Virus record (IMG/VR): IMGVR_UViG_3300023174_003468 | Coordinates: 1 to 37,305 of that record | Reading direction: 5' to 3' (one strand) | Source: a virus | Length of the DNA: 37,305 nucleotides | In this document: positions 1 through 37,305 of the stretch, in pieces | Layout of the letters: every line of letters starts with the position of its first letter | How positions within the stretch are numbered: the first letter of the stretch is position 1 | Translations under genes and position numbers: made by a program | Notes under the pieces: generated by a model | Seen by the model: only the letters and a program-made list of their open reading frames with translations | The model's database searches: none | What the model was told of the DNA's origin: nothing

Positions 1-2
1 GC

Positions 3-1346
3 CATTTGAAAGTGATTGCGTCAACAACATGGGAAGAGTACTACGAATCATTTGAGAAAGACCGTGCGCTGATGCGCCGTTTCTATCGTATTTCAATTGA
101 TGAGCCTGATACTGAAACTACAGAAAAGATTCTCATTGGACTGAGTCCCAGACTGGAAAAATTCCATGATGTCATGATCGACACTGATGCTATCATGGCC
201 TCTGTGGAACTGGCCAATCGCTACATTCACGATAGAAAGAATCCCGACAAAGCCATTGACTTGTTGGATGCGTCATGCGCACGTGAGCGTGTGAAAGATG
301 CGGGCACTGTTACAGTCACAAAAGAAATGATCCAAGCACAGGTCAGCCGTGTGGCCGGTGTGCCTGTGGATCGACTGCAAAACGAACGATCAGCAAAAAT
401 TGTGGATCTCGAAAGCAACATCAAGCAGAAGTTGTACGGTCAAGACTCAGCGGTAGATGCAGTGCTGGAACGTGTGTACATCAACTTTGCTGGTATTGGC
501 AATACAAAACGCCCTATCTCAAGTTTCTTGTTCTTGGGCCCAACAGGCACAGGTAAAACTGAACTGGCCAAACTGTTGAGCGACAACTTGGAAATGAAAC
601 TGTTGCGTTATGACATGAGTGAGTATCAGGAAAAGCACACAGTTAGTTCATTGATTGGCGCACCTCCTGGCTATGTGGGTTTTGAAGATGGCAACATAGG
701 TGGCGGCAAGTTAATTTCTGACATCAGCAAGAACCCCTATGCCATCATCTTGTTTGACGAGATTGAAAAAGCACACTCAGATGTCACCAACATCCTGCTG
801 CAGATGCTGGATGAAGGGCATATCACCTCAGCCAACGGCAAACGAGTAGATGTGAAAAACTGTATCATTATCATGACGTCTAACTTGGGCGCACAGGCCA
901 ACGATGCCAACAACATTGGCTTTGGTAGCCTGGAGAAAACCGGTGAAGAAGATCGTGCCATGAAAGAGTTCTTTCGCCCTGAACTGCGCAATCGTATTGA
1001 TAGAATCTGCAAGTTTGACAAACTGGACACTTTGGCCATCAAGAAAATTGTGTTGAAGTTTGTGGACGAACTCAAGGCCAGCATGACACCCAAGAACATT
1101 AGATTGGTGTTGACCGAGCCGGTGATTGATCACTTGGCAGACAAAGGCTATGATTCAAAGATGGGCGCACGTCCACTATCACGCAAGATTGATGAACTGA
1201 TACGTGTGCCACTGTCAAAGCGGATGTTGTTTGATCGCTTGGAAAACTGCACTATTACTGCTGTGATGAAGGCGGGCGCGGTGGAATTTGATATCGAACT
1301 GGACAAAGTGAGCACTGTAAATGCCGACGGAATCATTGTTGTATAA
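3..1346 (+). CDS. ClpA-like AAA+ unfoldase, C-terminal part (5' truncated by window edge)
   Basis: This is the second half of a Hsp100/Clp ATPase, which unfolds proteins and may feed a ClpP-type peptidase. The reading frame is open to the left edge, so the TTG near position 6 is not the real start and the first Walker motifs lie outside. The first visible residues (VIASTTWEEYY, then EKDRALMRRF) match the end of the ClpA/ClpB D1 domain. D2 follows with Walker A GPTGTGKTE (about nt 537-563), Walker B ILFDEIEKAH (about nt 748-777), sensor SNLGAQ, the R-N-R-I-D arginine finger region and sensor-2 GARPLSRKI. Between sensor 1 and the FRPE block is an I-G-F tripeptide (nt 915-923), where ClpA and ClpC carry the ClpP-docking loop and ClpB carries none. 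It is therefore ClpA/ClpC-like rather than a ClpB disaggregase. The next gene overlaps its end by 26 bases. Confidence 0.85.
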   Translation, partial: HLKVIASTTWEEYYESFEKDRALMRRFYRISIDEPDTETTEKILIGLSPRLEKFHDVMIDTDAIMASVELANRYIHDRKNPDKAIDLLDASCARERVKDAGTVTVTKEMIQAQVSRVAGVPVDRLQNERSAKIVDLESNIKQKLYGQDSAVDAVLERVYINFAGIGNTKRPISSFLFLGPTGTGKTELAKLLSDNLEMKLLRYDMSEYQEKHTVSSLIGAPPGYVGFEDGNIGGGKLISDISKNPYAIILFDEIEKAHSDVTNILLQMLDEGHITSANGKRVDVKNCIIIMTSNLGAQANDANNIGFGSLEKTGEEDRAMKEFFRPELRNRIDRICKFDKLDTLAIKKIVLKFVDELKASMTPKNIRLVLTEPVIDHLADKGYDSKMGARPLSRKIDELIRVPLSKRMLFDRLENCTITAVMKAGAVEFDIELDKVSTVNADGIIVV

Positions 1347-2016
1347 AATCAAAACAGACGGCCGTAGCAGTCTATACTACAATCAGTATGAGTGGTGCAT
1401 AACCATGAACATTTCTGAGGCCAGCTGCCTGCGGTATTTAGAGCCTGGTAGATTTGAAGCAGCCATTCGCAATGCCCGAAACTGGGCCGAGAACTCTCAG
1501 TGGACAGACCGGGCATGGAGCATGACCAAAGAAACTGCCTTGCGTGAAACTCGTGAGGTGCTGTTAGCTGAAACTGCGCCATTCAAAACAGTGGTCAGTT
1601 TCATGATTGTGAGTATATACACTAATCATCGCGGTCTGGCTGATCGATTGGTTGCGCTGGGCAACGACGGAGTTCGAGTGCGTTTGGTGCGGCAAGCGGT
1701 GCTGACCAAGCCAGCCAATGTGGTGCAGTTGCAGGAATCAAAGTATGCGTACAGAACTTATTTTAAGGAACGCAAATACACCCAAGAACAACGGACTATG
1801 CTGGCTAATTTTTTGAACTCAAGAAAAGATACCCTGCATCCTTGTGGCGCATTGATGTCATGGTTGACCGGACAGTTTCCCGGTTATGTGCTGAATCTCA
1901 ACTATTCACGGGCTCATTATTTTGTGGATCACGATCACCCCAACGAAGGCACCATGCTGAGCCTGGTGATGCCGAGCATTGTAAGAAAGACCATGCCCAT
2001 TCAAACGACTAAATAG
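1321..2016 (+). CDS. Conserved phage protein of unknown function
   Basis: This 231-residue protein has no motif I can tie to an enzyme. The N-terminus (ESLLYKIKTDGRSSLYYNQY) and the C-terminal block FVDHDHPNEGTMLSLVMPSIVRKT look like a conserved family I associate, from memory, with marine T4-like phages. The start ATG at 1321 lies inside the end of the Clp gene. I chose it because the conserved-looking N-terminus begins immediately after it. The protein is soluble-looking, with no signal peptide or transmembrane segment, and is rich in Arg and aromatic residues. Translational coupling to the upstream Clp gene is likely. Function unknown. Confidence 0.7.
   Translation: MPTESLLYKIKTDGRSSLYYNQYEWCITMNISEASCLRYLEPGRFEAAIRNARNWAENSQWTDRAWSMTKETALRETREVLLAETAPFKTVVSFMIVSIYTNHRGLADRLVALGNDGVRVRLVRQAVLTKPANVVQLQESKYAYRTYFKERKYTQEQRTMLANFLNSRKDTLHPCGALMSWLTGQFPGYVLNLNYSRAHYFVDHDHPNEGTMLSLVMPSIVRKTMPIQTTK
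2010..2015 (+). promoter_or_regulatory. TAAATA late-promoter-like element before the 54-aa gene
   Basis: TAAATA overlaps the TAG stop of the upstream gene and sits 7 bases before the ATG at 2023. It resembles the core of the T4 late promoter (TATAAATA). The same element occurs at the same distance before several other genes here, which is the main support; one copy alone would be weak because it partly consists of stop-codon bases. Confidence 0.35.
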
Positions 2017-2022
2017 TACACT

Positions 2023-2187
2023 ATGGCTAAAATACACGAAGAAGTAGTTGTGATCAAACTATCAAAATTGGTCCGAGATAGCGATGCTGGCGGCGAAATT
2101 GCCACGCCAGACATTGTGGCTGCCTTGCAATCAGTAGCTGAAGAGCTGGCTGGCGCAGGTGTTGTTGTGGAAGCGGACAAGGCTTAA
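2023..2187 (+). CDS. Small conserved-type phage protein, 54 aa
   Basis: This short ORF begins MAKIHEEVVVIKLSKLV and ends in GVVVEADKA. It is acidic and reads as a small alpha/beta fold: a V/I/K-rich strand, then a helix around PDIVAALQSVAEELA. The ATG is 6 bases after the previous stop, and its TAA overlaps the next ATG (TAATG), so it fills the gap exactly in a tightly packed operon. That packing, plus natural-looking composition, is why I call it real despite its size. I recall similar short proteins in marine T4-like phages but cannot assign a function. Confidence 0.65.
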   Translation: MAKIHEEVVVIKLSKLVRDSDAGGEIATPDIVAALQSVAEELAGAGVVVEADKA

Positions 2188-2549
2188 TGACCACACAAAC
2201 CATTCTTGATACCACCGAATATGGTGTGCCTGCAGGCAACTATGACGGCAGCAGTCAAGACTGGTCAAGTGATCCTGTCACAGCCGCCAACTACTATCGC
2301 GGACGCGGCAGTGTGCAAACTGTGTTTTTCTCTGTAGATGCATTTGAAGGTGACATGTACTTGGAAGCCTGCTTGGACCAAGATCCTGCTGAGGCCAATT
2401 GGTTTACCACATATGTCTACGGTGACGGATCAACCATACCGCTGACAGACTACCACTCTGCCACTGTGACAGGCAACTTCGTCTGGATGCGTGTGCGTGT
2501 GGCTGGATTCAGTGGCGGTATTATTAATTCTGTCACAATCACTTACTGA
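2187..2549 (+). CDS. Probable small virion-associated protein
   Basis: This 120-residue protein is rich in Ser, Thr, Gly, Tyr and Asp, with alternating hydrophobic residues (for example the stretches SVQTVFFSVDAF, FVWMRVRVAGF and INSVTITY). That pattern suggests an all-beta jelly-roll or Ig-like structural domain. There are no cysteine clusters, catalytic motifs or membrane segments. It starts by TAATG overlap with the preceding 54-aa gene. The composition and its place beside other small beta-type proteins suggest a head or tail decoration protein, but this is inference from composition only. Confidence 0.6.
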   Translation: MTTQTILDTTEYGVPAGNYDGSSQDWSSDPVTAANYYRGRGSVQTVFFSVDAFEGDMYLEACLDQDPAEANWFTTYVYGDGSTIPLTDYHSATVTGNFVWMRVRVAGFSGGIINSVTITY

Positions 2550-2565
2550 CTTTTTAGGATAAAAA

Positions 2566-3000
2566 TTGGAAACTGTACAAATTTCATTTGATGTGGAAAC
2601 GTCTGACGCCGAGTGTCCATTGGGCATTCAAATTTGGCTGGATGATTCTTTGTTGCTGGACTGCCCCCATGTGCAAGAAAAGATTGCATTTGTTCATGAC
2701 ATAAGTGATGATGATGGCGAACATCGATTGCGTGTTGTAATTTCAGGCAAAACAGCAGATCATACACAAGTTGATGATCAAGGCAATATCATCAAAGATG
2801 CCACCTTGCAAATATCTGCTGTGACCATCGACGGTATTGATGTAAATCAATTGTTTTTAGAAAAATGTGTTTACACACATGATTTCAACGGCACACAATC
2901 TGAAATTGAGGACACGTTTCACGGCATTGCTGGTTGCAATGGTACCATTGCATTTGAATTCACCACGCCCATTTATCTGTGGTTGCTGGAACATATGTAA
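2566..3000 (+). CDS. Unrecognised acidic beta-rich phage protein (TTG start)
   Basis: A 144-residue acidic protein (METVQISFDVETSDAE, then DHTQVDDQGNIIKDATLQI and a C-terminal aromatic segment IYLWLLEHM). The start is TTG at 2566, preceded by AGGA at a workable ribosome-binding distance; no in-frame ATG lies nearby. The alternating V/I pattern and 'ISAVTIDGIDV' wording resemble small phage structural proteins. The 101-aa gene at 14184 has a similar compact acidic beta style, though I see no clear alignment. Function unknown. Confidence 0.6.
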   Translation: METVQISFDVETSDAECPLGIQIWLDDSLLLDCPHVQEKIAFVHDISDDDGEHRLRVVISGKTADHTQVDDQGNIIKDATLQISAVTIDGIDVNQLFLEKCVYTHDFNGTQSEIEDTFHGIAGCNGTIAFEFTTPIYLWLLEHM

Positions 3001-3001
3001 C

Positions 3002-3009
3002 CATAAATA
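3002..3009 (+). promoter_or_regulatory. CATAAATA late-promoter-like element
   Basis: CATAAATA differs from the T4 late promoter TATAAATA at one base and ends 6 bases before the ATG at 3016, with AGGG directly between. If used as in T4, transcription would begin at or next to the start codon. Confidence 0.45.
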
Positions 3010-3015
3010 CAGGGT

Positions 3016-3981
3016 ATGAAACAAGTTGTTATTATGCCCGGTGGCTTTCACCCTTTTCACACAGGACACGCTGCCTTGTATCAATCAGCAAAGGCAGCAT
3101 TTCCTGGTGCTGATGTGTATGTGGCTGCTACCAACGACACCAGCGAACGACCTTTCCCTTTTGCACTAAAAGAAAAATTAGCACAGTTGGCCGGAATCCC
3201 TGCAGGCAAGTTTGTACAGGTCAAATCACCATTTGGTGCAGAAGAAATAACCAGCAAGTACGATCCAGAAACCACACAGTTGATTTTTATCAAGAGTGAT
3301 AAAAACAGTCAGGTTGGGCCCAGCCCCGAAGGCCCTTTTCCAGCAGAACCTGATCCTGCTACAGGTCAGTTGCCCTTGGTCACTAGAGGTCCTAGAAAAG
3401 GCCTACCAGTCAGCAATCGATTACAGTACTACAAAAAAGATCAGCCTATGGCACCCATGAGTCAACACTCATATCTTGCTTATTTGCCCACAGTGGAATT
3501 TGGCCCTGGCATGACATCAGGGTCCGAAATACGAGCCGCATGGCCCACATTAAATGAAAAACGTAAAACTGCCCTGATAATGAGCTTGTATCCCAAGGCA
3601 CAAAGCAATCCCAAGTTGGCTGCTAATGTTGTCAAAATGTTGGACAACGCCATGGGTACAGAAGTTGAAGAAGACATCAGTCGTAGAGGATTTTTACGTG
3701 GTGCAGGTGCTGCTGCTGGCATGGCAGCAGCTGGCGCTGTGGGTGCAAAAGAACTTGCGCGGCCCACAATCATAGCCATTGTGCGAATTGGCAACCAAAC
3801 AAAACAATTCAATCTTGGTACCAAATTTGATACTTCAAAACAAGCAGAAGATTTTGTTGCTGATTTTCTAGACCGACAAGGTATACAACACTACACCATT
3901 GAAATACAACGCGGCTATACCAACGAAAATCAAGGTTGGGCAGCCACTTATGAAGACTATGTGGAAGAACGTCGGTCGTAA
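3016..3981 (+). CDS. HxGH nucleotidyltransferase with a buried Tat-like segment
   Basis: Residues 1 to about 190 are a cytidylyltransferase-like adenylyl/nucleotidyltransferase (NMNAT, PanC and CoaD superfamily). VIMPGGFHPFHTGH carries the nucleotide-binding HxGH (H15, H18), and TSGSEIRAAW near residue 170 matches the C-terminal SxTxIR signature. Residues 217-221 read V-E-E-D-I and lead into S222-R-R-G-F-L-R followed by a Gly/Ala-rich hydrophobic run ending AVGAKE. This is a textbook twin-arginine signal, but placed internally. The last 75 residues (IIAIVRIGNQTKQF onward) form a small unrecognised domain. A V-E-E|D cut would expose the Tat-like signal at a new N-terminus. A near-identical element occurs in the 1183-aa protein downstream. 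The transferase assignment is solid; its substrate is not known. Confidence 0.8.
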   Translation: MKQVVIMPGGFHPFHTGHAALYQSAKAAFPGADVYVAATNDTSERPFPFALKEKLAQLAGIPAGKFVQVKSPFGAEEITSKYDPETTQLIFIKSDKNSQVGPSPEGPFPAEPDPATGQLPLVTRGPRKGLPVSNRLQYYKKDQPMAPMSQHSYLAYLPTVEFGPGMTSGSEIRAAWPTLNEKRKTALIMSLYPKAQSNPKLAANVVKMLDNAMGTEVEEDISRRGFLRGAGAAAGMAAAGAVGAKELARPTIIAIVRIGNQTKQFNLGTKFDTSKQAEDFVADFLDRQGIQHYTIEIQRGYTNENQGWAATYEDYVEERRS

Positions 3982-3998
3982 AAAATAACACCCTCTGT

Positions 3999-4013
3999 TA
4001 TAATCTTTAAATA
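3999..4013 (+). promoter_or_regulatory. Extended -10 (TGTTATAAT) overlapping a TTTAAATA element
   Basis: The gap before the 4038 gene holds TGTTATAAT (extended -10; TATAAT at 3999-4004) and, directly after, TTTAAATA at 4006-4013. I see no good -35 box. A ribosome-binding GGAG lies at 4029-4032. Either a host-type or a late phage promoter could act here. Confidence 0.4.
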
Positions 4014-4037
4014 CTAGCACATTTTAACGGAGAACCC

Positions 4038-4967
4038 ATGTCTGAAACCAAAGCCGACGCAGTGCCTACCACTGTACCCCCAACTGATCCTGTGCAAACA
4101 AATCAGAACAATATCCAAGTGAACATTGATTATTTGCGTACCACACGAGTGCATATCTGTATGCCTTGTTATGGTGGACAGTTGACAGAACAATGCTTTA
4201 TGAGTTATATCAAGTGGGCCAACATGTGCCGTCAACTCAACATTGACTGGACTGTGGAAACCATGACCAATGAAAGTTTGATCAGTCGAGCACGTAACAC
4301 ACTCACTGCCAAGTTTTTGCACAACAAAGAGTCAACACACCTGATGTTTATTGACGCTGACATTGGCTGGGAACCCTGGCACCTGTTGGTCATGCTGGAT
4401 GCACAAAAAGATGTCATTGGTGGATTGTATCCCATGAAAAGCCTGCCGGTCAAATGGTGTGTGAACGGTATTCCTGGCCTGGTAGAAGATCCCAACAGCA
4501 ATCACATTGAAGTCACAAAAACTGGCACAGGTTTCTTGTTGATCAAGCGTGATGTGTTTGAGAAGCTGGATGCACACCCTGCCACTAGACCTTTCAACAA
4601 CGACATTGGCTTGCCTGTAGAACTCAACCCTTACATGAAAACCTACTTTGACACTGCTGTGCGTGAAAACCGCTACTACTCAGAAGACTGGACTTTCTGT
4701 GAAAACTGGCGTGATCTAGGCGGTCAAGTGTTTGTGGACAAGCGCATTTTGTTGCGTCACGTGGGCACATACACATTTGACTACAACACACACGAGCAAC
4801 TGTACAAGGATCTCAAACAGATGTTTGAGCCCACTGCCACAGTGGTCGCTCCTGAAGTGGTTGCTCCTGCTCCAGCACATGAATTGATCACTGAAGATAA
4901 CCCTGCAGTAGAGCCGGTTGTGATGGCATCTAGCAAGAAGAGCAAGAAAGTCGCTGCCGCAGTGTAA
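4038..4967 (+). CDS. GT-A type glycosyltransferase-like protein
   Basis: A 309-residue protein. After a Pro/Thr/Gln-rich N-terminal tail of about 35 residues comes a GT-A fold: RVHICMPCYGG, then NESLISRARNTLTAKFL and the metal/sugar-binding acidic motif MFIDADIGW (D-A-D). A later 'YYSEDWTFCENWRDLGGQVFVDKRILLRHVGT' type region (shown here only as landmarks EDWTFC and LLRHVG) is typical of this family. The C-terminal 45 residues are a disordered Val/Ala/Pro tail ending in Lys/Ala repeats. GGAG precedes the start at good spacing. It could glycosylate a host surface glycan, a virion protein or modified DNA; the sequence does not decide. The low-complexity ends suggest tethering to a larger particle. 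Confidence 0.75.
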   Translation: MSETKADAVPTTVPPTDPVQTNQNNIQVNIDYLRTTRVHICMPCYGGQLTEQCFMSYIKWANMCRQLNIDWTVETMTNESLISRARNTLTAKFLHNKESTHLMFIDADIGWEPWHLLVMLDAQKDVIGGLYPMKSLPVKWCVNGIPGLVEDPNSNHIEVTKTGTGFLLIKRDVFEKLDAHPATRPFNNDIGLPVELNPYMKTYFDTAVRENRYYSEDWTFCENWRDLGGQVFVDKRILLRHVGTYTFDYNTHEQLYKDLKQMFEPTATVVAPEVVAPAPAHELITEDNPAVEPVVMASSKKSKKVAAAV

Positions 4968-4970
4968 CGG

Positions 4971-4976
4971 TAAATA
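4971..4976 (+). promoter_or_regulatory. TAAATA element before the 1183-aa gene
   Basis: GGTAAATA ends 6 bases before the ATG at 4983. There is no Shine-Dalgarno sequence between them (only CAACTT), so translation of this gene would be leaderless if the element is a T4-type late promoter. Confidence 0.4.
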
Positions 4977-4982
4977 CAACTT

Positions 4983-7900
4983 ATGAACATTCATGAGTTG
5001 GACTCTTACAATCTTGGTGACGCAGTACGATTTCACCGCCGTCTCAATCCCAGAATCTGGGGGCGAGACGAGCACTTGCTTCCTGAAGTGCGTGAACGAC
5101 TACTGGCCATTGCTGCAGACTTTCAAGAATTCTTGGGCGTTGAAGATCTCAACGTCGAAGACATCACCATATCAGGCTCCAACGCAGCCTACTCCTATAC
5201 AAAAAACTCAGACATTGACCTGCATCTAGTGGTCACCATGCCTGACAATCCTGTGTATCAGGAATTGTTCAACGCAAAGAAATATCAGTACAACGACGAG
5301 CACAACATACGGATTGGTGGTGCTGATGTGGAATTGTATGTGCAGCCTGCAGACCAAGCCCATCACAGTCAGGGTATCTATTCCGTTCGAGACTCAGAAT
5401 GGCGTCAGATACCACAACGCAAACGTGCGCAAGTAGATGATGCCTGTGTGCGTGACAAAGTTGCTGACTTGGATGCTAGAATACACGCCGCAATCAAAAG
5501 TCGAAATTTAGAATCCATCAGCACACTGTGGGACAAGATTAAGGCCATGCGCAAAAGCGGTCTTGAACAGCACGGTGAATTTGGTTGTGAAAACATTGCA
5601 TTTAAAATGTTGCGCAACAAAGGTTGTATTGGTGCGTTAAAAGATGCAATGATGGCTCAAAAAGATCGTGAACTCAGTTTGCGTGAAGCACCTGCCCAGC
5701 CATTTCGTTATGGCTATGGTACAGAAGTTGATGAAGCCAGCCTAGCAGACATGAGAGCAGCGTTTGCTACAGATACCAAGCCACAGAAACAAGAAGTATT
5801 TCGCAGTCCTTATGAATATGAAAAAGTAAAAAAGCAACGCGAAGCCGAGCGCGAAGAAAAGATCAAACAAATAGCACGAACTCCTGTGAAGCCTTGGCCC
5901 AGTGGAGTAGCAGAAGGACATCAAGGTCAGCCCTACAGTTCGGAAGATGGGGTCGCTGCCAGTACCAAAATGTTCTGTGAAGATAATGATGACACCTTGG
6001 TACATGATTTTATTCAACACACTGCCACGGAACTGGGTATAGACCCCATGCCTGAGATTCACTTACACACTGATCCTGAATGGAGCACCAGCAACCACAG
6101 TTTTGGTCGTTATGATCCTGACACACATACACTCAATGTCAGCATGCCCAATCGACACATACTAGATGTGTTGCGCACTGTGGCACATGAATTGGTGCAT
6201 TGCAGCCAGCATCAACAACATCATGACATGCCCCCTGACGCAGGTGAGACTGGTAGTCGCTGGGAAAACGATGCCAATGCCCGAGCTGGCATCATCATGC
6301 GTGACTGGGCCAACACACATCCTGAACATTTTGAATTGCCGCCCTTGGAAGAAAATGCATCAGGATACATTCCTAAAAATCGCAAAGAAGCCAAGCTGCC
6401 ACAGTACGCCATGGCCTTGAGTGTGGACATCAAGCCAGGCGAAGTAGGCAGACAAGCCAACAAGCTAGCCTTGCACACAGGACGCAATGGTGAGCCTGGC
6501 TTGTTGATGAAAACTGTGAATCTGCGTGAATCCAATCAACTCACTCTCAAGGACTTTGTGGTTGCAGTAAGTCCACATGCGCTGGAACAGTGCTACAATC
6601 GTGGTATAGATGCTGACCAAGTAGATGATATTTTGCGAAATATCAGCAGTGCAAAAAACAGTATCATGGGACAACCAGCAGGCGCCGCATTTATTTTACA
6701 CAACGGCCAAGGCACAGCCCTAGGCATGAGAAAACTGAAAGGCAAACAATTGACCTTGGCCACTGTGTATCGAACTGGTAGAGATTTTGTCAAGGGCAAA
6801 TATCCAACTTTTCAGATTGCTTCCGGCACAAAAGATGTAGATGAAGATATTTCAAGACGCAACTTTGTTCGTGGCTTGGGTGCAGCGGCTGGCATGGCTG
6901 CCACAGGCGCAGGTGCCAAACAATTACGAGACTATGAACCCAAGCAAGTGGCCAACATCACTCAAATAGTTGATGCTCCAGATGCATTTGCGCCAGACAC
7001 ACAACAACTATTGCATGACAAGTATGTGTACAACAGACTGACCAAAGACGCTTTCCTGCAGATGCGAGCTGATCCTGATTTTGCTTCCATGGTTGAATAT
7101 GAGCAAGTGTTTAGTCAACCCATGAACAGCAAAGTGACTCTCATGTTCAACAACAAAAATGACAAGGGTTACTGGGTTACTCCTGCTGTGTTTGACGCTA
7201 TCAGCAAAGAAATGGCAGCTGATCAACTGCTGGCACGAAACAAACGTCCTGGCGGTGTGCCCATGGCAAAAGATCCCATGGCCACAGACAAGTTGCCCAA
7301 CACCATGCGTCAAAGTGCTCCGCCCACGCCAGGTGCCGAACAAGATCGAGTGTATCGCGGCATTGGTGCCAACCGTGCCACAGAATCCGTGCAGGAGAGT
7401 GCTGACGATTATCATATACGCAACACAGAAAAATTAGATCAAGTATTGGCACGTTGTTGTGCCATGATTGAACGGGGACAACGCCAAAATCCCGATCGGT
7501 ACGGTATGGTGGCAGCCTGTGTGATTGATCCTGAAAATCGTCATGTGTATGGTATAAACCTGCCTGGGCCCGATGGCACACGCAGACATGCTGAACGTGT
7601 GGCCATAGACAAATATCGCAAGCAACACGGTGATGTTCCCCCAGGCAGTATTGTGGTCACAACATGCAGTCCTTGCAACGCACCCATGGATGAACGTGCA
7701 GGCGAGAGTTGTAAAGATCTGTTGAACTCAGCAGGCATACACAAAGTATATTGTGGATACATTGATCCCACACAGCACGATGATGAAGATGCTGACTTTG
7801 CTGTGGGCCTCACACAAAACGACGAGCTGTGGGAAGCCTGCAAAGCATTTGCTGACACATTCCTGCATGAGGATGAACTAGAAGAAGGATGGCGCAATGC

Positions 7901-8534
7901 TTTGGCAGGGGCAGCAGCCGCAGCCACCATGGCATTCACACCAGCACCAGCCAACTCAACAGCCGCACCCACTATAGATCCCTCGGCACAACCAGCGGCT
8001 GTACAACAAACACCCGGCGCTGCCGCTGAAAGTGCATTGAGCAGAGCCGCACAGGCAGCAGGTATCAAAGGCGTGGAACTGGCACAGTTCTTGGCACAGT
8101 GTGCGCATGAAACTGGAGACTTTGCGCACCTTGAAGAACTGGGTGGCAACCGGTATCTTGCCAAGTATGATCCCAGTGTGAACCCTGCCAAAGCAAAGGC
8201 CCTAGGCAATACCGAAGCCGGAGATGGCGCCCGGTACAAAGGCCGTGGATTCATACAAATCACTGGCAAGGCCAACTATGCTAATGCTGGTCAAGCCTTG
8301 GGCATAGACCTTGTGAACAATCCTGAATTGGCAGCCAAGCCTGATGTGGCTGCTAAGATTGCTGTGTGGTACTGGCAGAACCGTGTGGCTCCCTATGTGC
8401 AAGACTTTTCAGACACACGTGGTGTGACCAAACGCATCAACCCTGGATTACAAGGCCTACAAGATCGTGTGGACAACTTCAAAGACTATCAACAACAAGT
8501 GGCCTCAGTGGCACAACCCAAGGCGGTAGCATGA
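4983..8534 (+). CDS. Giant multidomain polyprotein: nucleotidyltransferase, zincin, DUF4258-like, Tat-like, deaminase, GH19
   Basis: 1183 residues. Domains in order: (a) about 30-230, a pol-beta-type nucleotidyltransferase with GSNAAYSYTKNSDIDLHL (G-S and D-x-D). (b) V309-A-E|G312, a protease-site-like linker. (c) About 330-450, a zinc metallopeptidase H402-E-L-V-H406 with E428 as likely third ligand. (d) About 525-600, 'SPHALEQCYNRGI...VDDIL', like DUF4258/BrnT-type RNase toxins. (e) V619-D-E|D622, then S624-R-R-N-F-V-R and a Gly/Ala hydrophobic run (Tat-like). (f) About 800-950, a cytidine-deaminase-like domain, H869-A-E871 with P897-C898 and C910, spaced as in RibD. (g) L966-E-E|G969, then a signal-like GWRNALAGAAAAATMAF. 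(h) 1015-1183, GH19 chitinase/lysozyme with H1042-E1043-T and YKGRGFIQITGKANY. I infer that it is a packaged precursor cut by a prohead-type protease, yielding separate injected or lytic enzymes. Domain calls are stronger than that inference. Confidence 0.8.
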   Translation: MNIHELDSYNLGDAVRFHRRLNPRIWGRDEHLLPEVRERLLAIAADFQEFLGVEDLNVEDITISGSNAAYSYTKNSDIDLHLVVTMPDNPVYQELFNAKKYQYNDEHNIRIGGADVELYVQPADQAHHSQGIYSVRDSEWRQIPQRKRAQVDDACVRDKVADLDARIHAAIKSRNLESISTLWDKIKAMRKSGLEQHGEFGCENIAFKMLRNKGCIGALKDAMMAQKDRELSLREAPAQPFRYGYGTEVDEASLADMRAAFATDTKPQKQEVFRSPYEYEKVKKQREAEREEKIKQIARTPVKPWPSGVAEGHQGQPYSSEDGVAASTKMFCEDNDDTLVHDFIQHTATELGIDPMPEIHLHTDPEWSTSNHSFGRYDPDTHTLNVSMPNRHILDVLRTVAHELVHCSQHQQHHDMPPDAGETGSRWENDANARAGIIMRDWANTHPEHFELPPLEENASGYIPKNRKEAKLPQYAMALSVDIKPGEVGRQANKLALHTGRNGEPGLLMKTVNLRESNQLTLKDFVVAVSPHALEQCYNRGIDADQVDDILRNISSAKNSIMGQPAGAAFILHNGQGTALGMRKLKGKQLTLATVYRTGRDFVKGKYPTFQIASGTKDVDEDISRRNFVRGLGAAAGMAATGAGAKQLRDYEPKQVANITQIVDAPDAFAPDTQQLLHDKYVYNRLTKDAFLQMRADPDFASMVEYEQVFSQPMNSKVTLMFNNKNDKGYWVTPAVFDAISKEMAADQLLARNKRPGGVPMAKDPMATDKLPNTMRQSAPPTPGAEQDRVYRGIGANRATESVQESADDYHIRNTEKLDQVLARCCAMIERGQRQNPDRYGMVAACVIDPENRHVYGINLPGPDGTRRHAERVAIDKYRKQHGDVPPGSIVVTTCSPCNAPMDERAGESCKDLLNSAGIHKVYCGYIDPTQHDDEDADFAVGLTQNDELWEACKAFADTFLHEDELEEGWRNALAGAAAAATMAFTPAPANSTAAPTIDPSAQPAAVQQTPGAAAESALSRAAQAAGIKGVELAQFLAQCAHETGDFAHLEELGGNRYLAKYDPSVNPAKAKALGNTEAGDGARYKGRGFIQITGKANYANAGQALGIDLVNNPELAAKPDVAAKIAVWYWQNRVAPYVQDFSDTRGVTKRINPGLQGLQDRVDNFKDYQQQVASVAQPKAVA

Positions 8535-9391
8535 GAGCACAAGAATTCATCCGCCCCCAACTGCGTGAAGACATTGAGAATTTTCCCATTGCCAATGTGC
8601 GCAGACCCAACGGTGCCATTGGCACACAAGGTGTGAACACTGAACAAGCAGCAGATGTGTTGACTCATGCTGCCGGCATGCAAGTGTCTCCAGATATGAG
8701 CATGCGACAATTAGTGGATGCATTAAAAGCAGATCCTGCGGCACAACAACGCCTTCGACAATTTGTAGCACAAAACCCTGTCACAGTGTATGCACTTCCA
8801 GATGGATCATATCATTTGCAAGACGGCCATCACAGAACATTTTTACTGAACTTGCTGGGTGACGAAACAGTGCCTGCCATAGTAAAAGAAGATGCCACAG
8901 AAGCCAAAACTGTGGAGTTTGAGGGGTTGACGTTGAAAGTAATCAAACAAGGACATGAGTTAGTAGTTGATGCACTGGATGACTGGGGCAACAAAGTGCT
9001 GGGTCATGTACGATTCAACATAGGCGACAACAAAGAATTGGACCCACAAGATCTCTCTGTGGATGAGAAATATCAAGGCCAAGGTATTGCCCGTGTCATG
9101 TATGATTATATCAAAAGCCAGGGCTATACTATTGTTAGAAGTTGGGACCAAACTGATGCAGGCGCAGGCTTTTGGAACAAACACCGCGGGGAAGATGTGC
9201 GTGTTTGGGAAAACTTTGCCGATGGCAAGAATCCTGGACGCAAAGGACTCAGCAAGCGCATGGGTGTTAACACCAAAGCGTCAGTGAGTAGTCTACGCAA
9301 CACAGCCAAGAATTCATCAGGTGAGAAGCAACGCATGGCCCACTGGCTGGCCAACATGAAAGCTGGTAGAGCAAAGGCGAAAAGAAAATGA
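8531..9391 (+). CDS. ParB-like / GNAT acetyltransferase fusion with capsid-targeting-like leader
   Basis: The 286-residue protein starts MRAQEFIRPQ at 8531, overlapping the previous stop as ATGA. An upstream extension in the same frame exists but would overlap the GH19 gene heavily, and the MRAQEF start recurs in other genes here. Residues about 55-115 hold a ParB/sulfiredoxin-type domain (VYALPDGSYHLQDGHHRTFL; D98-G-H-H-R102), which in some relatives binds CTP or ATP or acts as a nuclease. Residues 130-245 are a GNAT N-acetyltransferase with the acetyl-CoA loop YQGQGIARVM (181-190). The tail is strongly basic (KAGRAKAKRK). It is likely made with the flanking cargo genes. What it acetylates is unknown; a host protein modified early in infection is one option. 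Confidence 0.75.
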   Translation: MRAQEFIRPQLREDIENFPIANVRRPNGAIGTQGVNTEQAADVLTHAAGMQVSPDMSMRQLVDALKADPAAQQRLRQFVAQNPVTVYALPDGSYHLQDGHHRTFLLNLLGDETVPAIVKEDATEAKTVEFEGLTLKVIKQGHELVVDALDDWGNKVLGHVRFNIGDNKELDPQDLSVDEKYQGQGIARVMYDYIKSQGYTIVRSWDQTDAGAGFWNKHRGEDVRVWENFADGKNPGRKGLSKRMGVNTKASVSSLRNTAKNSSGEKQRMAHWLANMKAGRAKAKRK

Positions 9392-9924
9392 GACTGCTGG
9401 AGTTCACTCCACTGACGCTGTCGGGCAGTTTCCACCGTGGTTTGATATTCAACAAGTTATGGATGATTCAAGAACTAACCAAAATACAAGATCACTACAG
9501 CACAATATACATCTTGGGTTCATGGTATGGCAATATGAGCATGTTGTTGGCCAAGAGTGGTATCAAATTTGATCACATCATCAACGTAGACCAAGATGTC
9601 ACGGTGGTGCGTCAAGGACAACATATAGCAAAACGCATGGGCATTGCAGATAGAATTGAGCCCATGATTGCAGACGCCAACCACTTGGATTATCGTCAGC
9701 TGGACAGTGATGGATTGGTGATAAACAGCAGTTGCCATGACATGGACGATCAAGGTTGGTTTGATCACATACCCAGCGGTGCTATAGTGGCACTGCAAAC
9801 TCGTGAAGATGTGGATTGCAACCTGGGGGATTATGCCTTGCAACAAACACTGTATCAAGGCACTCGACGATTGCGAGACCCTGAAACTGAGTATGTGAGC
9901 AAAATGAAGATTGGCGTTAAATAA
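9388..9924 (+). CDS. Class I SAM-dependent methyltransferase-like protein
   Basis: A 178-residue protein starting by ATGA overlap. It has a Rossmann-type core: TIYILGSWYGNMSMLLA (motif I position), a following acidic strand end HIINVDQD, RIEPMIADANHLDY (motif II/III) and LVINSSCHDM (motif IV position). This matches small class I methyltransferases, although the glycine motif (G-S-W-Y-G-N) is not the classic GxGxG. The leader MRLLEFTPL resembles the packaging-type leaders of its neighbours. No target-recognition domain is visible, so the substrate (DNA, RNA, protein or small molecule) cannot be given. A degenerate non-catalytic Rossmann protein is also possible. Confidence 0.65.
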   Translation: MRLLEFTPLTLSGSFHRGLIFNKLWMIQELTKIQDHYSTIYILGSWYGNMSMLLAKSGIKFDHIINVDQDVTVVRQGQHIAKRMGIADRIEPMIADANHLDYRQLDSDGLVINSSCHDMDDQGWFDHIPSGAIVALQTREDVDCNLGDYALQQTLYQGTRRLRDPETEYVSKMKIGVK

Positions 9925-9942
9925 AACTATCTGGAACATATT

Positions 9943-11106
9943 ATGAAGATACGACAAATTGTAGAAGCCGCTGAACGTGGCAAAACACTGGGAGGATTCC
10001 CTGTCAAAGTATTGCATGTGGAACATGGTGCCACTGATGAAGCACTCAAGCTGGATGCACCACAGCAGTCTTGGAACAACCAAGACATGCAAGACTACTT
10101 GAGTCGTGTGAAAACCGGTACCAAGACCAAGGCTGACAAGTTCAAGCCCATCATACACGGCAGCAATGTCAAAGCCATTACCAAAGATGACGGTGGTACA
10201 GAATGGGACCTGGATGATTTGAAAAATCAGATCATGCAGCCGCCAAGACAGATCTTGGGTACCAATGCCAAAATGGCCAAGAGCAAGCAAGAAGGCGCCA
10301 TCACATATGACTTGACATTGCCTGCACTGAGTGGCATTGTGGTGGATGAGGACACTGGCGAGTTTGTGGAAGTCATTACTTGTCCCGGCGCTGGCGAATG
10401 TCAAACCTACTGCTATGCTAGAAAAGGCGGATATGTTATGTTCCCTGCCAGCTCAATGAGTGCGGCACAAGCACTAAACTTCTTGGTAAATCATCCCAGT
10501 GACTACATGGAGAAGTTTGATGGCGAAGTTAAAAAAGCCGCTGCACTGGCCTCAAAGAATGGCATCAAGTTGTTGGTGCGCATACACGATGCTGGTGACT
10601 TCTTTTCAAAAGAATACTACAATCTCATGATGGATGTGGCCAAGAACAATCCTGATGTTAAGTTCTACTTCTACACCAAGATGGGACAAATAGTAACAGA
10701 CCCTGACACACCTGACAATGTGGTCAAACAATTCTCACCAGGTGCCAAGAGCCGTGAAGTCAAAACAGTTCAACTGCAACGTGATGCTGGCAAACATGTC
10801 AAAGATGCTGTGACATTGCCCAAGGACATGTTCCGTGATTTGTTTGTGACTGATGCCAAGGGCAAGTATGTCAAAGACGAAAAGGGCCGTACACAAGTTC
10901 GCAGTCCCCAAGCCTGGCAGCAGTTCCGTCAAGAGCTGGGTGCAAAATACAACATTGACCCCAACACTGTGATCACATACGACGAAATGAACCGCATACC
11001 CGAAGGTCCTGCACCCAAATGGAACGTTGTAGTATTCCCTGCAGGGCACGGAGACCTAGGTGCCAGCAGACTGGACGTGGCAAATCAATTCCTGATGTTC
11101 CACTAA
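9943..11106 (+). CDS. GP88-like protein with a Cys cluster
   Basis: A 387-residue protein beginning MKIRQIVE|AAERG, a leader that fits a T4-type (I/L)-x-E|A maturation site. The core matches the phage 'Gp88' family as I recall it: ITCPGAGECQTYCYARKGGY with C-x5-C-x3-C spacing, then VRIHDAGDFFSKEYYNLMMD and FYFYTKMG. The clustered cysteines at the head of an apparent alpha/beta barrel, with later strands ending in D/H, suggest iron-sulfur or metal binding, perhaps a radical-SAM-like variant. That mechanistic reading is inference. A GTTAAATA element lies 19 bases upstream. It sits among packaged-type genes, so it may be injected. Confidence 0.65.
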   Translation: MKIRQIVEAAERGKTLGGFPVKVLHVEHGATDEALKLDAPQQSWNNQDMQDYLSRVKTGTKTKADKFKPIIHGSNVKAITKDDGGTEWDLDDLKNQIMQPPRQILGTNAKMAKSKQEGAITYDLTLPALSGIVVDEDTGEFVEVITCPGAGECQTYCYARKGGYVMFPASSMSAAQALNFLVNHPSDYMEKFDGEVKKAAALASKNGIKLLVRIHDAGDFFSKEYYNLMMDVAKNNPDVKFYFYTKMGQIVTDPDTPDNVVKQFSPGAKSREVKTVQLQRDAGKHVKDAVTLPKDMFRDLFVTDAKGKYVKDEKGRTQVRSPQAWQQFRQELGAKYNIDPNTVITYDEMNRIPEGPAPKWNVVVFPAGHGDLGASRLDVANQFLMFH

Positions 11107-11109
11107 ATA
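11102..11109 (+). promoter_or_regulatory. ACTAAATA late-promoter-like element
   Basis: ACTAAATA overlaps the previous stop codon and ends 7 bases before the ATG at 11117 (TACAATC between). No Shine-Dalgarno sequence is present. It repeats the TAAATA arrangement seen before other genes in the island. Confidence 0.4.
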
Positions 11110-11116
11110 TACAATC

Positions 11117-11470
11117 ATGACTTACAGAGAAATTCTTGAAGCCTGCTGGACTGGCTATCGCCAAGCAGGCATAAAAAACAAAGGTGGTCGTCAGGTGCCC
11201 AACTGTGTGCCTGTGCGCGAAGCCGAGTTGGAAGAAAATCTTCATGACTGGTTTAAAGAAAAATGGGTGCGTTTTGGTCCTGACGGCCGTATCCGCGGCG
11301 ACTGTGCTAGAGGCAGCTCAAAAGAAGGCAAGCCCAAGTGTTTGCCCCAGGCCAAGGCACATGCCTTGGGCAAGAAGGGTCGTGCTAGTGCAGCCGCAAG
11401 AAAGCGCAGACAAGATCCCAACCCCAATCGACATGGAGCGGCCATCAACGTGGCCACTAAAAAGAAATGA
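11117..11470 (+). CDS. Small basic conserved phage protein with packaging-type leader
   Basis: This 117-residue, strongly basic protein starts MTYREILE|ACWTGYRQAG, an I-L-E|A leader typical of this island. The 'CWTGYRQAGIKNKGG' and 'VPNCVP' block and the middle part (DWFKEKWVRFGPDGRI, then CARGSSKEGKPKCLP and KAHALGKKGRASAA) are modules I recognise as recurring in marine T4-like phage proteins, but with no established function. Four cysteines in C-x-P and C-A-R / C-L-P contexts could bind metal. The Lys/Arg-rich tail (ARKRRQDPNPNRHG) suggests nucleic-acid contact inside the capsid. The next gene starts by ATGA overlap. Confidence 0.65.
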   Translation: MTYREILEACWTGYRQAGIKNKGGRQVPNCVPVREAELEENLHDWFKEKWVRFGPDGRIRGDCARGSSKEGKPKCLPQAKAHALGKKGRASAAARKRRQDPNPNRHGAAINVATKKK

Positions 11471-13116
11471 TCATAAGTGAACTTTTTGAAACCCCACAAC
11501 AGTGCCCCGAATGCGGTGGCATCAGTTTCAGCAATCTAATTTTAGCTGAAAAGAAAGACGCCTGCTACTACAAAGTCAAGGCTAGTGCCAAGGTATGGCC
11601 GTCGGCCTATGCATCTGGACGCCTGGTTCAGTGCCGCAAAAAAGGCGCTGGCAACTATGGCAACAAGTCGGAAGGTGTGGCGGAAGGCTCCTTGAATGAA
11701 TTTGCAATACCTAGTGGTAACGATGGTGATTCAGGACGTTGGTATAACGATGATGAGCTTGCTGATATCATTGGTGATGATTGGTTTGAAGACTTTGATG
11801 TCAGCAACGATGGATTTAATATTGATGCCTACGGCGAAAAAGCCAAGAAGAATTTAGTGGGCTATGCAAATACATGGTTTGATGACAAAGGTTATGATGT
11901 TCACGTAATGGGTGTAGAACACAATGATGTTGATCATGATTTACAATGGTACATTGTTGGTAGTTTCCATAATCCTCGCTTTGCCAATGAAAGCGTGGCG
12001 GAAGAACAAGAGTTGGACGAAAAGTGGAGCAAAAAATACAAGAGTTCTATCAACTGTGCCAACCCCCGGGGTTTCTCACAAAAGGCTCACTGTGCTGGTC
12101 GCAACAAGAATGAAGATGTAGCAGAAAATGCTGTACCGCAACTGAGTGTTCAACAGTTGGCCGCCATCAGTGACGAAGCATTGGATCAAGCCTATGGTTA
12201 TGGACGTAGTACACCCAGCAACACCTTTGGTTGGCAAGCCAATTTGAAGTCAGCTGCCTATGCCAAACAAATGATTGATCAGGGTGTGACAGATATTGAA
12301 GCCATCAGTGATGCCATTCACAAGGGATGGAATACTACTGCTCAAGCATTTGTGCAAGATCCTGAACAATTTGATGACACTGCAAAATTGGCAGCAGCCG
12401 GCAAACTAGAAGCCAAACTTCAACAACGAGCACAGTTGATGAAACAAAATTATGCTCAACTGCCTGAAGAAGAAAAAGAAAAAGACCGTGTGGTTGCCCG
12501 TGCATTGTTGCAGGCCATTCGTGGTGAACAACAGCAAGGTGTGGCGGAAGATCAATTGGATGAAAAGTCTGTGAGCCAAGCACAGTTCCGTACCATGGCC
12601 GGGGCGGCACACAATCCTGAATTTGCTAGAAAAGTTGGCATCAGTCAAGATGTTGCTCAAGAGTTCAATCAGGCAGATAAAAAAAGCAACTACAAAAAAT
12701 TGCCAGCCCGTGCTAACGAGGGCGGTGTAGGATCAGGACGTCCTGACCCAACAGTGTGGGACACTTCACCAGGCAAAGTGGGTCGTGTAGAAAAAACTGC
12801 CACTGGCTTGCGTCATTACGCTGATCCCAGTCGTTATGGTGGCACCATACCTGAACCAGAACATGATAAATTGTTGACTCCACAAGAACGTTGGAGAATG
12901 GACAAAATAACTCAACCCATTGATGACATGGACGAAGGCGAGCAACAACCGGGTGCTGACTATCGTGATCCCAAAGAAGTCGACTACGATGACGAATACG
13001 ATGCCATGGTGGCCAGAGTTAAAAAGTTGGCTGGACTGGGTCCTATGAAAACTGTGTACGATCCTGCCAAGCGACAATATCGCAACATGCCCACAGCAGT
13101 GCAACCTAAAAAATGA
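11467..13116 (+). CDS. Mosaic cargo protein of five modules joined by VAE / LDE linkers
   Basis: 549 residues with no single recognised enzyme. Modules in order: leader MIISELFE|T and a Cys module (QCPECGG, then CYYKVKASAKVWPSAYASG); linker GVAE|GSLNE; an acidic alpha/beta module with WYNDDELADIIGDDWFEDF; linker SVAEEQELDE|K; a short Cys module KYKSSINCANPRGFSQKAHC; linker DVAE|N; a helical module (LSVQQLAAISDEALDQAYGYG) running to a Glu/Lys coiled-coil-like stretch; linker GVAEDQLDE|K; and a module with AQFRTMAGAAHNPEFARKVG. Then comes a low-complexity Gly/Asp-rich tail. The linkers fit prohead-protease cleavage (hydrophobic-x-E). Three of them share the exact DNA 10-mer GTGGCGGAAG. I infer a precursor cut into small capsid-internal peptides; the module functions are unknown. 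Confidence 0.7.
   Translation: MIISELFETPQQCPECGGISFSNLILAEKKDACYYKVKASAKVWPSAYASGRLVQCRKKGAGNYGNKSEGVAEGSLNEFAIPSGNDGDSGRWYNDDELADIIGDDWFEDFDVSNDGFNIDAYGEKAKKNLVGYANTWFDDKGYDVHVMGVEHNDVDHDLQWYIVGSFHNPRFANESVAEEQELDEKWSKKYKSSINCANPRGFSQKAHCAGRNKNEDVAENAVPQLSVQQLAAISDEALDQAYGYGRSTPSNTFGWQANLKSAAYAKQMIDQGVTDIEAISDAIHKGWNTTAQAFVQDPEQFDDTAKLAAAGKLEAKLQQRAQLMKQNYAQLPEEEKEKDRVVARALLQAIRGEQQQGVAEDQLDEKSVSQAQFRTMAGAAHNPEFARKVGISQDVAQEFNQADKKSNYKKLPARANEGGVGSGRPDPTVWDTSPGKVGRVEKTATGLRHYADPSRYGGTIPEPEHDKLLTPQERWRMDKITQPIDDMDEGEQQPGADYRDPKEVDYDDEYDAMVARVKKLAGLGPMKTVYDPAKRQYRNMPTAVQPKK
11677..11686 (+). repeat. GTGGCGGAAG linker repeat (copy 1 of 5)
   Basis: An exact 10-base repeat encoding V-A-E at a module boundary. 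Other exact copies are at 11995-12004, 12541-12550, 13593-13602 and 15816-15825, all in the same reading frame relation and all at linkers. Two variants with GTAGCAGAA occur near 5907 and 12119, and one with GTGGCAGAA near 13973. Confidence 0.75.
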
Positions 13117-14144
13117 GAGCACAAGAGTTTGTCGCCGAAGCTTTTGACAACCCTTACAAGGGCAAATGGGAAAAGAGTGATTACGGTGACGTTGATCTAA
13201 ACACAAAATTACCCGACGGCACATATCTCAACATCATGTTCAATCAAGAATATGACGGAGAAGGTGACGAAGTCACGCATGTTGAGTTCCATAGAAACAA
13301 CAGCCAAGAAGTCACAGGTGAAGGTGATGCACAACGAATCTTTGCCACGGTGTTAAACGCTATACAAAAATACATCAAAAAATACAAACCTTCAAAATTG
13401 AGTTTTTCAGCTAGTAAAGCAACTGATCCAACAATATATTATGAGCCTGACCAGCCTCAACCAAATCCTGAGAGTCGTGCCAAGTTGTATGACAGACTGG
13501 TACAGCGTTATGCTCGGGCCTGGGGATATCAAGCCTTCCGTGCTGACAATGGTGATTTAGTTATATATGAATTGAGTAGATTAAAGCAAGATGTGGCGGA
13601 AGGCGAAAGCAATGATACTGCCATAAGTTTATCCAAGTTGGGTAAATTTCATCCTGGCGCAGATACACTGGCAGAATTTGTTCCTGAACGAGCCTCTGCA
13701 CGATATGCCTTGCACCCTGATAAATGGGAATCAACCTTCTACAGTTTGACCAACAAAGATTCAGACAAATTAAAATACTACGGGCCAAAAAAGATTTCAA
13801 TTCCTCCAGGAACTCTAGTGGGCGACATGGCCATTGCCAACAAGTTCTATAGAGCAAAAACACCTGAAGAACAAGAACAATATGCTGAATTATATAAAGC
13901 ATCACTAAAGCCATATCCTGTTGATGTCAGCGAGTATCGTATGCCTGAATTGTTGATTCCCAAGCACGGCGTGGCAGAACAACAACTGGACGAACTCAGT
14001 TTCCTGGGAAGTGAATGCACCAAAGACTGTTCCGGACACCGTGCTGGATATGAGTGGTCCAAACGCAAAGGCCTACGACAAGCCAACAGCCCGTACAGTC
14101 CCAGTTTCAACAAAGGCGCTGCCCTGGCAGTGGCCGGCAAATAA
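13113..14144 (+). CDS. Mosaic cargo protein with MRAQEFVAE|A leader
   Basis: 343 residues. The leader MRAQEFVAE|AFDNP is the best match here to T4 internal-protein capsid-targeting sequences, which end in a (hydrophobic)-x-E|A cut site. Module 1 (about 12-150) is a conserved-looking alpha/beta domain (GTYLNIMFNQEYDGEGDEVTHVEFHRN; landmarks LNIMFNQ and HVEFHRN) ending in YARAWGYQAFRADNG. Linker DVAE|GES (nt 13593 repeat) leads to module 2 (about 165-285), an uncharacterised segment. Linker GVAEQQLDE|L leads to a short C-terminal Cys module (SECTKDCSGHRAGYEWSKRKG) that also occurs, by memory, at the ends of other marine phage proteins. No catalytic motif is evident. It is likely packaged and processed. 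Confidence 0.7.
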   Translation: MRAQEFVAEAFDNPYKGKWEKSDYGDVDLNTKLPDGTYLNIMFNQEYDGEGDEVTHVEFHRNNSQEVTGEGDAQRIFATVLNAIQKYIKKYKPSKLSFSASKATDPTIYYEPDQPQPNPESRAKLYDRLVQRYARAWGYQAFRADNGDLVIYELSRLKQDVAEGESNDTAISLSKLGKFHPGADTLAEFVPERASARYALHPDKWESTFYSLTNKDSDKLKYYGPKKISIPPGTLVGDMAIANKFYRAKTPEEQEQYAELYKASLKPYPVDVSEYRMPELLIPKHGVAEQQLDELSFLGSECTKDCSGHRAGYEWSKRKGLRQANSPYSPSFNKGAALAVAGK

Positions 14145-14170
14145 CGTCAAAAATTCTCCACGTAGATTTC

Positions 14171-14178
14171 GCTAAATA
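14171..14178 (+). promoter_or_regulatory. GCTAAATA late-promoter-like element
   Basis: GCTAAATA lies in the 39-base gap after the previous gene and ends 5 bases before the ATG at 14184. Unlike some other copies it is independent of any stop codon, which makes it one of the better examples of the TAAATA series. Confidence 0.45.
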
Positions 14179-14183
14179 TCTCT

Positions 14184-14489
14184 ATGCAAACTTATTTTGT
14201 TCGTGTGGAATGTGATGTCACTGCCAAGGCACATGAGCAGCCTTTTCGCTACAGAGCCTATGTCAATGATGAACTGTTCACAGAGCGCACCTGGACGTGG
14301 GAAAATTGCTACCTGAAAGAAAATTTTCAAATAGCTGCACCTGCTGGTGTTTATCCCATACGATTTGAAACTGTGGATGACGCCAATGGTCGGATCAAAG
14401 TACGCGACTACAGAGTTGTTGCAGGTCCTGGAAGAATAATAGAATATCAAGGTCAAACAGCCGTGGAGATCGCAAATGAGAGCCCATGA
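14184..14489 (+). CDS. Small beta-rich phage protein, likely virion component
   Basis: This 101-residue protein has a clear beta-sandwich pattern: YFVRVECDVTAKA, FRYRAYVNDELFTERTW, LKENFQIAAPAGVYPIRF and VRDYRVVAGPGRIIEY. I recall similar short proteins in marine T4-like phages that are annotated only as hypothetical. There is no leader of the M-R-A-Q-E type, so it may be a structural or decoration protein rather than processed cargo. Its end overlaps the next ATG by 14 bases. Confidence 0.65.
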   Translation: MQTYFVRVECDVTAKAHEQPFRYRAYVNDELFTERTWTWENCYLKENFQIAAPAGVYPIRFETVDDANGRIKVRDYRVVAGPGRIIEYQGQTAVEIANESP

Positions 14490-14694
14490 AATTACGGAAT
14501 CAGCATCAGTAGGCGCCACAGTGTCAGGTGGTATTGCCCCTGTAGAGTCAGCATTAGGCATGCTGTCAAGATCTGGCGGTTCCTTGCTGGCAGGTAAATA
14601 TGTAACTGGATCAGATCCTACGCCTAACACGCCCAAGGAATACAAAAGGAATAAACATGCTCGCGGACAGTTTAAAAACTCTATTAGCAACTGA
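14476..14694 (+). CDS. Short protein with MRAHEITE|S leader, possible internal virion peptide
   Basis: A 72-residue protein whose N-terminus, MRAHEITE|SASVG, is a variant of the leader on the neighbouring cargo genes (I-T-E|S fits a T4-type cut). The DNA at the start (ATGAGAGCCCATGA) is close to that at 8531 and 13113. The rest is Gly/Ser rich (GATVSGGIAPVESALGML) with a basic tail (KEYKRNKHARGQFKN). It overlaps the previous gene by 14 bases and the next by 38. After a cut at residue 8 a 64-residue basic peptide would remain, similar in size to small T4 internal peptides. No enzymatic motif. Confidence 0.6.
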   Translation: MRAHEITESASVGATVSGGIAPVESALGMLSRSGGSLLAGKYVTGSDPTPNTPKEYKRNKHARGQFKNSISN

Positions 14695-15100
14695 ATATGC
14701 TTTCAGCATCAAAGCTCAGTTGTTTCACTGGAATGTGGAGGGCCCTGACTTTGCACAACTGCACGAGTTCTTTGGCAACTTGTATGAAGAAGTTTACAAC
14801 GGTTCAATAGATCAAACCGCAGAATACATTCGTGCCATGGGCGACTATGCACCAGGCAGCTTTGAACGTTTCTCAGAACTCAGCATTATCCAAGGACAAA
14901 CAAAGATTCCACGAGCTAGACTCATGATTGAAGAACTGTTGGCCAACAATGGTCAGCTGTTGGAACTACTCAACAAGAATTTTGCCACGGCCGAACAAGA
15001 AAATCAACAAGGCATTGCCAACTTCATTGCAGAACGCATCGATGCTCATCAGAAACATGCATGGATGCTGAGAAGTTTCTTGAAAGACAATAGAGCATGA
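14657..15100 (+). CDS. Dps-like ferritin
   Basis: This 147-residue protein belongs to the Dps/ferritin family, which oxidises Fe(II) with peroxide, stores iron and in many bacteria shields DNA from oxidative damage. The inter-subunit ferroxidase residues are all present with family spacing: H24 in LFHWNVEGPDF, H36 in QLHEFFG, then D52 and E56 in IDQTAEYIRAMG. The length is near the usual Dps size (about 150-170), with a short N-terminus lacking the Lys-rich DNA-binding tail of E. coli Dps. AGGA precedes the start at 14657; the start lies inside the upstream ORF and no better one exists. It sits among packaged-type genes without a cleavable leader, so whether it is a virion protein or works in the infected cell is open. 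Confidence 0.85.
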   Translation: MLADSLKTLLATEYAFSIKAQLFHWNVEGPDFAQLHEFFGNLYEEVYNGSIDQTAEYIRAMGDYAPGSFERFSELSIIQGQTKIPRARLMIEELLANNGQLLELLNKNFATAEQENQQGIANFIAERIDAHQKHAWMLRSFLKDNRA

Positions 15101-15777
15101 GCAACGACATCAGATCAATCCTGGACCGACTGGCCACAGTGGAGGGCCGATTGACACCTGCACAACAAAAAGTGCCTCAGTTGCCTGCCTTGTTCAAGCC
15201 TCGCCACATTCGTGCGTTAGGCTCAAAAACAGATCCTGCTCATCCCATGGATGGCTACATGGTTGGTGACTCCGTAGAGCCCACACGAACTGCACTTGAA
15301 GAAGCCATGGCCGAGATCGAAGAAGACATGATCAGCAAGGTCAAGAAAGACCTAACACAATATTTGGATCGCTTGGAAAAGAAGGTGCGTGTTGACCGTG
15401 ACTTGAAAGACAAAGCACAGGACGCTGTGGCACGTGGTGATGTCGAAGAAGAAATTGACACCGATCCTGCTGCCATGCAAGGACCTAGTGACCCAGGCGA
15501 CACTGAAGTGGCACACGCCGCTGAACTAGATGTGGCTGACCGATTAAACGCACCACAGGCTCCACAAGCGCCTTCAGCCACATTTGAAATGGCTGACGGT
15601 GTGGCATTGGAATGCTGGGGTGATGACAATTCGGGTTACGAACTACGGCATGGCGAAAAGCGACTGCCCAGTCGCTTCCGGAGCCTGGATGATGCTGGTA
15701 TAGCCGTGAAACTTTATCAAGCTCGTCGCCAGGCACAGCAACGCAACTCAGATGCGGATTACATAGAAGAACGATAA
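15097..15777 (+). CDS. Unrecognised acidic, partly coiled-coil phage protein
   Basis: 226 residues starting by ATGA overlap. The N-terminal part (IRSILDRLATVEGRLTPAQQ, then VPQLPALFKPRHI) is a module I recall from other marine phage proteins without a function. Residues about 65-125 are a charged helical stretch (EAMAEIEEDMISKVKKDLTQ) likely to form a coiled coil. A Pro/Ala/Asp-rich linker follows, then a small C-terminal domain with ALECWGDDNSGYELRHG and SRFRSLDDAGIAVKLYQAR. Its position between Dps and another VAE-linker protein suggests the same virion-cargo set. It could also be a scaffold-like assembly factor; I cannot distinguish. Confidence 0.6.
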   Translation: MSNDIRSILDRLATVEGRLTPAQQKVPQLPALFKPRHIRALGSKTDPAHPMDGYMVGDSVEPTRTALEEAMAEIEEDMISKVKKDLTQYLDRLEKKVRVDRDLKDKAQDAVARGDVEEEIDTDPAAMQGPSDPGDTEVAHAAELDVADRLNAPQAPQAPSATFEMADGVALECWGDDNSGYELRHGEKRLPSRFRSLDDAGIAVKLYQARRQAQQRNSDADYIEER

Positions 15778-15779
15778 TC

Positions 15780-16424
15780 ATGATCACAAGCGATTTATAC
15801 AACAACAAAAAAATTGTGGCGGAAGGTACCGAAGAAGACATGCCAGTACATCGTATTGGCCTTACTGTGATTGACCCACAACATCCCATGGTTTCAAAGC
15901 GTAGAGAAGAATATCAAAAAACTGTGCGTGTTCCTGGACATGACAGAGAACAAGCCATTACTGCCGCAATCAATCATTTGCGCCGTAGAGGCTTCAAAGT
16001 ACTAGACCATCACTACATGGGGTTGTTAGAAGCCAGTTTGGGTGACTATCGTAGAAAAGCACAATTGAGTCGAGCTATGGCTCAAACAAATAAGTTCTTT
16101 GACCGGGATGATCCTGAGGCAGTTGCCCAAGCCGATCAAACCATTGCCAAAAGAGAACGTGGTCTGGCACGTGCTGACGCTAGAGTCAAACCATATACAC
16201 CCCCTGCGCACAATGTTGAAAAAGTACAACGTGACCTGACAGCAAAATATCCCAACATTGATGAACTAGTAGCTCAGGCTGAAAAGCGCCGCGATCCCAA
16301 CTATGACTATGCCGAAGGCAATGCTTACTATCGTGGCCGTGAAGCAGAACAAAACTATCAGCGACTCCGACAAATACAACGTGTGATTCAAGGCTTGAAT
16401 GAATCACTGAACCAATCATATTAA
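15780..16424 (+). CDS. Mosaic cargo-type protein with IVAE|G leader
   Basis: A 214-residue basic protein. The leader MITSDLYNNKKIVAE|GTEED uses the GTGGCGGAAG repeat (nt 15816) to encode the V-A-E cut site. Module 1 (HRIGLTVIDPQHPMVSKRRE) is a small alpha/beta domain of a kind I remember in other marine phage mosaics, ending near FKVLDHHYMGLLEA. Module 2 (LGDYRRKAQLSRAMAQTNKFF, then a long Lys/Arg/Glu helix) is a probable coiled coil, and the tail (YYRGREAEQNYQRLRQIQRV) continues it. It is the last gene of the cargo island before a sigma70-like promoter. No catalytic residues recognised. Confidence 0.65.
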   Translation: MITSDLYNNKKIVAEGTEEDMPVHRIGLTVIDPQHPMVSKRREEYQKTVRVPGHDREQAITAAINHLRRRGFKVLDHHYMGLLEASLGDYRRKAQLSRAMAQTNKFFDRDDPEAVAQADQTIAKRERGLARADARVKPYTPPAHNVEKVQRDLTAKYPNIDELVAQAEKRRDPNYDYAEGNAYYRGREAEQNYQRLRQIQRVIQGLNESLNQSY

Positions 16425-16562
16425 ACACCCTTAGGACCGCACTAGTTGCGAGGGTAGGCGGCTGCTGCCTTGGCCATCCAATTCGCTACTGGAACCCAAA
16501 AGTGAGCAAATTCCCATTGACAACGCCAAAATCTGTGTTATACTAGTGTTTTAGGAGTACAC
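16425..16562 (+). other. 138-base intergenic region with inverted repeats
   Basis: This is one of the two longest non-coding gaps in the window. It starts with a nested inverted repeat: ACCCT (16427 region) pairs with AGGGT (16448 region), enclosing CGCA/TGCG around CTAGT. A GGC-rich second element follows (GGCGGCTGCTGCC). There is no run of T after either stem, so a classical rho-independent terminator is not clear. The right part holds a near-consensus promoter. Separation between the cargo island and the replication module is its evident role. Confidence 0.5.
16517..16544 (+). promoter_or_regulatory. sigma70-like promoter for the dsbA/polymerase unit
   Basis: TTGACA (16517-16522), a 16-base spacer, then TATACT (16539-16544). 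The ribosome-binding AGGAG (16553-16557) follows, 5 bases before the ATG at 16563. This is a near-perfect host-type promoter. The string AGGAGTACACATG is repeated exactly before the clamp gene. Confidence 0.8.
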
Positions 16563-16823
16563 ATGGATACCAAAACATTCAACGGCGATGCCAAAATTAA
16601 GCTGACTCAAATAATTAATGAAGGTATGGCCGTGATGCATGAGATTGACACACTACAAGGTGGCTTGACTGACACCATCCGGGCCATTGCAGAAGAATTA
16701 GAAATCAAACCAGCTGTGTTGAAAAAGGCCATCCGCGTGGCACACAAGGCCGAATTTGGCAAGACCAAACAAGATCAAGAGTTACTGGAAACAATTCTTG
16801 AAACAGTGGGCAAGACGCTATAA
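16563..16823 (+). CDS. dsbA: DsbA-like late-transcription DNA-binding protein
   Basis: An 86-residue helical protein (MDTKTFNGDAKIKLTQIINE, then LTDTIRAIAEELEIKPAVLKKAIRVAHKA, landmarks EELEIKPAVLKKAI). I recognise it as the small double-stranded DNA-binding DsbA protein of T4-like phages, which binds near late promoters and stimulates late transcription. The helix-turn-helix-like segment 'IAEELEIKPAVLKKAI' fits DNA binding. A near-consensus sigma70 promoter and AGGAG lie just upstream, and the polymerase gene follows 76 bases downstream. The family is small and divergent, so this rests on overall resemblance rather than a catalytic signature. Confidence 0.6.
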   Translation: MDTKTFNGDAKIKLTQIINEGMAVMHEIDTLQGGLTDTIRAIAEELEIKPAVLKKAIRVAHKAEFGKTKQDQELLETILETVGKTL

Positions 16824-16826
16824 ATA
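16819..16826 (+). promoter_or_regulatory. Exact TATAAATA at the dsbA/polymerase junction
   Basis: TATAAATA is the exact T4 late promoter consensus. It overlaps the dsbA stop codon (CTA TAA), so it may arise by chance. If active it would drive the polymerase leader from 74 bases upstream of its chosen start. Confidence 0.35.
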
Positions 16827-16872
16827 TTGCTTTCAACAGCAACGAATCGTTCACGTCACGAACATGTATCAA

Positions 16873-16885
16873 GGCCCCACCGGCC
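16873..16885 (+). promoter_or_regulatory. Possible hairpin just upstream of the polymerase ribosome-binding site
   Basis: GGCC-CCACC-GGCC can form a 4-bp stem with a 5-base loop, 6 bases before the GGAG at 16892-16895. T4 gp43 represses its own translation by binding a hairpin operator overlapping its ribosome-binding site, so this position is suggestive; the stem is short and the call weak. Confidence 0.25.
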
Positions 16886-16899
16886 ACAAACGGAGACCA

Positions 16900-19560
16900 A
16901 TGAGTTATATTGACGCACTATTTGATCGTGAGCACGATCGCATTCACGTGGTAGAACGCAGAGACGGCAAGCGGCAGTACCGAGAGTATCCTGCCAATTA
17001 TGTGTTCTACTACGACGACCCCCGAGGCAAGTTCCAGAGCATCTATGGCACACCTGTGTCAAGATTTTCAACACGTAACAACAAAGAGTTCCGCAAGGAA
17101 GTTCGAGCACAAAGCGGACGACAAATCTACGAATCGGATATCAATCCCATATTTCGTTGCTTTGAAGAAAACTACAAGGATCAAGACGCCCCCACCTTGC
17201 ACACCGCATTCTTTGACATTGAAGTTGCGTTTGATTCAGTGCGTGGCTTCTCGCCTGTAACAGATCCTTTCAATCCCATCACTGCCATATCGGTATATCT
17301 GAATTGGTTGGAGCAACTGGTCACACTTGTGGTGGCACCACGCCACATGAGTCTCGAGACTGCTCGTGAGATCTGTGGGGAATTTGAGAACACTGTGCTG
17401 TGTGAGTCCGAAACAGAGATGTTGAAGATGTTCTTGGACTTGATTGAAGATGCAGACATCCTGAGTGGCTGGAACTCGGAAGGCTATGACATACCCTACA
17501 CAGTGAATCGTATCACCCGAGTGCTCAGCAAAGACGACACTAGACGTTTTTGTTTGTGGGGACAGTTTCCCAAGAAGCGCATGTTCGAACGCTTTGGTGC
17601 TGAAAACGAAACTTACGACTTGGTGGGTCGTGTGCATATGGACTATATGCAACTGTATCGCAAGTACACTTATGAAGAGCGACATAGTTATAGTCTGGAT
17701 GCCATTGCTGAGTACGAGCTGGGTGAACGTAAAACACAGTTTGAAGGCACACTGGATCAGTTGTACAACCAACACTTTCGAACCTTTATTGAATACAACA
17801 GGCAAGATACCTTGTTGTTGGACAAGCTGGACAAAAAACTGCGCTTCTTGGAACTGGCCAGCGAACTGGCCCATGCCAATACTGTGTTGTTGGCCACCAC
17901 AATGGGTGCTGTGGCAGTGACTGAACAGGCCATCATCAACGAAGCACATGAACGTGGCATGGTTGTGCCCAATCGTCAACAACGACTGACAGACGAGGAC
18001 ACACAGGCTGCAGGCGCTTATGTGGCATATCCCAAGAAAGGATTACATGAGTGGATTGGGTCCGTGGACATCAACAGTCTATATCCGTCGGCAATTCGTG
18101 CGCTAAACATGGGCCCAGAAACCATCATAGGCCAACTGCGTCCAGTGATGACTGACCGATACATTCGAGACAAAATGGCCCGGGGTGATTCATTTGCGGC
18201 TGCATGGGAAGGTGTGTTTGCCAGTTTAGAATACACAGCAGTGATGGAACAACAACGTGGCACAGAGATCACCATTGACTGGCAGAGTGGCGAAGAAACT
18301 GTACACTCGGGCGCTGAGATTTGGTACATGTTGTTTGACTCAAACCAACCGTGGATATTAAGTGCCAATGGCACCATATTCACCTACGAAAAGAAAGGCG
18401 TGATTCCAGGCCTGCTGGAACGCTGGTACGCAGAACGTAAAGAGATGCAGGCCAAAAAGAAGGAGGCTAAAGATGCCAAAGAAATCGCTTTCTGGGATAA
18501 ACGACAGCTGGTTAAAAAGATTAACCTCAACAGTTTGTACGGTGCTATTCTTAATCCTGGTTGTAGGTTTTTTGACAAGCGAATCGGCCAATCCACAACC
18601 CTTACTGGCCGAAGCATTGCCAAACACATGGATGCATATCTAAATGAGTGCATCACAGGTGAATATGACCATGTGGGTCGAGCAGTGATTTACGGTGACA
18701 CAGACTCATGCTACTTTTCAGCATGGCCTGTGCTGAAACAAGAAGTTGCCGAAGGTCGTATGGAGTGGTCAAAGGAAATTTGCATTCAACTGTACGATTC
18801 AATTGCTGACCAGGTGAATGATTCATTCCCGGCATTTATGGAACGTGCGTTTCACTGTCCCAGAGACATGGGAGATTTGATCAAGGCCGGACGTGAAACA
18901 GTGGCGGATCGTGGCTTGTTCATTACCAAGAAACGCTATGCTGTGAATGCCATTGACATTGAAAACAAACGGCTGGATGTGAATGGAGCAATTGGCAAGA
19001 CCAAGGCCACAGGACTAGACTTGAAACGGTCAGATACACCCAAAGTTATTCAAGACTTCTTGTTGGAAATTCTAAATCGAGTACTGTCTGGTGCTGAACG
19101 TGAAGAGATCATTGAACGTGTGCGTGAGTTCAAGTATGAATTCAAAGAGCGACCAGGCTGGGAAAAAGGCTCGCCCAAGCGTGTGAACAACTTGACCAAG
19201 TACGGCCGGGAAGAAGAACGCCTGGGCAAAGCCAACATGCCTGGGCATGTACGTGCGGCGCTAAACTGGAACAACTTGCGGCGAATGAATTCAGACAACT
19301 ACAGTATGCAGGTGGTCGATGGCATGAAGACCATTGTGTGCAAATTGCGAAGCAATGCTCTGGGCTGGACATCAATTGGCTATCCCACAGACGAGATGCA
19401 CCTGCCGCAGTGGTTTAAAGACTTGCCTTTTGATGACACAGAAATGGAAGCCACTGTGGTGGATCAAAAGATTGACAACCTGTTGGGCGTGTTAGACTGG
19501 GACTTGGCCTCTGCAACCAACACAGAAAACACATTTACTTCTTTATTTTCTTTTGAATGA
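16900..19560 (+). CDS. 43: Family B DNA polymerase (T4 gp43-like)
   Basis: This is the replicative polymerase with 3'-5' proofreading. I start it at MSYIDALF (16900), preceded by GGAG, giving 886 residues, close to T4 gp43 (898). In-frame ATGs at 16756 and 16864 are less likely because the first lies deep inside dsbA and the intervening residues look non-protein-like. Exonuclease motifs: Exo I FFDIEVAFD (D106, E108), Exo II SGWNSEGYDIPY, Exo III YNRQDTLLLD. Polymerase motifs: A, D390-INSLYPS; B, KKINLNSLYGA; C, Y598-GDTDS (D600, D602). All catalytic residues are intact and no intron or split is present. Codon choice changes abruptly around motif B (about 18460-18610). It acts with the clamp encoded about 1 kb downstream. 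Confidence 0.95.
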   Translation: MSYIDALFDREHDRIHVVERRDGKRQYREYPANYVFYYDDPRGKFQSIYGTPVSRFSTRNNKEFRKEVRAQSGRQIYESDINPIFRCFEENYKDQDAPTLHTAFFDIEVAFDSVRGFSPVTDPFNPITAISVYLNWLEQLVTLVVAPRHMSLETAREICGEFENTVLCESETEMLKMFLDLIEDADILSGWNSEGYDIPYTVNRITRVLSKDDTRRFCLWGQFPKKRMFERFGAENETYDLVGRVHMDYMQLYRKYTYEERHSYSLDAIAEYELGERKTQFEGTLDQLYNQHFRTFIEYNRQDTLLLDKLDKKLRFLELASELAHANTVLLATTMGAVAVTEQAIINEAHERGMVVPNRQQRLTDEDTQAAGAYVAYPKKGLHEWIGSVDINSLYPSAIRALNMGPETIIGQLRPVMTDRYIRDKMARGDSFAAAWEGVFASLEYTAVMEQQRGTEITIDWQSGEETVHSGAEIWYMLFDSNQPWILSANGTIFTYEKKGVIPGLLERWYAERKEMQAKKKEAKDAKEIAFWDKRQLVKKINLNSLYGAILNPGCRFFDKRIGQSTTLTGRSIAKHMDAYLNECITGEYDHVGRAVIYGDTDSCYFSAWPVLKQEVAEGRMEWSKEICIQLYDSIADQVNDSFPAFMERAFHCPRDMGDLIKAGRETVADRGLFITKKRYAVNAIDIENKRLDVNGAIGKTKATGLDLKRSDTPKVIQDFLLEILNRVLSGAEREEIIERVREFKYEFKERPGWEKGSPKRVNNLTKYGREEERLGKANMPGHVRAALNWNNLRRMNSDNYSMQVVDGMKTIVCKLRSNALGWTSIGYPTDEMHLPQWFKDLPFDDTEMEATVVDQKIDNLLGVLDWDLASATNTENTFTSLFSFE

Positions 19561-20498
19561 AACTGAGCGATCTGGTTGATTTTTTGAATTTGTTAGACAG
19601 CGATGAGTTATCGCCGGACTATGTGGTGGCCATGAATAAATTTCATGCTATTGGCCACGTCATTGCAAATCACCCAGTGCAGATAGATAATTTTGCCGAT
19701 GATGTTAACTGCAAATTGCAAAAGGTCATGGACTGTTTTACTGATGCGCAACAAACCGTGGAAGATTTCAAACACCGCATACGCACACAAATTTCTCAGT
19801 TAGAACCTGCACAGTATCAGCAAAGTCTTGGACTGTACGAAGATGAAATGTGTTATGAAACTTCGGAATACATTTTGAACAGACGTCTTGCCATTGATCC
19901 TGAAAGTGAAGCATACCTGCAAGCAAGACTTATGCAATATACAGATTGGCGTGTGCCTGGCATGATCATTAGACCAGGACTGGAAAAGTTCATTGAACAT
20001 CTAGTACCGTTAGATCCACTATACGTTGTGGATCAAAATTTGGAATTGTTAGAACCTGCGCTGAATCAATTTACTGCAGAGTATCGTCAACGATTGCGTA
20101 CCTACGCCATCGACGATCACAAAAATGAAAATGCCATGTGGCAATTGCCAGACGGACAATTTGGGTTCGTGTTTGCCTACAACTATTTCAATTTTAAACC
20201 CATGCTAGTGTTGCGCAGATACATTGATCAAATGTATGCCAAACTCAGACCCGGTGGGGTCGCATTGTTCACATTCAATGACTGTGATTGGCGGCAAGGA
20301 GTGGCCCTGGCAGAAAAAAATTTCATGTGCTACACACCCGGAACTGAAGTTGTAGCGCATGCCCTCTCTGTGGGATTTGAGATCTTAGACAGACATCGCG
20401 GACAGGGCGATCTTGCTTGGTTAGAAATTAAAAAACCTGGCGAAATTGAATCCCTTAGAGGTGGCCAGACTCTGGCCAAAATAGTTGCTAATCAGTAA
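19557..20498 (+). CDS. Methyltransferase-like phage protein
   Basis: A 313-residue protein starting by ATGA overlap with the polymerase. The N-terminal 120 residues are helical (for example DFLNLLDSDELSPDYVVAMN). The C-terminal half resembles a class I methyltransferase: a strand ending LYVVDQNLELLEPA, a later LPDGQFGFVFAYNYFNFKP and YAKLRPGGVALFTFNDCDW, the typical 'L-R-P-G-G' motif. The glycine-rich SAM loop is poorly conserved, so it may bind SAM weakly or be non-catalytic. I recall a similar protein next to replication genes in marine T4-like phages. A role tied to DNA or nucleotide metabolism is plausible from position only. Confidence 0.6.
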   Translation: MKLSDLVDFLNLLDSDELSPDYVVAMNKFHAIGHVIANHPVQIDNFADDVNCKLQKVMDCFTDAQQTVEDFKHRIRTQISQLEPAQYQQSLGLYEDEMCYETSEYILNRRLAIDPESEAYLQARLMQYTDWRVPGMIIRPGLEKFIEHLVPLDPLYVVDQNLELLEPALNQFTAEYRQRLRTYAIDDHKNENAMWQLPDGQFGFVFAYNYFNFKPMLVLRRYIDQMYAKLRPGGVALFTFNDCDWRQGVALAEKNFMCYTPGTEVVAHALSVGFEILDRHRGQGDLAWLEIKKPGEIESLRGGQTLAKIVANQ

Positions 20499-20513
20499 AA
20501 AAATCTATATAAT
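20485..20513 (+). promoter_or_regulatory. sigma70-like promoter for the sliding clamp gene
   Basis: TTGCTA (20485-20490), a 17-base spacer and a perfect TATAAT (20508-20513), then AGGAG before the ATG at 20534. The leader AGGAGTACACATG is identical to that of dsbA, which suggests the two genes share regulation or descent of the 5' region. Confidence 0.7.
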
Positions 20514-20533
20514 CATACAACATAGGAGTACAC

Positions 20534-21256
20534 ATGAGAGATTATCTTAAAGACTTGGTAGAACACACACACGATCTTGGCTGCATTGACTTGATCAAGA
20601 TCACTGGTGACGACAAAAGCACAGCCATTGTGGGTGTGGCAGAAGACTTGTCAGTGGTGCTGGAAGGCGAGTTTAAAAATCCGCACCCAGATTTTATCGG
20701 CACATTTGGCATGCCCAACTTGAACAAGTTGAAAATTTTGTTAAACTTGCAAGAGTACAAAGAAAATGCCAAACTTGGCTTGACCAAAAAAGCCACAGGT
20801 GCTCCTGATGGTATTGAGTTTGAAAATGCTGGGGGAGATTTCCGCAACACATATCGGTTCATGGCAGCAGAGATTGTGAATGACAAACTCAAAACACCCA
20901 AGTTCAAAGGTGTGACATGGCATATTGAATTTGAGCCCACTGTGGCCGCAATACAACGATTGCGTATGCAGGCACAGGCCAATGCTGAAGAGCCCAACTT
21001 TCAAGCCCGGACTGAAAACGGTGACTTGAAGTTTTTCTTTGGTGACCATAGCACACATGCTGGTAACTTTGTGTTCCATGCAGGCGTAAATGGTCAATTG
21101 AAACGCACTTGGTCATGGCCAGCCTCACAGTTCATGGCCATTATGGCCTTGACTGGTGACAAGACCATCCGCATTTCAGATGATGGTGCTGCCAAGATCA
21201 CAGTGGATTCTGGTGTGGCTGTTTACAATTACATTTTACCTGCACAGAGCAAATAA
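20534..21256 (+). CDS. 45: Sliding clamp (T4 gp45-like)
   Basis: A 240-residue protein, near T4 gp45 (228). It forms the trimeric ring that holds DNA polymerase on DNA and, in T4, also activates late transcription together with gp33 and gp55. Landmarks: MRDYLKDLVEHTHDLGCI, FIGTFGMPNLNKLKILLN (the clamp 'NLNKL' helix), ADIA-type fold continuing to LQEYKENAKL, and the C-terminal TGDKTIRISDDGAAKITVDSG. The identification rests on this overall pattern, its length and the adjacent polymerase. The stop overlaps the next start as TAATG. Confidence 0.85.
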   Translation: MRDYLKDLVEHTHDLGCIDLIKITGDDKSTAIVGVAEDLSVVLEGEFKNPHPDFIGTFGMPNLNKLKILLNLQEYKENAKLGLTKKATGAPDGIEFENAGGDFRNTYRFMAAEIVNDKLKTPKFKGVTWHIEFEPTVAAIQRLRMQAQANAEEPNFQARTENGDLKFFFGDHSTHAGNFVFHAGVNGQLKRTWSWPASQFMAIMALTGDKTIRISDDGAAKITVDSGVAVYNYILPAQSK

Positions 21257-21462
21257 TGGAAACCAAAGCTAGAACTGTGACAAGAATGGTCACATATAGA
21301 ATAACCGCATGGTTGTTTACTATATTTTGGACTTGGTTGTTCACTGGTGACATTGCATCGGCCACAGGATTTGCCACTGCCTTGCACATCATGCTCAGTA
21401 TAGATTATTACATACACGAACGTATTTGGTTAAAAATCAAGTGGGGTCGAATTGCAGGATAA
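21256..21462 (+). CDS. Small DUF2061-like membrane protein
   Basis: A 68-residue protein with two predicted membrane helices (about 10-33, ITAWLFTIFWTWLFTG, and about 35-52) and the family ending YYIHERIWLKIKWGR. R-x-x-T-Y-R-I-T-A-W near the start and the HERxW...WGR end match the DUF2061 pattern. It probably sits in the host inner membrane; its role is unknown. Its end overlaps the start of the transglycosylase gene by 11 bases. Confidence 0.7.
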   Translation: METKARTVTRMVTYRITAWLFTIFWTWLFTGDIASATGFATALHIMLSIDYYIHERIWLKIKWGRIAG

Positions 21463-22978
21463 CTTAACAGCCAAACAACTTGACTATGCTGTGTTCTTAC
21501 CGGCCATATCAGGTTTCTATGCCACGTTTGTGGGCAAGCAACGCAACGAGCCATATGTGGATCCAGCAAGGTTTCCTGCAGGGCTTACAGACATGGAACA
21601 AATGAACTGGCTCAACAGTCAGAAAGCATTGTTTCCATACAAATGGTCATTGTACTCCGGTGGTCACGCCAACTTGGATTTGAATAAACAAGACTGGTCA
21701 GAGGACATGGTTCGCAATCGTGAACCTGGCACGTTCATGCTGGGCGACTCGGGTGGATTCCAGATTGCCAAAGGCCTGTGGGAAGGTGACTGGAAAGCCA
21801 ACTCGGGCTGTGCCAAGGCCGAAAAGAAACGCAGTTCTATCCTCAAGTGGTTGGACACAATCAGTGACTATGGCATGATACTTGACATCCCTACCTGGGT
21901 TATCCATGACAAAAAAGCCAGTGACGCCTGTGGTATCCGAACGCTGGAAGAAGCAGTGGATGCCACCAAGTACAACAACGAATACTTCATGCAGCATCGT
22001 CGTGGCAAGGCCAACGGTGGCGCTAAATTTTTAAACGTATTACAAGGCGATAATCACACCTCAGCAGAAACATGGTATCAAACCATGAAGCAGTATTGTG
22101 ACCCTGCACTGTATCCCGACACACACTTTGATGGCTGGGCCATGGGTGGACAAAACATGTGTGATGTACACTTGGTGTTGCGTAGATTGATTGCACTGAA
22201 ATATGATGGATTGTTACAAGAAGGCACACACGACTGGATGCACTTCTTGGGTACAAGCAAGTTGGAATGGGCTGTGCTACTCACCGTGATTCAAAGGGCC
22301 GTTAGAAAATACGCCAATCCCGCATTCTCTATCTCCTTTGATTGTGCCAGTCCATTCCTCGCCACAGCCAATGGTCAGGTGTACTTTGAAAATGTGTTTG
22401 AACACGATTCCAAATGGAGTTATAGAATGGCACCATCAGCAGACGACAAAAAGTATGCCACAGACACACGCAAGTGGTCGGACGGTGTTGTGGCAGATGG
22501 TATCTATCCACGCTGGGAGGACTCGCCCATTAGCGACATGTTGAAGATGAAAGATATCTGCATCTACGCACCCGGCGACCTAAATAAAAATGGAAAAGAA
22601 GGCAAAACATCATGGGATTCATTCTCATATGCATTGTTGATGGGTCACAATGTTTGGATGCACTTGACTGCTGTGCAAGAAGCCAATAGACGTTTTGATG
22701 CAGGAGAACATCCTGCCATGATGCGCCGCCAAGGTGGCGACTATGCCAAGTTTGAAGACATTGTGGAAGCCATATTTGCCGCACCCACTCGTGCGGAGTC
22801 AGAAGCCATAATTGAATACTACAGCGGTTATTGGATGGAGATTGTGGGCACACGTGGTTTCAAAGGCAAGAAGGCCATGAATGCACGTACTCAGTTCAAT
22901 GCACTTTTTGAATACGAACAAACTGAACAAGAAGATTTTGATTCCAGCAAACTTGATCGATTAGAGGCCACAGTATGA
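21452..22978 (+). CDS. dpdA: DpdA-type DNA guanine transglycosylase
   Basis: A 508-residue protein of the tRNA-guanine transglycosylase superfamily, the branch (DpdA) that exchanges guanine in DNA for a 7-deazaguanine base. The general acid/base motif is MLGDSGGFQIAKG (D99) and the nucleophile motif is FDCASPF (D297), aligning with TGT 'FDCVLPTR'. The substrate-pocket-like GWAMGGQNMCDVH falls where TGT has GGLxVGE. I do not see the C-x-C-x2-C...H zinc site of tRNA enzymes, as expected for a DNA-acting relative. The start is TTG at 21452; no closer ATG preserves the N-terminal LDYAVFLPAISGFYATFVG. FolE, a QueD-like protein and QueE encoded downstream could supply its base. Codon usage shifts around the nucleophile (22270-22370). 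The subfamily cannot be assigned by eye. Confidence 0.85.
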   Translation: MQDNLTAKQLDYAVFLPAISGFYATFVGKQRNEPYVDPARFPAGLTDMEQMNWLNSQKALFPYKWSLYSGGHANLDLNKQDWSEDMVRNREPGTFMLGDSGGFQIAKGLWEGDWKANSGCAKAEKKRSSILKWLDTISDYGMILDIPTWVIHDKKASDACGIRTLEEAVDATKYNNEYFMQHRRGKANGGAKFLNVLQGDNHTSAETWYQTMKQYCDPALYPDTHFDGWAMGGQNMCDVHLVLRRLIALKYDGLLQEGTHDWMHFLGTSKLEWAVLLTVIQRAVRKYANPAFSISFDCASPFLATANGQVYFENVFEHDSKWSYRMAPSADDKKYATDTRKWSDGVVADGIYPRWEDSPISDMLKMKDICIYAPGDLNKNGKEGKTSWDSFSYALLMGHNVWMHLTAVQEANRRFDAGEHPAMMRRQGGDYAKFEDIVEAIFAAPTRAESEAIIEYYSGYWMEIVGTRGFKGKKAMNARTQFNALFEYEQTEQEDFDSSKLDRLEATV

Positions 22979-23472
22979 AGCGTGAAGGACATGACAACGT
23001 TGACTTTTTTACAGGTACAGAAGTAGAACGCACACCAGCATTTGGTCGGCCGACATTGTTCGTGGTTGGTGTGCAGTCCGTTGATCATATTGCAGCCAAA
23101 ATGGCAGGTTGTGAGCACATATTTTTTGGTGCCAATCACAGTTTCAATCCTCAGTCTCCTGCAGAGTGGCGAACATGGGAAGAAATGATCACGTACTTTT
23201 TGGCACGTGGATATTTGTGTACCTTGGACATTCCTATTGGTGCAGTGGAACAGTTCAATGACGGATCATTGTGTGACTATCGCAACTTTATTCCGCAGAT
23301 TCGAGTAAGTGTACCGTATACAAAACTGTGGAATTATAATACAATGTTAAAAATAGATGACAAGGACTTTGACGCTACCAATCCCGGCGTCTGGTGCCAC
23401 AGTCTGCACAGCCTGATGAGCCGTGAGACATTTACAGGTTGGGATGATTACAAAGGCGATAGAGAATTATGA
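22975..23472 (+). CDS. Unknown protein translationally coupled to dpdA
   Basis: 165 residues, starting by ATGA overlap with dpdA. It reads as part of an alpha/beta barrel or Rossmann-like fold: strand-helix units TLFVVGVQSVDHIAAKMAG, CEHIFFGANHSFNP, EEMITYFLARGYLCTLDIP and FIPQIRVSVPYTKLWNY. Conserved-looking polar residues (C and H in GCEHIFFGANH, D in LDIP, C-D-Y, W-C-H-S) could form an active site or metal site. I do not recognise the family. Tight coupling suggests that it works on the same base as DpdA. One candidate role is a 7-carboxy-7-deazaguanine decarboxylase (DpdL-like) or another tailoring step; this is a guess from context. Confidence 0.65.
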   Translation: MKREGHDNVDFFTGTEVERTPAFGRPTLFVVGVQSVDHIAAKMAGCEHIFFGANHSFNPQSPAEWRTWEEMITYFLARGYLCTLDIPIGAVEQFNDGSLCDYRNFIPQIRVSVPYTKLWNYNTMLKIDDKDFDATNPGVWCHSLHSLMSRETFTGWDDYKGDREL

Positions 23473-23771
23473 AATGGCTAGACAACTGGATATTACGGCG
23501 TGCCAAGCACATTAGACAACGCGGTGAAACAATGACATCGGTGAATCGTATAGAGTCGGCAGTGTGCAAAGACGATCATCCCAGCATTGGCGGTAGCCGG
23601 CACAGAATGAACTTTACAGTATATCGTGCCAATGGTGGCATGATGGTAGAGTACAACAGATACGATGAACGCAAGGATCAACATCAGTGTGAGTTACACA
23701 TCATACATCCAGATCAGGATCTTGGCAATGCCTTGAGCAAGATTGTGACATTTGAAAGTTTGAAATCATGA
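23469..23771 (+). CDS. Conserved small phage protein
   Basis: A 100-residue protein starting by ATGA overlap. It has a basic amphipathic N-terminus (MKWLDNWILRRAKHIRQRG) followed by a beta-rich segment (RMNFTVYRANGGMMVEYNRYDERKD) and ends in a helix. I recall the pattern 'F-T-x-Y-x-A-x-G-G-x-x-V-E-x-x-R-Y-D-x-R-K-D' from small proteins of marine T4-like phages. No enzyme motif. The helix at the N-terminus could associate with the membrane surface. Confidence 0.65.
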   Translation: MKWLDNWILRRAKHIRQRGETMTSVNRIESAVCKDDHPSIGGSRHRMNFTVYRANGGMMVEYNRYDERKDQHQCELHIIHPDQDLGNALSKIVTFESLKS

Positions 23772-24202
23772 ACCAAGTTGAAAGAGATCGAGTAGAACGT
23801 GTGATGTCAGAAGCTCAACGACAGATCTGGGTCACCTGGCAACGTGAAGGCATACACAAATATCCTGCTGCTTTGACAGACCCCAACTTAGCTGATGTAC
23901 AATTCCTTGGGTATCCTCATCGACACATATTTCATTTCCGGGTGTGGATTGATGTGTTTCACAACGACCGAGACTTGGAATTCATCCAGTTCAAACGCTG
24001 GTGTGAATCACTGTACAGCAGTGACAATTCCGTTCTAAGTCTTGATCACAAAAGTTGCGAGATGATAGCAGATGACCTATATATACAGATAGCTCAACGC
24101 TATCCTGGTCGTGTGGTACATATCGAAGTGTCCGAGGACGGTGAAAACGGATGCTCAATTTTTTATAATCTTACTCGTGCAGTGAATTCAATTGTAATCT
24201 AA
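23768..24202 (+). CDS. T-fold (PTPS/QueD-like) protein of unknown role
   Basis: A 144-residue protein starting by ATGA overlap. The segment YPHRHIFHFRVWIDVFHNDRD, then SCEMIADDLYIQIAQRYPGR and VVHIEVSEDGENG, follows the order of a 6-pyruvoyl-tetrahydropterin-synthase/QueD fold: His-rich strand, DH-like segment (SLDHKSCEM), helix, and final strand with a conserved Glu. The canonical C...HGH zinc motif is absent, so it is probably not a canonical QueD. I recall similar 'SCEMIAEDL' proteins as common in T4-like phages. It may be a pterin or purine binder or a diverged T-fold protein. Position beside dpdA hints at a link with base modification, not proven. Confidence 0.55.
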   Translation: MNQVERDRVERVMSEAQRQIWVTWQREGIHKYPAALTDPNLADVQFLGYPHRHIFHFRVWIDVFHNDRDLEFIQFKRWCESLYSSDNSVLSLDHKSCEMIADDLYIQIAQRYPGRVVHIEVSEDGENGCSIFYNLTRAVNSIVI

Positions 24203-24204
24203 CT

Positions 24205-24879
24205 ATGTCTATAGATTTATTTAAAATTTTATCAAATGGTAGCCAACTGTATAAGAAACAAATTGGTCCAATGGTTTCTAGTAATGCTGAATACTTTGGA
24301 TCAGAACTTCATGATAAAGAATTAACAACCATTGTTGGCCGCAAAGAAGATCCTGTTAAAATTATTGGAAAATTTCAAGGAGATTGGTTAGACGACCTTG
24401 ATACTGCTGTAGCAGTGGCAGTTCAAGAAGAGTACACTCCGGACCAATTTCATAGTGATTATCTTTATACTGCTGGGCTTGCTAAGTTTCCTGGAAGGAT
24501 GCCACAATTTGAAAAAATGGTCCGGATGTTAGGGTTCATAGACACAAAATCATGTAACATTCAAATGCAACGCCCTGGGTCTCTGATCAGAAAACACGTA
24601 GACCCAACAGAAATATTCATCAGTGAAGATGGCACTATACAGAAACGAGTCATGATAATGCTGGCTCCAGGAGAATATGGACAAATTGTGTGTTTTGATA
24701 ATCGCGTGATCACTCACTGGGAAGCCGGCACAGTCATTTATGTAGATTATCCAAATACATGGCATTTTACTGCCAATGCTGGATGGCATACACGACCCAT
24801 ATTGTTGGTGACTGGACAGGTTGATTCTAATTTTTATAATTTGTTAGATCAAAAAACTCCCACTATTTTTCAACTTTAA
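24205..24879 (+). CDS. 2-oxoglutarate/Fe(II) oxygenase-like protein
   Basis: A 224-residue protein with a double-stranded beta-helix pattern: NIQMQRPGSLIRKHVDPTE supplies H-x-D, then WHFTANAGWHTRPILLVTG supplies the distal His and Arg expected of aspartyl-hydroxylase or phytanoyl-type oxygenases. The N-terminal 100 residues are unrecognised. The gene is visibly richer in A+T and uses different codons (AAT, ATT, GGA, TTA) from its neighbours, suggesting separate acquisition. Only 2 bases separate it from the upstream gene. Possible substrates include modified bases, proteins or a metabolite; none is shown. Confidence 0.6.
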   Translation: MSIDLFKILSNGSQLYKKQIGPMVSSNAEYFGSELHDKELTTIVGRKEDPVKIIGKFQGDWLDDLDTAVAVAVQEEYTPDQFHSDYLYTAGLAKFPGRMPQFEKMVRMLGFIDTKSCNIQMQRPGSLIRKHVDPTEIFISEDGTIQKRVMIMLAPGEYGQIVCFDNRVITHWEAGTVIYVDYPNTWHFTANAGWHTRPILLVTGQVDSNFYNLLDQKTPTIFQL

Positions 24880-24896
24880 TTTCAAAAGGAAATATC

Positions 24897-25121
24897 ATGG
24901 CAAGACCCACATTCAAACCCAACCCCCGAGTCACAGAGATCCAAGAGGATCTTGAAGTGTACTTGGACTTTTGCCAGGACTATGGCTATCGTTACAACGA
25001 AGCCGACTTGTATAACTTCAAGAGTTATGCATGGCAACAATTCAACAAGTGGCATCAAGGCAAAAATGCCAAAAACATGTGGGACGAAGACACTCGTCGC
25101 TTTGCAGGACATCGCGCATGA
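24897..25121 (+). CDS. Conserved small phage protein, 74 aa
   Basis: MARPTFKPNPRVTEIQEDLE, then YLDFCQDYGYRYNEADLYNF and ending with MWDEDTRRFAGHRA. It is helical and charged, with a Tyr-rich middle. I associate this pattern with small proteins of marine T4-like phages, no function known. AAAGGA precedes the start at proper spacing. The next gene begins inside its stop (ATGA). Confidence 0.65.
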   Translation: MARPTFKPNPRVTEIQEDLEVYLDFCQDYGYRYNEADLYNFKSYAWQQFNKWHQGKNAKNMWDEDTRRFAGHRA

Positions 25122-26320
25122 GAAAACTGTACTACATGGGCCTTGAAAGTTACGAGGCCCGTTACACTCTACAACTAACTGAATGGAACCGACGTGTGTT
25201 TGATGCACGTGGCCTGGATGTGGTGTATGTGCCAGGCACTACCATCGACAACACACAAAGCATCAGTGTTGGACAGGTACTGGATGCACATGGTCGCAGT
25301 TACTTCGCCATGAGCCAAATGATGAACTTGGTTCAGCTGATGAAGAATGGCGAAGTCACTAGTGAAGATGTCATCTATTTTGAAGACATGTTTCAGCCAG
25401 GCATCGAAAGTTTGCCATATATTATGGACCAAATTCCTGCAGAACAGCGCCCTAGAATCTATGTACGCTGCCTAGCACAGGCCATTGATCCTGATGACTT
25501 TGTGCATGTGTGGGGCATGGCAGGCTGGATGAGCACGTATGAACGCATGGTCAATCAGTTTGTCACAGGCGTGTTGGCCACCAACGAAGAAATGGTAGCA
25601 CACATGCGCATTGCAGGGTGGACTGCTCCAATCTACAACATTTCAGGCTTGGCATTTGGCAAGACGGAAGTGTTAGAACGTATCGGTGGTGCAGACAACA
25701 TTCGACCATTTGAGGATCGTCCACGTCGTGTGGGTTTTGCCGCACGTTGGGATCAAGAAAAGCAACCAGGCTTCTTCATGGACTTGATTGAGATGTACGG
25801 TGAACTTACCACAGAGCCTTGTGAGTTTGTGATCTATTCTGGTGGGCCATTGCGTAGCAACAACGCAGAGTATGTGACTCGTGCCAGAGCAATGGAAGCA
25901 GAAGGCCGGTTAAAAATCTACGACAACATTACAAAAAATGATTACTACGCTCACCTTAATAATACTCGTGTGCTGTTTAATTGCGCCCTTCAAGATTGGG
26001 TTTCAAACACTGTCAGTGAAGCAGACACTCTTGGGTGTAATGTTTTATACCCTGCTTATAGGTCTTTCCCTGAAACTTTTTCTAATGACCCTAACCGGCT
26101 TTACGTCCCTTGGTCAATAGATGATGCCTATCACAAAATGCAGAACTTGTTGCGTGAACCACATCACAACATGGGCTTGATCTCAGACTGGAACAATGGT
26201 ACCATTGACCGTGTGATAGACATTGTGACAGGTGCAGGTGAGCAGTGGAACCGTGCAGGCTCAAGATATCGAGATCATGTGGCCAAAGAAAAGTATCATG
26301 TGGTAAAGGTCGAGTCATGA
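25118..26320 (+). CDS. GT-B fold glycosyltransferase
   Basis: The start is ATG 25118 (MRKLYYMGLESY), overlapping the previous stop; the in-frame ATG 87 bases upstream lies inside the small gene and is unlikely. 400 residues in two lobes: an N-terminal lobe (VVYVPGTTIDNTQSI onward; EDVIYFEDMFQPGIESL) and a C-terminal nucleotide-sugar lobe (RRVGFAARWDQEKQPGFFMD, EFVIYSGG and the donor-site region LQDWVSNTVSEADTLGCNVL with the E-x-x-x-x-G pattern of GT4-like enzymes). The following sugar-epimerase gene overlaps by ATGA, so they are probably co-translated. It could act on modified DNA (as T4 glucosyltransferases do) or on a host or virion glycan. A patch of foreign-looking codons covers about 25940-26110, over the donor site. 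Confidence 0.75.
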   Translation: MRKLYYMGLESYEARYTLQLTEWNRRVFDARGLDVVYVPGTTIDNTQSISVGQVLDAHGRSYFAMSQMMNLVQLMKNGEVTSEDVIYFEDMFQPGIESLPYIMDQIPAEQRPRIYVRCLAQAIDPDDFVHVWGMAGWMSTYERMVNQFVTGVLATNEEMVAHMRIAGWTAPIYNISGLAFGKTEVLERIGGADNIRPFEDRPRRVGFAARWDQEKQPGFFMDLIEMYGELTTEPCEFVIYSGGPLRSNNAEYVTRARAMEAEGRLKIYDNITKNDYYAHLNNTRVLFNCALQDWVSNTVSEADTLGCNVLYPAYRSFPETFSNDPNRLYVPWSIDDAYHKMQNLLREPHHNMGLISDWNNGTIDRVIDIVTGAGEQWNRAGSRYRDHVAKEKYHVVKVES

Positions 26321-27279
26321 AAAAAACTGTGGTCGTAACCGGCGCTGGTGGATACATTGGCGGACAAACTGCCTTGATGTTGGCCGATTCTGGCCATCGT
26401 GTTGTGGGCATCGATAGATTGCCATGCCCTCCTCACTTGAGATCAACATTTGATGATTATGTCGAACAAGACTTTGCCCACAAAGATGCCTTGGTCAAAT
26501 TGTTGGTACATGGGCCCGACGCTGTGATTCATTGTGCTGGCAGCAGCCTGGTTGGACCCAGCATGAACAATCCTGCTGATTACTTTGAAAACAATGTGGT
26601 GAGCACTCTCACACTGTTGGATCAGGTACGCAAAAGCATGCCCCAGACCAGAGTTATTTTTAGTTCAAGCGCCGCAGTGTATGGTGAGCCCATAATGACT
26701 CCCTGCCATGAAGTAGATCCTTGTGAACCCATATCACCGTATGGTGACAGCAAGCTCATGGTGGAGAAGATCATGGCAGCATATCACAAGGCCTACAATT
26801 TGGACTATGTGGCATTTCGTTACTTCAATGCCTGTGGTGCTGACAGTCAAGCCAGACACGGACAAACTAAAGACGCCACACATATCATTGCCCGGGTATT
26901 ACAAGCCATTAGAGATGATTGCGAATTTACGCTGAATGGCGTAGACTTTGCTACTGATGACGGCACTTGTGTGCGTGACTATGTGCATGTGGAAGATATT
27001 GCTCGAGCACATGTCCGGGCATTAGATACCAAAATAAAATCTGGTGTATACAATTTAGGCAACAATCAAGGTGTCAGCAACAGAGAAATTATTGCCGCAG
27101 CCGAACGTGTGACTGGTAAGAAATTGAAAGTTGTACTAGGCCAGGCCAGGCCAGGAGATCCTGCTGTGCTCACAGCCAGTGCTGCCAAATTTGGCCAGCT
27201 TGCTGAAGGTTGGAGACAGTTTGAATTAGATCACATGATTCAACACGCCTGGAACTGGTATGTTCGAAAAGATTCTTGA
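26317..27279 (+). CDS. GalE-like UDP-sugar 4-epimerase
   Basis: The start at 26317 (MKKTVVVTGAGGYIGG) overlaps the previous gene by ATGA; the 24-residue extension upstream is a shadow of that gene. The 320-residue protein carries the short-chain extended fold: NAD-binding GAGGYIGG, SSSAAVYGEP, catalytic YGDSK (Y-x-x-x-K), then AFRYFNACGAD and the GalE-typical DGTCVRDYVHVEDIARAH. It most likely interconverts UDP-glucose and UDP-galactose or the N-acetyl forms. UDP-glucose 4-epimerases average about 338 residues, so it is near full length. Paired with the GT-B gene it points to synthesis of a sugar donor used by the phage. Confidence 0.85.
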   Translation: MKKTVVVTGAGGYIGGQTALMLADSGHRVVGIDRLPCPPHLRSTFDDYVEQDFAHKDALVKLLVHGPDAVIHCAGSSLVGPSMNNPADYFENNVVSTLTLLDQVRKSMPQTRVIFSSSAAVYGEPIMTPCHEVDPCEPISPYGDSKLMVEKIMAAYHKAYNLDYVAFRYFNACGADSQARHGQTKDATHIIARVLQAIRDDCEFTLNGVDFATDDGTCVRDYVHVEDIARAHVRALDTKIKSGVYNLGNNQGVSNREIIAAAERVTGKKLKVVLGQARPGDPAVLTASAAKFGQLAEGWRQFELDHMIQHAWNWYVRKDS

Positions 27280-27850
27280 GTTTGAAACAGCCCTGGCCCA
27301 ATTTACCGGTGCGCCATATGTGGTGATGACTGATTGTTGTACCCATGCCATTGAACTGTGCATGAGGTATGACCGTGTGGAGTTTTGCGCATTCACTCCA
27401 TACACCTATTTGAGCATACCCATGCTCATGCACAAACTGGGTATCAAGTATGTTTATGAAGAGACAGCCCCTGCTCAATGGGTCGGTGAGTATCGTTTCA
27501 GAAAAACTAGAATCTGGGACAGTGCTCGACGTTTAGAACACAACATGTACCGACCAGGGCAGATACAATGCGTAAGTTTTGGGCATGACAAACCTTTGAG
27601 TATTGGTCGTGGCGGCGCCATACTGTTAGACGATGTTGAGGCCTATCGTGCCCTGTTGGCCATGCGCTATGATGGCAGAGATTTGACAGTAACGCCTTGG
27701 GTTTCACAACAGACCTTTCGAGTTGGTTACCATTATCGACCCACAATTGAAGAGGCCCAACGTGGACTGGAACTGTTGAGCCAGTATCAAAGTCAACCCC
27801 CACGCATGGTTGTTTATCCAGATTGCAGACAAATTTCCATAGTCAGTTGA
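27260..27850 (+). CDS. Minimal DegT/DnrJ/EryC1-type PLP aminotransferase
   Basis: 196 residues, about half the usual 370-400, yet it keeps the core signatures: start region EFETALAQFTGAPYVVMTDCCTHAIEL (landmarks APYVVMTDCC), an Asp in IWDSARRLEH that would face the pyridine nitrogen, and the Schiff-base lysine K111 in SFGHDKPLSIGRGGAILLDD (landmark GHDKPLSIGRGG). In sugar-modifying DegT enzymes this lysine fixes PLP to aminate keto-sugars. It starts inside the epimerase gene (20-base overlap). The shortening comes from missing C-terminal domain residues, not a frameshift in this window. It may be a compact active enzyme or a fragment. Confidence 0.65.
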   Translation: MFEKILEFETALAQFTGAPYVVMTDCCTHAIELCMRYDRVEFCAFTPYTYLSIPMLMHKLGIKYVYEETAPAQWVGEYRFRKTRIWDSARRLEHNMYRPGQIQCVSFGHDKPLSIGRGGAILLDDVEAYRALLAMRYDGRDLTVTPWVSQQTFRVGYHYRPTIEEAQRGLELLSQYQSQPPRMVVYPDCRQISIVS

Positions 27851-27875
27851 CTGTTAAATCTAAATAGTGTACAAT
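27847..27875 (+). promoter_or_regulatory. sigma70-like promoter for folE
   Basis: TTGACT (27847-27852), a 17-base spacer, TACAAT (27870-27875), then GGAG (27884-27887) and the ATG at 27893. A TCTAAATA string lies within the spacer (27859-27866), so a late signal is also possible. Confidence 0.7.
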
Positions 27876-27892
27876 CACACACTGGAGTAACA

Positions 27893-28588
27893 ATGCAAGA
27901 AAAGAATTTATCACAAGTACTTAGAGAACAAATGCAGTCCCGAGGTCAACGCTTCTGGGCTGGCGACAACATCAGCGATTACATGAGCGATGCCATCAAA
28001 GAAAAACTCATTGACGAAGCCACTGTGGCATTCGAAGGTGTACTAGACGCATTATTAATCGACAGAGAAAACGATCCCAACTCACAAGGCACAGCTCGGC
28101 GACTGGCCAAGATGTACTACAACGAAATAATGGCCGGTAGATATGAACCTCCACCTGATGCAACTGCTTTTCCAAATGATAGCACCGACCGTTACGAAGG
28201 AATGCTCGTGGTACGTAGTGAGCTTCGAAGTATGTGTTCTCATCACCATCAGCCTGTCTCTGGGGTTGCCTACATCGGTATCATTGCCGCTAATAAACTT
28301 ATTGGTCTCTCGAAATACACACGGATCGCTCAGTGGTGTGCTCGGCGAGGTACACTACAGGAAGAACTGTGCATAGACATTGCCAATGAGATAATGGCTG
28401 CAACTGCATCAAAGGATGTGGGTGTGTACATTCAGGCAGTGCATGGGTGCTGTGAAAACCGTGGCATCATGGCACACTCAAGTCTAACACAGACCACTGT
28501 GTTGCGTGGTGCTTTTAAAACGGACGATAGTGTGAAAAAAGAGTTCATGGACAACATCAAACTACAACAAGAGTTTGCGCCAAGATAA
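27893..28588 (+). CDS. folE: GTP cyclohydrolase I
   Basis: 231 residues, close to E. coli FolE (222). The enzyme converts GTP to dihydroneopterin triphosphate, the first step to both folate and 7-deazaguanines. Zinc and catalytic residues are present: C115-S-H-H-H (CxxH motif), the SKYTRI loop after GLSKYT, and AVHGC186-C187ENRG. The remaining C-terminal stretch RGAFKTDDSVKKEFM matches the family end. A phage copy beside a DNA transglycosylase most simply supplies precursor for a 7-deazaguanine base. Codon choice changes markedly over about 28165-28350, the most conserved core of the enzyme. It has its own sigma70-like promoter. Confidence 0.9.
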   Translation: MQEKNLSQVLREQMQSRGQRFWAGDNISDYMSDAIKEKLIDEATVAFEGVLDALLIDRENDPNSQGTARRLAKMYYNEIMAGRYEPPPDATAFPNDSTDRYEGMLVVRSELRSMCSHHHQPVSGVAYIGIIAANKLIGLSKYTRIAQWCARRGTLQEELCIDIANEIMAATASKDVGVYIQAVHGCCENRGIMAHSSLTQTTVLRGAFKTDDSVKKEFMDNIKLQQEFAPR

Positions 28589-28596
28589 TTTATAAA

Positions 28597-29205
28597 ATGA
28601 CTCACTTTCAAAATAACTTTGTTGTGTTTGGTCCCGCCGGTCGTTGCGGCAGTCATTGGGTTGAGACATTGCTGAAAAATCTTTTTGGTGTTACATATAC
28701 AATTAGACATTTTACGCCGTTGTTGTCAGGTTGGATTTATCATACCAATGACGTGCCCGACATATTGAATATGCCTAGTGAAATTAGAAATTCTATCACA
28801 TTGGTTTATTGCGTACGAAAAAATTATTTTGATGTTGCCATTAGTTTTTTGGTAGCTGAAAATACTAACGAATGGTATTTCTATACAAGTAAAACAGTTG
28901 AACCGTTTGTTGTTGACCCTGTGAGGTTTCGCAAGCTCATACAGGATTTGCACTATCTGCAAACAGTTGAGATTCCAAAAGATATTTTGCCTCTGTTCAA
29001 CAACTCAGTAGCCATTGATTATGACAGACTGATCAGTGCGGAAATTCCCGAAAAGTACGTGGCTGATCAGTTGGGCATAGATTATGACGCAAATAAGAAA
29101 TATGGCCAACCAGGCTCTGCACCAAGTGCTAAAAACACAAGAAACTATAAAGATTTAATACTGAATTGGGACGAACTGGTTGACATTTATAAAACTTTCT
29201 CATGA
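28597..29205 (+). CDS. Sulfotransferase-like protein
   Basis: A 202-residue protein. The N-terminal VVFGPAGRCGSHWVETLLKNL resembles the 5'-phosphosulfate-binding P-loop (R-x-G-S-x-W-x-x-x-L-L) of PAPS sulfotransferases, and YCVRKNYFDVAISFL resembles the 3'-phosphate motif (R-x-x-x-D-x-x-x-S). Length and fold order suit a small sulfotransferase; the catalytic His is not evident to me. The gene is AT-rich with codons unlike most neighbours, and TTTATAAA precedes the ATG with no Shine-Dalgarno, so start usage is uncertain. It may modify a sugar or host surface molecule. Confidence 0.55.
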   Translation: MTHFQNNFVVFGPAGRCGSHWVETLLKNLFGVTYTIRHFTPLLSGWIYHTNDVPDILNMPSEIRNSITLVYCVRKNYFDVAISFLVAENTNEWYFYTSKTVEPFVVDPVRFRKLIQDLHYLQTVEIPKDILPLFNNSVAIDYDRLISAEIPEKYVADQLGIDYDANKKYGQPGSAPSAKNTRNYKDLILNWDELVDIYKTFS

Positions 29206-29237
29206 TCATCACACAAAATAAATTTTAGGTAACACCA

Positions 29238-29351
29238 ATGTACATCACAAACATCACAGGCGAGATCAAGTTGCCTTGGGAACCAGGGCTGTTGGAGTGG
29301 TTGCAGGAACGCTATCCTGCATCCAAATATCGTATAGTAGAATTAACTTAA
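29238..29351 (+). CDS. Small protein, 37 aa
   Basis: MYITNITGEIKLPWEPGLLE, then WLQERYPASKYRIVELT. The ORF fills most of the 158-base gap between two genes. AGG lies upstream of the ATG, and the TAA is followed at once by AAAGGAG of the next gene. The residues form a plausible compact alpha/beta fragment (Trp, Tyr, Leu core). I consider it a probable small gene; proof would need ribosome profiling or conservation in relatives. Confidence 0.5.
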   Translation: MYITNITGEIKLPWEPGLLEWLQERYPASKYRIVELT

Positions 29352-29363
29352 AGGAGAAAGAGC

Positions 29364-29567
29364 ATGGCTACAAAGAAAATTACCAAACTCAGCGACAAGC
29401 TGGACAAAGTAAATGAATCATTTACTGTCAACATGTACGACAATGGCTTCATGATCGAAGTTGGTGGTCGCAAAGACGACGACTGGCGTACAGCCAAAAT
29501 CATGGTGCCTACCATTGATGAATTGGTGGTACTGATAAAAGAAGCTGCCGAAATGGAACGCGATTAA
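29364..29567 (+). CDS. Conserved small phage protein, 67 aa
   Basis: MATKKITKLSDKLDKVNESF, then FTVNMYDNGFMIEVGGRKDD and WRTAKIMVPTIDELVVLIKE. I associate this pattern with marine T4-like phages. It has a Lys-rich helix at the start, a beta hairpin with MYDNGFMIEVGGR and a final helix. A strong AAAGGAG precedes the ATG. No function known. Confidence 0.7.
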   Translation: MATKKITKLSDKLDKVNESFTVNMYDNGFMIEVGGRKDDDWRTAKIMVPTIDELVVLIKEAAEMERD

Positions 29568-29580
29568 TCAGGAGCAACGC

Positions 29581-29994
29581 ATGGCCACATGGATACTGAC
29601 CACACAGCACAAAAAGAATGCCATTGAACGTTCAATCTGGTCCAAAGATGGTCGAAATATCATCCAAGAACAAGGTTATCGTTGGGGCAAGTTTTATTGC
29701 GAAAGCGATGAAAAACCTGATGTTGATTTAAAAAATCCTGACGGCTACGAAATTGGCGGTGACTATGACTGGGAACTTGACAGCCTGGATGATGGTTGCT
29801 GGCTTGAATGGGATTGGCCTGCGGATATGACTGAAGAAGAACAAGACAAGATCATGGCTGCCTGGGACGAAGATTTTTATGAAGGCATGGAAGCCTTGGG
29901 CTGGTCAAACAACGACACTGAGTATGTTTTCTATGGACCATTACAATTGGAAAACGAAGACACCGGCGAAGTGTTTCAAGGCGAACCAGATTAA
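29581..29994 (+). CDS. Acidic Trp-rich conserved phage protein
   Basis: 137 residues, strongly acidic, with many Trp (WILTTQ, WSKDG, YRWGKF, WELDSLDDGCWLEWDWP, landmark DDGCWLEWDW) and a final DTEYVFYGPLQLENEDTG. The acidic Trp-rich composition recalls DNA-mimic or protein-binding inhibitors, but I recognise no specific family beyond a marine phage pattern. AGGAG precedes the start. The stop overlaps the next ATG (TAATG). Confidence 0.65.
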   Translation: MATWILTTQHKKNAIERSIWSKDGRNIIQEQGYRWGKFYCESDEKPDVDLKNPDGYEIGGDYDWELDSLDDGCWLEWDWPADMTEEEQDKIMAAWDEDFYEGMEALGWSNNDTEYVFYGPLQLENEDTGEVFQGEPD

Positions 29995-31037
29995 TGAGTG
30001 TATGGACCGATTGGGATCCACTGGAAGAAGTCATAGTAGGCAACTGCCATGCCCCTGGTGCTCTCAATTGGTTTATTGAGTCTGATCTACAAGACTCATT
30101 CAATACCATACTGGCTGAAACCAAACAAGATCTTGATGCATTGGCAAGTTTACTGCAACAATTGGGAGTGAAGGTACACCGCCCACAAGTGCATGATTAC
30201 CAACACAGTGTGGACTTGGCAACATTTTCAGTGCAATGCCCGGCTGGACCAATGGTGCCAAGAGATCAATATCTGGTGTATGGAGATACTGTGTATCAAA
30301 CCTACACCAGTATGACAGATAGATATTTTGACAGTCTCAGTTATTATAATATCTTTCAACAATTATTTGATCAAGGGCACAACTGGATCAGTCAACCAGC
30401 GCCCAATCTCAGAAACTTGCCCCCAGAAAAGAACTGGAGCAACCAAGGTTCACTGATTTACAATCACCTGTATCACCATCAATTGTTGTGGCACACTGCT
30501 ACCATGTTCAAGTGTGGTGATCGACTGATTGCCAACACTCAAGGACCAGGCACTCAATCTGGACTAGAATGGATGCGCAGGAACTTGCCTGCAGACACTG
30601 TGATAGAAAATGTCAGCACAACCATGCGCAACTGGGGACACATTGATCATGGATTCTTCATGATTGATGATCACAATGTGATCTGCGTTGACCGTGAGTT
30701 TGTTCCAGAATGTCTGCGTGATAAGCATATACACGAGATACATCAGTATCTGCCCAAGGAGATGGTTGACCCTGCTACACCGATAGATCGACTGCTTGAT
30801 CCCAGCAAAGGCTACGAACAAGTTGTGGCGTTTGATACCAATGTATTGGTAGTTGATTCACATAATGTTGTGTTTGACAACAACATGTCCGAACTGTTTG
30901 AGTTCTTGGCCTCGCTGGGTGTAAAATGCCATGTAGCACCACTGAGACACAGAAAATTTTGGGCGTCAGGAATACACTGTTCAACATTAGATATTCGACG
31001 TCGTGGTAACAAAAGAAAGATCATAAATGAAGTATGA
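29994..31037 (+). CDS. Amidinotransferase / arginine deiminase-fold enzyme
   Basis: A 347-residue protein. The N-terminus VWTDWDPLEEVIVGNCHAPG matches the opening strand of glycine amidinotransferase-type enzymes. The catalytic triad appears complete: H216 and D218 in GHIDHGFFMID and the nucleophile C329 in GIHCSTLDIRR. Such enzymes move the amidino group of arginine to an amine or hydrolyse it. The normal substrate would be a free amine such as glycine or lysine. The gene sits between folE and the queD-like gene, so an amine-bearing modified base is a tempting alternative acceptor; nothing in the sequence proves it. The following HIT gene overlaps by 11 bases. Confidence 0.8.
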   Translation: MSVWTDWDPLEEVIVGNCHAPGALNWFIESDLQDSFNTILAETKQDLDALASLLQQLGVKVHRPQVHDYQHSVDLATFSVQCPAGPMVPRDQYLVYGDTVYQTYTSMTDRYFDSLSYYNIFQQLFDQGHNWISQPAPNLRNLPPEKNWSNQGSLIYNHLYHHQLLWHTATMFKCGDRLIANTQGPGTQSGLEWMRRNLPADTVIENVSTTMRNWGHIDHGFFMIDDHNVICVDREFVPECLRDKHIHEIHQYLPKEMVDPATPIDRLLDPSKGYEQVVAFDTNVLVVDSHNVVFDNNMSELFEFLASLGVKCHVAPLRHRKFWASGIHCSTLDIRRRGNKRKIINEV

Positions 31038-31428
31038 AACATTACAAGAAGCACAAGCCGCAGGAGTAGCACCTTGGGACCTTAAGATTGGAGAATATAG
31101 CGACTATCATGTTTCTGTGTTTCAAGATCGATATCCTGTGACACAGGGACACTTGTTGTTTGTGCCGCAATACAATACAGATGGAGTGATAACAGACTGC
31201 TTTGACTCAGCCATGCGGCATGGTCGTAGAATGGTTGATGCGGGTGAATGTGATGCGTTCAACATAGGTATCAACATGGGTGAGGCTGCCGGACAAACTG
31301 TGATGTATCCACATGTGCATTTGATTCCAAGACGCAACGGCGATTGTGCCGACCCTGTTGGTGGTGTGCGTGGAGTTATTGCCGGGCAAGCCAACTACAA
31401 AGCCACAGGCTATCAACTGCCAGCATAA
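31027..31428 (+). CDS. HIT (histidine triad) family hydrolase
   Basis: 133 residues. The triad-like motif is YPH96-V-H98-LIPRR, preceded by the helix-strand block GINMGEAAGQTV that fits the family pattern N-x-G-x-x-A-G-Q-x-V. The N-terminal FQDRYPVTQGHLLFVPQYN is the usual P-V-x-x-G-H-L motif. HIT proteins hydrolyse or transfer nucleotidyl groups, for example from AppppA or adenylated substrates. In this context it may remove AMP from a charged or nucleotidylated intermediate. The start at 31027 overlaps the previous gene. Confidence 0.85.
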   Translation: MKYETLQEAQAAGVAPWDLKIGEYSDYHVSVFQDRYPVTQGHLLFVPQYNTDGVITDCFDSAMRHGRRMVDAGECDAFNIGINMGEAAGQTVMYPHVHLIPRRNGDCADPVGGVRGVIAGQANYKATGYQLPA

Positions 31429-31438
31429 GTATTTCTTT

Positions 31439-31464
31439 AAGCGGTCTTGGCGTCATTCCCGCTT
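31439..31464 (+). terminator. Inverted repeat between the HIT and queD-like genes
   Basis: AAGCGG (31439-31444) and CCGCTT (31459-31464) can form a 6-bp stem with a 14-base loop. It is followed by TTACAAA rather than a T run, and its right arm overlaps the -35 box of the next promoter. It could be a weak terminator or a regulatory operator. Confidence 0.3.
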
Positions 31465-31491
31465 TACAAACTCTGCCGCCTATGCTATAAT
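31463..31491 (+). promoter_or_regulatory. sigma70-like extended promoter for the queD-like gene
   Basis: TTTACA (31463-31468), a 17-base spacer and TATAAT (31486-31491) preceded by TGC, an extended -10. AGGAGA follows before the ATG at 31510. It is a good match to a host housekeeping promoter. Confidence 0.75.
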
Positions 31492-31509
31492 TAACATAGG
31501 AGAAAAAGC

Positions 31510-32007
31510 ATGACACCAGTAACATACAAATACACTTCAACAAAAGAATACCACGATGCATTTCCATGCGCATATCGTCAGTGGCGGGCAGACAGCCACT
31601 GCAACCTGATTCATGGATATAGCTTCTCCATGAAGTTTTACTTTGGCACAGATCAGTTGGACACACGCAACTGGGCCGCAGACTATGGTGGCCTAAAAGA
31701 ACTCAAGTCAGTGTTGGAAAGTCAATTTGATCACACATTGCTTGTGGCCGAAGACGATCCAGAACTGGAACTGTATTTAGAAATGCAACGCAGAAATATT
31801 GCCAAGCTGACCATATTGCCTAAACTGGGTTGTGAAGGACTAGCTGATCAATTGTACAAGTATGTGAATGGTGTGTACATTCCAGACATGTGGGGACCAG
31901 GAGAGGCCAAACGCCTGTGGTGCTACCGAGTGGAAGTGCGTGAAACACAATCAAACATGGCCTTTAGAGAAGGCCATAGAGAATGGAATGAAGATTTATT
32001 CGCGTGA
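31510..32007 (+). CDS. queD: QueD-like 6-carboxytetrahydropterin synthase
   Basis: A 165-residue protein of the PTPS/QueD family. QueD turns dihydroneopterin triphosphate into 6-carboxy-tetrahydropterin, the substrate of QueE. The landmarks are DSH30-C31-NLIH35-G-Y-S-F (catalytic Cys and zinc region), FDHTLL (the catalytic Asp-His position) and VEVRET (the final Glu). Two of the three canonical zinc His positions differ: the early A-H is a Tyr (CAYRQW) and the H-G-H motif is H-G-Y. Length exceeds E. coli QueD (about 120) because of an insert around DDPELELYLEMQRR. It sits among modification genes, which supports a pathway role; the altered ligands leave room for another pterin reaction. Confidence 0.75.
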   Translation: MTPVTYKYTSTKEYHDAFPCAYRQWRADSHCNLIHGYSFSMKFYFGTDQLDTRNWAADYGGLKELKSVLESQFDHTLLVAEDDPELELYLEMQRRNIAKLTILPKLGCEGLADQLYKYVNGVYIPDMWGPGEAKRLWCYRVEVRETQSNMAFREGHREWNEDLFA

Positions 32008-32067
32008 CATCCAAGTAAGATATCTAATAAATTTTAATATACCCACATTTAACAACTATATAATGTC

Positions 32068-32904
32068 ATGAACACACATGATTTCAACATCTCCGTACTA
32101 CTTCCCACACGGGCAAGAACCGACATACTGTTTCGCAGTATTCAGACACTGTTTGATCTAGCAGACAATAAAGATCGCATAAATCTCGCGATTGGATTTG
32201 ACCGCGATGATGCCAAGGGCATTGACTATTTCAGTCAAGAAATACAACCTTGGTTGTCCGAACATGACATTGCATACAGTGCCATGATTTTTGAGCCCAT
32301 GGGATATGCAAACTTGAATGTGTATTACAATTGGTTGGCCAAACAACAATCTGCTGATTGGTATTTGTTTTGGAGTGATGATGCGACCATGGACACTCAG
32401 GGCTGGGACACTAAAATTACTGAGTACAATGGTCAATTCAAATTACTTAAAGTACACACGCACAACGAACATCCTTACAGTATCTTTCCCATTGTGCCAC
32501 ACAAATGGTATGACTTGCTGGGCACATTGAGCCGTCATCAAATGCCCGATGCCGAACTCAGTCAAATAGCCTATATGTTGGATATTGTAGAAATAATTGA
32601 TGTTTCAGTAACCCACGATCGTGCTGACTTGACTGGTAAAAGCCCAGATGCTACCCATCAAAATCGTGTGTGTTTTGAAGGCAATCCAAATGACCCTAGA
32701 GACTTCCATCATCAGTCCAAACGAGATCAACGAATGAAAGATTGTGCAACATTGGCCACATACATGCACTCGGTTGATCCCAGCAGTACAGAATTTTTTA
32801 AAAATGTACTAGAAGGCCGGCAAGATCCTTGGGAAAAATTAGTGGCTAACGACATCAACAAACAACAAGTACAATTTCCTATTCAGGTCGAGAGTGGAAA
32901 ATAA
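32068..32904 (+). CDS. GT2-like glycosyltransferase
   Basis: A 278-residue protein with a GT-A fold: ISVLLPTRARTDILFRSIQT (first strand and nucleotide-sugar binding), AIGFDRDD, then YLFWSDDATMDTQGW supplying the D-D metal motif, and SIFPIVPHKWYDLLG as the acceptor-side strand. TATATAAT lies 5 bases before the ATG, so any promoter there would give a leaderless message. No Shine-Dalgarno sequence is present. It begins a run of glycan genes. The acceptor is unknown. Confidence 0.7.
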   Translation: MNTHDFNISVLLPTRARTDILFRSIQTLFDLADNKDRINLAIGFDRDDAKGIDYFSQEIQPWLSEHDIAYSAMIFEPMGYANLNVYYNWLAKQQSADWYLFWSDDATMDTQGWDTKITEYNGQFKLLKVHTHNEHPYSIFPIVPHKWYDLLGTLSRHQMPDAELSQIAYMLDIVEIIDVSVTHDRADLTGKSPDATHQNRVCFEGNPNDPRDFHHQSKRDQRMKDCATLATYMHSVDPSSTEFFKNVLEGRQDPWEKLVANDINKQQVQFPIQVESGK

Positions 32905-32905
32905 T

Positions 32906-33847
32906 ATGAGTATGGATACGAATAAATTATACCGGTCAATAAAAACAATCAGGCGAGTGGAAGAAATTGTCGCTAAAATATATCCCACAGACAAAATCAA
33001 AAGTCCAGTACACCTGGGCATTGGCCACGAAGCCATTCAGGTGGGCGTGTGCGAACACCTGCAAAAACAAGATGTTGTGTTTGGCTACTACCGCAGCCAT
33101 CCACTGTATTTGGCCAAAGGTGGCGACCTCAACTCCATGATGGCCGAATTGTATGGAAAAATTTCTGGTTGTGCTCGTGGCTGGGGCGGCAGCATGCACT
33201 TGGTTGATCTTGAACACAACGTGATGTCTACCACGGCCATTGTAGCATCAAGTGTGCCAAATGCTGTGGGCTATGCCTATGCTCTCAAACTTAAAAAATC
33301 CAGTCAAATAGTTGTGAGTTTCTTTGGTGATGGTGCCACCGAAGAAGGTGTGGTGTCAGAAAGTCTGAATTTTGCTTCACTTAAAAAATTACCTATTTTG
33401 TTTGTGTGCGAAAACAATGAGCTGGCCATACATACCAAACGCAGTCAACGACAAGCAGTGCTGGATATCTGTGCCCGGGCCAGAGCCATTGGTGTCGAAT
33501 CGACACACATCAAAGAATACAACATAGAAACAATTTACAACACTGCCGGGGATCTTGTTGAAAAAATACGCAACGGTGCAGGTCCGCAGTTTTTGGAAAT
33601 TGCCACCAGCCGTTGGCTAGAACACGTTGGCCCCGGTGAAGATTTTAAATTGGGATATCGCACTGAGGATGAAGTGGCTCCGTATCGAGCACAAGACGAA
33701 GTGGAACGCCTGGGCAACCAACTGGACCCTGCCGTTCGCGCACAAATTGATCAAGAAATTGAACACAAGATTGCTCAGGCAGTTGTGTTTGCTGAGTCAA
33801 GTGAATTTCCACCGCAACAGGAACTGTTAAAATATGTCTACAAATAA
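32906..33847 (+). CDS. Thiamine-diphosphate-dependent E1 alpha subunit-like protein
   Basis: 313 residues from ATG 32906; in-frame GTG 32894 is possible but starts inside the previous gene. It carries the ThDP motif GDGATEEGVVSESLNFASLK...NN (landmarks GDGATEEG and CENN) and GWGGSMHLVD, as in the alpha subunit of 2-oxo-acid dehydrogenase E1. Such subunits decarboxylate 2-oxo acids with the beta subunit. The beta gene follows with a 14-base overlap. No E2 or E3 gene is visible in this window, so the pair likely works as a stand-alone carboligase or dehydrogenase-like enzyme, possibly on a sugar or metabolite. Confidence 0.85.
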   Translation: MSMDTNKLYRSIKTIRRVEEIVAKIYPTDKIKSPVHLGIGHEAIQVGVCEHLQKQDVVFGYYRSHPLYLAKGGDLNSMMAELYGKISGCARGWGGSMHLVDLEHNVMSTTAIVASSVPNAVGYAYALKLKKSSQIVVSFFGDGATEEGVVSESLNFASLKKLPILFVCENNELAIHTKRSQRQAVLDICARARAIGVESTHIKEYNIETIYNTAGDLVEKIRNGAGPQFLEIATSRWLEHVGPGEDFKLGYRTEDEVAPYRAQDEVERLGNQLDPAVRAQIDQEIEHKIAQAVVFAESSEFPPQQELLKYVYK

Positions 33848-34886
33848 TCGATCTATATCTTATGTAGAAGCTATTCGAGAAGCCACTGCTATTGAAATGT
33901 CTCGTGACAGCAACGTTGTGCTGTTTGGTCTTGACGTTGATGATCCCAAGGGCACGTTTGGCACAACCAAGGGCCTGGCTGAAGAATTTGGTGCTGACCG
34001 ATGTTTTGGAACTCCATTGGCCGAGGATGGCATGACTGGTGTGGCTGTTGGCATGGCTCTGGCTGGACTGCGTCCCATACACAATCACTATCGCATGGAC
34101 TTTGCTACTCTGGCCATGAACCAATTGATCAATGTGGCTGCCAAGACTCATGCCATGTCCGGCGGTATGCAAAATGTACCCATGGTGGTGCGCATGCTGA
34201 TTGGCAAAAGTTGGGGCAACGGATCGCAACACACCCAAAGTCTTTATCCCTTGTTTATGAACATACCCGGCATCAAAATCTGTGCACCTAGCACTCCATA
34301 TGATGCCAAAGGATGTTTGGAATATGCCGTTCGTGACAACAATCCTGTGGTCATGGTTGAACACAGAATGTTGTACTACAGCACTGGCCATGTGCCCGAG
34401 GGCGAATTGTTGGTGCCTCCTGGCCGAGCACGAGTACTTGTTCCGGGGCAGGATGTGACCTTAGTGGGCATCAGCTATCAGGCAGTAGAATGCATGCGAG
34501 CACAAAATTATCTTGCAGACATTGGAATCAGCGCCGAAGTTATTGATCCAATTTGGTTGTCGCCCATTGACATAGACACCATCGAAGCCAGTGTACGCAG
34601 AACAAAGAACCTTGTGGTAGTTGACAATGCCTGGACCACATGTGGTGCCGGCAGTGAAATCATTGCCAGTCTGCATGAACGTTTGGGTGACACAGTTTGG
34701 CGTGCCAAACGTTTAGGATTCGCACCAACACCATGTCCTACCACTCCTTCATTAGAAGACCATTTTTATCCCACAGGACAATCCATTGCTGCCGCTGCAA
34801 ATGATCTTGTCAAGGGCCATGCTCAGCATTGGTATCCAACTGCCAAGGATGAATTAAAATCTGTTGAATTCAAAGGACCGTTTTGA
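33834..34886 (+). CDS. Thiamine-diphosphate-dependent E1 beta subunit-like protein
   Basis: A 350-residue protein of the transketolase pyrimidine-binding/C-terminal family, the normal partner of the preceding E1 alpha-like subunit. Landmarks: YVEAIREATAIEMSRDSNVV, GTPLAEDGMTGVAVGMALAGLRPI (a typical E1 beta stretch, landmark AEDGMTGVAVG), then PGIKICAPSTPYDAKGCLEYA and the C-terminal VVVDNAWTTCGAGSEI. The 14-base overlap with the alpha gene means they are co-translated and probably form an alpha2-beta2 complex. The role in a phage is open; a glycan precursor reaction is likely given the neighbours. Confidence 0.85.
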   Translation: MSTNNRSISYVEAIREATAIEMSRDSNVVLFGLDVDDPKGTFGTTKGLAEEFGADRCFGTPLAEDGMTGVAVGMALAGLRPIHNHYRMDFATLAMNQLINVAAKTHAMSGGMQNVPMVVRMLIGKSWGNGSQHTQSLYPLFMNIPGIKICAPSTPYDAKGCLEYAVRDNNPVVMVEHRMLYYSTGHVPEGELLVPPGRARVLVPGQDVTLVGISYQAVECMRAQNYLADIGISAEVIDPIWLSPIDIDTIEASVRRTKNLVVVDNAWTTCGAGSEIIASLHERLGDTVWRAKRLGFAPTPCPTTPSLEDHFYPTGQSIAAAANDLVKGHAQHWYPTAKDELKSVEFKGPF

Positions 34887-35482
34887 AAACAGCCGTGATC
34901 ATTGGCGCCAACAGTGACATTGCCAAGAGCGCCATACAACTTCTACAAGAACAATATCACATAGTAGCGATTGGTCGAGAAACAATCAATCTTGACGACC
35001 CTACCAGTGACATGCGTATTGGTATGGTATTGGCCATGGCCGACGCAGATGTGATTGTCAATTGTGCTGGGGTATTTGGAGACAACACACTAGATTACGA
35101 CACGGTGTTCAATGTAAATTTAAAAAGCAATTGGTCAGTAATCAATTACTACATCAAAAATCCACCCACCAAGACTGTAAGATTTGTTATGTTGGGATCC
35201 AGTGCCTACAAGCAAGGACGCAAAAACTTCATTTTGTACAGTGCCAGCAAGGCGGCGTTGTTCAACACGTGGCAAGGCGCCAGCGAATTTGTCAGCGACA
35301 ATTTGAAACTGGGACTGATCAATCCAGTTCATGTGCATACCAAAATGGTAGCACACAAGCCACACCCGAACCCAGACATCTGTCTGGAACCAATCGATGT
35401 TGCAAGAGAGATTGTGAATTTATGTGACATGACACAAAGTCGCTGCATAGATATGGATTACAAAATTAAGGAGACTGTATGA
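34883..35482 (+). CDS. Short-chain dehydrogenase/reductase
   Basis: 199 residues from TTG 34883 overlapping the previous stop (TTGA). TAVIIGANSDIAKSAIQLL is the N-terminal nucleotide-binding strand-loop, VIVNCAG the NAG-type motif, and LYSASKAALFNTW contains catalytic Y-x-x-x-K. Family members of about 250 residues are usual, so it is somewhat short at the C-terminus. It could reduce the keto product of the E1 pair or a sugar intermediate. Overlap with both neighbours places it in the glycan/precursor operon. Confidence 0.75.
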   Translation: MKTAVIIGANSDIAKSAIQLLQEQYHIVAIGRETINLDDPTSDMRIGMVLAMADADVIVNCAGVFGDNTLDYDTVFNVNLKSNWSVINYYIKNPPTKTVRFVMLGSSAYKQGRKNFILYSASKAALFNTWQGASEFVSDNLKLGLINPVHVHTKMVAHKPHPNPDICLEPIDVAREIVNLCDMTQSRCIDMDYKIKETV

Positions 35483-36255
35483 AAGTAGGAGTTATTGGAA
35501 AAGGTACTGTGGGCTCAGCAGTATATGATGGACTTGAAGGGCAAGGGCATGACATGAGTTTTTATGACCCAAAAATTGAAGGCTCTAAACTTGAAGACAT
35601 ATTGGATACCGAATGTGTGTTCTTGAGTGTGCCCACCGATAGCACAGTTGAAGGTGACTGCGACACCAGCATTGTAGAAAAAGTTTGCAAAGAACTCAGT
35701 GACGCAAACTACCGAGGACTGGTGGGAATCAAAAGCACAGTGGTTCCTGGAACCACTGATCGTATGAAATTGACCTATCCCACGTTGCGTATGTGTAATG
35801 TGCCTGAATTTCTGCGGGCCAAGACTGCTCTGGCAGATTTTATTTACAATCATGATGTATTGGTCATTGGAGTTTACAACGATGCAGACTTTGAGTTGGT
35901 TAAAAAGATACATGGCTTCATTCCACGAAATGTAGTTCAAGTCACGCCCATCGAAGCCGAAGTTATCAAGTACTTCAACAACGTGCATCATGCGGTCACT
36001 GTGACGTTTGGCAACATCATCTACGAAGTTTGCCAACGTATTGGTGCCGATTACAACAGCGTTTACAATGCCATTATCAAACGCGATTGTATTAACCCAC
36101 ACTATTTGTTGGTCAATGAAAAATTTCGAGCATTTGGCGGACATTGCTTGCCCAAAGATACACTGGCATTGAACAACTTGATTAAAAAACTTGGCCTGGA
36201 GTTTGAAATGATTCAGGCCGCATTTGACGACAACGAAAGAGTCAAAAATGGCTAA
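35479..36255 (+). CDS. Short UDP-glucose/GDP-mannose dehydrogenase-family protein
   Basis: 258 residues. The start MKVGVIGKGTVGSAVYDGL (NAD-binding), ECVFLSVPTDS, NVPEFLRAKTALADF (family motif N-P-E-F-L-R), EAEVIKYFNN and AFGGHCLPKDTLAL with catalytic C223 are all present. Normal enzymes have about 390-430 residues; the C-terminal UDP-binding domain is missing, so the substrate may differ (a short phage form). It starts by ATGA overlap with the SDR gene and overlaps the next gene by 8 bases. It likely oxidises an activated sugar or related alcohol to the acid. Confidence 0.75.
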   Translation: MKVGVIGKGTVGSAVYDGLEGQGHDMSFYDPKIEGSKLEDILDTECVFLSVPTDSTVEGDCDTSIVEKVCKELSDANYRGLVGIKSTVVPGTTDRMKLTYPTLRMCNVPEFLRAKTALADFIYNHDVLVIGVYNDADFELVKKIHGFIPRNVVQVTPIEAEVIKYFNNVHHAVTVTFGNIIYEVCQRIGADYNSVYNAIIKRDCINPHYLLVNEKFRAFGGHCLPKDTLALNNLIKKLGLEFEMIQAAFDDNERVKNG

Positions 36256-37138
36256 AATACTAGTGACCGGTGCTTCGGGTTTGTTGGGCACAGAATTTTG
36301 TCGACAGCTGATCAATGACGGTCATGTTGTGTATGCTGTGGACAATCACAGTCGTAGCACAACCATTCCCAGTTGCAGCGAATGGTATCCCATGGACCTG
36401 AACGACGTTGATGCCATCAACAGTTTGCCCACAGACTTTGACTATATCTATCACTATGGTGCCATCAACGGTACTACCAATTTTTACAACATGCCCAACA
36501 AGGTGTTGGAAAATAACTTTGTGTGTGATCTGAACATTTTTAATTTTGCTCGTAAGTGCAAAAACTTGACACGCCTGGTATACGCTTCAAGTTCGGAAAT
36601 TGTGGCAGATGATGCTGTGACACCTGTGCCAGAGCATACCAATGTGTTGATCAAAAACATACACAATGCTCGTTGGAGTTATAGACTGGCCAAAATCACT
36701 TCTGAGAACTATCTAGTTAACTCTGACTTGCCTTACATGATCATTAGATATTTCAATGTGTACGGCGAGAACAGCAAGCCGGGACATTTCTTGGGCGATC
36801 AAATCAGCAAAATACGCAAGGGTGTGTTCTCTGTCATTGGCGCACAAGAAACACGCAGTTTCTGTCATGTTAGTGATGCCACTCGTGCCAGTATTTTTGT
36901 TGCTGAAAATTGCAACCGCGAAGTGATCAATGTGGGCAACGATCGTGAGATTTCAATCGGTGACGCAGTCAAGACCATTGCCACAATAATGGGCCATCCT
37001 GACGCAGAGTTTGAACAGTTGCCCAGCATGCCTGGGTCGGTCACCAATCGACGTCCAGACATCAGCAAACTGCGTGGCATCATGCCTGACTATGAGCCCA
37101 TGTCTTTTGAACAGGGTATAAGATTGATTTTATCCTGA
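36248..37138 (+). CDS. NAD-dependent sugar epimerase/dehydratase
   Basis: 296 residues from ATG 36248 (MAKILVTGASGLLGTEF); the longer frame from 36224 would start inside the previous gene and adds a poor N-terminus. GASGLLG binds NAD, YASSSEIV is the Ser-rich active-site strand, and SYRLAKITSENY contains the Y-x-x-x-K pair. ARNVYGENSKPG-like landmarks (FNVYGENSKPGH) and RSFCHVSDATRASIF fit sugar-nucleotide epimerases/dehydratases. It closes the glycan gene run before the promoter of queE. Confidence 0.8.
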   Translation: MAKILVTGASGLLGTEFCRQLINDGHVVYAVDNHSRSTTIPSCSEWYPMDLNDVDAINSLPTDFDYIYHYGAINGTTNFYNMPNKVLENNFVCDLNIFNFARKCKNLTRLVYASSSEIVADDAVTPVPEHTNVLIKNIHNARWSYRLAKITSENYLVNSDLPYMIIRYFNVYGENSKPGHFLGDQISKIRKGVFSVIGAQETRSFCHVSDATRASIFVAENCNREVINVGNDREISIGDAVKTIATIMGHPDAEFEQLPSMPGSVTNRRPDISKLRGIMPDYEPMSFEQGIRLILS

Positions 37139-37145
37139 TGCGGTA

Positions 37146-37174
37146 TTGACAACAGATAGAACTTGTGCTAAAAT
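37146..37174 (+). promoter_or_regulatory. sigma70-like extended promoter for queE
   Basis: TTGACA (37146-37151), a 17-base spacer and TAAAAT (37169-37174) preceded by TGC (extended -10). The ATG of queE follows at 37203. It matches the promoters of folE and the queD-like gene in form and spacing. Confidence 0.7.
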
Positions 37175-37202
37175 GCATGAAAGATTATAAAGGCAATGCA
37201 AC

Positions 37203-37305
37203 ATGTTTGGTACTAATGAAATTATTGGCAAGAAGTATTTTAAAGACGCACCCACAGACAGTTTGTTTGTGACCAGTATGTTCTTTACCCTGCAAGGTGA
37301 AGGTC
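37203..37305 (+). CDS. queE: QueE, 7-carboxy-7-deazaguanine synthase (3' cut by window edge)
   Basis: Only the first 34 residues are present: MFGTNEIIGKKYFKDAPTDS, then VTSMFFTLQGEG. The F-x-T-L-Q-G-E-G motif is the N-terminal hallmark of QueE, a radical SAM enzyme that turns 6-carboxytetrahydropterin into 7-carboxy-7-deazaguanine. The C-x-x-x-C-x-x-C cluster would lie beyond the edge. I choose ATG 37203 because the nearby ATG at 37196 is out of frame with the motif. With folE, the queD-like gene and dpdA it completes the visible pathway to a 7-deazaguanine. Confidence 0.8.
   Translation, partial: MFGTNEIIGKKYFKDAPTDSLFVTSMFFTLQGEG

Follow-up and report, generated by a model that had tools for sequence, protein, structure and literature searches.

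Comparison of sequences indicates that many uncultured T4-like phages carry Tat signals, and probably Sec signals as well, that are buried behind predicted head-protease sites in packing-type proteins. The window, a 37,305-nucleotide stretch of viral DNA, holds two such candidate modules (Table 1; the slash marks a predicted cut throughout). Our preferred reading, to which we assign a probability of roughly 0.58, is that these are masked export signals on virion-delivered proteins, which would be unmasked by the prohead protease and read by the host Tat or Sec system after injection.

A Tat-type signal inside a nucleotidyltransferase ORF

The first ~90 residues of the 321-residue protein weakly resemble a cytidylyltransferase-type domain, as PF01467 gives 21 bits over residues 6–92 in a profile search, a score that lies at the PF01467 cut-off. 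The preliminary description had singled out a VEE/DI site followed by SRRGFLR and a Gly/Ala run ending in AVGA, and this arrangement is present as described. Residues 217–244 are VEE/DISRRGFLRGAGAAAGMAAAGAVGA, i.e., V217-E218-E219/D220-I221-S222-R223-R224-G-F-L-R-G and then an Ala/Gly-rich run to AVGA-244, with VEE beginning at window position 3664 and DIS at 3673. The NCBIfam profile TIGR01409 (TAT_signal_seq) scores 21.7 bits over residues 221–241, above its cut-off of 16.7, whereas the Pfam profile TAT_signal (PF10518) scores 19.1 bits over residues 220–240, under its cut-off of 22.7. The twin-Arg consensus S/T-R-R-x-F-L-K/R is satisfied by SRRGFLR, and a weakly hydrophobic h-region and an A-x-A type c-region are present (AGAAAGMAAAGAVGA/KE); most homologous Tat modules end in AQA, ALA, ARA or AEA. 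This signal is located at residue 220 of the primary product rather than at its N-terminus, and would become N-terminal only if a cut occurred at E219. The motif is counted twice in the window proteins, against a mean of 0.02 after shuffling.

The tripeptide in front of the signal, previously called a protease-like site, conforms as VxE, with Val at P3, to the rule for T4 gp21, which cleaves after L/I-x-E (PMC9026906). VAE is enriched in the neighbouring polyproteins, with nine occurrences in the window polyproteins against 1.4 expected, and four of GVAE against 0.09 expected. In the longer polyproteins, VAE linkers join the domains. The same nucleotidyltransferase is found without the module in L004 and L008, which read GTEVAE/NQGWAATYE where the window reads GTEVEE/ (Tat signal and domain) ... 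TNE/NQGWAATYE; the cassette thus falls exactly at a VAE linker.

A separate small Tat protein could conceivably arise without proteolysis, from an internal start at the ATG at 3652 (MGTEVEEDISRRGFLRG). This ATG is in frame, seven codons before DIS, and a Met just upstream is also present in G001. However, the ATG has no clear ribosome-binding site, and the Met is not conserved (G006 reads TIGGIDE, and the distance to the nearest upstream Met in other copies ranges from 1 to 82 residues). On these two grounds the internal start was rejected as the source of such a protein, and we consider it extremely improbable.

The preliminary description missed two further export-type segments, a second Tat copy and a twin-Arg-less Ala-rich segment, which are both located in the ORF at 4983–8534. 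The second Tat module, VDE/DISRRNFVRGLGAAAGMAATGAGA, reads DVDE/DISRRNFVRG and scores 16.7 bits with TIGR01409 within the whole protein and 20.5 bits alone.

Table 1. Positions in the window of the ORFs, domains, predicted cut sites and export-type segments discussed in the text
Feature	Positions	Strand	Remark or basis
Nucleotidyltransferase ORF	3016-3981	+	321 aa
Nucleotidyltransferase-like domain, aa 1-219	3016..3672	+	Ends at predicted prohead-protease site V217-E-E219
Predicted cleavage tripeptide VEE	3664..3672	+	T4 gp21 rule, hydrophobic-x-E/
Candidate Tat signal DISRRGFLRGAGAAAGMAAAGAVGA, aa 220-244, buried until predicted cleavage	3673..3747	+	TIGR01409 and Pfam TAT_signal scores
Small domain, aa 250-299	3763..3912	+	Predicted beta-beta-alpha-beta
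C-terminal tail GYTNE/NQGWAATYEDYVEERRS	3913..3978	+	NQGWAAT directly after VAE in module-less relatives
1183-aa polyprotein	4983..8534	+	NTP-transferase-like, GVAEG linker, metalloprotease-like and other domains, Tat module, deaminase, Ala-rich segment, GH19 lysozyme
Second candidate Tat module VDE/DISRRNFVRGLGAAAGMAATGAGAKQL, aa 619-648 of 1183-aa polyprotein	6837..6926	+	Sequence, TIGR01409
Twin-Arg-less Sec-like module LEE/GWRNALAGAAAAATMAFTPAPA, aa 966-990 (LEE/GWRNAL..)	7878..7952	+	Sequence; homologous E/GW[KR] modules
GH19 muralytic domain after Sec-like module	8025..8522	+	PF00182 56 bits; phrog_181 endolysin 154 bits
VAE linkers GVAEG, SVAEE, DVAEN, GVAED in neighbouring polyprotein	11674..12555	+	Predicted protease sites
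T4-like capsid-targeting peptide MRAQEFVAE/ of neighbouring protein	13113..13139	+	cf. T4 ipII/ipIII MKTYQEFIAE

Recurrence of the module and its abutting glutamate

A first scan of IMG/VR with the pattern E-[DE]-I-S-R-R-x-F-phi-R-G gave 11 loci, every one within a large phage ORF. Because this pattern itself specified the Glu, the scan was repeated with nothing specified before the Ser (S-R-R-G-F-L-R-G-x-[GA]-A-x-A), on viral contigs and, as a cellular control, on 84,980 prokaryote species represented by one genome each. In this Glu-free scan, Glu lies three residues before the S/T in 18 of 19 non-identical internal viral copies versus 1 of 34 cellular copies, and the combination of Glu and a hydrophobic P3 is found in 16 of 19 and 0 of 34, respectively; the viral-versus-cellular comparison gives a Fisher p of 5e-12, for homologous copies that are not fully independent. 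Dozens of internal copies were obtained from the IMG/VR scans. Among 46 distinct modules, the RR is invariant (46/46), P2 is variable, and P3 is occupied by V, I, L or M in 39; Thr takes the P3 position at some sites (TKE, TDE), and one locus (L236) has no abutting Glu. The Glu might be part of the module for some other reason than cleavage.

The core of the module is indistinguishable from cellular Tat signals, a likeness that would suit gene-fusion relics, that is, captured cellular Tat proteins fused behind phage domains with the signal now disused. Such relics are, however, hard to reconcile with the constancy of RR, F-L and Glu across diverse proteins while other positions vary, or with a module that sits at linker junctions, has come to precede several cargoes and, on one and the same cargo, is swapped for another type of signal (see below), and we consider this origin very unlikely.

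Among proteins with a complete 5' end, a start of the type MR[AF]xE[FL][IV].E is present in 37 of 49 GH19 proteins and 40 of 41 transglycosylase proteins, compared with ~6% of the remaining ORFs under a comparable rule. The T4 proteins ipII and ipIII begin with MKTYQEFIAE/A, and ten residues of ipIII are enough for packaging in T4 (PMC9026906). In the shortest proteins the targeting peptide, the cut site and the export signal adjoin directly: L147 reads MRSYEFISE/IDRRGFLGALGAG (IDRRGFLGA) and continues into GH19, L180 reads MRATEFVTE/MDRRGFLRG, L200 reads MRAKEFVSE/DMSRRGFLGA, and L235, a LysM plus SLT protein, reads MRASEFIAE/DLSRRGFLRG. A short targeting peptide ahead of the RR would not by itself mask a Tat signal.

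The idea put forward in the preliminary description, that a protein packaged in the virion would have its Tat signal exposed by a cut after Glu, is partly supported by these comparisons, beyond what one sequence could offer. The fixed Glu, the abutment of the targeting peptide, the VAE junction and a relative found in S-CREM2 virions (see below) point towards it; the nucleotidyltransferase of the window, which has no N-terminal capsid-targeting peptide of its own, points the other way.

Cargo domains behind the export-type segments

GH19 domains, LysM-transglycosylase domains and the small beta-beta-alpha-beta domain appear as recurrent cargoes behind these predicted segments, and the cargoes are often peptidoglycan enzymes by their profiles. 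A search for GH19 domains without reference to signals yielded 55 distinct upstream regions. A Tat module occurs in eleven, always immediately preceded by Glu, and another hydrophobic segment, mainly of the E/GW[KR] type, in 26; the other 18 fit neither rule, several of these having E/GWKDW and a shorter run. The LysM/transglycosylase search found Tat in 8 of 48 proteins, with an abutting Glu in seven of those, and no signal in the other 40 (mainly PG_binding plus SLT), so not all muralytic cargoes are equipped with a signal. We note that many T4-like phages (L240-L303) encode MRFxEF-type capsid-targeting-like proteins with PG_binding and SLT and no export signal. Short GH19 endolysin genes with neither targeting peptide nor signal are present in G001 (101546-102172) and G006 (131823-132449), and also in G002, G003, G007, G014 and G015.

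An RR-less, Ala/Gly-rich family of the form E/GW[KR][DES]... precedes GH19 in many phages (window 7878-8522; L144-L223), and Glu stands directly before the GW in 39 of 47 distinct GW-type copies. These GW segments are possibly Sec signals or membrane anchors. We also note a 644-residue protein in G014 (179653-181584, minus strand) that combines a segment of the GW type, LTE/GWKSALGSAALAGAMAMG, with a Tat module, LEE/IDRRGFLKG.

If the segments were uncleaved membrane anchors or hairpins, then once exposed they would keep the cargo attached to the inner membrane, where it might shape the DNA-entry conduit, and the Ala/Gly-rich composition, low hydrophobicity and variable c-region of the GW-type segments are in keeping with such a role. 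A plain anchor, however, needs neither the RR that is strict in all 46 Tat-type modules nor the A-x-A that mostly follows there, ahead of a polar stretch. Anchoring is accordingly improbable as an account of the segments.

An export-type segment lies ahead of the small domain in 14 of 14 distinct copies, 13 of the Tat type and one of the GW type, so the two signal types interchange on the same cargo; some of the 14 copies were first found via the signal, and L003, L146, L206, L371 and L373-L375 via a domain. The GW-type copy, L206, has the same small-domain subtype as the Tat-bearing L011 and L017. Structure prediction gives the domain a beta-beta-alpha-beta arrangement with a pLDDT of 90; the fold search returned no match at E<=0.001, with none of the PDB matches better than E 0.3, and a Pfam hit is absent for two homologues.

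The main rival to the proposed virion delivery is export in the producing cell, where the prohead protease, or toleration of the short N-terminal peptide as an n-region, would yield exported muralytic enzymes for lysis or wall remodelling at a late stage of infection and any virion location would be incidental. The GH19 and SLT cargoes are indeed endolysin-like, and the Tat signals of L147, L180 and L235 are near enough to the start to function uncut. Modules at residues 200-1000, on the other hand, need a cut to become N-terminal, and gp21-type proteases work inside the prohead. Furthermore, the same signals are found on non-muralytic cargoes, and the targeting-like N-terminus is common to unrelated domains. 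A separate, short, signal-less GH19 endolysin is encoded in seven module-bearing or related genomes; in two of them, G001 and G006, it stands alongside a signal-bearing GH19, which is therefore not the sole or dedicated lysis muramidase there. Taken together, we regard export from the producing cell as unlikely, though less so than the other alternatives.

Proposed virion delivery and comparison with known systems

No head genes are present in the 37-kb window fragment, where gp21 and gp23 were not detected, and neither gp21 (PF03420) nor gp23 (PF07068) was detected in its 225-kb close relative G001. Most module-bearing contigs, many of which are fragments, have no detectable gp21 or gp23. In the 250-kb G015, the genes gp20, gp21 (Peptidase S77, E 8e-29) and gp23 are arranged as in T4, and a module that reads GMAE/DMTRRGFLRG is also present. 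G003, which has a nucleotidyltransferase 54% identical to that of the window, carries a T4-type gp23 at the contig end.

The cytidylyltransferase gp154 of the cultured cyanophage S-CREM2 was detected in virions by MS, and the authors state that virion-associated enzymes may be co-purified contaminants (PMC10665884). This protein is 39% identical to a G007 protein that bears the module GEVEE/DISRRSFLRG, and shows distant similarity only (E 0.013) to the nucleotidyltransferase of the window. We note that gp154 (L310 609-1469) starts with MKNFSSFLTE/A, a T4-like targeting peptide that is unmentioned in its annotation.

The case for the anatomy of the modules is strong: they recur, their Glu is fixed and their RR invariant, capsid-targeting-like N-termini accompany them, and one module genome has a T4-type protease. 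That the proteins are packaged, cleaved, injected and exported, and what the cargo is used for, are each inferred. In the proposed sequence of events, the protein would be packed into the prohead via a T4-type N-terminal peptide, MR[AF]xEF[IV]xE, or within VAE-linked polyproteins. During head maturation, a gp21-type prohead protease would cut after the Glu of hydrophobic-x-E, which would remove the targeting peptide or upstream domain and create a new N-terminus, D-[IL]-S-R-R-x-F-L... (Tat) or G-W-K... (Sec-like). Upon infection the matured protein would enter the cytoplasm by injection together with the DNA. There the exposed signal would be recognised by the Tat (or Sec) system of the host, which would export the protein and remove the signal at A-x-A. 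The cargo, often GH19 or LysM plus lytic transglycosylase and, for one module of this window, the small domain, would thus end in the periplasm. We put slightly better than even odds on delivery in these two steps, in which head maturation doubles as signal-peptide unmasking and proteins carried in the capsid reach the new host export-ready, with an N-terminal Tat or Sec signal, and are sent on by that host to its periplasm.

The usual view of virion-injected phage proteins is that their site of action is the cytoplasm or the entry conduit. If the proposed mechanism is true, it would constitute a new delivery route, by which the periplasm is open to the phage before any phage gene is expressed, and it would explain the muralytic enzymes within capsid-targeted polyproteins. 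The new N-terminus, the dependence on Tat and the hosts served could each be predicted from sequence, and the virion polyproteins of uncultured T4-like phages would become interpretable because cut sites, signals and cargo are directly readable.

Targeting-peptide internal proteins that are cut after Glu and Tat signals are each known separately; their combination was not found in a literature search or in 50,697 phage records. Specifically, the literature search found no paper that describes a Tat signal in a virion protein or one that follows a prohead-protease site, and tblastn with the module-plus-domain sequence and a 41-residue consensus found no cultured phage with the module in the 50,697 records, where the low-complexity filter may hide the Ala-rich part. 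The GH19 matches in the isolates Cr30, Motura, Mx1 and S-B68 were set aside as conventional or baseplate-region proteins with no module or targeting peptide. For phage Mu, authors have raised as a speculation that Tat may be hijacked by the releasin gp25, in an arrangement that differs from the present one.

T4 IPI-IPIII and Alt resemble the proteins described here in having an N-terminal MKTYQEFIAE/-type peptide that is removed by gp21 with a cut after Glu, and diverse cargoes; the T4 proteins are injected (PMC9026906). The T4 internal proteins, however, have no export signal after the cut and are known to act in the cytoplasm, whereas the modules here have an export-type segment behind the predicted cut. 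The ejection proteins of phiKZ and SPN3US are processed after Glu by a gp21-related protease and ejected into the cell according to the available part of the published account, which, unlike the modules here, describes no Tat or Sec signal behind the cut sites (PMC5694885). S-CREM2 gp154 shares the targeting-like N-terminus, is homologous to the G007 module protein and is found in virions (PMC10665884), but has no Tat module.

Cellular Tat signals (TIGR01409, PF10518) have S-R-R-x-F-L-R/G, the Ala/Gly-rich h-region and A-x-A in common with the phage modules, which differ in their location, either hundreds of residues into an ORF or after a targeting peptide, with hydrophobic-x-E/D ahead of them. 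Finally, signal-arrest-release and other signal-bearing endolysins, such as that of phage HP1, likewise have a muralytic domain behind an N-terminal export segment. Those endolysins are synthesised in the cell that is being lysed and exported there, whereas the signals described here follow a predicted head-protease site and a separate endolysin is also encoded.

Follow-up and report, generated by a model that had tools for sequence, protein, structure and literature searches.

The window analysed here, a stretch of 37,305 nt that is part of a freshwater T4-like giant phage, carries at 3–16.5 kb a gene cluster of the putative head-cargo type, whose products are probably head-targeted polyproteins that are diced by the prohead protease and ejected with the DNA, some of the pieces then perhaps being exported. 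No near DNA matches to the window were found among isolated phages. The initial annotation had recognized a family of short leaders in this cluster and likened them to the capsid targeting sequence (CTS) of phage T4. That observation is confirmed, and its interpretation is largely supported and can be extended: the annotation had missed copies of the cleavage site inside the large ORFs, which split them into modules, and the export signals that follow some of these copies.

In the mechanism that we propose, the ORFs of the 3–16.5 kb region would encode internal head proteins. A leader of 8–15 residues would act like the T4 CTS by binding the prohead core, and a gp21-type prohead protease would remove it after hydrophobic-x-Glu. 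The larger ORFs would be polyproteins with sites at the joints of small exchangeable modules, and since the same site occurs at the leader and at the joints, one protease would both trim the leader and, still within the prohead, cut the chain into its modules. These pieces would leave the head with the DNA. Some of them (LysM and GH19 wall enzymes and one small module) would start with a Tat- or Sec-type signal right after the site; the cut would put this signal at a new N-terminus, so that the newly infected host could export the piece to the periplasm. For the phage of the window, packaging and dicing are strongly inferred and ejection is inferred as well; any export of pieces in the host is hypothetical.

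Leaders resembling the T4 capsid targeting sequence

The six leaders described, in each of which hydrophobic-x-E stands at the end and a small residue follows, were all located in ORFs of the window, and the ParB/GNAT gene likewise opens with a leader (the arrow marks the predicted cut):

8531..8569, + strand: leader MRAQEFIRPQLRE↓, then D; ParB/GNAT/NFADG ORF 8531-9391; disordered in the AF2 model
9943..9966, + strand: leader MKIRQIVE↓, then A; GP88-family protein, ORF 9943-11106
11117..11140, + strand: leader MTYREILE↓, then module ACWTGYRQ..
11467..11490, + strand: leader MIISELFE↓, then T; modular ORF 11467-13116; the homolog in relative G006 has MIIDELFE↓A
13113..13139, + strand: leader MRAQEFVAE↓, then A; of the leaders, the nearest to the T4 CTS MKTYQEFIAE
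14476..14499, + strand: leader MRAHEITE↓, then S; small basic protein, ORF 14476-14694
15780..15824, + strand: leader MITSDLYNNKKIVAE↓, then G

The leaders at 15780 and 8531 fit the loose form of the motif only. The other five leaders are non-random. The strict pattern ^M[KR]xx[EQD][FILV]x(1,2)E was found in 3 of 41 window genes, against a mean of 0.046 and a maximum of 2 in 5000 N-terminus shuffles, and a wider T4-like pattern in 5 of 41 (shuffled mean 0.14, maximum 2), both patterns having been shaped in part after inspection of the window. Among 1450 protein clusters of related contigs, which as related sequences do not provide independent counts, the strict pattern was observed 178 times against 1.5 expected. 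Bare hydrophobic-x-E↓small near the N-terminus was rejected as leader evidence: it shows weak enrichment in the window (8 vs 3.3, p 0.012) and none in G001, a relative of 364 kb (18 vs 13, shuffle maximum 25), and therefore only the fuller consensus is informative. MKYETLQE↓A at 31027 is probably a chance match to the loose form, while MRLLEFTPLT at 9388 has a similar opening but lacks a site.

The leader gene at 14476 has 55 distinct homologs, all of which keep Glu at P1 and a hydrophobic residue at P3, while the other leader residues and the length vary. Across 260 leaders, P3 is hydrophobic in 259 (the exception is Thr), and P1′ is mostly small. The homolog of ORF 11467 in G001 lacks a leader (MFSEMLMMEKKDAC).

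The window leaders match T4 MKTYQEFIAE↓A and have an E-F-(I or V)-x-E↓(A or S) core in common with ipII and ipIII, and their putative equivalence to the T4 CTS is supported on nearly every point that can be tested in sequence. In T4, the internal proteins IPI-III carry the CTS and are cut by gp21 (reviewed in PMC9026906 and PMC3012670). As there, a short leader ending in hydrophobic-x-E↓small, with an E-F-I-A-E core, is all that otherwise unrelated cargo has in common, and a T4-like gp21 and gp23 are present in relatives: G001 and G002 both encode a gp21-type protease (PF03420) and gp23 (PF07068), and in gp23 of G001 a hydrophobic-x-E↓small sequence (YLKE↓NASS) lies close to where the match to mature T4 gp23* begins. 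The window, being a fragment, holds no gp21, peptidase S77 or capsid gene. Unlike the T4 CTS, the leaders here are mostly of 8–9 residues with the consensus MRAxEF/MRxxEI; those of the window type keep Phe or Ile before the site, yet are one or two residues shorter. Unlike the T4 internal proteins, which are single small proteins, the cargo here includes enzymes as well as chains of several modules that contain additional internal sites, and some of it has export-type signals behind a site.

A virion location of leader proteins, in line with the capsid packaging that the initial annotation predicted, is seen in a relative, cyanophage S-CREM2, and this is the most telling point. A pattern built on T4 CTS residues 4, 7, 8 and 10 selects five S-CREM2 proteins, and each of them was detected by the published mass spectrometry of virions (52 of 219 proteins overall; Fisher 6.5e-4), which tabulates peptides per protein rather than cut ends and for which the authors allow for possible carry-over in CsCl purification. 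The aromatic or hydrophobic residues of T4 CTS positions 4 and 7 are present in the S-CREM2 leaders, and three of the five proteins are enzymes (a SAM hydrolase, a kinase and a cytidylyltransferase), as anticipated for the cargo. The packaged set was also expected to be large; this expectation needs reducing, strict leaders being only a handful per genome (in G001, 4 of 363 genes). In addition, the S-CREM2 virion protein gp160 has modules homologous to window ORFs 11117 and 11467, and virion protein gp156 has a module homologous to the N-terminal module of ORF 4983. The likeness of S-CREM2 gp154 to ORF 3016 was set aside as proof, being at family level only. Recognizable leaders are absent from window ORFs 3016 and 4983 and from S-CREM2 gp156; therefore, there must be a further way of entering the head.

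Virion-associated enzymes are described for cyanophages S-CREM2, S-SCSM1 and S-CRM01 (PMC10665884, PMC9602691), whose virions hold homologous modules and enzymes, those of S-CREM2 with a T4-type CTS; in the portions of these articles drawn on here, the authors connect the enzymes with neither a targeting leader nor a protease site. The leader consensus provides a sequence rule for finding cargo injected by T4-like phages, for which a measured virion proteome has served as a first check.

Internal sites and modules of the large ORFs

In the large ORFs, the joints between modules are the same V/L/I-x-E sites as the leader ends, often worded (Q/E)GVAE↓G or xLDE↓:

3670..3672, + strand: internal site EVEE↓ in the cytidylyltransferase-like ORF 3016-3981
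3673..3759, + strand: Tat-like signal DISRRGFLRGAGAAAGMAAAGAVGAKEL, adjoining the EVEE↓ site; Pfam TAT_signal 19.1 bits, below the cut-off of 22.7
4983..8534, + strand: 1183-aa putative polyprotein with nucleotidyltransferase-like, HELVH metallopeptidase-like and Tat-like modules, a deaminase and a GH19 wall hydrolase
5913..5915, + strand: internal site GVAE↓GH of ORF 4983 (aa 311)
6843..6845, + strand: internal site DVDE↓ of ORF 4983 (aa 621)
6846..6917, + strand: Tat-like signal DISRRNFVRGLGAAAGMAATGAGA, behind DVDE↓; Pfam TAT_signal 20.3 bits, below the cut-off
7884..7886, + strand: internal site ELEE↓ of ORF 4983 (aa 968); homology ends at aa 968
7887..7976, + strand: Sec-like signal GWRNALAGAAAAATMAFTPAPANS, preceding the GH19 module
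8064..8381, + strand: GH19 (chitinase/endolysin) catalytic module; Pfam 6e-15, PHROG endolysin 2e-44
8888..8890, + strand: internal site IVKE↓DA of ORF 8531 (aa 120), separating ParB-like and GNAT modules
9209..9211, + strand: internal site RVWE↓NFADG of ORF 8531 (aa 227); module also found behind leaders (MRAQEFVTE↓NFADG)
11234..11236, + strand: internal site Glu, ELEE↓NLHDWFKEKW; in relatives, module behind leader MRADEFVTE↓NLRDWFKE
11683..11685, + strand: internal site GVAE↓GS of ORF 11467 (aa 73); homology ends cluster at aa 73-75
12019..12021, + strand: internal site ELDE↓KWSKKYK of ORF 11467 (aa 185); in relatives, module behind leader MKANEFLTE↓KWSQKYKS
12124..12126, + strand: internal site DVAE↓NA of ORF 11467 (aa 220); homology ends at aa 217-220
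12547..12549, + strand: internal site GVAE↓DQLDE of ORF 11467 (aa 361), preceding the SVSQAQFRTMAGAAHNPEF module
13599..13601, + strand: internal site DVAE↓GE of ORF 13113 (aa 163); homology ends at aa 163-165
13977..13979, + strand: internal site GVAE↓QQ of ORF 13113 (aa 289); homology starts at aa 289-291
16029..16031, + strand: internal site GLLE↓ASLGDYRRKAQ of ORF 15780 (aa 84); in G006, module behind QGVAE

Homology ends exactly on the site Glu in 186 of 2326 instances, against 37 expected (maximum 59), and the module starts seen in leader proteins reappear internally, 179 of the 226 distinct contexts having hydrophobic-x-E ahead of them, neither count being independent of the relatedness of the sequences. 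The same modules are found after either kind of Glu, that of a leader or that of an internal site. The module family at 11117 (ACWTGYRQ..) elsewhere follows internal xE sites (DELDE↓ACWKGYHK), and the SVSQAQFRTMAGAAHNPEF module is free-standing in phiKZ-like phages. ORFs 4983, 11467 and 8531 each join several distinct domains in one polypeptide with mosaic exchange. In ORF 8531, the stretch from aa 120 to about 225 is absent or replaced in some relatives, and the AF2 model is disordered at two of the three sites. The middle part of ORF 4983, used as a query against viral contigs, retrieved only two relatives. The string QGVAEG was not found in the literature searched. On this reading, a role as head cargo and the positions of the cuts can be predicted for many "hypothetical" modular phage proteins.

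Export-type signals behind the sites

Stretches resembling Sec or Tat export signals, called by simple rules and not by a trained predictor, lie right behind 23 of 36 internal sites, against 0–3 of about 35 in controls. They are often upstream of LysM or GH19 wall modules. An independent DNA scan found 12 Tat-like signals directly after xxE and none after K or Q; 6 of 18 DNA matches to xxE↓D(L/I/M)(S/T)RRGFL were discarded because they belong to a capsid-like protein that is unrelated and has no signal sequence. In the window, the (S/T)RRxFL motif is present, with TAT_signal scores (18–20 bits) below the cut-off, and the signals would come to lie at an N-terminus only through cutting at the site. 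Nothing relevant on Tat, capsid, virion and endolysin in combination was found in the literature searched.

We tentatively suggest, at slightly less than even confidence, that T4-like phages load polyproteins in which the cut by the prohead protease activates buried Tat or Sec signals, and that the host then exports the wall enzymes injected into its cytoplasm to the periplasm. This is a testable idea, in which hidden export signals would be switched on by a protease of the capsid. It is also conceivable, if unlikely, that the signals do not serve export and that the Ala/Gly-rich hydrophobic stretches are membrane-active or ejection-helper peptides acting at DNA entry. Their h-regions are indeed mild and rich in Ala and Gly, and wall-active enzymes within virions help entry in other phages. 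However, the consensus SRRGFL is accompanied by A-x-A-like ends, Pfam TAT_signal matches 6 of the 12 segments, and homologous modules bear now a Tat-like, now a Sec-like version, which points to a common destination rather than a common peptide activity.

Proposed processing at the joints

Dicing of the chains by the prohead protease can be set against a distinctly improbable reading in which only the leader is cut, the proteins are injected as intact multidomain effectors, and the internal hydrophobic-x-E motifs are uncut linkers or recombination joints. Recombination could disseminate linker repeats of the QGVAEG kind, and bare hydrophobic-x-E is about as dense in the cluster as in other genes (6.6 vs 5.7 per 1000 aa), but GVAE-type sites accumulate in the cluster (7 vs 1). 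Many differing linkers have only hydrophobic-x-E in common, and conservation of the P1 Glu exceeds that of the remaining linker residues, E227 of ORF 8531 being the sole column with at least 90% conservation among 41 sequences. Export signals directly after the sites would, moreover, be meaningful only at a free N-terminus.

Mosaic multidomain effectors of ParB-like, metallopeptidase, nucleotidyltransferase and lysozyme type, for which injection is predicted here, recall the polyvalent proteins of phages and conjugative elements, P1 DdrB and its kin among them (Iyer et al. 2017, PMC5512222). Release of polyvalent proteins is ascribed to embedded peptidases, whereas the joints here are putative sites of a trans-acting prohead protease, identical to the leader sites. 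The HELVH metallopeptidase-like module of ORF 4983, which resembles metallopeptidase families weakly (Tox-MPTase3, E 0.013), might take the place of gp21 in processing the joints; we regard this as very improbable, since sites also occur in ORFs without a peptidase module and in short leader proteins, the same modules stand behind leader and internal sites, and the specificity, hydrophobic-x-E↓small, is that of T4 gp21. Cutting by a prohead protease has a further parallel in the ejection (E) proteins of SPN3US and phiKZ-like phages, cut by gp245 at A-x-E (PMC10052503). According to the part of that article used here, these too are abundant head cargo with several cuts per propeptide; it describes mainly the removal of N-terminal propeptides, at A-x-E, and neither dicing into modules nor export signals.

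An origin of the leaders in chance and shared ancestry, as the unremarkable amphipathic N-termini of a single gene family, can practically be dismissed: the loose motif is common and unenriched in G001, but leaders occur on unrelated proteins (GP88, ParB/GNAT, the small basic protein and the modular ORFs), and the shuffle tests, the recurrence of modules behind leader and internal sites and the match to the S-CREM2 virion proteome already disfavour it. T4-late-promoter-like TAAATA sequences lie upstream of genes in the cluster.

N-terminal leaders

The plus-strand genes of the window, a virus record of 37,305 bases, are densely packed. By Pfam and PHROGs, a cluster of them encodes a cytidylyltransferase-like protein, a ParB-like/GNAT protein, a GP88 protein, and a 1183-aa multi-module protein with a GH19 endolysin domain at its end; several of the cluster's modular proteins belong to PHROG families 727, 38880, 3477, and 22033. 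A DNA polymerase-type gene and metabolic genes lie downstream, and translations from 26317–37138 give a run of sugar-nucleotide, glycosyltransferase-like, and dehydrogenase-like genes.

The initial annotation had described short leaders here that resemble the capsid targeting sequence (CTS) of T4 internal proteins, and every one of them was found in its place. CTS leaders are known from T-even phages (PMC9026906, PMC3012670, PMC12373910); those of T4 read MKTYQEFIAE↓A in ipII and ipIII and MKTFKEFTSTTTPVSTITE↓A in ipI (the arrow marks the proposed cut). When residues 2–20 of each window gene were permuted in 5000 rounds, a strict pattern (^M[KR]xx[EQD][FILV]x(1,2)E), present in 3 of 41 genes, averaged 0.046 matches, and a wider T4-like pattern, present in 5 of 41, averaged 0.14; neither observed count was ever reached. 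Eighty related viral contigs were retrieved with the polymerase as query, one of which (G001, 364 kb) was read whole. Across 1450 protein clusters from the related contigs and further loci, the strict pattern occurred in 178 against 1.5 expected, all our counts being drawn from related phages and thus not independent trials. Among 260 leader proteins, 259 have I, L, V, F or M at P3, two residues upstream of the Glu preceding the cut; at P1', the first residue after the cut, A, S, N, T, G and D predominate. The nine-residue consensus is MRAxEFI(T/x)E. The leader constraint is displayed most clearly by the small-protein family of ORF 14476 (55 distinct sequences; ORFs are named by start coordinate), in which leader length is 8 or 9, residues 3 and 4 vary freely, and the final Glu and hydrophobic P3 are invariant in 55 of 55. 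The bare motif, hydrophobic-x-E before a small residue, is weak evidence for leaders because it is not enriched in G001, where strict leaders occur in only 4 of 363 genes.

The end of the 14476 gene is overlapped by a Ferritin/Dps-like gene (14657–15100; Pfam Ferritin 1e-22) whose product has no leader and is possibly a DNA-binding head or host-takeover protein. The product of 9388–9924 opens with the leader-like MRLLEFTPLT, has no protease site, and gives weak methyltransferase matches.

Probable protease sites as module joints

Both G001 and a second related contig (G002) encode a Peptidase_S77 protein (gp21, the prohead protease) and a Gp23 capsid protein. From residue 40 onward, the G001 gp23 aligns to mature T4 gp23*; at about residue 42 it carries YLKE↓NASSG, a site of the same form as those of leaders and joints, at which it would be cut.

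Within the large window ORFs, (Q/E)GVAE↓G, VAE↓N, and LDE↓K sites recur. An all-against-all comparison, reduced to 1639 clusters, placed 186 of 2326 homology breakpoints exactly on the Glu of hydrophobic-x-E, against 37 at random positions in the same proteins (maximum 59 in 500 runs). Homology blocks of ORF 8531 stop or start near sites 120 and 227, and some relatives lack the middle module and retain the first and last. Glu227 is the sole column at least 90% conserved in the alignment of these relatives. The AlphaFold2 model (mean pLDDT 74, pTM 0.41) has low-confidence stretches at 1–13, 26–32, and 221–235, coinciding with two of three sites.

When the 12 residues following a leader were sought internally, hydrophobic-x-E preceded 179 of 226 distinct internal contexts. 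The NFADG.. module stands behind leader MRAQEFVTE↓ and internal RVWE↓, KWSQKYK.. behind MKANEFLTE↓ and ELDE↓, and NLRDWFK.. behind MRADEFVTE↓ and ELEE↓. Since such modules stand behind either kind of site, leader and joint Glu are interchangeable. Polyvalent proteins are injected and multi-domain, with embedded peptidases credited with their release (PMC5512222), and ejected proteins of SPN3US are processed by the prohead protease (PMC10052503). No description of module chains split by prohead-protease sites into exchangeable units was found in the open-access literature searched.

Across loci L134:3992–4783, L135:3965–4228, and L136:2995–3165, the SxSQAxFxxAAAHNPEFAKKxGI module of ORF 11467 is freestanding in phiKZ-like phages and forms part of a 121Q protein with a structural annotation, where KVKE↓AS comes next.

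Virion location in a relative and possible late expression

In T4, CTS positions 4 and 7 are needed for targeting and 8 and 10 for processing (PMC9026906). All genes of Synechococcus phage S-CREM2 were translated and screened with a pattern on these four positions; 52 of its 219 proteins are in the published virion proteome (PMC10665884).

S-CREM2 proteins matching the CTS pattern
gp6, SAM hydrolase: MKDFDSFLEE, in virion
gp13: MKDLHSFLTE, in virion
gp14, kinase: MKRFDAFLTE, in virion
gp136: MQTFSMFFSE, in virion
gp154, cytidylyltransferase: MKNFSSFLTE, in virion

All five are virion proteins (5/5; one-sided Fisher 6.5e-4), where shuffles expect 0.06 matches. The S-CRM01 kinase, a virion protein according to PMC10665884, begins MISFDQFLSE. 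Virion protein gp160 of S-CREM2 shares a KKDACYxKVKA module with ORF 11467 (59% over 59 residues) and two modules with ORF 11117, and virion protein gp156 and the opening module of ORF 4983 have 35% identity over 227 residues. ORFs 3016 and 4983 and gp156 have no recognisable leader. S-CREM2 gp12 (L379:7704–10313), annotated as Cas9-like and virion-detected, has a CTS-like LRFASFMAE↓A at residues 17–25.

T4-late-promoter-like TAAATA lies 11–30 nt upstream of seven cluster starts (2023, 3016, 4038, 4983, 9943, 11117, and 14184) and, at that spacing, of only one start in 16.5–37 kb. By analogy with T4 promoters, this placement fits late, virion-time expression. We infer that the leader-bearing and modular proteins of the window's phage would be cut at their sites, packaged in the head, and ejected.

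Export-like signals behind the sites

Several sites are directly followed by export-like signals.

Signals behind internal sites in the window (plus strand)
ORF 3016: EVEE↓DISRRGFLRGAGAAAGMAAAGAVGAKEL, Tat-like
ORF 4983: DVDE↓DISRRNFVRGLGAAAGMAATGAGAK, Tat-like
ORF 4983: ELEE↓GWRNALAGAAAAATMAFTPAPANS, Sec-like, ahead of GH19

Rule-based scanning of every protein yielded 36 internal signal-like stretches, 23 of them directly behind a site, against 0–3 of about 35 at shifted positions. The signals on GH19 modules are Sec-like or Tat, those on modules pairing LysM with GH19 are Sec-like, and a small module of the INLGT.. family has either kind. Of 12 pieces compared with Pfam, 6 match TAT_signal, 3 GH19, and 1 LysM. 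Hypothetically, ejected pieces with signals would be exported by the host; the internal signals would need the cut in order to act. Export signals concealed behind prohead-protease sites were likewise not found described in the open-access literature searched.

The entire viral collection was also scanned independently for xxE↓D(L/I/M)(S/T)RRGFL, which returned 18 loci; 12 of these are Tat-like signals, and a CTS leader immediately precedes most of the 12, as in MRFKEILE↓DMSRRGFLKGVAGTAAVAATGNAFAK with a LysM-like stretch next. With Lys or Gln replacing the Glu, the same collection gave a single unrelated match. A Tat signal directly after a leader might act uncut. The ORF 4983 polyprotein also contains a HELVH zinc-metallopeptidase-like motif (6171–6275), with weak family matches.
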